Assembly (NCBI RefSeq): GCF_009389715.1
Contig: NW_024067666.1
Coordinates: forward strand, 1,095,001 to 1,159,000
DNA length: 64,000 bases
From: Phoenix dactylifera
Taxonomy: Eukaryota; Streptophyta; Magnoliopsida; Arecales; Arecaceae
Reading direction: 5' to 3'
The notes beneath the pieces were generated by a model. That model did no database searches, had not been told where the DNA came from, and worked only from the letters and a program-made list of their open reading frames with translations. Position numbers and translations under genes: made by a program. Below, in pieces: positions 1 to 64,000 of the stretch. Positions within the stretch are counted from its first letter, which is position 1. The number at the start of each line of letters is the position of its first letter.

Positions 1-1040
1 GAACAACCGGCAACCGCCCGCTGTCACTACCCTGGAATGAGGGTCTCGTATAACAAAGCATGCCCCGCCTTGCGTACCTCCATCCAACACCGACCCGTCA
101 AAGTTGACCTTAAGGAAGCTCGGAGGTGGGGGCTTTCCAGTAAAAAACACCGTCCGAGGAACTGCCTGAGCAGAGAAGGAACCTCAGGTGTTCCGAGCTA
201 TCAAGGGTGTATCTGAAGGGATGGTGAGTCTAGACTCCATCGTCAGTGCTCGAGCAGACTCCGCAACAAACCTCGACGACATTCTGCGCTTGCCGAAGGT
301 GCGAGCGTTCCTTGCCAGTCAGATCTGATGGGCTGTGCAAATCGCTCTGATGGCCTCCTGACATGTCCTGGGACTGGCCAACCACTGTCGTATCATCTAT
401 AGGAAAAGTCGTCGCTCACGCCACGCCTCCTCCGGGACCCCTGTCTACTGCCATGTCGACCTCGCCCAAGTGCACTGGAATAGCATATGGTCCACAGACT
501 CCTCTGCATCGCAAGCCCCGTACTCTGCAGGGATCCCCAAACCACGCCTACTCAGCACTGCTCTCGTCGGAAGGCAGTCCCACGTCACCTTCCATAAGGA
601 AAGTGCTGCCCTCGGGTGGAGCCCAGACCTCTAAATCCAGGCGCAGTCCGATCCCCGCTCATGCTCTCGCTGGATAACCCGGGATAGATCACCCAGCCTG
701 ACACTGGCCCTGCATGAGGTGCCCCAAACCCTGACGTCTGGCCTCTCACATCTTGGTACTGGAAGGGATCGGATCCTCTCAGCAAGATGTACCCCGAACA
801 ATTGATGTAGTCTGGCCTAGTCCCACTCTGCCTTCCCTGGTGCTAGGAAGTCGCACATCCGGAGCCCCTCTGTCGCCTCAGTATCCACCATAGTCGGCCA
901 GCATTTTAAAGGAAAAGCATCCACCCATGGATCACCAGTCACATCGATGCTCCGTCCATCGCCTATCAGCCACCTGGTGTTTGCCGACACAGTCGGCAAG
1001 TACCTCCCAATCTCGCGTCACATAAAGGAGATTCTGCGGC
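1..1040 (-). pseudogene. LINE (L1-type) ORF2 remnant: zinc-binding RT tail and RNase H
   Basis: Read on the minus strand, about 817-999 encodes a stretch with RWLIGDGRSIDVTGDPWV, the usual start of the plant LINE region between reverse transcriptase and RNase H (zf-RVT). Further on, 1-145 encodes KVNFDGSVLDGGTQGGACF, the first catalytic Asp strand of a plant LINE RNase H. Between them the frame is broken by stops and shifts. The reverse transcriptase and endonuclease parts, expected above 1040, are missing, so this is a 5'-truncated or eroded copy that runs off the left edge. Assignment rests on these motifs; the right boundary is approximate. Confidence 0.75.
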
Positions 1041-2304
1041 TACTCTGTGCCACTAGAAGTTCTTTATTAACTAAGGAAATATAAACATTCTTCACCAACC
1101 AAAATATATTTATCTAGATATAATTTAGATAATTTAAATAAAATACTAAAACATTATAAGCATTTATTTGGTTAATTAATATCCTCAAACAAGTTTTATC
1201 GCAAGTATACCCCAATCTTAGCCTCAGAAAGTATAGATATGCGCTTGTCTTTCTCTTCCCTTAAACATGAGTGGTCATTGTTTGGAGCGAAAACAATGAA
1301 ATTGAGCAGAAGGGATAACTTAAAATTTTAAAATTATAATCAGCAATAAGTGGAGGCTATAATTGAGGGAATCAAACTTGGGGTAACGAATAAAAAATAA
1401 TGGTCCATTTCTTTTATTCAAAAAAAAACATATAGCTTATTGACATCTCACTTCCTCTCCTTAGTAATGAAATTAGCTGCCTTCCAGATTTGATAACCTA
1501 TGCGAAATACTTGTTGAGACCTGTAGAAAATGCTTTAATTTAGTAATTTTGAGATCAGGTTATCTCGTTAAATACTTTATGAATCTTTCTTCCTAAAAGA
1601 ATGTGAATGAATCTTACCAGAAAACAAAAGAATGTGAATGAAAAAGTACAACAGCCAAATGTTCCACTGCCTCAAAGCAATCAGAGGGAAGGAAACTTCA
1701 TCACAAGCCAGACAATCTGAAGACCAGAAGAGTCAAGGCAATGGCTCTACATTCACTGCATCGGTGCCACACAAAAGCTGCTTCTATAGTTTTACAGGAA
1801 TAGAGATCATTCTGAGATTATAGTAGCAGTTGCATAAGATGAATTTTACTGATATTGATCCAAAATGGAAAAAATCAATCCTCCAATACCTTCATCAAGG
1901 TGTTGGTATGATAAAGGTTCACCTGTAAATGAGTTGGAGGTGTTTAGACTTCTCATGTCAATGGAGGCATTTAGCAGCCATATATATGTCATTTCTATGT
2001 CTAGACTTCTTTGGTTAGTTCTGTCTTACATTAACAAACAGGAAGTGCTTGAAAGCTAGGATCAGGATGCAAATCAAAATTTGTAATTTAATTCGATGGG
2101 AGTAAATGACTGTTTTTTTCTTTTTTTGTGCTCGCAATGCAATTAAAAATAGCACCTTGTTGGCCATGGCCATATGCATAAAATTAGCATAGGATGCCCA
2201 ATATCCTATTAAATGACCTAACATCTCAAAAGCTCCATATAGTTTGACATGGCGATGGAGTTAACAATGCCGGAAAAAAAAATGCGGAATGCACCCCACT
2301 GAAA
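1041..2304. other. Intergenic, 3' flank of PYRD
   Basis: AT-rich DNA between the LINE remnant and the PYRD stop codon. The part next to 2304 must hold the 3' untranslated region of PYRD. Short open frames at 1638-1823 and 1865-2059 resemble nothing I recognise. Confidence 0.5.
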
Positions 2305-5300
2305 CTACAATATATATCCCTCTACCACAACATTCTCATTTTCGGTCCTTGTTTCCAAGTCCCTCAATCTAAATGATTTCCTACCAAATGCCAAAAAGGC
2401 CTCTTCACCTCTACACCAAATTGGGCAGACTTCCATCACAACCTTCTGCACCAAGTGCTCATCAAGAACATCATCAAGAAGTTCTTTAAGGACTTCATTA
2501 TCTTCTCTGATATCTAGTAAAACACTGCATAATCCCTGATGGGCACAATAATCTAGAATTGAACTCAAGCTCATCTGTTCAAGGACAACTATTTTGACAT
2601 CTTCCAATTTAGGCTCCACAGTAATGGTTTTCTCTGCCAAGACCACTAGCTTACCTGCAGATTCTGTGGTGAGAGCAGGAAGGTGTAACGAATTTACTCC
2701 CCTTGCAATAATAATACGGAGAGGTTGAGTGGCTCCAGTCTCATGTGATGTTGGTAAGCTGAAGGTTTTGGGAAACAAATTGCTGGAAATTACAACCCCA
2801 TCATATTCTTTCAGTAACTTTGAGTAATATCCACCTGATTCTTCTGCTCCTGGTCCAAGCTGATTTAAAACTCTCCCGTTGAATGAAAGAGAATACCTGC
2901 AATTCATATAGACATAAAAGATACATATATATATATATATCTGTAAACCATAAACGGAAAAGCATAGCTGCAAAAATTATCAGCTCTGTTTTAAAAAGGT
3001 CTATGCTGATGCGCATGTGGTTGCATATGTCTATGCAACCCCCCGACTACCACAAAGAAAAGTCTAGGCTACCTATGTATGTAAGTGAACCACATGATGA
3101 GACAACAAATGACTTGCATAAGTCCAAGCCCCCCAATATGCAGCCCTCCACATCCTCTATCGTTTTTCTGTTTTCCGTGAATTTTCACTGAGCTATTTCA
3201 AATATCTGTACTCTTTTTGTTCGCTATTATAAATCTATTTAATTTTTTAATATTCTAAATAGACACCACACAGGCACCAAATTAAGAGTGGCTGCATATC
3301 ACTTTGGCACCATGCAAGACCTCGACCACCTGCATACTGGAGCCGCATTGTGAAACCTTTTAACCGAGTCCATGCCATTTAATTTCATTTTCATCAGCCT
3401 AGCAGTTTTCAACAACTGCAAATGATTACACAGCATGATGCGATCAGAATGGAACATTACTAAAGGCAAACTGTGATTGTTCTACAAGAACAAATAGCCA
3501 AGAAATATAAAGAGACCCCACCTATCATGCCACTCGGTGAATATCAATATAAACTTTGGAGTTGACATTATCTACCTTCAGGGACACTCATATGTATAGA
3601 GAAGCCAATGAGTATGCTGAATGGTCAACCAAACAAGGTTTAATATAGGGCTGAATAATTATCATAAATAGGTTAATAGCTATCTTTTGATTTTGAGGGA
3701 TTTGGCCTTGCCTAGGTCCCTGCTTGTATTTTCTCGAGAGGTTAAAAAAATCTCTTCAACAAAAAAGAAAGAATATAAATATAATCTAGATGTATCAAAC
3801 TTTCTGGTTGAAACAGCGCTTAACAGATAGATACAATCACGGTTTCGTAGCATATTTTCTGGACTGTTGGGCTAGTTCTTTCTTTCTATTATTTAAGAAA
3901 CATAAAGAACAATACTCTACTTTGGTGTGTTCAGATCGTTGTGCATTCACCACGAGTGAGAGACATGTCTCAAGTGTATTTTCTCCCTTATCCAATGATT
4001 TATAATGCGGACAAAAGACCTTTTTTCTTTTTTCTTTCTATGGACCAGGGTTCCTTGATATCAGAGATCATATATCTATGTCAATTTTTGTCCAATAATT
4101 GAGATTAACAAATTAAGGTTATCTGCTTCTGACAACTGCATTAAGAAAAACAAAAAACAAAACGTGGGTTTGAAATAGATTGACAATCATTTATACGTGA
4201 GTAGTGCTTATCTTTAACTTTTTCAAGCATGAACTTCCTGAAATCAATGTTTGATTCCCTTCTGAAGCATGACCTCCTGGAAATAAGGCAGTTATTTTAC
4301 AGCCCATCAAGTATACCTATAGAGTAGTTTGATAGTGTAGGGTTTCTCGCAAAAGAAAAATACTTGCATATCCAATCTCATTCAGCCTTTTAATAATTTA
4401 TTTTAAAAAAATATGCCAAACATTGGATAAATTTTAAAAATTTGACCAGTGTGTTTATTATTTGTCTACCGGGTGAAAAGTTCTTATGATTTCATAAAGT
4501 TCTGGAGGGCTTTCATAGTACATATATCTATCAAAAGGTTTACATACTTCGTCTGCACATAGATTGTTTCCACCATGTGAAGTTCAATCGTCTAAGAAGT
4601 TCTATAAAATAAGAACAGGATGTAAAGAGGACACTGGTTCTGCTATTATGATGCCCATTCATTTTGTCAAGCAAAATAGCCATAGCCATTCTTTCTTTTG
4701 AATCAGTGATTGAGGGCTAGTTGCCTTACCTCAAAGTAACAAATGGCCTCCCTGTAACCATTCGATGAATATAAGCCTCATTAAGTTTCCGGCATAGCAT
4801 TTCCTCCACACCGGTAATAACATCTATCCCTGAACCTCTGAGCCTTTCCACTCCTTTTGAAGCTACAATTGGATTTGGATCCACCATTCCAATAATCACT
4901 TTCTTTACCTTTGCACAAATCAGCGCTTCGGTACAAGGAGGGGTCCTTCCATAGTGGTTGCAGGGTTCAAGGCTCACATATGCTGTTGCATTTTCTGCCA
5001 AATCTCCGGCATCTTTCACTGCAAAAACCTGCAAATATCAAATATAACTTCATGTATGTTGATTCAGCAGTGCAATTAGTTGCGCAATTTCTATGATGAA
5101 ACTTTGGCACCAACCGTTAACCTTTTGCATCTAACTGGATCCCAGCACATCAACAACATGTGGAAGCTAAAGAACAAAATGGAGAAGAGATGAATGTTGA
5201 TCCATGATAAGTTTTATTAGATGGCAAAATGCTGATTAATTGCTGTCTTAACTGTGTCAGAAAAGACCCTCCATTTTTTTCTCTAATCTTCTCAATAATA

Positions 5301-7657
5301 GGAGTGGAAGCAGCAGCACCTGGAAGCCAGTGGCTAGAACTACATTAAAGATACTTGCATTGCATGTCAGAAATGCATTTGGATAACTTGGGCAGAAAGC
5401 ATGTCAAAGATGCACTTGCCAGTAGGCTACAGCATATAATAGAAGTTGTTCGGTTCCCAACTGTAAATTAGATGGGATCTGCAAAACCATCAAGTTGTGC
5501 AGCTAAATGGTGAAGAGATGAATGTTGATGCATGATAAGTTTTATTAGATGGCAAAATGCTGATTAATTGCTGCCTTAACTGTGTCAGAAAAGACCCTCC
5601 ATGCTGACCTTTTTTTTTTTCTCTAATCCTCTCAATAATAGAGTGGAAGCAGCAGCACCTGGAAGCCAGTGGCTAGAACTACATTAAAGATACTTGCAGT
5701 GCATGTTAGAAATGCATTTGGATAACTTGGGCAGAAAGCATGTCAAAGATGCACTTGCCAGTAGGCTACAGTATATACATGTGTTATGAGCTGCACAACT
5801 TCATGGCTTTGCAGATCCCATCTAATTTACAGTTGGGAACCGAACAGCATTTAGTAGAGTTTTTGCTGCACATAACACGTATAGGTGCCCTTCACCTGGT
5901 GCAAGTGTAAGTCTAGCACTTCTTTTTGACAGATATCGAAGCATGGAACCCATTTTGAGCACCACAAAGGCTTTTTAGCCCAATTTGACTCAATGGATCT
6001 TGTTGAATCAACTTATTGTTCTTTTTTCGAGATGGTCAGGCGCTCATCACCCAAATCTTTAGAGTCCAGTAAGTTTAGCCCCATCTTAACTTGGTCTGTT
6101 AGATTTCTGTGCCTTAAACCCCTTAAGTTTCAGTGGGCATGAGGGAAAAATGGTCATAGAGAAAACACAACATTCTAAATGCATGAGTAACAGCAGAAAG
6201 GAAATTGGACAAATGGCTATAATATGTGCATTTTATCGATCAAAATGTTTCAGTAAATATGATCTAGTGCCATGAGTTACATCTGTATAATGCTGTTAAT
6301 GATAAGCATATAATGGCTCTATATATTGAAATCAGGAGGAAAAGAAAAATCAATAGAACTTAACATAAGCTTACAATACACATTGACAGATAAATACACT
6401 ATGAAACTCAAAAAATGTACAAGAGGGAGTCTAATAGGAGGAAAAAGAAGTATAATGCTACTTAATACAAATACAAATATAGTATTTCTGCATGCTATCT
6501 CTGATATGGACAAAGTCTTTTACCGGATACCTAGACATGCAGCACATATTAGTCCAGAATCCAGATGTTGAAATATAAAATACTACAAAATACTTATCAC
6601 ATAATAGAAAAGTACTTCGGCAAATAGAACAAAATGACCTCAGTAAAATAGTGGAGAAAATATTGGATCAATTATAGAAGAGCTATGGATCATTAAAGTT
6701 CTTCTGTTGTTCCAAATTCTAAACACCAAATAAATTATACACCATAGTTAATAAAAAAACAGTGGCTCAATGCATGAGGTTCCTTCTGCTGCAGGGTATA
6801 GGGAGGGCTAGATGTACGCAGCCTTACCCGAACAAGGGGCAAAGCCTGTTTCATGTTTTGAACCTGCGACACCCAAGTTATAATGGAGAAACCTTTTTGT
6901 TGTGCCAAGGCTCACCCTCAAATTATACAACAAAATGGACCCACACACACACATAAAAAAAAAAAAACACTCTTCCAATACATAAATATCAACAAATTCT
7001 TGCTCAACAGAATAAAAATGAAGATTAAATTACATGACATCAAAGATTACATTTTTCTTAGCTAATAACACTTAAGTATACTAAAATTACTGGAGTAATT
7101 ATAAATCCAATAGCAGAAAAATGTGAAAATAAATTATATGGGTCACTTTTTCGAATCAAAGATTACATTTTTCTTCGGTAATAACGCATCAGCGAACTAA
7201 AGATACAACAATAACTATAAATCCAATAGCAGGAGACAGATAGAATGGAAACAGAACGGACTACGCTATTGCATCTGGGAAAGCACTTAAGAATTAAACA
7301 GAGAGGCGAAGGAGAAGTGTGGGATACCTCGGCGTGAGGCTGCCCGGCCTTGGGATGGAACCCTTCGCCAACGATCTCTCCGTCCTTAACGATCACACAG
7401 CCGACCATGGGGTTGGGGCTGGTGCACCCAGTTGCTTTCCTCGCCAACTCCACGCACCTCCTCATGTAGAAGGAGTCGTCCCTCCTCTCGCATCTGATAC
7501 CGATCGAACGGCCGCGATTGCTGCGAGGAATGAAAGGCCAGGAAGTCCTTTTGGGAGGAGGGCGGAGCCCATTGGTTCCGAGATGGAAGCTGGGGGCGCT
7601 CTTGGGTTGCGGAGTTTTGGAGGCGAGGAGAGGGCAGAAGACGGAGGAGAGCGCCAT
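2305..7657 (-). CDS. PYRD: Pyrimidine deaminase of riboflavin biosynthesis (PYRD), plastid
   Basis: Deaminates the pyrimidine intermediate after the GTP cyclohydrolase step of riboflavin synthesis; the plant enzyme acts in plastids. Exons on the minus strand: 7657-7328, 5028-4730 and 2896-2305, all with GT/AG introns; the split codon at the second junction is AG|G. Predicted length is 406 aa, near the usual plant PYRD size. Residues 1 to about 55 are rich in Ser, Pro, Arg and Lys, like a chloroplast transit peptide. The deaminase zinc site is complete: HAE at 108-110 and [11 protein letters not shown] with Cys 133 and 142. The C-terminal half matches the reductase-like domain of RibD, which in plant PYRD is known to be inactive; reduction is done by separate PYRR. 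Introns are about 2.3 and 1.8 kb, the first containing repeats. No frame damage seen. Confidence 0.93.
5182..5850. repeat. Direct duplication with inverted flank in PYRD intron 1
   Basis: A segment of about 260 bp occurs at 5182-5440 and again at 5512-5777 (offset 330), with few differences. The linker after the first copy (about 5448-5506, containing GATGGGATCTGCAAAACCAT) reappears inverted directly after the second copy (about 5790-5850). The second copy therefore sits between inverted arms of nearly 60 bp. It lies within the first PYRD intron and could fold into a large hairpin in the pre-mRNA. It may be a foldback-type element or a rearranged duplication. Confidence 0.8.
6755..6890 (-). 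mobile_element. Au-like SINE in PYRD intron 1
   Basis: On the minus strand the segment has a pol III box B-like GGTTCAAAAC, then a GGCTTTGCCCC stretch and GGTAAGGCTGCGTACATCT, which is the conserved body of the widespread plant Au SINE family. It lies inside the first PYRD intron, in the same orientation as the gene. Ends and target duplication could not be fixed by eye. Confidence 0.75.
7038..7233. repeat. Short tandem duplication near PYRD exon 1
   Basis: Two diverged copies of about 80 bp, 7038-7118 and 7157-7233. Both begin with ATCAAAGATTACATTTTTCT and end with ATAAATCCAATAGCAG. They lie in intron 1, roughly 100 bp from the exon 1 donor site. Confidence 0.75.
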
Positions 7658-8036
7658 CCTTTTTTTCAGAAGGCTGAGGGAAAAGATTTTTTGAGGGTTT
7701 TTGGAGGCGGCGCTGAACTTGGCGGGCGGCGATCGGATGCCGGGGTGTCGGTCCGCTGATTAGCCGCGTCAGCAAATACCACCACCGTGGAAAGAGACAG
7801 TCTTCCCTCCTCATGTTGGGTTTTTTTTTTTTTTTTTTTTTAATAAACGGAGTTGACAATAGTAAAATAAAAAATTGAAGCCCAAATTTAAGTACTAAAC
7901 AAGTAGCTGATAGGATGTCTCCGGAGTGGCAAGCCACATAAGCAGCCACCCATTTCGTGGCTCTATTGGCCACTCTAACAATTTTACAAGGCTACTCGAA
8001 GTAATATTTTAAATATTTTTTAAAAAATATGTGGGC
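7658..8036 (-). promoter_or_regulatory. PYRD upstream region
   Basis: Sequence before the PYRD start codon, expected to hold the 5' leader and promoter. A T-tract at about 7818-7840 reads as poly-A on the gene strand. I see no clear TATA box at a fixed distance, so this entry rests on position only. Confidence 0.4.
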
Positions 8037-8275
8037 GTCGATTAAATATGGGAACTGGATGCCACCCACTTGGACACACACGATGAAAGCACTTTCTGGT
8101 CCACTGGTACTGAAATAGCGCTGGGGTGACGTACTCATACGTGAATGAGAAACCCAATGAAGGATACCACGGAAGGCCTTCGTCAAACATTTTTAGGTAG
8201 AAGGGGGCCTAGTGGAGGCTGCTACGCGGGTGAGGTTTTCTCTCACCCCTCCTATTTTTCACAAAAAAAAATTGT
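8037..8275 (+). mobile_element. 5'-truncated tRNA-derived SINE (same family as 34014-34353)
   Basis: Matches the body of the complete SINE at 34014-34353: both have GGGCGTCGATTAAATATGGG, GCGCTGGGGTGACGTACTCA and GCGGGTGAGGTTT and end in an A-tract. The tRNA-like head with boxes A and B is missing, so the copy starts within the body. It has more differences and small deletions than expected for a recent insertion. No target duplication found. Confidence 0.75.
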
Positions 8276-8321
8276 AAATAAAACTTTAAACCATAAAATT
8301 TTTTATTTCTTGTTAAAAATT

Positions 8322-8323
<2 letters not shown>

Positions 8324-8387
<64 letters not shown>
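8324..8387. repeat. (TAA)n microsatellite
   Basis: About 21 uninterrupted AAT/TAA triplets. They follow the truncated SINE by about 50 bp. Confidence 0.95.
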
Positions 8388-11300
8388 TAAAGCATATGAT
8401 AATTTATAAGAAAATAAGGGAAAAATAATAAGGTGAAATATGATCTGGACAAGGTGCTAATTAATCATCCCTCTCTTCCAAGAGAAATATGACCTTGCTA
8501 ACTAATAAAGCAACCGGATGACTATATTGCCCAAAAATTAATATGAAAAATTTGTCAATAGAGCAAGAAGTTAATGAGAAAAATATTCTAGCTCTCATCC
8601 AACCATTACAGCTCTATTTTAGAAAGCTCTTCTTGGGCTCATCATCAACTAGAAAGGCCTCTAGTCCATTGGATGAGACAGCTTCAACAAAAATGGAATC
8701 CCATCAGCAAGGCCTAAAGGGACTAGTCGAACAGAATGTTGGGATAGCTGCAGCAAGTCCAGTCTGAAGGTTTCGAAATGAGAAGAGGGGGCTGCACACA
8801 CTGTGTAGGCCCCAAAACGACTTTGTTGAAGGGATTAAAAACTAAAACTCACACTCGATATGATTAAATAATAAAAATATAATTACAATTTATAGAGACA
8901 GACCAGGAAGTCTATTTTACAAGTTGCTTGGTTACATTAAAATGCTTTTCTAACCAGTGGAGTTACCAAGCCTATGCACCATCCTGCCCTGTACATGTAT
9001 TTGAGCCAAGAAATTGACGTTTCTCCCCCCGCTCATGTATACTTGATATCTTAACCTAGAGGACTTGTTTGATTTATAGAAAGAATTTTTTTCTCGCCGA
9101 AATATTTCTTTTAGGAAGCTAATAAGTAGGAATATAATACTTGAGAAAGTGATTTTTGTATATTTAGTTGATTGTGAGAAAGTATCACATTCTAGAGTAG
9201 TTTATGTTTAGTTGAGCATCTACTTTTATATAAAAATTGCGTAAAATATCTGTTATATCCTTATTAAAGAGAAAGACCTTATCCTATTCTATCTAAAAGC
9301 TTAAGGATATTTTTTGAAAAAAATTATCCAATTTCCAATTGGTGAGAATTGGACTTTTCCATATCCTACATGGTTTTTTCTTTCCCATAAAATATACAAA
9401 TTTTAATCTCATAGGATAGCTGTTTTTCTACCTCTTTCTTTTAAAAATTCTATCCAAATATGAGGCATCTCTTCATTTTTTTTGTTGACCCAACTTTCCT
9501 CCTCCTTTTTCCAGAAACCAAACGAGTTCAAAAAGTTCGAGAGAAACACGTGACCACAACTGCCCCACCTAGGGCGCACTGTGGTCATGTGGTGTAGGAG
9601 GAATCAAGGGTTCAATGCTTCTCCTTCCCTCCTACACGCCTCCACCCTCTTTAAAGAAGAGAATGAACAGGATGCCACCTATACTCCATCCAATTTTTCT
9701 AACACAATTCACTTAACAAGAGCCTCCCCCTCCCCTAGCTTAATGAGCTATAGATATCGAATAGAATAAATAATTTTTAGTGCTACTGTGTTATGAAAAT
9801 AAATGCGCAAATACCCATCAAAGGTAAGAAAATATACTTGTAATATAGAAAATGCAGTTAATCCTATTCTGAAACAAAATATTATTGCAAAATTAGTGAA
9901 TATAACACATGAGGAGCTCAAGTTTTACTTAAAACTAACTTAGTTGATTCAAGCTCAAATTGATTACAAAATGAGTTGAGCTACAACAGAGCCTAGCTTG
10001 ATAGCTCAATTCCTTTTTCACCCTATTGGTGCTAGTATAGCGGTCTATGAAGTCAATTTGTTTATTAGAATAGACTAACAAAAAAAATACTCCCTTGCAT
10101 TTTGTATGGAATTGCAAATACTTCCTTGCATATCTAACTGTTGCATTGCTAATCCTACATTTTTCATATTGTTGCAATGTTGTCCACCCTCCTAGTAATT
10201 AGGATCAAGGCTCAATGAAGGTACCTACATGAAAGATAATGTGTAGTAGTTGTCTGATATTAACTCTTTCTTCTTTTTGAGGAAAAAAAAATGATATGGA
10301 CTCAGTTGAGTCCAAGTATCAAAATTCTTGCCAAAAACTAGCCCTAAGTTCTCTTTCAGTCTCTCTCCCTCTCTCTGTCTTTATTTGATTTTCTCTTCTA
10401 CCCCTTTCTAATAGAAGTGAACTTCTTGCTGATGACGAAGGTGGTGCAGGTTTTCAAGTCCTAGGGCATTGATAGGTCAAGCTCTACAATGCTGACCCAC
10501 TATTTGTTGTGCCTTAGTTGACACCAGCATCCGCATAGTGACTGCCCTCCCTAACGAGTCCTCGATCGCCGATGCCATCGCCCTCCCTAATGAAGAATAA
10601 CTTACATAATTTATGTGGATCCTTAAGGGTGCTAAACCTTAAATTGACAAAGAAAACTAAATGCATGTACTCTCTCTCTCTCAAAAAAAAAAAGAGATAA
10701 CTGATGGTGATATCATGCACATCACGGTCAACTATTTTACCATATAGTCTTTTTTTTAATAAAAAAAGAGAATTAGGAGAACCATGAAGGAAATCTACCA
10801 ATTCATAACAATGGAGAAACAAGTCCTTGATCGGGCATACGATCATCTTTTTAAGAATGCTTGCTTTGGCAATAATTAAGTTTCTTCCTAGTTCCTGAAG
10901 ACTGCTAATTATAGAGGATGGTGCCATCTGCAACAGGGACATGGGTTGTATCTTTCGTGCAAAGTGATTCACCTTTCTTTGCACAAATCTACAGTTGGAT
11001 CGCACAATAGTTACTTCGAGATCTATGTAAATGAATAAATAGAGAAGTTCGTAGTGCTTTGAGATCTGTGCAGGGCATGATCTAATGGTCAACATTGTGA
11101 AAGAAGTTCAATCATTTTTTTTGCTCAAAAGATACAACCCCAACCTCTGCAACAGATGTTGGAGTTCCCTTGCCTTTATTGTAACAGTGCCCTTATCAAT
11201 GGGAGATCTTTTAGTTTTTCTTTGTTCTGCGGGAAATTAAGATGATGTTATGAGCGTAAGGAGGTATAACTCAAGCAAGTACGTTACCTTCAACTTGAGG

Positions 11301-11524
11301 TGCTCAAGATGGACAATTAACTGAATTTAGATATATGTTTGAAGACAAAGATGACATTGCATGATTATTGAAATGGCTGTTATGGCCACTATTTAGAACT
11401 GTGATATCAGTAGAAACATCCTTATCGCATATATGGATAGCTTCAGCAAAGTAGACATGGAATACCATGCACGCTACAAGATATGGCATACTATAAATTT
11501 AAATCCCATGAATCCGTTCAATGG
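8388..11524. other. Intergenic between PYRD and the MADS locus
   Basis: AT-rich DNA without a recognisable gene, apart from the possible MITE at 9061-9530. Open frames at 8543-8767, 9581-9769 and 10514-11095 (minus) show no domain or family motif I know and look fortuitous. A CT-rich stretch lies near 10350-10400. Confidence 0.5.
9061..9530. mobile_element. Possible MITE with CTTGTTTG-type terminal repeats
   Basis: The left end reads GGACTTGTTTGATTTATAGA; the reverse complement of the right end reads GAACTCGTTTGGTTTCTGGA. This is the imperfect terminal inverted repeat typical of small AT-rich plant MITEs, often hAT-related. The length of about 470 bp and AT-rich interior fit. No clear target duplication is visible, so ends and class are uncertain. 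Confidence 0.45.
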
Positions 11525-11926
11525 TTATTTGACTCCTTTTTGCAGCATATAAAAGCATACACACAAGCAACAATGTATCCCTACATAATGACAGGATATT
11601 CATATCAGTATAGCAATGATTGTTATTACCATTGTTCACAAATGAAGCAAGCCTTCATGATGTTCATGTAAATTTCCTTACCAATCATCTTGGTTCAAAA
11701 ATAATACATTGGACCTCAAAGTCAAGGATGAACGCCACCGAGTGACCAACAAATATGAAATTTTTTTCCATTTATTATGGAAGGACTTGAGTTCTAGACT
11801 ACTAATTGTTATGGCAAAAGTATATAGATACTAAGGTTATTTGGTAAATTATCTTTTTAAAGCTCCCCACTAAGTTCTTTCTATATCATGCCCTATATGA
11901 TTCAAAGCTAGTTTAATGCATATAAT

Positions 11927-12003
11927 ATGGAGGATAAGCAAGACCACTGAGGGAAAAGTACAGTTGATTGAGATAAAGAGGACCAAGAGCGAGGTTGTTT
12001 GAC
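11927..12003 (+). pseudogene. Truncated MADS-box gene start (duplicate of 12465)
   Basis: After ATG at 11927 and a 2-bp deletion relative to the intact gene, the shifted frame encodes KTTEGKVQLIEIKRTKSEVV. This aligns with KTTKGKQKIEIRRIKNEEVR of the MADS protein at 12465. A TGA ends the frame after about 25 codons, and promoter copy 2 follows at once. Only the first part of the MADS box was kept; no function is expected. Confidence 0.75.
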
Positions 12004-12405
12004 CCTTTCCTACGGCTATGTGATTCTTTTCCAGCATATAAAGGCATATACATGTTTTAAGCAATGTATTCATACAGTGACAGCTAGGGCATTCATTTCA
12101 TAATAGCAATGCCAGCTATCTCCATCATTCACAAACATAGCAAGCCTTCACGATGGTCTTGCAAATTTCCATACCAATAGTCTTGGTTCAAAAATCATAC
12201 AATGGATCTCAAACCCAAGGATGAATGCCTTCTAGCGACAAAGAACAAGAATTTTTTCCCATTTATTATGGGAAGATTTTTAGATCTAGATTACCAACTA
12301 TGCAGGAGTATGTAGAAGCTAATCAGGATTTTGCTTGAAAAAAGTTTCATGGAAAAATCATGTACCAAGCCTCCCTACTAAATTTCATCTTTCTCCACTG
12401 CTCCC

Positions 12406-12413
12406 TATATTAA
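12406..12413 (+). promoter_or_regulatory. Candidate TATA box of the MADS gene
   Basis: TATATTAA lies 52 bases before the start codon at 12465, in a CT-rich stretch. The short distance would imply a very short leader, so it is only a candidate. Confidence 0.4.
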
Positions 12414-12464
12414 CTGCACTTTTTTCTCTACCACCTCAATTATCTTTCCTCTAGATTCGTAGCC

Positions 12465-13193
12465 ATGCCGAGGAAGAAGAAGACCACCAAGGGCAAACAA
12501 AAGATAGAGATAAGGAGGATCAAGAATGAGGAAGTGCGCCAAATTTGTTTCTCCAAAAGAAGATCAGGCCTCTTTACAAAGGCCAGCGACCTCTCCACTC
12601 TTTGTGGATCAGATATTGCAGTGCTGGTGTTCTCCCCCGGAGGTAAGCCTTATTCTTTTGGCAGCCCGGACATCAACCCGGTAATAGACCGGTTCCTGTC
12701 GGACTTTTCTTCCTCCTCTTGGTCAGGCTTTTGCTCTGGAAAACCTAGCAATATGGTAGAACAACTAAGTCAACGATGCCTGGAACTCACAAATCAGCTA
12801 GAAGCTTGGAAGGCGAAGGGTGCAATGCTGGAGGAGAAGCTGAACTCCCCAAGTCATGTCCTGGAGTATGAATGCTTCGAGAACATGGATGACTTGGACG
12901 AACTCGGGCAGCTAGCAGAGGCGCTGAAACAAGTGAAGCTGAATGCTGATGCACAAGTGAACAGACTCCTGACTAATACCGGAGCCTCGTTCTCTACTCC
13001 TGTTATAATCCACAATCAAAGAGAGGGAGCTTCATCTTCTCATGCAGTCATGGCTAACAACCAGGGAATAGGTGCCTCGTCTTCTTTGAATATGGGTGCA
13101 TCCGCTTCTTTTGCTGATTTTGTTGCAGAAATGATGGCTTTCCCACCCAGCCCGCCTTGTGGTGATATCGGTTTTAGGTCTGGGTTCTTTTAA
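12465..13193 (+). CDS. Type I (M-alpha) MADS-box transcription factor, AGL62-like
   Basis: Nuclear DNA-binding protein of 242 aa in one exon, as usual for M-alpha MADS genes. The MADS domain covers about residues 11-70: basic N-terminus with KIEIRRIKNEEVRQICFSKR, then SGLFTKASDLSTLCGSDIAV and VFSPGGKPYSFGSP. It is followed by a probable coiled coil near residues 100-125 and a Ser/Ala-rich tail instead of a K-box. Known relatives (AGL62, AGL61, AGL23) act in female gametophyte and endosperm; that role here is inference from family. Start is the first ATG, just before the basic region. A truncated duplicate of promoter and gene start lies directly upstream. Which AGL it matches best cannot be decided by eye. 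Confidence 0.88.
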   Translation: MPRKKKTTKGKQKIEIRRIKNEEVRQICFSKRRSGLFTKASDLSTLCGSDIAVLVFSPGGKPYSFGSPDINPVIDRFLSDFSSSSWSGFCSGKPSNMVEQLSQRCLELTNQLEAWKAKGAMLEEKLNSPSHVLEYECFENMDDLDELGQLAEALKQVKLNADAQVNRLLTNTGASFSTPVIIHNQREGASSSHAVMANNQGIGASSSLNMGASASFADFVAEMMAFPPSPPCGDIGFRSGFF

Positions 13194-14550
13194 TGAGCTC
13201 CATGCAGTCTGATCACATGATGGAGGAGTGTTACTGGCATAAGAGATTGGCAGGCATGATCTTACTCGACAACTTCTGGAGATATTTTATTGGATTTTCT
13301 CTTTGAGACTCGCTTATTTGGTTGTGCACCAGGAGACTTGGTGTTATGATATATATATAGCATGTGAACTTGTAGTTTTTTTGTTTTATTTATTGAAGTT
13401 GTAGTGTTTTTTTTTTTTTTGCGATTGAACTTCCAGTGTTTTTTTATGCATGCCAACTTTATTTCAGATCATCCTCTCAATTTAGTTGTGAAAATGGTAG
13501 TTATTCTACCAAAAGACGCATCATTTCTTCTTAAGGCTTCTCTCAATAAAAAAATATGCACCCCTTCATTTGAAAAGATGTATATAGGATGCTTCTAAAG
13601 CTTCATGTCTCTTGAGTGGCATTTTTTTGAAAGCTATAAATAGAAATTCATAGGTAGCCTAAGGAAAACAAAAGGTATGAAGATTATAAGAATCCATATT
13701 GTCTCCATCTTCGGAATTTGGAGTTTTAAATTACTTCCACCTTGCTTAATTTAAAGTACTTTATGAATGAAACGATAGAAGAAAGGATATTAATCCTGAA
13801 AGACTTTATATGCAATTAGGTAGGAGGTATTTTTCAATTGTATAATATCCTTGCATAACTCGTCTATATAAGTGCAATATATATGGAGCTCCAGCAAGAA
13901 ATATTTTATGTATTAAAACAAGTCAATAATTAAATAGCAAAAATTAATATTGTAGATTGAATGACATTTAATATTATATAATCAAAGCTTATAACTATCT
14001 TTTTTTCTGAAATATAAAAGACATAAAAGTGTTTAAGCTAAAGAGAATCGCACTGATCATCAATATCCAACTTGATTGATATACAGTGTGCGTGTTTCAG
14101 ATGCCTTTATGTAAATTTGCATGCTTGCAATATAATCCACTTTCATTTTGCCTAGTAAAGACAAATTGATGGTACTTATATTATGTTTGAAGAAAGATAG
14201 CACTGCAGTAGTGCCATTTATGGGTGGATTAATTACACTTGGGTTGCTCAACATTTTTTTTTTAATATAATGGCTACTCATTCTACTTTAGTGTAGGTGT
14301 ATCCAACTAAATCAAAAGTAAGGATATGGCGCAACGGTGTTGGAAGGATCCCTGATGAGTCCAAAGAACCTTTATAGAATGATGCGCCGCATAGCTAGCC
14401 ACCCAATATTAATAGCTATAAAACTGATGTGTAAACTTTTTATTGCCTAATATATTTTTTTGGAGAGTGAAAAATGAAGGAAGTAAGATACTTCCGGCAA
14501 ATTTATTGATCAAAGTTACTAAAATTGTTTACAAATAGAGGTTAAAAGGC
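13194..14550. other. Intergenic between MADS gene and CACTA element 1
   Basis: AT-rich sequence including the 3' end of the MADS gene. No coding or repeat signature recognised. A T-rich tract lies at about 13407-13421. ATC at 14551-14553 is the left target duplication of CACTA element 1. Confidence 0.5.
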
Positions 14551-14553
14551 ATC

Positions 14554-15045
14554 CACTATAGGAAATGTGGGAAAAGCCGACCCTTTTTTGCCGACGCTAT
14601 TCACTAGCGTCGGGAAAAAATACCCCAAGCGCCGCATATCCTCACGCTTCAAAGAAGCGTCGGTAGCTTGCTCCCCAAATACAGCTCTCCCGATCGATCC
14701 CTAGCCTGGAATCCTTTTCCGCCTCTCCGCCTCCCTGAGTACCCACCCGATCGAGCCCTAGCATTTCCGCCTCTCTGCCTCCCGATTCTCCCTCAAGCCT
14801 CCTCCCTCCTCTCCGGTTCATAGATCGAGCGTTGCCTCCGCCCTCAAGCCTCCTCCCTCCTCTCCGGCGTCGACCGACCGACCCTCAAGCCTCGAGCGAG
14901 CTTCACCTCCGCTCTCGAGGATCTTCTCCTCGTCCCTCCTCTCCAGCTCCGACTGATTGGCCCTCAAGCGTTGATCGAGCTTCGCCTCCGCCCGAGGAAC
15001 TTCCCGAGGATCTTCTCCTTGTTCTTTGGAAGCGCCGATTCAAGG
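14554..15045 (+). other. CACTA 1 left end: terminal repeat, subterminal repeats, first exon
   Basis: After the terminal repeat come three partial CCGACGC/GCGTCGG units (14590-14665). A CT-rich leader follows, homologous to 56850-57230 of CACTA element 2 on the other strand (shared GATCGAGCTTC, TCCGCCCGAGGA, TTCTTTGGAAGCGCCGATTC). It ends at a probable donor site CAAG|GTATGC near 15045. This is the transposon's own promoter and leader exon; short open frames in it are not conserved as protein. Confidence 0.7.
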
Positions 15046-15463
15046 TATGCCCCCTTCCTCTCTGGTTTCTGGTGATTGCCCTGATGCTTATATTCAAGAA
15101 TTTACCTCACGAAGGTCTGCATCCAATTTTATAAGTTCTCTGGGATCCCATGAATGGACAGAACTTGCATTTTCTGAATGTCTGAAAGCATTTAGGTTAC
15201 TGTTATTTGAGTTCTCTGGGATCCCATGAATTTTATAAGTTCTCTTTCTTGATAGGCCCACCATAGATAGGTGTTCCTTGAATTCAAGCAGGGTTGAAGA
15301 TAAATCCAGTTCCTTACAAACTATTCGTTATAGGTCAATATGAAGTTTTCCTCTATTTTTTTCCCCCCTTTTCTTCCTTTCCTTCAGAAAAATTGATTAG
15401 GATTGCTACACAAAAATTGCTTCTAGTATACAGTAATAATGCATTACCACCAGAGTTTGAACC
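15046..15463 (+). other. CACTA 1 interior, left of the composite
   Basis: Probable first-intron sequence of the transposon. A short duplicated block containing AGTTCTCTGGGATCCCATGAA occurs at about 15133-15155 and 15209-15231. GAACC at 15459-15463 is the left target duplication of the TRIM/Gypsy composite. Confidence 0.55.
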
Positions 15464-15830
15464 TGTCACGCCCCCGCCTCTGCGAGGCACGTGAGGCACC
15501 TAGTGCCCACGTGGGGGCCACATGAGGGGGGAACACGGGGCTCCCCTGCCAGATATTGTCCGGTTCTGGGGCTTCACGCAAGCGTCCTTCACCCCTCCCC
15601 GGTTTTGTTTTCCACCCAAAACGCGTCTGCAGGATTTGGAGTCACCCGCCTCATATGCCCAGGCTCTAGAACGAGTCTTTCCGATGTGGGACTATTGGGC
15701 CTCACACCAAATGTCACGCCCCCGCCTCTGCGAGGCACGTGAGGCACCTAGTGCCCACATGGGGGCCACACGAGGGGGGAACACGGGGCTCCCCTGCCAG
15801 ATATTGTCCGGTTCTGGGGCTTCACGCAAG
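15464..15830 (-). mobile_element. TRIM-1, left copy, inverted and truncated
   Basis: On the minus strand a complete LTR (15706 to 15464, 243 bp, TGTGAGGCCC to GGGGCGTGACA). It is preceded by only TTTGG (15711-15707), the collapsed internal region, and the last ~115 bp of the other LTR (15827-15712). The primer site and polypurine tract present in the right copy are deleted, apparently between GG repeats. The outer LTR carries a TCCCACATCGG motif common in plant TRIMs. Confidence 0.8.
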
Positions 15831-16868
15831 GCCCAAGCCGAAGGAGATGCCGGAATCCTCGGCTGCGCCTTCTCGAGCATAACGGGGGCGAGATCCGCGG
15901 CGGCCATTTGAATGGCCGATGAACCCGCGCAACCGTCGCTGAAATTGCGGCGGTAAATGAGCATAGCCGTTTGTAAAATTCCCCCCATTGACCGCATCTG
16001 AGATCCACCAAGCACTCCTCCTTCTCCACCCCACTCTGCCTCTAACGCCTTTCTTCTCCTCCGCTGCTAGGGTTTGGAGCTCGCACCAGTGCCGCCGGAG
16101 AGAGTAGCCGCAGCTTCTCCTTATAGCAAGGTATACCCTAACCCTGTGTCCTTTTTATCTTATAATAATGAAATAAAACAAAAGAAGAAGAGGGGAAGAA
16201 AGCGTACCTGTGGTCGTCTGCATCGCCAGCTCCCGGCCACAAGTGCGGTTTGGTTTCGGCCGCAGCCACCGCCAGTCGTCGGTAGGGATTGCAGCCGGAT
16301 CAGAGCCTTTCCCTTCTCTCCTCTGGTGGGACAAAGGGGGGCGACTCACGCCTGTCTCCCTGGGTGAGAAGCAAGAAAGAAAGAAGAAAAAAAAAAAAGA
16401 GGAAGGGGAACGCCGGCCACGGGCCGCAGGCGCGGCCTGCAACTGCGGCGCCGGAGGCCGGGGACCGCCGGCCGCAGGCACGGCCTGCGACTGCGGGCGC
16501 CGGAGGCCGGGGACCGCCGGCCGCAGGCCGTGGGTTCGGCCACGGCTGCAGCCGCGGACCGTGGGTACGGCCACGGCCGCAGCCGCGGGTGCCGCAGGCA
16601 CCGCAGGCGACGGCCACCCGCGGGCGCCGCCAGTCGGCCGAAGGGGCGTCGCCGGCTGCCGTTCGGCCCTCTCGAGCCCGACCTCCCTTACGAGAGAAAA
16701 AGGGGGGGACGAGAGAACCAGAAGAAGAAGAAGAAGAAGAAGAAGAAGAGGGGAAGCTTCGGGAAGAGGGGAAGCATCGGGAGAAAAAAAAAATGAAAAA
16801 GAGAGAGAGAGAGAGAGAAACAAAAAAAAAAAAAAAGAAAAAAAAATGTCCGGATCCGGGGCGTGACA
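15828..16868 (+). repeat. Gypsy LTR 1 (5', short form)
   Basis: Begins AAGGCCCAAGCCG, lacking the first TGT of the LTR, because it is fused to the TRIM. Ends GGGGCGTGACA at 16868, next to the primer site. Nearly identical to LTR 2 up to about 16846, then lacks some 1.3 kb that LTRs 2 and 3 have, jumping between A-rich tracts to the last 25 bp. Contains a GC-rich stretch with degenerate repeats, a (GAA)n run and a GA run. Long open frames in the GC-rich part are not genes. Confidence 0.85.
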
Positions 16869-16873
16869 TTCAG

Positions 16874-16885
16874 TGGTATCAGAGC
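16874..16885 (+). other. Gypsy primer-binding site
   Basis: TGGTATCAGAGC, complementary to the 3' end of plant initiator methionine tRNA, five bases after LTR 1. Confidence 0.9.
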
Positions 16886-17066
16886 AATAGGTTTGATCAT
16901 GGATAGAAGTTAAAGCTTGGTGATAGGCACACTCAAAGTCTAGTAATAGATGGTTAGGTCTCATTTAGTTGGGTCTAACTAGTTAAACAAAAGTAGATAG
17001 ATTTTCATAATCCTACCGTTGCTCAACAATGGAAACTGATAAACGTTGGCCTTCTGATAGGTAAAA

Positions 17067-20000
17067 ATGAGGAACAGAGAGGAACGAGCTTTGAGGAATA
17101 TTGCAGCTAGAAGGAGAGGGACAAGAGCACCCTCTCAAGGAACTACCAGCCAACCAGCTGAGCCAGCTCCTACTGCGACCACTACCCAACCAGATTTTGC
17201 TGGGGTATATCAGGTGATGACTCAGCTCCTTCAACAGCAACAGCAGATGCAACAACTGATACAACAACAGATGCAACAACAGATGCAGGCCATGGTACGA
17301 CCTGCACAGCGTATGGACTCCTGCTATGAGAGGTTCCGTAGGCTGAATCCTCCTATGTTCGAGGGTGGAGCTGATTATTTAGCTGCTGAGACTTGGATTC
17401 GGAAAATAGAAGAAATGTTTGATGCACTACAATTTCCCGAAGACGTCAAGATCAGGCTGGCGATACCCATGCTTAAAGGAAATGCCAAGTTTTGGTGGAC
17501 GGCCATGAGAGCTACATTCGAGGGTGATGATGAACAACTGACTTGGGATGGATTCAAGGATATATTCTATGATCAGTATTTTCCTAAGTCAGTAAGGCTG
17601 ACAAAGGAGAATGAGTTCCTATCTTTAATGCAATCAGAGAATATGACGGTGCTGGAGTATGCCAATAAGTTTAATGAATTAGGCCGGTTCTGTCCTCGAC
17701 TTATGGAGGATGATCAAAGCAAGGCCAACAGATTTGAGCAAGGCTTGAGATACGGAATTCGATCCCGGTTGTCAGTTCTAATTTTTAATAGTTACAGGGA
17801 TGTACTCGACAGGGCTCTGAAGGTTGAAGCTGAACTGATTAGATCAGAAAGAGAAAGGGGTAGCCAGAAGAAGCCTAGAATATCAGGGAATCAAATTAAA
17901 CCGCCAAGGGACTCTGAAGGCCCTCCAAATAAGAAGAGATTTGAAGCTTGTTACTACTGTGATAAATTCCATGCTGGACCTTGTCTAAAGAAAGCAGGAG
18001 CTTGTTTCATTTGTGGGCAGCCGGGGCACATAGCACGTGACTGTCCGAATAAAAAGGAGAATGACTCTGGGCCTGCCAGACCTACTGATCAAAGACAGAA
18101 GGGTGGTGCACGGGTTTTTGCACTAACACAGCAGGACGCTAGTGCCAGTGACGATGTGGTGGCAGGTATGATTCCCATTAATACTATAGATGCTTATGTA
18201 TTATTTGATTCTGGCTCTACTCATTCCTTTATATCCTCCAAGTTTTCTGCCTCCTTGAATCGCACACCTGATAAGCTAGATGAGCCACTACATGTTGCCA
18301 CTCCTCTTAAGAAAACAGTAGTAGTCGATTTTGTTTTTAAGAACTGCATAATTCAGATAGGAGATAGAGAACTGATGGCAGATTTGATACAATTAGATAT
18401 ACATGACTTTGATGTGATTCTTGGGATGAACTGGCTGTCTGAATATCATGCTCATATTGACTGCTATGGCAAGAAGGTAGTGTTCCAGATGCCTGATGAT
18501 CTGAAATTCTTCTACCAAGGTGATGCACCCACCATAAAGCCCTCCTTGCATATTATTTCTGCTATGAGTGCAAGGAAGGCGCTAGGAAAGGGATGTCAGG
18601 CCTATCTAGCCTATGTTGTGGACACTCAAAAAGAATCAGGACCGGACGATATCCCTGTTGTAAGGGAATATCCAGATGTTTTTCCGGAGGAGCTACCTGG
18701 ACTACCTCCTAATCGAGAAATTGACTTTGAAATTAATCTCATACCGGGTGTTGGACCAATCTCTAAGGCTCCTTACCGGATGGCCCCTGCGGAGCTGAGA
18801 GAATTGAAAGTTCAGCTACAGGAGCTTCTAGATAAGAAATTCATTCGCCCGAGTGTTTCTCCATGGGGAGCTCCTGTACTATTTGTAAAGAAGAAGGATG
18901 GAAGTATGCGGCTGTGTATTGATTACCGAGAGCTGAACAAGGTGACAGTTAGGAACAAGTACCCTTTGCCCCGCATTGATGACTTATTTGATCAGCTGCA
19001 AGGTGCCCAAATCTTCTCCAAGATAGATTTGCGATCCGGTTATCATCAATTAAAAATAAGAGCAGAGGATGTGCCTAAGACTGCATTTCGAACCAGGTAC
19101 GGCCATTATGAATTTTTGGTTATGTCTTTTGGACTAACCAATGCACCTGCTGCCTTTATGGACTTGATGAACAGAGCCTTCAAGCAATATTTGGACCACT
19201 TTGTTATTGTTTTCATAGATGACATATTGATCTATTCTAAGAGCAAGGAAGAACATGAAGATCACTTGAGAAAGGTGTTGCAAACTCTTCGGGAGAAGAA
19301 GCTCTATGCCAAATTGAGCAAATGCGAGTTTTGGCTGGACAACATCGCATTCCTTGGGCACGTGATTTCCAAAGAAGGGGTATCAGTGGACCCAAAGAAA
19401 ATAGAAGCAGTGGTGGACTGGCCTCATCCTACAAATGTGACTGAGATTAGAAGCTTCTTGGGATTGGCTGGGTACTATAGAAGATTTGTAGAAGGGTTTT
19501 CCCGGATAGCTACTCCTTTGACTCGTTTAACCCAGAAACGAGCAAAGTTTGAATGGGGCGAGGATTGTGAACGAAGCTTTCAGGAGTTAAAGCGAAGGTT
19601 AGTGTCTGCTCCCGTTCTCACTCTGCCGTCTAATACTGGAGGTTTCACCATTTATAGTGATGCCTCCAAGAAGGGGTTGGGCTGTGTACTGATGCAAAAT
19701 GATAAAGTAGTGGCTTACGCCTCTAGACAGTTGAAGCCCTATGAGCAGAACTATCCGACACATGATTTGGAATTGGCAGCGGTAGTCTTCGCTTTAAAAA
19801 TTTGGCGACACTATCTGTATGGGGAGCCATGTGATATATTTACTGATCACAAAAGCTTGAAGTATATATTTACCCAAAAAGAGTTAAACATGAGGCAGAG
19901 GAGATGGCTTGAATTACTGAAAGATTATGATTTAAATATTAAGTATCATCCGGGGAAGGCTAATGTGGTGGCAGATGCCCTCAGTAGGAAGTCAGCAGTG

Positions 20001-21368
20001 GGCACAACAGCCTTGCTCACTACTCAAAAGCAAATTTTGAAAGATCTCCACATGATGCAGATTGGGGTTACTACCAAGGATGCTGGGAGCATGCTGGCTA
20101 GTTTGATGGTACAACCCACATTGATAGAGAAAATAAAGACTGCCCAACAAACAGATGCACAGATGTGTCGGCTCATCAAAGATGCAGAAAGAGGGTTGCG
20201 ACCCGAACTCAGGATTCACCCAGATGGTACTCTACGATTTGGGAGTAGACTGTGTGTACCTAAAGATGCTGACTTGAAGAAAGAGATTTTGGAGGAAGCT
20301 CACCAATCCCATTTCTCTATTCATCCTGGAAGCACTAAGATGTATAGAGATTTAAGGGAACATTTTTGGTGGAATGGTATGAAAAGAGAGATAGCCGAGT
20401 TCGTAGCTCGGTGCTTGGTATGCCAACAAGTGAAAGCTGAACACCAAAGACCTGCAGGATTGTTGGAGCCATTGGAGATACCAGAATGGAAATGGGAACA
20501 TATCACCATGGACTTCGTTATCGGGCTTCCCAAGACAGTCAAGAAAAATGATGCAGTATGGGTAATTGTTGATCGCCTCACAAAGTCAGCTCACTTTTTA
20601 CCCTTTAGGGTTGGCACTTCACTTGATAGGCTGGCGCAGAGGTACATTGACGAAATCGTGCGCCTACATGGGGTACCGGTGAGCATTGTGTCTGATCGGG
20701 ACCCACGATTTGTATCTAGATTTTGGAGAAGTTTTCAGGATGCCATGAATACTGAATTGAGGCTCAGCACCGCTTACCATCCTCAGACCGATGGTCAGTC
20801 AGAAAGAACGATCCAGACCTTAGAGGATATGTTGAGAACATGTACAGTTGACCTTGGAGGTTGCTGGGATAATCATATAGCCTTGGTGGAGTTTGCTTAT
20901 AATAATAGTTATCATTCTAGCATCAAGATGGCACCATATGAAGCTCTTTATGGGAGGAAGTGCAGGTCTCCTCTGCATTGGGATGATGTCGGAGAGAAGA
21001 AGTTATTGGGTCCGGAATTAGTGCAAAATGCCAGGAAGAAAATCTTGTTGATCAGAGAAAGACTCAAGGCAGCTCAGGATAGACAGAAGAGTTGGGCAGA
21101 TAAAAAGCGGAGAGAAGTAGAATTTCAAGCAGGTGATTGTGTTTTCTTGAAGATTTCACCCTCGAAAGGTGTCATGAGATTTGGGAGACATAGTAAACTA
21201 AGTCCTCGCTACATCGGGCCCTTTGAGATTTTGGATAGAGTTGGAGAGGTTGCTTACAGATTAGCCTTGCCACCCGGGCTATCTAAAGTACACAATGTTT
21301 TTCATGTTTCCTTACTAAGGAAGTATATCTCGGATCCTAGTCACGTGGTACAATATGAGCCATTGTAA
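17067..21368 (+). pseudogene. Ty3/Gypsy (Tekay/Del-like) gag-pol, copy 1, C-terminus cut by a stop
   Basis: One open frame of 1433 codons for a retrotransposon polyprotein. Order: gag (about 1-290); zinc knuckle [14 protein letters not shown] near 313; protease DSGSTHS near 380; reverse transcriptase FIDDILIY near 717; RNase [11 protein letters not shown] near 860; integrase with the HHCC finger around 1079-1119 and core DRDPRF near 1210. It ends at YEPL followed by TAA at 21366-21368. Copy 2 has CAA there and continues for about 60 codons with a chromodomain-like tail, so this copy lost the part thought to guide chromovirus integration. Classification rests on domain order and tail; otherwise the frame is intact. 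Confidence 0.92.
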
Positions 21369-21596
21369 GTTGACGAAGATTTGGCTTATGAAGAATTTCC
21401 TTTACGTATTATCGATCGCAAGGAGCAAGTTTTGAGGCGGCGCACCATCCCCTATGTGAAAGTACAATGGAGCAACCATTCAGAAAAAGAGGCAACTTGG
21501 GAGCTTGAGGATGAAGTGCGTGCGAGGCATCCGCAACTCTTTGGAGTCTCAGGTATGTAAATTTCGAGGACGAAATTTTATTTAAGGGGGGGAGAA

Positions 21597-23955
21597 TGTA
21601 AGGCCCAAGCCGAAGGAGATGCCGGAATCCTCGGCTGCGCCTTCTCGAGCATAACGGGGGCGAGATCCGCGGCGGCCATTTGAATGGCCGATGAACCCGC
21701 GCAACCGTCGCTGAAATTGCGGCGGTAAATGAGCATAGCCGTTTGAATTCCCCCCATTGACCGCATCTGAGATCCACCAAGCACTCCTCCTTCTCCACCC
21801 CACTCTGCCTCTAACGCCTTTCTTCTCCTCCGCTGCTAGGGTTTGGAGCTCGCACCAGTGCCGCCGGAGAGAGTAGCCGCAGCTTCTCCTTATAGCAAGG
21901 TATACCCTAACCCTGTGTCCTTTTTATCTTATAATAATGAAATAAAACAAAAGAAGAAGAGGGGAAGAAAGCGTACCTGTGGTCGTCTGCGTCGCCAGCT
22001 CCCGGCCACAAGTGCGGTTTGGTTTCGGCCGCAGCCACCGCCAGTCGTCGGTAGGGATTGCAGCCGGATCAGAGCCTTTCCCTTCTCCCCTCTGGTGGGA
22101 CAAAGGGGGGCGACTCACGCCTGTCTCCCTGGGTGAGAAGCAAGAAAGAAAGAAGAAAAAAAAAAAAGAGGAAGGGGAACGCCGGCCACGGGCCGCAGGC
22201 GCGGCCTGCAACTGCGGCGCCGGAGGCCGGGGACCGCCGGCCGCAGGCACGGCCTGCGACTGCGGGCGCCGGAGGCCGGGGACCGCAGGCCGTGGGTTCG
22301 GCCACGGCTGCAGCCGCGGACCGTGGGTACGGCCACGGCCGCAGCCGCGGGTGCCGCAGGCACCGCAGGCGACGGCCACCCGCGGGCGCCGCCAGTCGGC
22401 CGAAGGGGCGTCGCCGGCTGCCGTTCGGCCCTCTCGAGCCCGACCTCCCTTACGAGAGAAAAAGGGGGGGACGAGAGAACCAGAAGAAGAAGAAGAAGAA
22501 GAAGAAGAAGAAGAAGAAGAAGAGGGGAAGCTTCGGGAAGAGGGGAAGCATCGGGAGAAAAAAAAATGAAAAAGAGAGAGAGAGAGAGAGAAACAAAAAC
22601 AAAAAAAAAGAAAAGGAAAAATAAAATAAATAATAATAATAATAAATATGTAATTAAATAAATAGAGAATTAAGGTAATAGATGTATTTAAATGAAATGA
22701 AATAATAATAAATAAATAAATTATAATTTAAAAAAAATGATGAATGAGTGGTAAATAATCTGTCCTCTATGATGATGATAGGTACAGTGAAATTATCATC
22801 TGGTTAGAGATTCGTGAGCGAATCAAGGTAAGTAACCCTGACACTGATCTTATTAGTTTAAAAATTCACTATTTAATTGTAAGAATAAAATAATGAAAAA
22901 TATATTTGTTATGATGTATTTTCTTAAAAATAGGATCAAGCATATGATTGCATGTGATTAATGAGTTTGATTAAATTGCATCCTTCATAAATATTTCAAT
23001 ATAAATTATGGTTATGATAAATTGCATGAAAATAAGATTTGTGGCATGATTATGAATTTTATACATTACGATGAATTATGGTTATGATAAAATTGCATGA
23101 AAATGAGATTTGTGGCATGATCATGAATTTTATACATTACGATGCCATTTGTCTTTTTCCAACCTATGTATGAAAGTATGACTTATGAAAAAGAATAATG
23201 ATTTATGAACTCTCAGATAGCTATGCCCACCTCTAGAAATAGAGGTCAGTCGACCCCTCTGGAGCTAGCATTCCAACGAATATGGCCCTCTGCCAACGGG
23301 TTAAAGTTGGTAACGAATAAGAATAAGTTATAAAACTTGTCGACTACGAATACGAACCCTGTCACGGGATTATAGTGACCATAGCAGCACATCCGTCTGA
23401 GAGTAAGATTTATAAAGTATGGATGAATGGCAACATTTTTATAAGGCTTGAATTATCATGTTTATGAACTTGCATGGTTGAAGCATATTTTGTTTTTTTT
23501 TCTTAACCTGTTTGAATAGTTTATCTATGAAATGCTTTATTTTCTGTTAAGTTCTTCAAATGATGCATTGGCATAAGAAAAATTATGCTTGATCTAATGG
23601 GATAGTACATGGTTACTTACTGAGTAGCAAGCTCATACCTCTCCTGTTGTTTTCTTTATTTATTTCAGATAATTAAGACGATTTGGAGCAGAAAAGAGTG
23701 AATGAAAATTGGAGTGGAAGCATAGTTATAGGGACTCTTAGAAGTATCTATGTTAATAAGTTTGGGTTGTAATATTGCAAACTCAAGTATTTGATTAGAT
23801 GCTCCGTATTTGCTTCTTTATGATTAGTCAATAAACTTGATCGGATTTGGTTTTATTTCATAAAATAATATTGTTATCATGGGCTGCGTGTTATTGTGGG
23901 CAGCAACCTACAATAGCACGGCCATGTCATGAGCCGGATCTGAGATGCAAATGTC
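21597..23955 (+). repeat. Gypsy LTR 2 (shared middle LTR, 3' end truncated)
   Basis: Starts TGTAAGGCCCAAGCC directly after a polypurine tract (AAGGGGGGGAGAA type). Runs about 2.36 kb to GCAAATGTC, where it is fused at TCTTAAG to the protease region of copy 2. The last ~22 LTR bases, primer site and gag of copy 2 are deleted. The LTR holds (GAA)n, a GA run, and downstream AT-rich sequence ending with a pyrimidine-rich TTATTTCAG. Confidence 0.85.
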
Positions 23956-26900
23956 TTAAGAAAACAGTAGTAGTTGATTTTGTTTTTAAGAACTGCATAA
24001 TTCAGATAGGAGATAGAGAACTGATGGCGGACTTGATACAATTAGATATACATGACTTCGATGTGATTCTTGGGATGAACTGGCTGTCTGAATATCATGC
24101 TCATATTGACTGCTATGGCAAGAAGGTAGTGTTCCAGATGCCTGATGATCTGAAATTCTTCTACCAAGGTGATGCACCCACCATAAAGCCCTCCTTGCAT
24201 ATTATTTCTGCTATGAGTGCAAGGAAAGCGCTAGGAAAGGGATGTCAGGCCTATCTAGCTTATGTTGTGGACACTCAAAAAGAATCAGGACTGGATGATA
24301 TCCCTATTGTAAGGGAATATCCAGATGTTTTTCCGGAGGAGCTACCTGGACTACCCCCTAATCGAGAAATTGACTTTGAAATTAATCTCATACCGGATGT
24401 TGGACCAATCTCTAAGGCTCCTTACCGGATGGCCCCTGCGGAGCTGAGAGAATTGAAAGTTCAGCTACAGGAGCTTCTAGATAAGAAATTCATCCGCCCG
24501 AGTGTTTCTCCATGGGGAGCTCCTGTACTATTTGTAAAGAAGAAGGATGGAAGTATGCGGCTGTGTATTGATTACCGAGAGCTGAACAAGGTGACAGTTA
24601 GGAACAAGTACCCTTTGCCCCGCATTGATGACTTATTTGATCAGCTGCAAGGTGCCCAAATCTTCTCCAAGATAGATTTGCGATCCGGTTATCATCAATT
24701 AAAAATAAGAGCCGAGGATGTGCCTAAGACTGCATTTCGAACCAGGTACGGGCATTATGAATTTTTGGTTATGTCTTTTGGACTAACCAATGCACCTGCT
24801 GCCTTTATGGACTTGATGAACAGAACCTTCAAGCAATATTTGGACCACTTTGTTATTGTTTTCATAGATGACATATTGATCTATTCTAAGAGCAAGGAAG
24901 AACATGAAGATCACTTGAGAAAGGTGTTGCAAACTCTTCGGGAGAAGAAGCTCTATGCCAAATTGAGCAAATGCGAGTTTTGGCTGGACAACGTCGCATT
25001 CCTCGGGCACGTGATTTCCAAGGAAGGGGTATCAGTGGACCCAAAGAAAATAGAAGCAGTGGTGGACTGGCCTCAACCTACAAATGTGACTGAGATTAGA
25101 AGCTTCTTGGGATTGGCTGGGTACTATAGAAGATTTGTGGAAGGGTTTTCCCGGATAGCTACTTCTTTGACTCGTTTAACCCAGAAACGAGCAAAGTTTG
25201 AATGGAGCGAGGATTGTGAACGAAGCTTTCAGGAGTTAAAGCGAAGGTTAGTGTCTGCTCCCGTTCTCACTCTGCCGTCTAATACTGGGGGTTTCACCAT
25301 TTATAGTGATGCCTCTAAGAAGGGGTTGGGCTGTGTACTGATGCAAAATGATAAAGTAGTGGCTTACGCCTCTAGACAGTTGAAGCCCTATGAGCAGAAC
25401 TATTCGACACATGATTTGGAATTGGCAGCGGTAGTCTTCGCTCTAAAAATTTGGCGACACTATCTGTATGGGGAGCCATGTGAGGTATTTACTGATCACA
25501 AAAGCTTGAAGTATATATTTACCCAGAAAGAGTTAAACATGAGGCAGAGGAGATGGCTTGAATTACTGAAAGATTATGATTTAAATATTAAGTATCATCC
25601 GGGGAAGGCTAATGTGGTGGCAGATGCCCTCAGTAGGAAGTCAGCAGTGGGCACAACAGCCTTGCTCACTACTCAAAAGCAAATTTTGAAAGATCTCCAC
25701 ATGATGCAGATTGGGGTGACTACCAAGGATGCTGGGAGCATGCTGGCTAGTTTGATGGTAGAACCCACATTGATAGAGAAAATAAAGGCTGCCCAACAAA
25801 CAGATGCACAGATGTGTCGGCTCATCAAAGAAGCAGAAAGAGGGTTGCGACCCGAACTCAGGATTCACCCAGATGGTACTCTACGATTTGGGAGTAGACT
25901 GTGTGTACCTAAAGATGCTGACTTGAAGAAAGAGATTTTGGAGGAAGCTCACCAATCCCATTTCTCTATTCATCCTGGAAGCACTAAGATGTATAGAGAT
26001 TTAAGGGAACATTTTTGGTGGAATGGCATGAAAAGAGAGATAGCCGAGTTCGTAGCTCGGTGCTTGGTATGCCAACAAGTGAAAGCTGAACACCAAAGAC
26101 CTGCAGGATTGTTGGAACCATTAGAGATACCAAATGGAAATGGGAACATATCACCATGGACTTCGTCATCGGGCTTCCCAAGACAGTCAAGAAAAATGAT
26201 GCAGTATGGGTAATTGTTGATCGCCTCACAAAATCAGCTCACTTTTTACCCTTTAGGGTTGGCACTTCACTTGATAGGCTGGCGCAGAGGTACATTGACG
26301 AAATCGTGCGCCTACATGGGGTACCGGTGAGCATCGTGTCTGATCGGGACCCACGATTTGTATCTAGATTCTGGAAAAGTTTTCAGGATGCCATGAATAC
26401 TGAATTGAGGCTCAGCACCGCTTACCATCCTCAGACCGATGGTCAGTCAGAAAGGACGATCCAGACCTTAGAGGATATGTTGAGAACATGTACGGTTGAT
26501 CTTGGAGGTTGCTGGGATAATCATATAGCCTTGGTGGAGTTTGCTTATAATAATAGTTATCATTCTAGCATCAAGATGGCACCATATGAAGCTCTTTATG
26601 GGAGGAAGTGCAGGTCTCCTCTGCATTGGGATGATGTCGGAGAGAAGAAGTTATTGGGTCCGGAATTAGTGCAAAATGCCAGAGAGAAAATCTTGTTGAT
26701 CAGAGAAAGGCTCAAGGCAGCTCAGGATAGACAGAAGAGTTGGGCAGATAAAAAGCGGAGAGAAGTAGAATTTCAAGCAGGTGATTGTGTTTTCTTGAAG
26801 ATTTCACCCTCGAAAGGTGTCATGAGATTTGGGAGACATAGTAAACTAAGTCCTCGCTACATCGGGCCCTTTGAGATTTTGGACAGAGTTGGAGAGGTTG

Positions 26901-27211
26901 CTTACAGATTAGCCTTGCCACCCGGGCTATCTAAAGTACACAATGTTTTTCATGTTTCCTTACTAAGGAAGTATATCTCGGATCCCAGTCACGTGGTACA
27001 ATATGAGCCATTGCAAGTTGATGAAGATTTGACTTATGAAGAATTTCCTTTACGTATTATCGATCGCAAGGAGCAAGTTTTGAGGCGGCGCACCATCCCC
27101 TATGTGAAAGTACAGTGGAGCAACCATTCAGAAAAAGAGGCAACTTGGGAGCTTGAGGATGAAGTGCGTGCGAGGCATCCGCAACTCTTTGGAGTCTCAG
27201 GTATGTAAATT
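23956..27211 (+). pseudogene. Gypsy pol, copy 2: no gag, frameshift in integrase
   Basis: Homology to copy 1 starts at its codon ~414 ([11 protein letters not shown]), so gag, zinc knuckle and the protease active site are absent. The frame entering from 23847 is LTR sequence and only fused by chance. Reverse transcriptase and RNase H are open to 26213; a one-base deletion near 26132 (before the integrase core) shifts the frame. The rest, from about 26156 to the stop at 27209-27211, is open and includes the integrase core and the C-terminal chromodomain-like tail that copy 1 lacks. Neither copy is complete. Confidence 0.9.
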
Positions 27212-27244
27212 TCGAGGACGAAATTTTATTTAAGGGGGGGAGAA

Positions 27245-29590
27245 TGTGAGGCCCAAGCCGGAGGAGATGCCAGAATCCTCGGCTGCGCCTTCTCGAGCAT
27301 AACGGGGGCGAGATCCGCGGCCGCCATTTGAATGGCCGATAAACCCGAGCAACCGCCGCTGAAATTGCGGCGGTGAATGAGCATAGCCGTTTGTAAAATC
27401 CCCCCATTGACCGCATCTGAGATCCACCAAGCACTCCTCCTTCTCCACCCCACTCTGTCTCTAACCCCTTTCTTCTCCTCCGCTGCTAGGGTTTGGAGCT
27501 CGCACCAGTGCCGCCGGAGAGAGTAGCCACAGCTTCTCTTTATAGCAAGGTATACCCTAACCCTGTGTCCTTTTTACCTTATAATAATGAAATAAAACAA
27601 AAGAAGAAGAGGGGAAGAAGGCGTACCTGTGGTCGTCTGCGCCGCCGGCTCCCGGCCATAAGTGCCGTTTGGTTTCGGCCGCAGCCACCGCCAGTCATCG
27701 GTAGGGACTGCAGCCGGATCAGAGCCTTTCCCTTCTCCCCTCTGGTGGGACAAAGGGGGCAACTCACGCCTGTCTCCCTGGGTGAGAAGCAAGAAAGAAA
27801 GAAAGAAAAAAAAAAAAAGGAAGGGGAACGCCGGCCACGGGCCGCAGGCACGACCTGCGACTGCGGGCGCCGGAGGCCGGGGACCGCCGACCGCAGGCAC
27901 GACCTGCGACTGCGGGCGCCGGAGGCCGGGGACCGCCAGCCGCAGGCCGTGGGTTCGGCCACGGCTGCAGCCACGGACCGAGGGCACGGCCACGGCCGCA
28001 GCTGCGGGCGCCGTAGGCACCGTGGGCGACGGCCACCGGCGGCGCATCGGCCGAAGGGGCGTCGCCGGCTGCCGTTCGGCCCTCTCGAGCCCGACCTCCC
28101 TTACGGGAGAAAAAGGGGGGGGCGAGAGAAGAAGAAGAAGAAGAAGAAGAAGAAGAAGAAGAGGGGAAGCTTCGGGAAGAGGGGAAGCGTCGGGAGGGAA
28201 AAAAAAAAAAGAAAAGGAAAAATAAAATAAATGATAATAATAATAAATATGTAATTAAATAAATAGAGAATTAAGGTAATAGATGTATTTAAATGAAATG
28301 AAATAATAATAAATAAATAAATTAAAAATAAAAAAAAATGATGAATGAGTAGTAAATAATCTGTCCTCTATGATGATGATAGGTACAGTGAAATTGTCAT
28401 CTGGTTCTAGAGATTCGTGAGCGAATCAAGGTAAGTAACCCTGGCACTGATCTTATTAATTTAAAAATTACTGTTTAATTGTAAAAATAAAATAATAAAA
28501 AAAATATATTTGTTATGATGTATTTTCTTAAAAGTAGGATCAAGCATATGATTGCATGTGATTCATAAGTTTGATTAAATTGCATCCTTCATAAATATTT
28601 CAGTATAAATTATGGTTATGATAAATTGCATGAAAATGAGATTTGTGGCATGATTATGAATTTTATACATTACGATGAATTATGGTTATGATAAATCGCA
28701 TGGAAATGAGATTTGTGGCATGATCATGAATTTTATACATTACGATGCCTTTTGTCATTTTCCAACCTATGTATGAAAGTATGACTAATGAAAAAGAATA
28801 ATGATTTATGAACTCTCAGATAGCTATGCCCACCTCTAGAAATAGAGGTCAGTCGACCCCCCCCTGGAGCTAGCATCCAACGAATATGGCCCTCTGCCAA
28901 CGGGTTAAAGTTGGTAACGAATAAGAATAAGTGATAAAACTTGTCGACTACGAATACGAACCCTGTCACAGGATTATAGTGACCATAGCAGTACATCCGT
29001 CTGAGAGTAAGATTTATAAAGAATGGATGAATGGCAATATTTTTATAAGACTTGCATTATCATGTTTATGAACTCGCATGGTTGAAGCATATTTTGCTTT
29101 TTAAACCTGTTTGAATAGTTTATCTATGAAATGCTTTATTTTCTGTTAAGTTCTTCAAATGATGCATTGGCATGAGAAAAATTATGCTTGATCTAATGGG
29201 ATAGTACATGGTTACTTACTGAGTAGCAAGCTCATACCTCCCTGTTGTTTTCTTTATTTATTTCAGATAATTAAGACGATTTGGAGCGGAAAAGAGTGAA
29301 TGAAAATTGGAGTGGAAGCATAGTTATAGGGACTCTTAGAAGTATCTATGTTAATAAGTTTGGGTTGTAATATTGCAAACTCAAGTATTTGATTAGATGC
29401 ACTGTATTTGCTTCTTTATGGTTAGTCAATAAACTTGATCGGATTTGGTTTTATTCCATAAAATAATATTGTTATCATGGGCTGCGTGTTATTGTGGGCA
29501 GCAACCTACAATAGCACGGCCATGTCATGAGCCGGATCTGGGATGCAAAAAAAAAAAAAAAAAAAAAATGTCCGGATTCGGGGCGTGACA
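27245..29590 (+). repeat. Gypsy LTR 3
   Basis: TGTGAGGCCCAAGCC at 27245 to GGGGCGTGACA at 29590, about 2.35 kb, the only full-length LTR here. More single-base differences from LTR 2 than LTR 1 has. An A-tract at about 29549-29572 precedes the final 18 bp. A GC-rich interior part and a (GAA)n run match the other LTRs. Confidence 0.88.
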
Positions 29591-29606
29591 TTTAGTGGTA
29601 TCAGAG
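29591..29606 (+). other. Remnant primer-binding site after LTR 3
   Basis: TTTAGTGGTATCAGAG directly follows LTR 3, like the sequence after LTR 1. LTR 3 was therefore once the 5' LTR of a further unit, now lost at a CAGAG microhomology with the TRIM. Confidence 0.8.
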
Positions 29607-29907
29607 GCGGGGCGTGACATTTGGTATCAGAGCCGAGGACGGCTCTTGTCCGATGGTGGGAAGGGTGTGAGGCCCAATAGTCCCACATCGGAAAGACTCG
29701 TTCTAGAGCCTGGGCATATGAGGCGGGTGACTCCAAATCCTGCAGACGCGTTTTGGGTGGAAAACAAAACCGGGGAGGGGTGAAGGACGCTTGCGTGAAG
29801 CCCCAGAACCGGACAATATCTGGCAGGGGAGTCCCGTGTTCCCCCCTCATGTGGCCCCCACGTGGGCACTAGGTGCCTCACGTGCCTCGCAGAGGCGGGG
29901 CGTGACA
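29602..29907 (+). mobile_element. TRIM-1, right copy, 5' LTR truncated
   Basis: The last ~16 bp of the 5' LTR (to 29619) are followed by a 46-bp internal region (29620-29665) with primer site TGGTATCAGAGC and a purine-rich GGTGGGAAGGG. Then a complete 3' LTR, 29666-29907, 242 bp, TGTGAGGCCC to GGGGCGTGACA. No coding capacity. The inverted counterpart is at 15464-15830. Confidence 0.85.
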
Positions 29908-29912
29908 GAACC

Positions 29913-30275
29913 TTCCAGGGATAAGCTCTTGAAGGAGAGTGGTGCTAACCAGCTAACCTCATAGCTGTTTGGTAGAGATTCTAGTCTTAGAATCTCATGC
30001 TGTGACATGGGCAATAATGGCAGCACCCTTCTTTCACATAAATTGTTTTTTGAAATTTCTACTGTGGTTTTTCTCAAAAGGAAAAAAAAAGGACTTTGCA
30101 ATATGGTATTCTTTACCTCATTCTTTCTTGATTTCATCTAAATTGACCGAGCAGGTTAAATCATGAATGGAAACAATCTGTAAAGTATGGCTTCCCTCCT
30201 TTCAGGGTAAATAGTGACTGTGTAGCAGCCATTTGAAATAATTAGATTTTCAATTCTAAGACAGGTAATTCATAC
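29913..30275. other. CACTA 1 interior between composite and captured exon
   Basis: Continues CACTA 1 after the composite. Probably intron DNA of the captured beta-glucosidase gene on the minus strand; no further exon recognised. Confidence 0.45.
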
Positions 30276-30519
30276 CTGATACTTCTCCCGGTACCTCTTA
30301 ACAGCAGCAGCATGAGATAAGATGAGATTATGGGCAACAATATAAGGCTCAGTAGCAGAGTTCCCACCGGCTGAACAGTTTGTACACCTTCCTGGGGCAA
30401 ATTTACCCTCATCATATCCAAGAGCTGCCACCACCCTTGGCTCATTGAAAGTGAACCAATTTTTCACTCTATCACCAAATGTCTTGAAACAAAAGTCAGC
30501 AAAATCTGCGTATGCCTCC
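30276..30519 (-). pseudogene. Captured exon of a family 1 beta-glucosidase
   Basis: A 244-bp exon with acceptor TGCAG| at 30520 and donor |GTATGA at 30275. It encodes [37 protein letters not shown] and [20 protein letters not shown], which are diagnostic for plant GH1 beta-glucosidases. TFNEP holds the catalytic acid/base Glu. The neighbouring exons of the gene were not found, so this is an isolated piece inside CACTA 1, antisense to the transposon. Frame and splice sites are intact, which suggests recent capture of genomic DNA. Confidence 0.9.
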
Positions 30520-32700
30520 CTGCATGTCATGAATCAAAGATCTAGCTCTAAACCATTTGACTCTTTTTTTCAGAAATAATGGAAAGAATGGAGATTTTGC
30601 TATTCTGGTTTCATTAATCTTATGGACTAGGGAAACCAGAGGTGTGCCCTGGTGTGTCTGGTCTCCTTTACTACTTGGAAAATCATAAATTTTGTAGAAT
30701 ACATTTGATTGCACAAACAGTGATTTTATGTCTTTCTTTCCCCTTCTCTTTGTTTCACATGCACTAAGATCCTTCCGTGCAGACAGTGATTTTTGATTGT
30801 AAAAGATTGGAGCAAGCAAAACGCCATAGAATTTCAGCATCTCCCAAAACAATGGTTAACTATGTATAAAAGGTGATCGGGCAGTAGTTGTGAATTGAAC
30901 TCGCCAATATTATGCTGACTTCGGACCGTGGACGCATGACCATGCATATAACTTAAGAGAAATTTAAATTACTAACTCCTTGAATTTCAAGCAGGAACAT
31001 ATGCCAACAATCAAACTAATTGATGGCTTGCAAGATACAGCGGCAGGTATAATGATCAGTTACATGATGCCAAAACTCTTAGGAGTCAATAGATTTGTAT
31101 CCGACGACTGCTATTATATTGATGTTTCATCAGAGCCAACATTAGTTTTTGTTAAAGTTTTAACTCTTTGCATTTGCATTGTTTTTAGCATATTTTATTT
31201 TATTTTTTGGATCAGATTTCCTATTTTTGAATTGGGTTTTCTATTCTTAATAGACTTATTTTGATTCAATAAAAGGCTTTCATAGAGCAGAGGTTTCGTC
31301 CACAGAAAGAGGGCTAGGGTTGGGAAATACTACCATGAAAATGTTTGTTCTAGAACTAGAATGGGCAGAAGTATAGTCAAATTTGAAGTCAGGATGAATT
31401 GAACCTGATTTTTTTTTTGTACCAATATGAATAAATCATAACCTTACCAACTCAACCAATTGGCAACCTCTAATTGTGCCCTTAAAAGGACTTTCAAATT
31501 CACCCACGCCATCAAAATTAGCTCAATGAATCTTGGCCAAGTCAAATAAACAGGCTCTTCAAAGTACTAACTAGTCAAAGATAGAATAGCATGCACCACC
31601 TAATGTTCCATATGTTCTACTAGATCCTTTGCACGCACATGTTTGGATGTTGTCTGAAAAAGAACTGAGATGTTTTTGTCACTTAAAGATCATCCAATCC
31701 TTTAAAGTTGTGTGGTCTTCAAAAAGAAGGCTTCACAGTTGTGATAATTGCAGATCCATTTCAATTCAAAATTATAGACTAGAAATGTCCTCGAGCGAAG
31801 CCACAGGGGCCAAACTAATTTAAACTTTGATTCTGGCCAACCTAACTTTCAAGAACCGTAAAGTTTTTGGGCAACCCTTGCCGGAACCGAGCCCACCTTA
31901 AACACTTGAAATTATTTATCCAGCATGAAAAAAATTACGTAAATGCTTATATTGATGCTTCTTTAAATTATTTTCAATTCTAAATTACGTAAATTCTTTA
32001 AATTGTTCTGATAAATCTCTTGTGATATAGCTTTTACTTCAGAATTGCATAATCACATTGTCCATTGTATGCCAAAACAATGCTGATTGCACTGCTAGCT
32101 CCAGTCATGTAATTGATCATGCAGTGCTTCAGGTTCAGTAATGTCTAGAAAGAACGCATATTCATCTCTTGTCTATGGGAAAGGTAGTGTAATAATTTTA
32201 TCCTATCCAATTTTTATATAATTTTTGCCATTCATTGTGATTATCTGATTCTTTTCCCAATTTCTCCCTACTTTTCTCTGCAATGTAAATTTTGCATAAA
32301 TCTACTCTCGTTTACAAGCTTCTTATGCTTCTCCTTTACAGGCAAGTAGAACAATCCTTTGATACTACTTCTACGCAAGCGACTAAGGTCTAGTTCACTT
32401 TTAAACCAAAGCTGCCCTTATTTCGCTGCATGGTTAATAACTATCTGATTTTGCCATCAGACTTGATACAGGATTATTAGTTGCTAGATATTTATTTTTC
32501 TTGGCAACTTTCTTCTTCATAGTTGTGAAATGGTTAGTCCCCACACTCTTTGTCCTACATTATTGCTTGTCTTTTTCCTGCATATGCTAATTTATCTGGT
32601 TGAATGAATTATTGTGTTCTCTTTTATTAGCAATTCATTTAGTATAAATTTATCAATTAACTAATATTAATTCTTTTTTGTGCATACCAGGTAACAATAT
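30520..32700 (+). other. CACTA 1 interior, right part
   Basis: AT-rich. Just right of the captured exon probably its upstream intron. No TNPD or TNPA domain seen. From about 32690 the sequence (GTATATTCTTGTACGAGCGT near 32768) matches the last TNPA intron of CACTA 2. Confidence 0.5.
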
Positions 32701-32830
32701 GCCCCGAGGAAAACGATTTATGTAATCATCAATAATTACATAAATCTATATTTTATGTAATTATAGTATATTCTTGTACGAGCGTAATGATTTTTGTATT
32801 CTTAGTTTCTAAAGTTTTTTTTTCTTGTAG

Positions 32831-32878
32831 GTTGCTGATACTTCTACTCGTAGAGATGATGATGCCGTCGACCCTTGA
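32831..32878 (+). pseudogene. Orphan last exon of the CACTA TNPA-type gene
   Basis: After TTCTTGTAG| the exon encodes VADTSTRRDDDAVDP and a TGA. The same exon ends the TNPA-like gene of CACTA 2 (VADTSSTRRDDDAVDS). The other exons are missing here. Confidence 0.8.
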
Positions 32879-33109
32879 GTCCTCGTAGACTGTTTATTTA
32901 GAAATTTGCTATGTATGTTTTTAATATTTTTAAAGTACAATGTAATCAAATATGATAATATGATTAGCTTTTAATAAAAAATTTTGTTTGTGATGTGACT
33001 TTTGTGATGGAATAATAGGTTGTGTGTTTGCTGTGCTGGAAAAATTTGTTTTATAAATTTGTATACAGGTTTCACATTTCTTTTTATGAATTTTTTTTTT
33101 AAAAAATCT

Positions 33110-33581
33110 CTATTGCCGACGCTTAAAAGCGTGGGCAATAACACTATCCCGGCACAGGCGCATTAAAAGATTTTAAGCCTTTGCCGACGCTTTAAAGCGT
33201 CGGGAAAGGTAATCGGATGTAAAGCCTTTGCCGACGCTTTAAAGCGTCGGTAAAGGTAAGGTAATGCCGACGCATAAAAGCGTCGGTAATTCCGGCACTA
33301 ACACTATCCCGGCACATGCACACCGACGCATAAAGGCGTCGGTAATCCTTTGCCGACGCTTAAAATCGTCGCATTACGTTACCTTTGCCAACGCTTTAAA
33401 GCGTCGGTAAAGGTAAGGTAATGCCGACGCAGGCGAAAAGCGTCGGAACGAAAATGGTCCACGCCCACCTGCCCGACAGTTTCGTGACGCTTTTGGACGC
33501 GTTGGATTAGAAAGTACTGACGCTTATAAGCGTCGGTAAAAGCTCTGGAAAGCGCCGGGAAATACTATTTTTTTTGTAGTG
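33110..33581 (+). repeat. CACTA 1 right subterminal repeat array and terminal repeat
   Basis: About nine palindromic units of type GCCGACGCTTTAAAGCGTCGG, variably spaced and in part mutated, end at the terminal CACTACAAAAAAAA (read on the minus strand). Such arrays are the known transposase-binding regions of CACTA ends. The left end has only about three partial units. Confidence 0.85.
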
Positions 33582-33584
33582 ATC

Positions 33585-33990
33585 TAATGAACATATGAGT
33601 GGAAGTTTCCGTACTAGCACCCGAGGGGGCATCTTTGCACTAATTGTTCACCCTTTTTTTGCGAGTATTTCTTTTGTACATGGTTTGGTTTTTAGAGCTA
33701 ATCAAATAAAAACTTTTGCCTTCCCCGATGCCACCGCCTTTCATATAGCAAGATAGGAAGGACATAGCGTTACACCATTGTTAATGAACTTGTAATAAGA
33801 CTCCAACAGTGAAATTGTCACTCTTGGTAAGCCTCCAAACCGGGGCATCAGTATTTCTAATAGGTCTAATGGGCATTGCTAGTTTCATCATAATATTTAT
33901 CTATACCATTTCAGATAGGGAAAGGGGGTCCCACACTTTTATTTTCCATCTCGATTGATGTCAGCGCTAATGTGATATAGCTCCTTAAAT
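33585..33990. other. Intergenic between CACTA 1 and the nested LINE/SINE
   Basis: No gene or repeat recognised. Confidence 0.5.
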
Positions 33991-34003
33991 AGAGATGCTA
34001 GAG

Positions 34004-34652
34004 CTAGATCCAAGCCACCAAGGTGGTAGCATGGTTGGAACGGGGCTAAGATTCCATCGGAGTGACCCAGGTTCGAAACACGCGGGCGTCGATTAAATAT
34101 GGGGACTGGATGCCCTCCACCTGGTTTGCCCGGTGGAGTCACCATCTGGTCCGCCGGTACCGAGGTGGCGCTGGGGTGACGTACTCATATGTACGTGGGT
34201 AATGAACCCAGTAGAGGAAACCCACGAGTCGGGGAGGATATGTAGAAAATTGCGGCATGCATCGAACATTTTCTGGTGGAAGGGGGGCCAAGTGGGGGCT
34301 ACTATGCGGGTGAGGTTTCCTCTCCCCCCCTCCTAGTATGTACCAAAAAAAAAAGAGCTAGATCCAAAAGTACATCGGTGGCATGGATGGCCATCATCTA
34401 GTGCTCTAGAATATTTGAGGCATGATAGGTAGAGATATCGTCTTCCGTGCCAAACATATATATAGGAAAGCTAATAGAGCAGTGGATTGGGTGGCTTCAT
34501 TTGTATCAAATCACTTTGAGGGAGTTCTCTTGATTAGTGAGAGGGAGCTGCTTAGAGTGCTCCGAGACTTGTTATTTTTTGACTTTTTGGGATGTATTCA
34601 GACTAAACTTATATGAGTTATCCATTGTAGCAAAAAAAAAAAAAAAAAAAAA
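34004..34652 (+). mobile_element. 5'-truncated LINE with nested SINE
   Basis: Flanked by a 13-bp target duplication AGAGATGCTAGAG at 33991-34003 and 34653-34665. Without the nested SINE it is only about 295 bp. It encodes the end of a LINE RNase H (34422-34616; HIYRKANRAVDWVASF, RVLRDLLFFDFLGC) and a poly-A tail at 34632-34652. A typical dead-on-arrival L1 insertion. Confidence 0.88.
34014..34353 (+). mobile_element. Complete tRNA-derived SINE
   Basis: 340 bp flanked by the 14-bp target duplication AGAGCTAGATCCAA (34000-34013 and 34354-34367). The head has box A-like TGGTAGCATGGTTGG (34029-34043) and box B-like GGTTCGAAACA (about 34071-34081), so it can be transcribed by pol III. It ends in an A-tract. 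The insertion site is the extreme 5' end of the LINE copy. Confidence 0.88.
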
Positions 34653-34737
34653 AGAGATGCTAGAGAACAGTTCCAATCCAAATATCTTTCCAAAACCGGA
34701 TATTTTCAATGTCTCTCAATTTGAAGGATATGCAAAT

Positions 34738-36362
34738 CTAGAATGCATCAGGATCCTTGAAGATATCTCCCCATAAAGATAAAAACTTAGAGGATGATCC
34801 TCTAAACCACATTCCGAGTTTCCTTCTTGCATAATAGGTAATACTAATTTGTCTCCACCAAGGTGCTTCAGAGCCAATGGTTAGTTTCCAAGCCCACTTG
34901 GCAAGCAGGGAGAGATTCATGTTCTTAATACCTTTTAATTCCAACCCTTCTCCTTTCTTCTTTATGCAAACAGTGTTCCTGTTCACTAAATGGTGGAATC
35001 CACTAATTGTCGGGAGAGCAATTAGGATCGCATTAATTCCAGTAATTCTACCTCCAATATGGATAGTAGATTTTCTTTCCATAAAGCAAGTCTTGAAGAG
35101 AGTTTATCAAGAAGAGGCAACCAACATTGCTTGGTTAACTTTTTATGGCTCAGTGGGAGGCCTATGTAGATGAAAGTGTGCTTGCTCCTTTTGCAGTTCA
35201 ACATGGTAGTCTTCCTCCATATTAATGCACTCTTATTGAAATTAATCTTCAAGATGGATGCACTCTCGAAAGCAAGCAGAATTATCTTAACTGCCAAACT
35301 ACTGTCTTCTTTTCTGGCACAAAATAGTAGCATATTATCTGCAAATTATAGGCTTCTTATGTTCTTCAATAAGACCAATGACCCCTGGCTTGCTGTAGGA
35401 ATGAAGCTTGCATATCGGTTACAAGAATGAAGAGGGCGGGAGATAGCATGTCGCCTAGTCTCAAATTTTGTTTACTTTGGATCTACTTCCCATGCATGCA
35501 TGCCATTGGCAAGAATAGCCATCAAAGAGGAAGATAGGAGAGTGTGAATCCAGGAGAGCCATTTTACTGGGAATCCTCTAGCCTACATCAGAGAAAGGAA
35601 GAAGTCCCATTTAAACTTGTCAAATGCCTTTTCAAAATTCAATTTGTATAAGATGCCTTTACACCCAATTCTTCTTGCAGTAACCAAGAACTTCATGTGC
35701 ACCTAGAAAGTTTTCCATGATAGATCCACGCCAAACGAATGCAGATTGTCAATCATCCATCAGGAATGAAAGAAACTTTACTAATCAAGAGGCCAAAATT
35801 TTTGTGATGATCTCATAAAGATTGTTAAGAAGATTTATTGGGTGAAAGTCCTGAACAGCGAGAAGCAAGTCCATAAATCCTAGTCGGACACCGAATGGGG
35901 TACCATCCCGAGTGTCAAGACAGACCGTTTTGTCATTGTTTCACCATCTCAATCGGCACGTCTTAGAATATTTCCTATCCCAAGTATCATAATAGGATGC
36001 GATGGCATCGCATCCCGTTCCATGGACAAATTAGAGTAGCATTGTACCATGGAATTTAAGACCTTGATGAGAAAGCCATCTTTCTTTAGAATAAGCATCA
36101 AATATGTAAAATTGAATCCGGATAAGTCCGCCTTAAGCTTGTGAAAGTCATCCAATAAAGTTACCAAATCATCTTTAACAAGGGTTCGGTAATTTTGGAA
36201 GAAGATGAACGAGAAGCCATCAAAATCTGAAGCCTTAGTACTTCCAATAGAGAAAAAGTTTGCTTGATTTCCTCTAAAATAGAAAAGTGGTCCTCCAGTG
36301 AGATGAGATCTATAGAAGGTGCACAACTGCTTGGACACCAGTTCAAAGGATGCAATTGGCAA
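34738..36362 (-). pseudogene. Degenerate LINE reverse transcriptase
   Basis: On the minus strand 36362-35949 encodes GSTKASDFDGFSFIFFQNYR, matching the LINE motif GSDKAPGPDGF..FFQ at the start of the reverse transcriptase. 35333-35022 encodes SASILKINFNKSALIW and YIGLPLSHKK (thumb region), and 35082-34738 the part after it (SLLAKWAWKL). Many stops and shifts; no endonuclease found. Older than the neighbouring truncated LINE and in the opposite direction. Confidence 0.82.
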
Positions 36363-36878
36363 GCTATAAATCAGTTATATAACTATATATTTTGTGATTT
36401 GATTGCAATGCTCAAATACTGAATCTCTATGCAGAACATTAGAAGATAACCTACCATGTATCTCCTCTATAGTCTATATAACATATTTTTTCTTATGGGA
36501 AAGATTCTGTCAATCACTATCTATTGGTGGCCAGGTCAACTCTATCCTTTCTTCTATCCTTGCACACAACCAGTCATTTTCTTGCACACCGTTTACCCAG
36601 TTAAACATAAAATTGCAATCGAAATTAGCAGTTGGGGATAGAATATAATTTTTAGTCAGATTAAACTAAGTATAAAAAAATAGCCAATCTAGAGGCCAGA
36701 TCTTAATTCCTATTAAATATGTTCCTCTATCTATTATCACATGTAGCTACTTGAAATCATAGATAGTTGTGGAAATCAGATAGTTTCCATTTATTTTCAA
36801 CTTTATTTACTCAAAAGGCAGAGCTTATTGATGCTGCAGCTTATGATTGCGTAAGATCATAGTGCATGCCATATCCTA
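36363..36878. other. Intergenic between LINE and MULE
   Basis: AT-rich, nothing recognised. Confidence 0.5.
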
Positions 36879-37360
36879 TATTTTTATGGGTGGTTCTATA
36901 TACACCCCCCCTATTGCTCAGGACACCCCCCAAAAATTAAAAAAAAATTAAATACTCTCTACACCCCCCCATTTGCTAAGGACACCCCTAAAAAATTAAA
37001 AATTCCTAAATTACCCCCCACCCTCCCCACCCCCTCACCTAAATTGCTCTCTACACCCCCCAAACCCCCTCCCCACCCCGCTCTTCCCCTCCAAAACACC
37101 CGCCGGCTTCTCCCTTCCGCCCAAAAAACCTCGCCTCAAGCACCTCGCCGGCGGCCAAACCCCCTCCGTCTCCCTTTGAACTGTTCCGCCCAAAGCACCT
37201 CGCCAACGCCCAAAACCCCCCCGTTCCCCCTTCTCCCTCTCGTCGCCGGCATTCTCCCGATCTCCGACCACCTCGCCGGCTTCTCTCGGAACCACCTCCC
37301 CGGCCATCTCCCGAGCAACGAGCACCTCGCCGGCGCCTCCACGACCACCTCGAGGTAGCT

Positions 37361-37388
37361 CCCCCCCCCCCCCCCCCCCCCCCCCCCC
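37361..37388. repeat. Homopolymer C28
   Basis: 28 consecutive C after a GC-rich stretch in the MULE; the minus strand is a G28 run. The length may be affected by assembly. Confidence 0.9.
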
Positions 37389-38079
37389 GCCTCCCCAAAT
37401 CGTTCGGCATTGGTTCTTTGAACCAGTGCCTTCGGTTCGGCCCCATGGGGCCGACCCGCTGCATGGGGCCGACCCAATGTATCTTGGTCCCCATGGGGCC
37501 GAATCCAAATTTTTTTTTTTTTTTTTCTGTTGCTAGACTAAGGATTATTTTTATTCCCAAATTTTAGCCTAGATCACATCCTTAGGGTGAATTGGATACC
37601 CAACATCAAGGACAAGTTTTTCATTACTAGATTAGATAGTAATTTGAGAAGTAGGGATAATTTAGAATCATTATCATATAGCATTAACATGGTGCATCCA
37701 AATATGATGATCTTGTTACCTTCATCGATGTCATTCTTGATCTTGGAATGATTATCTCATATCAAATGCTCTATCAAATAATAAAACCACAACATTAGTT
37801 AACGAACAAAAACTAAAAACAAAAACTAAGAACTGCGGCATAGTTTTAGGTAAAGTCTATTATTGAGTTATGTCTTGAGTTTACGAGTCGTATACTTTTG
37901 AATTATCATTTATGTATGCAATTGAAGTAACATTGAATTACTTATCACAAAACCCAATCATGTAGATTCCAAGAAGTAACTTGTTTCTTTTTTGGCTTGT
38001 TTTATCATTTATCATTTATGTATGCAATTGAATTATTTTCTTTGATATAGCCTAACATTGAATTTCTATATTTTCAGAC

Positions 38080-38295
38080 ATGGATCCCGGTCCCTCCAGA
38101 GTTAGACCTACGGCGTCAGCTAGGAGACGTCGTGCTAGGATTGCTTCTCCCGAGACGAACACCTTCCATATACCATTTGGCGAGATCACTATCACGTTGG
38201 ATGATGTATCCGCCATTTTAGGGATACATATAAATTCGCTAGGATTGCTTCTCGTAAGTTGTAAATTCGCTTGTGTAATCCAGTACAAATTCTGA
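38080..38295 (+). pseudogene. Plant mobile domain (PMD) gene fragment in the MULE
   Basis: Opens with MDPGPSRVRPTASARRRRAR and continues with ETNTFHIPFGEITITLDDVS and AILGI, the diagnostic core of the plant mobile domain found in MAIN-like proteins and many MULEs. It stops soon after this core, so only about 60 residues of the much longer domain remain. The start at 38080 directly follows a probable acceptor (TTTTCAG). Confidence 0.8.
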
Positions 38296-38394
38296 TCCAA
38301 TTATACTCGATTCGGTTGTAGCATAGCCCTACATATAAAATAATTTATCACCAAGAATTAATGAATCAGAGGATCTGTTCGGCACAAAATTCAG

Positions 38395-38650
38395 CACGGC
38401 ACGCGATTTGGCACCAGAAGCCTTCTGTTCGGCTGCACAGTGCCGAACAGAAGGCTTCTGTTCGGCTGCACAGAGCTGGACATAACCCTTCTGTTCGGCT
38501 GCACAGTGCCGGACAGAAGCCTTCTGTTCGGCACTGTGCAGCCGAACAGAAGGCTTCTGTTCGGTTGAGGGTTGCCGAACAGAAGGCTTCTGTTCGGCAC
38601 TGTTCAGCCGAACAGAAGCCTTTTGTTCGGCGATCCAGTGCCGAACGGAG
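38395..38650. repeat. Palindromic GCCGAACAGAAG array
   Basis: About seven TTCTGTTCGGC and five or more CCGAACAGAA copies alternate at roughly 32-bp spacing, giving repeated palindromes such as GCCGAACAGAAG next to CTTCTGTTCGGC. All frames on both strands stay open as a consequence (for example repeated AEQKPSVR or PNRSLLFG), which is a by-product, not coding evidence. Confidence 0.9.
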
Positions 38651-39000
38651 CACGAACCGTGAAAAAAAAAATTTCGAAACAAGGTGGAACACGTACCTTT
38701 GCGGCCGATTCTTCGTCCCAAATCACTAGTTGCTTGTCCATGCTTCGAATGGGGCTTAAATCTCCTTCAAAGATCGCCTAAACGATGTAAATGGATCGAG
38801 GGGTTTAAGGGGGGTTTGAGGGGTGTTTTTTTTTTTCTTTTCAAAACGAAACGGAGGAGGAGGAAGGGGGGGTGTACTGAGAAAATTTCAAGGGCAATAT
38901 GGTAATTACACTAAAGGTTAGTTTGGGTATTTTTTTTTTGGTTTTTGGGGGGTGTCCTTAGCAATAGGGGGGGTGTATATAGAACCCCCCTATTTTTATG

Positions 39001-39503
39001 TGTTGAGAGATTTAAGACCCTCATAAATTGACACTTAGGCATGTCCATGCGATGAGATATTGCATTGCATGCCATATTGCATTACCTTTTATGGTAAACT
39101 ACTTTTTCTCATGTAAGGCTTGATATACTGCGCCAACCCACCTTTTTTTTAAAAAAATTGAATTTTTGGGGTTTACTAATTAGGTGACATTCGATTAGAA
39201 AACTTTTCTTTAGGCCCTTTTTTTTATGTCACCTGCTTATTATTTTGAGTCATTTCTTCTCTTAACCAGTTTAGGTCTCCATTGGTCCGATTTTTTTAAT
39301 TCTCTCATTTAAATCCTTTTTTTCACTTGATTCATTCATGGTTATTATCTTGAATCATTCTTGACTTGTTTATACCATCATGCGCATGATTCAAAAATAA
39401 ATGGAGGAAGATGAGGGAAGTATTGCTGTTCTCCTTCGTATCCCCATAGGCTTTGAGGTTTAGTGGTTAGTTAACGAAGAACTTTTTTTGATCAAATCAT
39501 GTT
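39001..39503. other. Intergenic between MULE and Copia element
   Basis: AT-rich, nothing recognised. TACAT at 39504-39508 is the left Copia target duplication. Confidence 0.5.
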
Positions 39504-39508
39504 TACAT

Positions 39509-39974
39509 TGTTAATTGTAAAAATAACATGCTAAAATTTAGAATCACATAATTACCGTATTCAAGTTTGAGAGATATACCTGCGAAAGACATATTGAATA
39601 CGTTCTTTAATCACCTGGAATAATAGCGGCTGGATCTTCCCTTCCTTGCTCCTCACAAAAGATAGCCATCAATGGGGCAAGCTATCAACCATATGGAGAG
39701 GAGAGGGGGACCTAGCCTATATATAGGAAACATAGAGGAGCCTTCCCATTAAAGGCTCCAAAACCCTAATTGGATTTTCTGGCCTACATACCAAAAGTAT
39801 CACAATAAATAGGACTCAATCCTATACATCCAAGGTGCACCAAAGCCCATAAAACAAAATGACCACATCATATTGGGCTTAACCATAGTACCATTCTGAG
39901 CCATACGTCTAACCCGTTTTATAAAACAAAAATACGCAATCAGTGTAAGCCCATATTTTGAAATTATTCTAACA
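39509..39974 (-). repeat. Copia 3' LTR
   Basis: 466 bp, next to the purine tract at about 39975-39985 (CTCCCACTTGG on the plus strand). Few differences from the 5' LTR at 57972-58439. Confidence 0.9.
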
Positions 39975-40570
39975 TTCTCCCACTTGGGCGAACACGGATT
40001 GTCATATTAATTTAAAAACTTTGTTTTGAAAACGACTCTCGGGTTAGACTACAAAAGTGGCCACATATATAGCTCAAATGATAATCACCTTGGATACATG
40101 ATCCGGTCCAACAAGAACATCAACATTGAGCATGGAAGTCGTTACACCATTTAATCGATGTAAGACCATTCCACAGCTACAAATGCTAACATCCTTATCG
40201 ACATGGATCCCCATCCTCCAACCAATGTGGTAGTATGCAGTATGAACTTAGCACCAAAATGTGATCAAAGGTGTGCTAATTCATATCGGTCCTCGTAAAT
40301 GCTTCAAAAGAAGCCACATGTCTCAAAAGAGACTCACATCATGTCTTTATGCATTATATCTTGAGATCAAAATGATATCATAATAAAAGACTTATGTGAA
40401 ATGCATGCTCAAACATAATTATAATTTCTGTGCACAAAATACATAATTATAAATAGGAAGATAAATATTTTTATAATTGGAAGAGGTTGTACCCGAAGCA
40501 TATGGGTTGCCTACATACCCTGTAAAAAGGATCAAGCCAAAATATAGTTCTTTTACATAAATAACTCCCA

Positions 40571-42000
40571 CTAATCAAAAATATCAAAGGTTTCCACAAT
40601 GCCCATATTAGCAATATGTGTCTTAAAGACTTTCGTTGCGAGTCCCTTAGTCAATGGGTCTGCAATTATTGTTTTTGTATTTATATGCTCTATTTTTGTC
40701 TGCCATTCTTTAACTTTATCTCTGACCACCAAGTACTTGATGTCTATATGCTTAGAGCCACATGAACTCTTGTTATTCTTTGAAAAGAATACTGCTACAC
40801 TATTATCACAATAGATGGTAATTGGTCTCGAGATGGAATCAACAACTTTCAGTCCTGAAATAAAATTCCTCAACCAAATGGCTTGGACTGTAGCTCCATA
40901 ACATGCCACAAATTCAGCCTGCATGGTAGAAGAAGCCACTAGAGTTTGCTTAATACTTTTCCAAGAAATAGCACCATCAGCCATCATAAAAATATAACCT
41001 GAAGTTGACTTCAGATTATCTTGACATCCTACAAAATCAGAATCTGAGTAGCCTACCACCTCAAGATGATCTGTATGCTGAAAGATAGGCATATAACCTT
41101 CAGTCGTTTTCAATAATCTCAAAACTTTCTTAGCTGTTTTCTAATGCTCTTGTCCTGGATTCGATTAAAATCTACTAAGGACACTCACTGCATAGGTTAT
41201 GTCTGCTCTAGTGCAAACTTGAGCATACATCAGGCTCCCTACAGTCTTGCATAGGGTATGTTTTTCAAATATTCTCTTTCAAGTTCATTTCTTGGACACT
41301 GGGCTTTGCTAAACTTATCCCCTTTTTTACTATAGGTACATCACCAGGTGCACAGTTTTGCATATTGAACCTTTCTAGAATGCGTCATATGTATGTCTTT
41401 TGCGAAAGTCCCAACAAGCCATGATCTCTATCACGCTGTGCAAAAGAAGCTTCCCCAAGATCTTTCATTTCAAAATTAGTAATGATATTTTCCTTGTCTC
41501 ATGAAGTAACCCTAAGTCACTACTAGCAAGTAAAATATCATCCACATACAAAACAAGAAAAATGAATTTTCTCCCACTGATCTTGAGATAAATGCATTGG
41601 TCCACTGTATTTTCAACAAAACCAAGAGAAGTCACAACTTAATCAAATTTCAAATATCATTGTTGGGATGTTTGCTTGAGCCCATATATAGATTTGTTCA
41701 ACTTACACACCAAATTTTCCTTTTAAGTCTAACTTGGATTTGTAAACCCATTTGCAACCTATGGTGTTAACATGTGGTAGAAGCTCAACAAGTTTCCAAA
41801 CTCTATTTCTCTTCATAGAAAACATTTCATCTTCTATAGCATTCAGCTATTTATCTGAGTCAGGTCTTGTTAATGCTTCTTTAAAAGGGACGGGATCAAT
41901 GTTACGCCCAATATTAAAATCACTCGCTAGTAAATAGAAAATATAGTCATTAGGCAGGGCAGACATTCTTTCTTTTTGTGGTCTCCTAACTTGTGGTTCA
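40571..42000 (-). pseudogene. Copia reverse transcriptase and RNase H
   Basis: 41122-40571 is an open frame of 183 codons for the Copia RNase H region: GYSDSDFVGCQDNLKSTSGY, WKSIKQTLVASSTMQAEF, DNSVAVFFSKN, KHIDIKYLVVRDKV and ADPLTKGL. Upstream, about 41200-42000 keeps reverse transcriptase pieces (for example around 41530-41560, on the minus strand the D-D catalytic strand context and LASSDLGLL) but with several stops and shifts. Not functional. Confidence 0.85.
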
Positions 42001-42198
42001 AAAAACTAACTCAACCACTATTGGAGGAGGAACGTGAGGCTCTTCTTGATGCCCACGTTCTTCATGAACTGTGGCAATCAGTTGAAAAATAATTCTTTCT
42101 TGTACAACAAAAATTGAAACCACAACTTGACTCGGTTCTGTAAAAGTTTTCCTTAATACAGAACTCCCACTAGTACCAAGTACAAGAAAGAAATTTTT

Positions 42199-43213
42199 TC
42201 ATAATGGACTCAATAATTCTGGTGTCATGATTAGGACTATAGAACTTATAGCCCTTTGATCTATAAATTCTGGTGTAGATTTGGGGTCTAATTTCTTTTC
42301 AGTAGGATTATAAATCCTAACCTCAACTGGGCAGCCCCAAACTTTAAAATGGGCTAAATTGGGTTCATAGTCTTGTCTACAATTCAAAAAAAGTTTTTTC
42401 AACAGCTTTACTAGGAACCTTTTTCAAAATATATACGACAGATTTTAATACTTCACCCCATAAGAATTCTGGCAAATTTGTTTTACTAATCATACTGCTA
42501 ACCTTATCCTTCAGAGTCCGATCATACTTTTCAGAAATACCATTTTGCTCAGCTATTCCTGGCATTATGTATTAAGAAACTATCCCACATTCTTGTAAAA
42601 ATCTCGCAAAATCATCCATGGTCTGACCGAACTCATCATACTTACCATAGTATTCACCACAACGGCCAGATTTTACAATTTTAATACACTTCCCACATTG
42701 TTTTTCTATTTCCATTTTAAATATTTTAAATTTCTCAAGAGCGAGAGATTTATCATTACTCAAGTAAACATAACTATAATGCGAGAAATCATCAATGAAG
42801 GTTATGAAGTATTTGTTCCCACATATAGTAGAAAGTAACGGTCCACTAATATCGATGTGAATAAGATCCAAAAGAACCATCGCTCCTAGTGGATATCTTC
42901 CTTATAGTTTCAGTCAGTTTTTTTCTAATACAATCTATGTAAGTGTAAATATCTGAAAAATTCAGAGAGGGCAGAATGTCAGCTTTCATCAATCTTTCCA
43001 TTCGCTCCTTTGAAATGTGCCATAAATGCTTATGCCACAACACAGAAAATGGATGTTTATTGATGGCTTAAAATATGTCAGTTGCATCAAAACCAACAGA
43101 GGCTCGATGACCAGATCTTTCGTTCCAAGCAATTGGGGAAATTGCATTTTGCCATTAATAGTAGGTATAGTACAGGCCTTATTGCAGGTGACTATATCAT
43201 GAAATTGGACCAT
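42199..43213 (-). pseudogene. Copia protease end, GAG-pre-integrase and integrase
   Basis: On the minus strand 43043-42846 encodes WHKHLWHISKERMERL, the integrase zinc region. 42880-42572 encodes DLIHIDISGP and YFITFIDDFSHYSYVYL with the first catalytic Asp. 42565-42377 encodes [20 protein letters not shown] with the catalytic Glu region. 42402-42199 holds VWGCPVEVRIYNP. At least one stop and frame changes interrupt it. Confidence 0.85.
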
Positions 43214-43355
43214 AAAACGACCATGCTAGCAGGTTCATATTGAATGTCATGGTTGCCAAAGGAGATAGGGCATGCCAATAAACTGTAGTAAGACTTGTGG
43301 AGTCCGCCACATATTTAGGACATATCAATTAGCTGTAGTAGTCCTTGTTGTGGGA

Positions 43356-44061
43356 TGGGGTTCCCAGTTTAGTCCCACATCGGCTAATCAGCGGAAAGGT
43401 CTGTGCCTTATAATGAGGAGGCCTAAAACCTTTCCTCACGAGGCGCCTTTTATAGGACAAAACCGTGAGGGTAGGGGGCAACCTCCGCGGACCCCCACGC
43501 CGTCAGGGCTCGGGACTGTCAATGGGACTGTCATTGGGCTCCGGCCCTGGGCGACCTCCCGCAGACCCGAAGCGGCAATCCCAGAGCGGACAATACCTCG
43601 GGAGGGACGCAGATACTTTCCCTGCTCGGCCGGTGTGTGGGCTGGTGTCGGGGTTCCGACCCCACATCAGATGGCGCTAGAGGAAGGGCCCCGGCCACGC
43701 ACAGACCTTCCCACTGGGGGGCTGTGTTGTGGGATGGGGTTCCCAGTTTAGTCCCACATCGGCTAATCAGCGGAAAGGTCTGTGCCTTATAATGAGGAGG
43801 CCTAAAACCTTTCCTCACGAGGCGCCTTTTATAGGACAAAACCGTGAGGGTAGGGGGCAACCTCCGCGGACCCCCGCGCCGTCAGGGCTCGGGACTGTCA
43901 TTGGGACTGTCATTGGGCTCCGGCCCTGGGCGACCTCCCTGGGCGACCTCCCGCAGACCCGAAGCGGCAATCCCAGAGCGGACAATACCTCGGGAGGGAC
44001 GCAGATGCTTTTCCTGCTCGGCCGGTGTGTGGGCTGGTGTCGGGGTTCCGACCCCACATCA
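43356..44061. mobile_element. TRIM-2: LTR retroelement with a 55-bp interior
   Basis: LTRs at 43356-43669 (314 bp) and 43725-44061 (337 bp) run TGTTGTGGGATGG to CCCCACATCA. Flanked by the 5-bp duplication GTCCT (43351-43355, 44062-44066). The 55-bp interior starts GATGGCGCTAGAGGAAGGG (possible primer site, tRNA not assigned) and ends with a G-rich CTGGGGGGCTG (possible purine tract). The second LTR has an extra tandem GGGCGACCTCCCT unit. It sits in the Copia gag-pol region. No coding capacity; open frames in it are chance. Confidence 0.88.
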
Positions 44062-44066
44062 GTCCT

Positions 44067-44907
44067 CATGGAGTCTTCTATGATTTCAGGACATATTAAA
44101 GATGTTGGATGAATCTTGACAAAAATGTTGAGATGAGTTGATCTTTGTATTGGTTATGAAAAGGTCACATATTACTTTCTCTAATGTTTTGATTCCTTAA
44201 AAATTAATTTCAAGTTTGAACCAACTTAGGGGCTTTATTGTTTCAGTAAAAGGCTTGACCAAGATGGGGAGTCTGGAGCAAGTCTTCTTTCTTCAAAATA
44301 TTTTCTATTCTTTTTCCTTTTTCTGCACCCAACCAGCCTAAATTTGCTTCAAGTTCTACATGCATATAGCCTCAACTATAGAAGAAGCCACCAGCCTGAA
44401 TAAGGGTTTCTGGTTCAACTTAGCTCAGATTTGATTATACTGGCTCGGTCTGCTCTTGAAGCAGCCCCTATAGTCCCTTTCCGATGCTCAAATCAATCTC
44501 TTAATTGTCTATAAACATGCTGTCTCAGCTCTTATAGAGCCCTCAGCTTACTAACCGTGACCAGTCTACTACTAAGTGCAGATTTTTGATCAGCAAGTTG
44601 GTCTGTTGCTCACATCACTCCATCCATTGCTGCTAAGTATGGATCCGTGATCAGCGGGCGGTTTATTTTCCATATCAGTTCAACTGTTGTTTGATTCCAG
44701 AAACCCATCATCATTTTTTTTAACTTGAAAACCCTCATTAACTTCTGCCTAGAAAAGCCTAATGCTTATCGACACTTTCAGAATTCCCCAATAAAACCTA
44801 GTAGATGAGCTTGGGATCTATCTGTTTGCCTACATAAAACTTAAACCATTACTTGACTATCAAAATTGAAATCGAAGCCTAGCTCATGACTTGAGAGGAT
44901 CTGCAGA
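44067..44907 (-). other. Degenerate Copia gag/protease region
   Basis: Lies between the gag start (45093) and the protease/integrase part. Decayed sequence with no long frame. Assigned to the Copia element by position only. Confidence 0.5.
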
Positions 44908-45093
44908 TTAGTGAAGAGGTGCTGAAATTATTAGTGCATCAGAGAGGTCGTAGCTCGGTGCTGCTCCTCTAAAGCACAATCTAAACCCAAGAAAACCCAG
45001 TGCTATTTCTATGCCTCGTTTCCATCTCACATAATTATTTCCAGTCAAGGTTTCAACGGCAGACATTTGGCTTGATAGGGAAGAGGCATTCAA
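44908..45093 (-). pseudogene. Copia gag start
   Basis: 61 codons starting MNASSLSSQMSAVETLTGNN, then YVRWKRGIEIALGFLGF, the typical N-terminus of Copia gag (target of the gag-polypeptide domain). Ends at an early stop. Confidence 0.75.
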
Positions 45094-45839
45094 AACTACA
45101 GAAACAACATATTTTATTTAATATCATCCAAATATGATGCATGCAATCAATGGATGATAACATATCTATCTAATCAACTTGGGCTATTAATTAGATAGTC
45201 CGTAATCAACTTGAAAAACATATAAGTCTAATTACGGTAAGAGCCTTGGTGCATCATTGTAAAGTCATCTTTGGGCTAACAATACAACACACTATAAGGT
45301 ACTCTTAAGACATATCATGAAGCCAATTAACAAAGTCACATCAGCTTTCGAAACACCATCGTCTTTGTGCAGAAGAATGATTCTAGGCTAATGCAATCCC
45401 GTTAATCACTTCATGTCATTTTTTTTCTAAATCATCATACACAATAACACCTTCGGGCAAGATATTGCATGCAATAATCTAGAAAAATGCAATGCTACCC
45501 TTTTTTTTTGAGAAAATCAGATAAATATCAGTGAATGTGCCACTTTGGTGGCTACCACGCACTTCAATTTCAAAATATTCTCTTAATGAAAAAATAAGGA
45601 TAGTCTTTATGCCCAACAAATTTTAATCACAAAATAATAGTTATGTGACAAAATCATAACCATTAAACATGCTATAATCATAATAAAAAACACATGTGAT
45701 TTAAACAAAAAATGTTAATCACAAAATTCAAAGCATATATGGCAGCAAGAAATGTTCAAAATTTAACAATTTAATAATTAATATACATGAGGGCCTAATT
45801 CAAAATATTTAGTTTTTAAACAATAATTAAATGGGTTTC
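45094..45839 (-). other. Copia leader interior, left of CACTA 2
   Basis: AT-rich DNA before the gag start, continuous with 57343-57971 once CACTA 2 is removed. No gene seen. The TAA at 45840-45842 and 57343-57345 is the CACTA 2 target duplication. Confidence 0.55.
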
Positions 45840-45869
45840 TAACACTACAAAAGAAAGGATATCTCCCGG

Positions 45870-46170
45870 CACTTTTTTTGGTCTCTCCCGACGCTTTTAA
45901 GCGTCGGCGAATTCCCAGCCCACGCATCGCAAAGCGTGGGTCAGACGTCGGGCAGGTGGGCGTGGGTCGGGTTTAACCCGACGCGTTAAAAAAGCGTCGT
46001 CGCTCTATGCCGACGCTTTTAAGCGTCGTTCATTTTATACAAACCCGACGCTTAAAAGCGTCGGCGTACTTGAACTGACGCTTCCCACCGTATTTTGTGT
46101 TGGACTATGCCGACGCTTAAAAGCGTCGGTTTATGCTACTTGAGCGACGCAATAAAGCGTCGTTAAACAT
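45870..46170 (-). repeat. CACTA 2 subterminal repeat array
   Basis: About six units such as CCGACGCTTTTAAGCGTCGG, some imperfect, between 45885 and 46165. Probable transposase-binding sites by analogy with CACTA ends. Confidence 0.85.
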
Positions 46171-47192
46171 CAAACCTATGGGTTGCGAACTAAGACCTTG
46201 ATCCACTGTCCAATACCGCCCTACCCACCAAAATTACCCTTTCACATGCTTGCATCCTCCGCGGTTCACTCTCGCAGACACCTCCACTTTTATTGATTTC
46301 AAACAACCAGCCAACGAACCATAGGAGATTATTTCTTCCTTTTATTGAAATTTTGCAATAATAGAAATACTACAGTATGGCCTGGATATCACAAATTTGA
46401 AATATTAAAACATCTTCTGCGCACACATAAATAGGATAGGATGGCATATATCTGATCCTTTCCAAACCCACCTTATCTAATAAGCCACCCCTTTTTATAT
46501 TAGATTACTTAATTGTAATCCTGAATGGTCCATCATCCTGATGAGTAAAACCCATAATTTGTTAAGTCTTCGGATATACCTTGGCCGCTGACCAGAACTC
46601 TGGTTTCCACCCTCAAGGCCTTGTCACCCTGATTTCTATTCTGTTCTCTGAACAAATAGTAATTGAAGCAAGATTAATCACATAGGTAGAATTGTTACTG
46701 AAAAGACTAATTACCTCCAGATTTAGGCTACCTGCAAAAAACAAGAATACAGCTCATCTGTCCCAAACGTTTCTATAAAGCCAGAGTGCTGAGAGTACAC
46801 TACATAAGATCAGTTTGTCCGGCGCGAGACAAACGTATCACTTGGTTTTTTTTTTTTTTTTGGTACAAAAAAGTATCATTTGGTTGAAGAGACATAGTTT
46901 GCCAAGAAGCACATCCATCATGGAGGCTAGACATGGAAAAGCAAGCACGTGTTACCTTAAAAACTAAGATTTACCAACAATCAGTGCAGCAGTAGCTCTG
47001 TTCCACTGCTTCCAACACTAATTATAACAAGGTATGCATTTCTACACCACTGGGATTAGTAAGATAGAACAAGAAGTTCAGTACAGATGACACAAAACAT
47101 TTAGTCTACGAATAAATAAACCATCAAAGTAGCTTCCAAAAATTCCTGTGGCTTACTTCCACAGCTTACTTCCACTGCAACACCCCCCATGC
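46171..47192 (-). other. CACTA 2 interior, end side
   Basis: No exon recognised. A T18 run lies near 46844-46861. The part next to 47192 is probably the 3' untranslated region of the captured LEUNIG-like gene. Confidence 0.5.
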
Positions 47193-47336
47193 TTACTTCC
47201 ACAGCTTAACAGACTTGTCATGGCTAGCAGAGGCCACCATTCCTGTGGCTTGTGACTGTGCCGATGCTGCAATAAGACCTTCGTGTGCCTGGACCGTCAT
47301 GGTTTGGTTCTCTATCACATTCCACAGCTCCAAAGA
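47193..47336 (-). pseudogene. Captured last exon of a LEUNIG-like WD40 co-repressor
   Basis: After acceptor CTTGCAG| at 47337 the exon encodes 47 residues from [20 protein letters not shown] through [16 protein letters not shown] and the stop TAA. This is the final WD40 repeat and natural C-terminus of plant LEUNIG/LEUNIG_HOMOLOG proteins. The splice acceptor and stop are kept, so genomic DNA was captured. The preceding WD40 exons are not present. Same direction as the transposase genes. Frame intact. Confidence 0.88.
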
Positions 47337-47555
47337 CTGCAAGAATTGAAAGAATACAGAACAAAAATTAGCAAAAGCACACAATCAAGTAAAATGCAAA
47401 CGATCAAGATTGCTGGCCAGCAAAATAGAACCACAAGAATGATCTATCAGGTTTCTCACGTATGACAAGTAGCCCTGCTAACCATCGAAGAAGAACAAGA
47501 GGAAGAAAAGCAAAATCTACAGTTTACTTTCATGAAGAAGATGTATTCCAGTTAC

Positions 47556-47615
47556 CTCATCTAGATCGTGGGAGTCAAGTCGTCCAGCCGGACTGCCTGT
47601 CCTGAAACCATGTTC
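47556..47615 (-). pseudogene. Possible captured exon of unknown gene
   Basis: A 60-bp open stretch bounded by TTGACAG| (acceptor) and GATGAG|GTAAC (donor), encoding EHGFRTGSPAGRLDSHDLDE, exactly 20 codons. I do not recognise the source gene. Its acceptor side is repeated at 49103-49166. Confidence 0.45.
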
Positions 47616-49166
47616 CTGTCAAGTCAACATAGAACATACTAATTAAAGTCCTTTCTAAGATCTATACCCGATCATACTGCAACAACCGCCGCTGTTTTTT
47701 TAGTACCAAAAGCCTGCCCAATATTTTCAATAACTGCGGCTCCCAGTCCAACATGTAAAGCAGAAGAAAGCATACCTTCCTTCCGGCCGAGCAAACAGTA
47801 GGATTACCCAATACAAATTGTTCCCATTATCTAAAGTTTCAGAGAATGAAATCAAAGTTTACCCAGCAAATATTTGCATGTTGCCAGTGAATCATGCACA
47901 AGAAAGGATGACCATCTTACTGTTCAATTATGAAGCACCATGGTTACAATTCCAAACATTATAGCAACATCTCTATCATTCTTGAATCACACATAAGTTT
48001 AGCCTGCATCTATAATACAGATTCCTCCACAAATGCAGCATCGAGAGCTGTGTACAGAGACATGTACAGACTCAATGATACTGGACTTGGGTCCCAAATA
48101 ATTATTGCATCCTTTTACATACTTGGGAGTCAGAACTCCCTATCTGGGAAGAGAATGGGAGCAATTAGAGACCAGATGTAGAGAGCTGCTGTGGCCCACC
48201 CAGTCACAATCCTGACCCACACAGAGGGCCACCCAACATCAACAAGCTTACCACTTTCACCAACGGACGTGGACCAGCCAGTAAGAAGCATAGCCGAGTA
48301 CATGCTGGCAAGGGAGAAAATGAGGTGGAAGAAGGAATATGAATAGGAGACAGGCTTAGCCTCATCCTTCTTCCTGTCTTCCTGCTCCTCTACCTTGTCA
48401 AAAGGAAGCAAAGGCCTCTCAGAACCTACACTAGGTGGAACACAGGAAACATCGAGCACATGTCAAAGGCCATCTAGAAAACTGAAGTCAATCAGTGAAG
48501 TAGGTTTACAAATCAAAGATTGAATACAGACTGGCACATACACTAACCTCGATCATTACATGAATCACCTTCATTTACCACAACAGTACCATGTAAACCA
48601 TATAAGAAAGTTGTATTGCAATCAGAAAATGCCAGTTTGCAAAGTGATCATAAAGCAAATTAAACAAAATTAACCACCTAAAATATGGCATACAACTTAA
48701 ATTTCTATAACTAACAAATGCATGTTTTTTAGCTGGATGATGCCAATTCAATACTTCAATTGATCAAGCAATAGTAATACGTGTTAAAAATTCTCACCCT
48801 GCAAATCCACTATGGATTAACTCAGCATTACTGGGATGCTGGACCTGTACCAAGTAGCAGCAAATGATCCATGTCAGTCACTAATTTGCAGAGAAAAGAG
48901 CGAGAAGACTTGTCAATAGTGCAAGGGTTATACCATTATACCAGTAATGGGACCGGTCTATTGGCCCTGGAGCCCGTTAGGACCTAAAATGGAGTGGAGT
49001 GTCTAGATAGTGTTTCTTCCTTTGGCTGAGGTTGACCGAATCTGCATTATCTATCTTAAACCGATCAAACTCTACAAACTAATTGTTATACATAAGATTT
49101 TGGAAACCATGTTCCTGTCAAGTCAACATAGAACATACTAATTAAAGTCCTTTCCAAGATCTATAC
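47604..49166. repeat. 64-bp direct repeat around the captured SERINC piece
   Basis: GAAACCATGTTCCTGTCAAG and the following 44 bp occur at 47604-47667 and 49103-49166 with one mismatch (T/C). The SERINC fragment lies between the two copies. Confidence 0.9.
48130..48444 (-). pseudogene. Captured 3' exon of a SERINC family gene
   Basis: Encodes about 100 residues: SVGSERPLLPFDKVEEQEDR, KPVSYSYSFFHLIFSLASMY, LLTGWSTSVGESGKLVDVGW, VRIVTGWATAALYIWS and ending LIAPILFPDREF plus TGA. This is the conserved C-terminal part, with the last two membrane helices, of plant serine incorporator (TMS1/SERINC) proteins. The piece starts just before GSERP; an in-frame stop lies upstream, so the rest of the gene was not taken. 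No frame damage. Same direction as the transposase genes. Confidence 0.9.
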
Positions 49167-49282
49167 TTATCAAAGTTCTGGCATAATCGTATTTTGGAAA
49201 TTGAGGTAAGTATCAAAAAAAAAAATTTAAAACAATCTAAAAACATTCATCTCAAATTCGTAAGTACACAATCTACGATGTA
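48460..49282 (-). other. CACTA 2 interior between captured SERINC piece and TNPA
   Basis: AT-rich; probably in part captured intron DNA. Contains the second 64-bp repeat. Near 48950-49000 a stretch with GGACCGGTCTATTGGCCC shows no coding potential. Confidence 0.45.
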
Positions 49283-51124
49283 TCAAGAGTCGACGGCATC
49301 ATCATCTCTACGAGTAGATGAAGTATCAGCAACCTACAAGAAAAAAATACTTTAGAAACTAAAAATACGAAAGTCATCACGCTCATACAAGAATACATTA
49401 TAATTATATAAAATATTCAAATATATTTAGTTATGTACCGGAGGTGCAAATCTCTGCAAAAAAGATGAAATATGGTCAAGCTGATCCTGCAAAGATTGTA
49501 TCTTCAACTCTTGGCTCTGCTTCAACTCCGCCATATCAGTCATATGACTCTGCCTCATCTCCTCTATCCTTGTCTCATATGACTGCTTTATCTGTGCCAT
49601 CTCTGTCTTCAAACTACAAACCTCTGCAGTGCTAGTACCTTGTCTGGCATCTTGGGTATATCGGCTCACTGCAGACAGCTGAGTGGGGGTAACTCCGATA
49701 CCGTAACCCTTCATGCGACCATAACATTCTGGGCCCATCAATTCTGCATAGACCTGAGCCTCGACGCGACTGGCCGCGTCGGATGATGATGACTCCCCGA
49801 CGCGCTCTGAAATGAGATTTGTAGCTCTTTCCTATATCTCTCTCAAAAAAATAAACAGTCACATTAATAATTTAAAGGAAGTAAAATTAATAAAAAAATT
49901 ATGATCAAATAAAAAATGAATACATACAACTATATCTCTCGACTCGTCCCGGACAAAGCTGCCATCTCGGTGAGTGTGGGTCATCTTATAAAACTCTACC
50001 TCACCAGGCTCCCTTCCATGCTCTACTATCTACACATACGGAAAGTATATTGCCAAACTATATATCATGATACGTGCTATATGTTAGTAGAGTTTCAAAT
50101 AGTTTCAAACAAACTTACGAATTCATTTCTACGTCTCGCATAATTCTTCGAGCCTGAAGTATGAGGAACTACTTGAGATGCTCGTGCAGCTCTACCAATA
50201 TTAGAATATGTCTGCCAAAATAAAAGCACACAGTATAATATTATTCAATGTATATATTTGCAAGCTATATTAATAATAAAGATAATATAAGATATTGAAA
50301 CAATATACGTGACCTGTCCTTTTTCAGAAAACCAGTAGTGAACAAGCTCCCTCCACTGCTGAGGGTATACATCAGGAGGAGTCACACGAGCAACCTCCTC
50401 CTCTGTCATACCCTCACGCTTGAAGTCCGTCTTCAATTTTGCTTTATATTCTTTCCATTTGCGGTTGAGGGACTTTAGCACCCAATCATGGCTCTCTGGA
50501 GGGAGTACAAACTTACCCTACAACAAGATACAGAATGTTGTAATAATATTAAACCTCAAAAGTAAAATCATGGTAGTAAGCAAATTAACATGCAGGAGGT
50601 GTCAAATTAAAAAGAACAAATTCAATTCATTACCTGTATGAGTCTAAGAAGCTCAACCTTATACGAAGGAAGCATGTCATTCCACTTCGTATAGTTGAGC
50701 GGACACAGCTGACCCTTGCGTGCAACCGATCCTAAAAAGCTTGATAGAAGACTTCCAGCTCTATTGATGGGCTGCCCCAATTCGTTGCATCGGATGATGA
50801 TCTTCTCACCCGGAGGAAGCTTCCACACATCCTTTGCTTGAGTGGGTCCCCATCTCGTCCTCACTGTCCCTTGTCCATCTATTCAAATTAAATAAAATGT
50901 CTTAAAAAGTTGAAGACAAATATGAACATAAAATATGAACTTTAAATCGAATTACCCTGGATCCAGAGCTCATCCTCCGGACAATCAGCAGGAGGCTCGC
51001 GCTGAGATCCTGACTCGTGCTGCTGGTGCTCATATGGCTGCTGGGACTGCAGGGACTGCTCAGAAGTAGATCCCACCTGAGAATGCTGGAACTCCACATC
51101 TCTAAATCGTCTCCCTCGGGGCAT
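49283..51124 (-). CDS. TNPA/TNP1-like accessory transposition protein of CACTA 2
   Basis: Binds subterminal repeats by analogy with TNPA of En/Spm. Likely exons on the minus strand: 51124 to about 50942 (MPRGRRFRDVEFQHSQVGST), about 50880-50640 (RTRWGPTQAKDVWKLPPGEK, the plant transposase_24 signature), about 50518-50320 (VLKSLNRKWKEYKAKLKTDF), about 50213-50120 (YSNIGRAARASQ), about 50035-49930, about 49840-49440 (coiled coil ending SSFLQRFAPP) and 49336-49283 (VADTSSTRRDDDAVDS, stop TGA). Joins have GT/AG and no stop is seen in these exons. Start codon is the first Met before the conserved part. Exon ends other than the last are approximate. Confidence 0.75.
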
Positions 51125-51267
51125 ATTGTTACCTGGTATGCATAAAAAAGAATCAATATTTGGTTAACTGATAAATTTATACTAAATAAAGGGCTAATAA
51201 AAGAGAATATAATAACTCATTCAACGTATGCTTCATAAATTTTACTTACCATTATGAAACTACATTC

Positions 51268-54200
51268 TCATTCAACATCCATCCTAATCAAACTCATTGG
51301 CGCATTTACTTCATCAGTTGGCACAACATTATAAGGCATACACTGAGTATAAGTATCATCGTCCTCCTCTTCCAACCTTTTTCCCATATCATACAAGTCC
51401 CTAGGTTTCGTCTTAATAACGAGAGACCAATTTTTATCTTTTAAGTCTTGCACAAAAAATACTTGTCGAGCTTGAGATGAAAAAACAAATGGATCATCTT
51501 TCAATAACACACCAGTATGTATCAACCTTGAAAAATTTACAAGTGCGAATCCATTTATGTCTTGCCTCAAACCTCTAGGTGAGTTTATATCCACCCAATC
51601 ACATCGAAATAATACTACCTTAAACTTTCCATAATAATCCAGCTCATAAATATCTGTTAGAGCACCATAATAATTTTTTCCATCCGCCTCAACCATAACC
51701 CCACTATTTTGGGTTTTTCTAAATTTCTCACGCTCTTTAGTATGAAATTTAAAACCATTTTTAATGAACCCACCATATCTGTTGACAATATTATTCGGAC
51801 CTCGAGCAATGACTATTAACTCCTCGAAACAATTCCTCTCCATCATCATTGGTACCTAAAAAGAATTATAGAAGTAATGATTAATTTCTCTCTATAAAAA
51901 TTAAAAAAAACTTAATATATTAGACATCTAACCTGTTTGAAAAGCCATTCTGGAAATAACTCAACCAACCATCGTTGCTCAATCCTTGGTGTAGGACGAA
52001 TGTTATGGTTGAGACTTCGCTGAGCCATTAAAAATTCTCTGCACGATCAGAAAATCTTTAATTGAGTATCAATATTACATTCTCCTGACATGACAGTAAA
52101 TTTAGATTTTCATTAACCGTACTAACCTGCGAGACGTGGATATTATATCACTATGAAGTAAGACATAGCGATGTGCCTGTGCCAACGATTTCTGGTCAAG
52201 AACAACACTTTCAACTTTTCCCAAAACTCTTCCACCAGATGAGAACTTGTAAACATCTGCATTCTCTATGAAATCACAATTCCTTTGAGGTCGATTGAAA
52301 ACCGTTTCAACACCTTCAAGATATCTCGAACAAAATGTCAAACACTCCTCAGCAATATATCCTTCAGCAATCGATCCCTCGGGATAGGCTCGATTATGTA
52401 CATAATCTTTTAAGCGCATAAGAAACCTTCAACAATAAATTTTTAAAATAAATATCAAAATCAAACTGATTATTAAATTTGGCTATTAGAGTTTAGAAAA
52501 ATCACCTCTCAATAGGATACATCCATCGGTAGTGAACCGGTCCACCAAGTTTAGCCTCTGCCGCTAAGTGAATGAGTAGATGAACCATAATAGTAAAAAA
52601 CCCAGGAGGGAAGATCTTTTCCATATGGCATAGTGTAAGTGTAACATTAGACTCCAATTGATCAAGCTCTTTAGGATCAAGAACTTTAGAACATAATGCC
52701 TTAAAGAATGATGACAATTGAGAAACAATTGCGAAAATTTGTTTCGGTGTTGACGATCTTAAAGCCAATGGAAAGATATCTTGCATCAAAATGTGACAGT
52801 CGTGACTTTTAAGATTTGAAAGTTTACGCTCTTTGAGATTTACGCATCGTGAAATATTCGATGAGTACCCATCAGGAACCTTCATATTTTTCAGAACTGT
52901 TAGAAAAAGATCTTTCTCTTGAGTAGACATTGTATAACATGCAGGAGGTGTATAAAATTTATCATTGGCAAGCTCTGTCGGATGAAGCTCTTGTCTTATG
53001 CCCATATCTTTCAAATCAAGACGCGCTTTCAAGTTATCTTTGGTCTTTCCATCAAGATTTAACAATGTTCCAATCAGGTTATCACAAATGTTCTTCTCTA
53101 TATGCATCACATCAAGGTTATGTCGAAGAAGATTATACTCCTAATAAGGTAAATCAAAGAAAATGCTCTTTTTTTTCCATAGTTGTTTCTGTGTAGATGC
53201 TGCCATTGTTTCCTGACCATATACGTTGTCTTCATTCTCAAAAAAGTTGTCAGCATCCTCTTCAACCTCTGCTATTAATCCTTCATTCATTGTGCTGCCA
53301 ACATGCTCCCTTCCCCTCTTCTTTGAACATTTGGAGACCTTACCCGGTATATAATTGGTGCCATGCATTTGTCTAAGGACTTCAGTTCCAGTTGGTGGAA
53401 TAGGGGCAGATCGCAACTCTATGGTACCATCAAATAAGTCTTTCTGAAATCGAAATGGATGGTTTGCTTCTAACCACCGACGATGGCCCATATAACAGAA
53501 CTTTCCTCCATGTTTTAACCAATATGAATGGGTTGAATCTCCACAAGAAGGACATGCAATACGCTTCTTAGTGCTCCAACCAGATAAATTAGCATATGCA
53601 GGAAAATCATTGATAGTCCACATAAGAGCTGCACGCAATTTGAAATTTTGGCCAGCGAAAGCATCAAATGCATCAATACCCTCCCATATTTGTTTCAATT
53701 CCTCTATTAGAGGCTGTAGAAAAACATCAATATCATTACCTGAGCCCTTGTCACCTGGAATAACCATTGACAGAATTACTGAAGACTGTTTCATACACAT
53801 CCATGGTGGCAAATTATATGGAATTAAAACAACCGGCCAAGTGCTGTATGTTGAGTTCATCGTTCGAAATGGATTAAATCCATCAGTAGCTAAACTTAGC
53901 CTAACACTGCGAATATCAGAAGCAAATTCGGGATGCCTATCATCAAATGCTTTCCATGCAGGACTATCCGCTGGGTGTCGTAACATTCCATCCTTTATAC
54001 GACCTTCGTCATGCCATCTCATCGAGGAAGCTGTCTTCGATGATGCAAACATCCTTTTTAATCTTGGTATAAGAGGAAAATACGTCAAAATTTTAGCCGG
54101 TTTTTTCTTAGTCAGTGCAGCATCCACTTCAGTCAATGAATCATTCTCATCTTCTTTAGGTTTTACCCATCGTGAAGTTCCACATATTCGGCATGACTCT

Positions 54201-54928
54201 TGGTTGCTATTTTCACCACGATATAAAATGCAGTCATTCGGACAACTATGTATCTTCTCGTATCCAAGGTCCAACTCTTTTATTAGTTTTTTGGCTTCAT
54301 ATGAAGATGATGGCAAAGTAACACCTTCCGGAAATGCATCCTTTAATAATTGAAGAAGCATGGTAAAAGACTTGCTGGACCACCCATTCAAATATTTCAA
54401 ATGTAATAAATGCAGAAGAAAAGAAATCTTCGTAAAATTCTTACAACCCAGATACAGTTCTTGATCACAATCTTTCACCAAGTTATCATAATGAGCTGTG
54501 TCATCAGCATGTATAGATTCCTCAACATGCATGGACTGATCAATAACTGCACGCTCATTTTCTCCTACAGTTCTGATATTATATCCAAGAGCATCTCTAA
54601 GTAGGCCCCTTATATCATCTTCTTCTACAGAATTTTGTTCCGTGTCACTACATCCAAAATTGAAGGTGTCTTCTAGATAGGGTTGGTTACATGACGGTAT
54701 GAACTCTCCATGGAGTACCCATTCAGTATAACCCTTTAGAAAACCATTCCATACCAAATATTCTTCAACAATTTTTGGATCAAGAGCAGAACCGTTTACA
54801 CATTTTTGACATGGACATAAAATTTTTCCGTTCATATTAGATTTCTCAAAAGCAAACTTAATGAAATTCTGAACTCCATCCAAATATTCGGCACTGGATC
54901 TCAACTTATTTATCCAACTTTTGTCCAT
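51268..54928 (-). pseudogene. TNPD-like transposase of CACTA 2, one stop codon
   Basis: Cuts and rejoins CACTA ends in En/Spm-type transposition. 54928-53144 encodes the N-terminal transposase-associated domain (MDKSWINKLRSSAEYLDGVQ, CPCQKCVN) and the Transposase_21 core (KILTYFPLIPRLKRMF, MRWHDEGR, DGFNPFRTMNSTYSTWPV, GWSTKKRIACPSCG). A TAG at 53141-53143 stands where relatives have Trp. The same frame then continues (EYNLLRHNLDVMHIEKNICD, DUF4218) to a donor at 52505. Further exons: about 52429-52130 (GSIAEGYIAEECLTFCSRYL), about 52040-51930, and 51849-51268 (DUF4216, ending MDVE). The stop is the only break I see. It could be read through or reflect recent decay. Confidence 0.88.
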
Positions 54929-56855
54929 TCTATTAGAATACCGATTGAACTGCAGTTCATATAAGAAAGATAAACACTATTAGAAGGATGGACTACATAT
55001 AAATTGCATGAAAAAAAGCATGTGACACTTACTATAACCTCACAATATATTGCCTGACATTCAAAATACAAAAATAATGCGTTGTAATCATTCTCAAAAC
55101 AAAACCATAGCTTGTTAAGAAACCTACCTTACAATTTAGTCCATTTTGAAGGTTCCTTGGATCCCAGTTTTGAAATCCAGGTCAGAAGATACTAATTGAA
55201 TCAATATTGGCAAACATCTACTATCACGAGTTGATCTATTCCCATACACATATGTAGTTTCATAGGAGCCTAAAGTTGATCTTATCATTTCTCATAAGGG
55301 TAAGTGCACCAATCCAAGATATTACGAATCAAGATCTAATATGCATAAGGGCAAGTAATGCATAATGCATCCACATTCCACAGTATGCATGAAACAGATC
55401 CATAGTATATGCATGAAACAGAAAAAAACAAAAATCCATATTATATGCATGTGACAGTTGGGACGAATCAAAGCATCGATAATCCCACTAGGCTGTATTT
55501 CATCTTGTACATTTAAACCTATACAAAAAAGAAGAGAAGATTTCCAACTTATATTCTGCATTTATTGAATGTGAATTGGATGCACCATTATCATATGATT
55601 TGGTGGATGCATGTAACATACAACTTGTAAGCTATTTATTTTGAATCCAAAACACATAGCAGCAGATGCCTTTTTCTTATTTTATTTATACGTGTTTGTC
55701 GAAAGATTTAACAAATGGCACCTTTTCTATGGTCCTATCTTTCTTGAACCATGGATGTATTATTTTGTGCAATAGTTCATGTGATGGTCGGTGAGACATT
55801 GTATTTAGCTAACCATGATACCATGATATAATCTACCATGATACCCAACCTTAGATGGCATGGGGTTCACCATGGATTGCAGATGAATTGCATTGAGCTG
55901 GCTTTGCCCACTAACCTATTAGATTTTACCATGTGGAATCTTCATTGCTGTTACTTCACACAGCAGCTGCTAAGCAAAAAAAATAATAGAAATACAATTT
56001 ACGATCGTTATCGAATCATGATTTTATTAAAGCAGTCATCGTATCGCAAAAATTATGATCGTTATTCATGATTTGCACTACTTATCTAAGTAAAATAATG
56101 TCTTTCAAGATTCAAATCTTTATACTAACTAGACTAACTAGAAAATTTATTAAATAGAAATATGGGCAGATGATATCATTATAAAACCATTATTAACAAT
56201 TACTTTTTGTCATAGTATCAAACAATGGATGATATAATTAATTACTTTTTATTTGAAGATAGATTTAGTAAAATAAGTCTCTTATAACTATTACATTGAT
56301 CAAATAATAATTTCGAGAGAGTCCCTTTATAACAGGCTTGCCATATTAGAAAAACATGCACATCATGGGGGAGGAGGAGGAATGAGATAATAACAATCTG
56401 GGGTATGTAATCTTTTTTGGCTTATATTTTAGGAATTTATGATAGCAAACCTAGGAAAATAACGCTGTTATGCTAGAAATCCAAGGTTCCACACGGGCTC
56501 CTGTTCTGCGGTGTGGTGGCAGGATCACTAGGGGATTGGCTCTGGGTGTAGGTGGGACAACAGAAATGCTTTATACACATGTATATATGTATAAAGAAAT
56601 AGAAAAAAGTGACCAATATATCCAATTTTCTCTTAGTCAATATTTGAACGGGGTGGTTAGATTGGATGCTAGGGCTCGATATAATAGAAGGAAATTATAG
56701 AATGGGAGTTATTTACGGATCTAAACATAAAAAATATAAAACATGAAATGATCTTTCCGCACCTTCTTCGTCTCTTCATCATTTGTCATAGTATCTTAAG
56801 AAATTATAGTTCTTCATCTTTCTGTAAAGTATTTAGCTGACAGGAGAAAGAGAGG
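54929..56855 (-). other. CACTA 2 first intron / upstream of TNPD
   Basis: AT-rich DNA between the leader exon and the TNPD start. Open frames at 55322-55561, 55838-56071 and 56470-56700 have no recognisable content. Confidence 0.5.
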
Positions 56856-57342
56856 GCATACCTCGAATCGGCGCTTCCAAAGAACAAGAAGAAGATCCTC
56901 GGGCGGAGAAGAAGCTCGATCAACGCTTGAGGGCCAATCGGTCGGAGCCGGAGAGGAGGGACGAGGAGAAGATCCTCGGAAACATCCTCGGGCGGAGGTG
57001 AAGCTCGCTCGAGGCTTGAAGGCTTGTCGGTTGACGCCAGAGAGGAGGGAGGAGGCTTGAGGGCGGAGGCAGCCGCTCGTGCCGGAGAGGAGGGCTAGCT
57101 AGGGCTCGATCGGGTGGGTATTCGGGGAGGCGGAGAACCGAAAAAGGAGGGTGGGTATTCGGGGAGGCGGAGAGCTGGAAAAGGAGGCCAGGCTAGGGCT
57201 CGATCGGGAGGGTTGTATTTGGGGAGGAGCCACCGACGCTTCTTTGAAGCGTGAGGGTATGTGAGGCCTGGGGTTTTTTTTTCCGACGCTTGTGGATAGC
57301 ATCGGCAAAAAAGGGTCGCCTTTTCCCAATTTTCCTGTAGTG
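56856..57342 (-). promoter_or_regulatory. CACTA 2 promoter end: terminal repeat and leader exon
   Basis: On the minus strand: terminal repeat, two partial CCGACGCTT units (57225-57310), then a GC-rich leader ending near 56862 with TTCGAG|GTATGCC, a likely donor site. Homologous to 14554-15045 of CACTA 1. Contains direct repeats of GGGTGGGTATTCGGGGAGG near 57112 and 57150. By analogy with Spm this end holds the promoter of both transposase genes. Confidence 0.7.
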
Positions 57343-57345
57343 TAA

Positions 57346-57971
57346 CTTTTAGCCCCAAGGCCAAAATACATTCTGGTCCATTAGAACGCAAAATGAAATA
57401 AACATGGGCTGACTAAATAAAAGGCCCAACCCGCAATCATGGATTTATTCAGATTGGGCTTTACAAGCCCAAGCCCAAGCAAAAGAAAAGAAAAAAAAAA
57501 CCCTAAGCTAATCTCTCCTTCACTATCTTCTCCTTCACACGGCCGCCGCTGTTCTTTTTCTTTTCTTTTTTTTTTTTGGGGATGGAAGCAACCCGTGGCT
57601 GCCTCCCATGGCAGCCACGGCGCCGGCCACCACCCGTGGTCGACAACCCCGCCGGGCCGCCGCGACGCCATGAGACGCGCGGCCGGCCGTGGGGTGGCCG
57701 GGAGAAGGCCCCCACGGCCTGCGGCCGGCCATGGGGTGGCTTGGGACGCAGCCAAATCAGATATTTTTAAAAAGAAAAAAATATGCAATCATGTTCTGGA
57801 AAATTTAAATTAAAACCAAATCAGATATTTGATTATCAAATGAAAAATCTGTGTACGTAGATTTATGCAGAAGATCCATTCACCAATGCAAAAAATTAAT
57901 CCGTAAGTCCAGATGAAATCATAATTGTGTATGAAGGATTCTAATCCTAGCATGGAGACTCTGATACCAAT
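57346..57971 (-). other. Copia 5' leader with GC-rich block and primer site
   Basis: Lies between CACTA 2 and the 5' LTR. About 57540-57750 is strongly GC-rich with repeated CATGGGGTGG/GGCCGGCC motifs; open frames there in several phases look fortuitous. The primer site TGGTATCAGAG (minus strand) is at about 57959-57969. Confidence 0.7.
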
Positions 57972-58439
57972 TGTTAATTGTAAAAATAACATGCTAAAAT
58001 TTAAAATCACATAATTACCGTATTCAAGTTTGAGAGATATACCTGCGGAAGACATATTGAATACGTTCTTTAATCACCTGGAATAATAGCGGCTGGATCT
58101 TCCCTTCCTTGCTCCTCACAAAAGATAGCCGTCAATGGGGCAAGCTATCAACCATATGGAGAGGAGAGGGGGACCTAGCCTATATATAGAAAACATAGAG
58201 GAGCCTTCCCATTAAAGGCTCCAAAACCCTAATTGGGTTTCCTGGCCTACATACCAAAAGTACCACAATAAATAGGACTCAATCCTATACATCCAAGGTG
58301 CACCAAAGCCCATAAAACAAAATGATCACACACCATATTGGGCTTAACCATAGTACCATTCTGAGCCATGCGTCTAACCCGTTTTATAAAACAAAAATAC
58401 GCAATCAATGTAAGCCCATATTTTAAAATTATTCTAACA
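57972..58439 (-). repeat. Copia 5' LTR
   Basis: 468 bp, same orientation as and nearly identical to 39509-39974. Borders the primer site on one side and the TACAT target duplication (58440-58444) on the other. Confidence 0.9.
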
Positions 58440-58444
58440 TACAT

Positions 58445-59009
58445 TTCATAAGTCACGATATCACTAGGTCTCTATTTTTAAATTCAATCATGTGATTACA
58501 AACCAAACTCTAGTGGATCAATGATTTATTCATAGCTGAATAAACACTTCTCTCATATAATTTATAGTTTTACAATCATATATAATGGATGGATGATGCC
58601 TAAGCTTTAATTGCTCGCAATCACCTTATTATATTATGCACCTAAACAACTAATAAAGCTCAGGCCATATCTGCTTGCAATGCGATATCCGTGACCCAAT
58701 ATCGCTTGACAATGCTTTAACCCAAACCGGCCTTGAGCGAAGCATGTGCTTGATTTCAGGTCCGTTCGCATTTGGGGAACCACAAGGAATACACCTGGTC
58801 CATGTTCATATCTGGGGCCCACTCCTGGTGCAAGCGACGGCGCCCCAGGTTCGCATTTGGGGGAGGAATCGGTGGAGTTTGGAAGCCGACAAAGAAACTC
58901 AGTGGGCCCCACCGGCCGCAGATCCCGACCCCGCAAGCCTCCAAAGGCCCGATTCAGATGACAGCCTGGCCCAGCGTCACCGTGGCCAATCCGGACCCGC
59001 CTCATCGGC

Positions 59010-59042
<33 letters not shown>

Positions 59043-59326
59043 TTATCCGATGCCCTATGGTTCTCACATGAGTGAACATGGTGGAGAAGAAGAGGATATC
59101 GGAGAGAGAGAGACAGCTATATAAGTCTGGCCTCTATCGAATATTGAGCAGCAAAAAAGCTAATCTAGTCTATAAATAGTTCAAAAAAGCCATAATCTCT
59201 CGTCAATCTACGAATATCACTGAGCAATGGATGTCCATCTTTACATCTTTGCTCATCTCGTATCCACTGGGTCACCATAGCAGAGTCCTCTTTAAGCCAA
59301 ATACTAACAACATCCAGAATATACCT
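58445..59326. other. Intergenic, with a (TTA)n microsatellite
   Basis: The (TTA)n tract is at 59011-59044, about 11 units. 58640-59000 is GC-richer and has open frames in several phases (58675-59124 plus; 58634-59005 minus), but no family motif and mutually overlapping, so I do not call a gene. Confidence 0.55.
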
Positions 59327-60068
59327 CAGTAATAACCCCAATTTTTTTTTATATATATATAAAGAAGGATAGAATAGTTCTTAAAATTGATATAAAGGGT
59401 AAAATTGGAAGGAATCAAAAGATAATAGTATAATTGTAGGTGCAATGAAGTGGCAAGGGCAAAATGAGAATTTTGGTATTTGATGTGACTTAAATAGGAG
59501 GTTTGGTGGATGAGGCGGTGGATTTTAAACAGAGAGGGAGAGACACAGAGAGAAGGAAAAGAAAGAAAGAAAAGAAGAAGAAGAAGAAGAAAGAAGAAGG
59601 GAAGGAAGTTTGAGGTGCAAAGGAGCCCCGGTTGCGCTACTAGCTGAAGGAAAAAGCGTAGGTCTCCTTCCTCTCTACGCAAAGACTTCGATTTTTCGAA
59701 AAGAAAAAAATAAATACCCATCCCTACCTAGTCTTTTAATGAAATTAGGCTATACAAAGGGTGGATGTGGTCTAGAGAGGTTGGATAAGGGTTGTAGAGG
59801 TAGTTAAAAGAGGAAGAATCGGATTTCGACAAGTTTTTCCGGCACTGCGGAAAAACTGTGTCGAAGTCCCAACTTCGGTGAATTATTTCGGGGGTCAACC
59901 GGCCTCCGATGATCATGTCTCTTACTATTTTGGAAACCCCTATAAGTGTAGAATATTAGGTATAAATTTCATAAAATTTGGAGTTTGGAAAGTGGATCAA
60001 AACCGGGATGAAGTAACCCGCTGTCAGTCTAGGTTACTGTTCATCCGAGATGAAGAAGGTGAGAAAAA

Positions 60069-60260
60069 TGATGGGAGTCGCCTCAAAACGCGCCGGAGTC
60101 GACTCGAGGTCAACTGGAGTCGACTTGGGGCAGATTGGGGTCGACTCACGAGGTTGGGGGTCGACTCTCTCTGAGAGTTCAGAAAATGAAGTTTTGTAGC
60201 TCTGTGATCGGGGTCGACTCACATGGGGTTGACTCATGAGGTTGGGGTCGACTCACGCTT
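60069..60260. repeat. Degenerate GTCGACTC repeat cluster
   Basis: About nine GTCGACT copies (for example GGAGTCGACTCG, GGGGTCGACTCAC) at irregular spacing within the probable solo LTR. Confidence 0.85.
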
Positions 60261-61934
60261 CAGTGAAATTTTTAGTGAAGGAGAATTTTGACTCTTTCTC
60301 GCACCTTGACCCTATAGTAGTGGCCTAAGGTGTGTGTGTGATGCTTTTGCATCATAATACATATAAGGGAAATATTAATTGATAGGAAAAAGGGGAAAAG
60401 GAAAGGATTTAGAAAAGGGGGGAGTTGAATCAATTAAAGTTTTCTATATTTATGATTGGTACGTAGATTATGGCCTTTGATACAAGACTAAATGTATTGT
60501 AAATGCATGTATCAGTTGGGCAAGAAGCTAGGGAACAAGAGGAGGAAGTTCCCTACTGCCTACTGTAGATTTTTGGAGGCGTATCAGGGCTGTGCCGGAT
60601 TGGCAGGTGAGTGAAAGTCATGTACTTAGCACCATGAGCATTCTTAATTCATTTTTATGAAAGTCGCCAAGTGTGAATTGATTCCACTTGTGCATATTGA
60701 TTGATATTGTAGTAGATTCCTCTATAATCTTGTTTCTCCATGCTTGATTATTTTGTACATGTATTTGAGGGAACATTGAGAGGAATTATACGGGGTAGAA
60801 GAGTAGTCAAATTGGTTCCAAATTATGAAATGACTTTTTTTGTAAATTGATTTCATTTTCTCTATTTCAAAGACTTGTAGAGCCTTTTCAGTGGTATATT
60901 AAGTTGCATTGCACTCCCTTGACCCCTCACTCCTAATTCTGATTTTAGTTATGATTGGGTGGTGGTCGAGTGAGTGGTAGTCTCGATTATACTTCTTTTC
61001 AGTAGAGTATTAGGAGGGTGCATTATGGTATTCATGCATGGCTTGGCAGTATCTACAGGACACCCATAGTCAATGGGGTTAGACATCGGCCTGTGTACAC
61101 ATAGTAACCTTCTGGGTGGGCGGAACCCAGTCCCTTCCTAGGGGGGACACGGCCCTAGGCGTAAGATCGGCCAGTCCTACGACATATATTTGCTTTCCGC
61201 ATAGTAAGTCCCCGCGAGGTGCAGTAGGCTTTCCACGGATGTAGAATTCCCGTAAGGTGCTATTTAGTATTCAAATGTGAGATGAGTCTTACGGTTTTCT
61301 ATGGATTTCTGTCTTGGATACTGGCCAGCATTTACATTATCGGTATGGTGTCTTATTCTGTATATGCATGTGATAGTAGGGAGTTGTTGTGGTTCGCCTG
61401 GGGTGTAAGATCCGCCTCCTGACAACTGTCTAGTGATGACTTCGCATATTGACACCCTGATTTACACATTTCAGTGTTATGATCTGTCGAGCATATTCAT
61501 GAGTAGCATATATGTTTACTTGATTATTCCATATGTGCTTCATATGAGTTGATATTGATTGTGGTAATATTGATGATTTACTCCATATTTCTTATGTTGA
61601 GTTATGTGTATCCTGTTATTGATGACTGTTCATATGTTCTTGAGATTTCACCTCGAGCCATGATTATATCTTGTCTCATATGTATAGTACTCTCTACTCC
61701 ACTCACTGAGTATTCATATACTCACTCCCCAGTTTGATATTTTTGTTGCAGGGCAGATGTCGTTTAGAGAGGAGCAGGGTTAGAGATTGCTTGCTGGTTG
61801 TACCGCTCCATAGTATAATGTAGATAGAGGTTTATACATTTTGGTGTAATATAAACCTTTTGTTGTACATAGTGTATAGTTACAGTCATAGATCCTATTG
61901 TGGATATGTGTTAACCATGGATGGATTGGGAAAC

Positions 61935-61936
<2 letters not shown>

Positions 61937-62028
<92 letters not shown>
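61937..62028. repeat. (AT)n microsatellite
   Basis: About 45 AT units without interruption; the repeated Ile-Tyr open frames here are artefacts. Confidence 0.95.
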
Positions 62029-62031
<3 letters not shown>

Positions 62032-62330
62032 GATCAGTTGTGTGCCTGTGATGATGTATTGCGATATCTTGTCCAAGTTTATATTGTAGCAGGTTATATG
62101 TGCTGCTTTGACAGGTAGAATTATTGTATGTATTGATATATCCTGATAGGTAAATATAGAAAATTTTGGTGATTATTTTGTGCATATATCATGCCAAAAT
62201 TTTCAGGGATTTAGTGATGATTATGATATGTAAGTAGGATTGTACGTGGTGGCTGGTGGCCTTATGCCAACCCGCATCATAGGTCCGTCGCGGCCGCTAG
62301 CCGGAAGCGAGGTGGGGGTCGTGACGACCT

Positions 62331-62445
62331 TGCATAGATAATAGCCTTTCATGCTGTCCTAAGCAGGCTTTCTTCCTCTTTAGACCTATCCATGTTTTCT
62401 CCAAGTTCTCTACAAATCTAATCTCAAGAGAAATTACTAATTTGC

Positions 62446-62525
<80 letters not shown>

Positions 62526-63720
62526 CCCTTTAAAATAAAAAAGCGAATGGAGGACCAGCTATTTGGCTAGAGATCGCGTTGAGATATTACGGTCATTATT
62601 ATTTGTGCGTTAGGATTGGTAGGGTTGCCGGCCCCATGTCAAATCGAAAGGGAGATGTTAAATTTCAATTTGGGCCCGCAATTGACCTAGTTGACATAAG
62701 CCCGGCCAAGGTCGAGCAGATAGTGAGAGTCATGTATTTCTACCATCTACTGTGAAGGAACATACGAGATCTTTGTGGTAAGCTAGATATTGCTTAAATA
62801 TATGCTTTTATCTTATAGATTTGAAAAGAAACAAAAGAAAGAAGAAAAGAAAAACTAAACTTGAGTGAGCAAGCAATAATATAATAATCTATGGTTCTCT
62901 TATATTGCTTTATCTACTGATGGTTTACATCTTACTAAATAAAAGTTGTTTTTTTTAAAAAAAAATATATATCTTTTTAAATTCCAAATTTGTCTCTCAA
63001 ATCCCTTCACAAGCAATACTAAGGTCCAATAATATATATCCTTCCTATTTTTTCTGTTACAACACGAGCCCTTATTTTAGCAATTATTTCATATAAAATT
63101 TTTAAAAGCTAATTTTAGACAAATAACGGCCTTTATAATCATTATAATGGTAAAAAACGGTTTTGATTTTTTTTTCCCCTCTTTTTGTTTTTTTTTGGGG
63201 GGGTTCCAAACCTTGCTTAATCGTGACACGTGAGCTATGGATGGCACTAGCTGTAAATAAACGATTCCACATCCGGAAAAGCGGAGCTGCAGGCCAACAA
63301 CTAGCAAACCGGCTCGCTTTCGCTTCGGATTCCAAACTGTCCCGCACCTCCTGCCAGCCTGTAGCCAGGCCGCCCATTAAATTAATTCCCCAATCCCCTT
63401 TCCGTTGTCCGTACATCCATTACTCCCTCATTTTCTGAACCTTTTCAGATCTCCGGGCCCCACCTCCTTCCTCCACTCCCCTTCGCCCCCACCCGAATTC
63501 TTTCATTTATTAAAAAAAAAAGAGAGAAAAAACCATCAAACTGGCTTTGATAATATTTTTTTTATATTAAATAAATTATATATATATATATATTTTAAAG
63601 AAAACAAAAGAATCGTTCCACCACTTGGTGTTGGCTCAGTGATGAGCGTCGTACGTGTGGCGGGAAACAGCTCACGCCCGCACGCTTCCCTATGGATGCT
63701 TCCACCACCCCCTCCCAGCT
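62331..63720. other. Intergenic / distal upstream of the DUF1005 gene
   Basis: Apart from the (AT)n tract, unique-looking DNA. A GC-richer patch at about 63220-63500 has no supported gene. No element ends found. Confidence 0.5.
62446..62523. repeat. (AT)n microsatellite, one interruption
   Basis: About 38 AT units with one G at 62463. Confidence 0.95.
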
Positions 63721-63885
63721 AATCCCCCGCCAGGCTGTAGTTTCCCTTCCCCTTCCACTTAAACCGCTGCTCCTCCTCCACCACCATTTCTCTCCTCTAG
63801 CGCTCGCTAGCTCCTAATTTCGGCAAATCCACGGCCGAGAAAAGAGAGAGAGAAAGAGGAGGAGAGAAGGCGGAGGGAGATAGAG
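63721..63885 (+). promoter_or_regulatory. 5' leader and core promoter of the DUF1005 gene
   Basis: CT-rich blocks at 63745-63800 (like the pyrimidine patch of plant promoters), then a GA-rich leader (63838-63880, GAGAGAGAGAAAGAGG), a type of sequence bound by BPC/GAGA factors. No clear TATA box. Confidence 0.45.
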
Positions 63886-64000
63886 ATGGACCCGTGTCCG
63901 TTCGTCCGGGTCCTCGTCGGGAACTTGGCGCTCAAGATTCCGGTGGCGGCGCGGCCGGCGGGGGCCGGCGTACACCCGTCCAGCTCGCCGTGCTTCTGCA
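63886..64000 (+). CDS. DUF1005 family protein, N-terminus only
   Basis: Starts ATG at 63886, after a GA-rich leader, and runs off the window after 38 codons. MDPCPFVRVLVGNLALKIPV and VHPSSSPCFC match the highly conserved start of the plant-specific DUF1005 family; the molecular function of these proteins is not established. The high GC of this first part is normal for monocot 5' exons. Start choice is safe because family members begin with MDPCPFVR. Confidence 0.85.
   Translation, partial: MDPCPFVRVLVGNLALKIPVAARPAGAGVHPSSSPCFC

Follow-up and report, generated by a model that had tools for sequence, protein, structure and literature searches.

Terminal pieces of a SERINC gene and a LEUNIG-like gene in a transposase-bearing CACTA element of the date palm

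The window analysed here, a stretch of 64,000 nucleotides from the genome of the date palm Phoenix dactylifera (C19:1095001-1159000; C denotes a contig and L a stretch read), harbours a damaged CACTA element which bears transposase genes and whose left part, 3' with respect to transcription, is very probably a patchwork of tail ends of host genes with a history of four steps. DNA pieces of two unrelated genes, a SERINC gene and a LEUNIG-like gene, were copied into the element while the donor genes stayed in place elsewhere in the genome, each capture comprising the end of the last intron, the splice acceptor, the terminal exon, the stop codon and 3' sequence. This copying would most likely have occurred by template switching, in the course of repairing a gap that excision or breakage had produced. 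The left arm with its cargo was then joined to right arms from three or more CACTA lineages, and elements of each such combination transposed. The tail ends could supply splice acceptors and 3' ends to transcripts of the element, being probably passengers in the main.

The element and its transposase genes

The element spans 11,500 bp (45843-57342), starting with CACTACAAAAG at 45843 and ending with CTGTAGTG at 57342 (Table 1). It belongs to the CACTA (En/Spm) elements, as is evident from its CACTA...TAGTG ends, the 3-bp duplication, a TNP2-type transposase with associated domains, and subterminal repeats, which are of the CGACGCTTTTAAGCGTCGG type at the left end and of the form CCGACGCTT...AGC(G/A)TCGG at right ends. 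Exact CACTA ends within a TAA target duplication had been described in the sequence-only reading and are found at just these positions. The ends at 45843 and 57342 belong to one element and not to two different ones: the TAA triplets on either side match, and the element on C9 displays the same end types together with a GTT duplication of its own. Among copies possessing the left end, the sequence following position 46190 or so is variable.

We infer that the element is transcribed from right to left, the captured exons lying downstream of the transposase genes and in the same direction. The transposase genes are not all intact, as the TNP2 gene is split by one in-frame stop between the open reading frames 53141-54976 and 52502-53140. 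The window copy is hence devoid of the intact transposase which characterises an autonomous CACTA element. Pack-CACTA (Pack-TYPE) elements (cited to Catoni et al. 2019) are distinguished by the absence of transposase, the domains of which are present here. Two shorter copies, on C1172 and C149, reveal neither a match to the TNP2 part nor a long TNP2 frame.

A second CACTA left end, CACTACAAAAAAAATAGTATTTCCCGGCGC, is located at position 33581 of the window on the minus strand and is accompanied by subterminal repeats of the same type. This second element matches the main element or its relatives at 32589-32934 in two short stretches which are 84-91% similar. No cargo was seen in it, and a right end with the same three bases was not found from 18000 to 33581.

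Table 1. Features of the element and its surroundings (window coordinates)
Feature	Position	Strand	Remarks
Target site duplication TAA, left	45840..45842	.	direct reading; identical to 57343-57345
Left end and subterminal repeats, CGACGCTT...AAGCGTCG	45843..46190	.	common to other copies having the left end
LEUNIG-like 3' untranslated/downstream piece	46188..46358	-	donor L032 1069-1249; 167 of 181 columns identical, 10 gaps
Segment without traced source	46359..47174	.	46870-47174 common to other copies
LEUNIG-like gene piece	47175..47517	-	341 of 343 bases of the window copy as in donor C18 (L032 1258-1600)
Third-gene piece with exon-like stretch (about 47556-47615)	47519..47667	-	AG and GT borders by eye; extended in L034 and L037
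64-bp direct repeat, copy 1	47604..47667	.	98% to copy 2
SERINC gene piece	47665..48537	-	873 bp, 98.6% to donor C7 (L026 3535-4407)
64-bp direct repeat, copy 2	49103..49166	.	together with copy 1 on either side of the SERINC piece
C-terminal part of Transposase_24-like gene	49427..49831	-	PF03004, E=0.0025 (weak, under cut-off)
DUF4216 frame	51268..51855	-	PF13952
Two DUF4218 frames, downstream part of TNP2 gene	52102..53140	-	PF13960
TNP2 transposase	53141..54976	-	Transposase_21 PF02992, E=2.4e-96; Transpos_assoc PF13963
Right end, type I	56605..57342	.	common to C9 (96.9%)
Target site duplication TAA, right	57343..57345	.	equals 45840-45842

The captured pieces and their donor loci

The SERINC piece comprises part of the last intron, the splice acceptor, the terminal exon (48130-48425) and downstream or 3' untranslated sequence. 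Its stop codon is located at 48130-48132, and the exon start at 48425 was placed by comparison with the intact gene. The translated minus-strand frame 48130-48462 matches the Pfam family Serinc (PF03348, E=6.1e-32) at profile positions 344-434 of 434, i.e. at the C-terminus. The C-terminal SERINC exon with acceptor and stop in the direction of the transposase is as claimed earlier. The donor on C7 is homologous, at about 61-77% identity, to the SERINC locus on C1, the homology extending on the two sides for some 3 kb and 1.7 kb respectively, and it takes in, as judged by eye, an upstream SERINC exon; continuity of the donor is defined here by homology to the C1 locus rather than by an annotated full set of exons. 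A six-frame search of the genome with the protein encoded by the SERINC exon yielded 23 matches (37 of 37 candidates scored), consisting of the donor, the paralogue on C1 (94%), a distant locus on C13 (66%), copies or pieces within transposons, and four weak matches. In the copy on C6 (L024, L025; C6:8086500-8103000) the SERINC piece is interrupted by about 8.8 kb, and the three bases corresponding to 48040-48042 of the window stand on either side of the break, resembling a nested CACTA-type insertion.

The LEUNIG-like piece contains part of the last intron, the splice acceptor, a terminal WD40 exon (47193-47336, minus strand, stop codon at 47193-47195) and a short 3' untranslated region, while the separate 3' piece harbours minus-strand AATAAA motifs at 46289-46294 and 46341-46346. 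The majority sequence of the copies is identical to the donor on C18 at all 343 of 343 positions, and L032 is homologous to the paralogue on C17 on either side of the captured piece. All Pfam matches of the exon are of the WD40 type and fall under the cut-offs of the respective models (best PF25173 with E=1.5e-5; PF00400 with E=1.8e-4). The fragment is tentatively assigned through its identity to C18 and the homology of the latter to C17, whose frames are WD40-like by eye. A LEUNIG gene is defined by its N-terminal LUFS/LisH part; the exon 47193-47336 we take to be the C-terminus of that plant family. Of the LEUNIG-like WD40 exon proposed earlier, the terminal exon with acceptor, stop and transposase orientation stands and has acquired a source on C18, whereas its WD40 nature is supported below the Pfam cut-offs and the name LEUNIG is our presumption.

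A related element on C258 (L031, L033) possesses a longer LEUNIG piece of 405 bp, 99.75% identical to the donor, and a second stretch showing 88% similarity to a different part of the locus of the LEUNIG paralogue. It features an open TNP2 frame of 828 amino acids, and its left side is replaced by sequence which by eye resembles the end of an LTR retrotransposon; the stretch read does not contain element ends.

Since intron and untranslated sequence are kept, the pieces were captured at the DNA level. The sequence-only reading had put forward repeated DNA-level capture of two unrelated genes, and comparison with the parent loci, C7 for SERINC and C18 for the LEUNIG-like gene, supports it: the donors are situated on two contigs, introns and untranslated sequence are retained, and divergence from the donors is unequal. 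Counting substitutions only, the majority of the copies shows 11 fixed differences from the donor in 873 bp of the SERINC piece and none in 343 bp of the LEUNIG piece (Fisher p=0.04), a weak sign that the LEUNIG piece may be the younger one. Relatives with a single piece exist, namely C258, with the LEUNIG piece and no SERINC piece in the 9.5 kb read, and C53 and C2, with SERINC pieces and no LEUNIG piece in the 2.5 kb read; these could also reflect loss. An ancient capture followed by long conservation of the exons, considered in view of 83% matches to C1 and C17, was rejected once C7 and C18, which occur among many matches of 98-100% in the same search, had been recognised as the donors, the loci on C1 and C17 being paralogues of these.

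At the left junction of the SERINC piece TAC is common to both sides, and at the right junction of the LEUNIG piece one extra base is present (both by eye). The left junction of the latter shows 18 bp of the LEUNIG exon end, GCTTACTTCCACAGCTTA, twice at a distance of 40 bp. Template switching is favoured as the mode of copying because the pieces are short, stem from different contigs, and show microhomology, one filler base or a slipped local repeat where they join.

The captured material is wider than originally described, extending over 46188-46358, 47175-47517 and 47665-48537 and, in addition, the exon-like 47519-47667. At least two host genes are represented in the cargo, probably more. 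The patchwork is incompletely explained: sources were traced for the SERINC and LEUNIG-like pieces, not for 46359-47174, 47519-47667 and 48538-49205. Among the 11 other copies read, 46191-46870 occurs in the window's form only in C643. A Pfam match to the third piece (47519-47667) was not obtained, and a PDB match with E=1.1 was taken as chance. The longer forms of this piece in L034 and L037 run into a possible further terminal exon with a stop, which in L034 adjoins the third piece within 700-1405; L034 contains another coding-like stretch between the third piece and the part matching 48562. For the host-exon-like stretches of L034 700-1405 no informative Pfam match was found. In related loci a 108-bp match to 49103-49210 is located beside the third piece, additional to the downstream copy.

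Copies of the cargo and their right arms

A search of the genome (773 Mb, 2,391 contigs) with the block returned at least 53 matches with E<=0.001, the window included (40 of 75 candidates scored, several matches being pieces of one copy). The eight best of them, again including the window, span the block completely or almost so, and the observation is accordingly not due to chance. Other copies thus contain the same block, the cargo being present whole or in part in 11 others that were read, and whole or nearly so in seven places. As copies were found through their cargo, cargo-less elements are under-represented and no count of the family is implied. The element was compared to its copies on the basis of matches longer than 150 bp, while the copy matrix underlying divergences, site counts, shift control and trees was composed of aligned pieces of at least 100 columns. 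This matrix omits C258 and nine short related loci and takes in C6 up to 8,200 of its stretch, the cargo past 48042 missing; C7, treated as donor, was excluded from copy counts and shift control.

The left end is present in the stretch read of 11 elements, the window included, and a matched 3-bp duplication in seven of these 11, C1917 (no left end found) and C7 being excluded from this test. In C332, C3 and C381 (4,901 N) a matched right end is absent from the stretch read, and the right-end match of C643 concerns an unlike end and was not counted. Across the seven elements, one left arm with its cargo is joined to right arms of three types. The first is shared by the window (TAA) and C9 (GTT, 5,902 bp), the second by C1172 (GGA, 8,024 bp), C149 (GGT, 7,648 bp) and C6 (TTG, 13,978 bp), and the third by C1152 (AGA, 12,547 bp) and C14 (TAC, 8,453 bp). 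Over the last 400 bp, right ends of one type agree at 93-98%, and those of different types at 57-64%.

A step in divergence is observed between group A (C1172, C149, C3, C381) and group B (C1152, C1917, C332, C14). Outside CpG the two groups differ by 0.44, 1.02, 0.56 and 0.65% in four segments of 46870-49999, yet over 50000-51191 the figure is 4.25%; the corresponding values for CpG-marked sites amount to 3.75, 0, 3.83 and 4.91%, and to 11.31%. CpG decay as the cause of the lower backbone identity was rejected, as the contrast persists outside CpG. When 46870-49592 was tested against 50093-51191, equal divergence was rejected in each of the 16 A-B pairs, which lack mutual independence, with Fisher p values between 1.1e-15 and 1.4e-8; the values were 1.1e-6 to 8.4e-5 for the window against group A, and 9.2e-8 to 3.8e-14 for the window against group B. 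Sites at which two or more of ten copies carry the minor base number 7 at 46870-49616, 4 at 49617-49796 and 47 at 50051-51170. The boundary is situated at about 49,600-50,050 and is not a sharp point, with some of the sites separating group A already present at 49617-49796. In the backbone tree, calculated without C9 (short coverage), group B is set apart from the window together with group A by a branch of 0.026 (support 1.0), and a branch of 0.013 (0.995) splits off group A, whereas all internal branches of the cargo tree measure at most 0.0013. In the left 348 bp (45843-46190), which are rich in CpG repeats, the window differs from the others by 1.4-6.1%. Since outside CpG the cargo is 0.4-1.0% apart compared to about 4% beyond position 50,000, and since the trees agree, the cargo and the adjoining 3' part of the transposase region moved between lineages by recombination after these had diverged.

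Capture as well as arm exchange could, alternatively, be the outcome of neighbouring insertions, a route proposed for Pack-CACTA elements (PMC8903248, section 9, and PMC13317346) in which two elements come to lie close together and lose their inner ends, after which both are moved by their outer ends along with the intervening DNA. This route would directly account for one left arm being joined to three right arms, an arrangement which is therefore also expected from the fusion of neighbouring elements, and the second CACTA left end is found 12 kb away within the window. A single fusion, however, captures one contiguous stretch, whereas the pieces in question are short, originate from two contigs, and carry microhomology, filler and a slipped repeat at their junctions. 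Furthermore, the second element is in opposite orientation, shows no cargo, and resembles the main element by only 84-91% in two matching stretches. As an account of the whole, we regard neighbouring insertion as a real but somewhat doubtful possibility; for the capture we prefer gap repair, while the exchange of right arms may be due to either fusion or ordinary recombination.

Possible use of the captured tails, and known systems

In 12 copies, the captured exons show 4 segregating sites among 440 as opposed to 44 among 1228 in the rest of the cargo (46870-48537; sites covered by fewer than six copies excluded; p=0.0025). Upon circular rotation of the exon positions along 46870-49205, as few sites were obtained in 128 of 2336 shifts by count and in 4 of 2336 by rate. 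Of the four polymorphisms in coding sequence, three alter the amino acid; the exons combine lower variation with mostly amino-acid-altering changes. Selection on the captured exons was not accepted, given the predominance of such changes and the clustering of the noncoding variation, and we see no good evidence for selection acting on them at the protein level. Between the donor and the majority of the copies the exons differ at four positions, one difference being an exchange of Q to E and three being silent. Comparison with the paralogue places the Q to E change on the transposon side, and selection on the donor alone could explain this pattern. C9, C14 and C381 are without parts of the SERINC exon, the acceptor side being missing as well in C9 and C14. 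To judge from these comparisons, the intactness of the exons reflects youth and would require no function.

That the tails have nonetheless been kept as useful, because transposase transcripts would obtain from them splice acceptors and stops and, close to the left end, a polyadenylation site, we consider unlikely. Both named pieces contain 3'-terminal exons in sense orientation to the transposase, the LEUNIG 3' piece carries AATAAA about 450 bp inside the left end, and fragments in the soybean element Tgm-Express1 are spliced as exons (PMC1947982, accessible text); the scarcity of segregating sites in the exons would also fit. With only two donors identified, however, the shared orientation is not significant, and the shift control by count, the amino-acid-altering polymorphisms and the copies missing parts of the SERINC exon speak against it. 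It is plausible, in view of the AATAAA sites and the soybean precedent, that the tails might furnish splice acceptors and 3' ends. Improbable, too, is the wider proposal that the left arm and the captured tails constitute a traded module, acquired by recombination by lineages with different right arms, which would spread because host 3' ends (splice acceptors, polyadenylation sites) make element transcripts resemble host mRNAs.

Fused RNAs, or RNAs directed against the parent genes, had been suggested in the sequence-only reading as possible products of the element. An action of the captured exons on the parent genes via small RNAs, antisense RNA or dominant-negative fragments appears very improbable. 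Their identity to the donors of 98.6-100% would in principle suffice for RNA-guided silencing, and peptide interference from captured fragments has been suggested in the accessible part of PMC1947982. The exons are, however, in sense orientation to the transposase, so that read-through would yield sense and not antisense RNA, and constraint at the protein level is not seen; antisense RNA would presumably require transcription from the left arm. That the block should represent an ordinary SERINC or LEUNIG locus, or else a false join in the assembly, is virtually inconceivable and has nothing found in its favour, as it recurs completely or almost so at seven further places, several elements have duplications of their own, and the donors reside elsewhere, on C7 and C18.

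The element is a well-resolved new example of the known gene capture by CACTA elements, in which two donors, the junctions, the transfer of cargo and, weakly, the order of captures are readable from one genome. If transcripts of the element turn out to make use of the tails, a direct test would be at hand of whether they help the transposon or are passengers.

In the accessible parts of the literature, capture of several genes by CACTA elements, splicing of the captured pieces and exchange between families are already on record, with precedents in soybean, wheat, Arabidopsis and Chenopodium. A date palm genome paper (PMC12295771) mentions CACTA once, and capture of SERINC or LEUNIG by CACTA, or this element family in a palm, is absent from the titles and beginnings of abstracts searched, a collection with subscription journals largely outside it. 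As far as the available portions of the respective papers go, the closest parallel is Tgm-Express1, a soybean CACTA element of 5.7 kb with five host gene fragments and demonstrated splicing (PMC1947982). Like the date palm element it unites several unrelated host fragments with retained introns and splice sites; unlike Tgm-Express1, the date palm element bears transposase genes and is accompanied by many copies of the cargo and three types of right arm, while splicing has been shown for Tgm-Express1 only. On wheat chromosome 3B a captured gene common to two CACTA families was interpreted, in the text available, as recent DNA exchange (PMC4290129). The two cases have CACTA-mediated capture and the occurrence of captured DNA across lineages in common; in the date palm, in contrast, the exchange boundary is placed at about 49,600-50,050, three right-arm types are involved, and two donors are identified. 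Pack-CACTA elements likewise hold coding fragments between CACTA ends and include hybrid elements; Pack-TYPE elements are, however, defined as non-autonomous, and the survey pipeline designates any element with a transposase match autonomous (PMC8903248, accessible sections), so that the date palm element, as a transposase-bearing one with host cargo, represents a class omitted by definition and would escape a Pack-TYPE count. Finally, Chenopodium CACTA elements, according to the accessible text of PMC8978399, combine coding domains with captured gene fragments as observed here; their fragments precede ORF 1 in the 5' region, whereas in the date palm the captured pieces lie downstream of the transposase genes.
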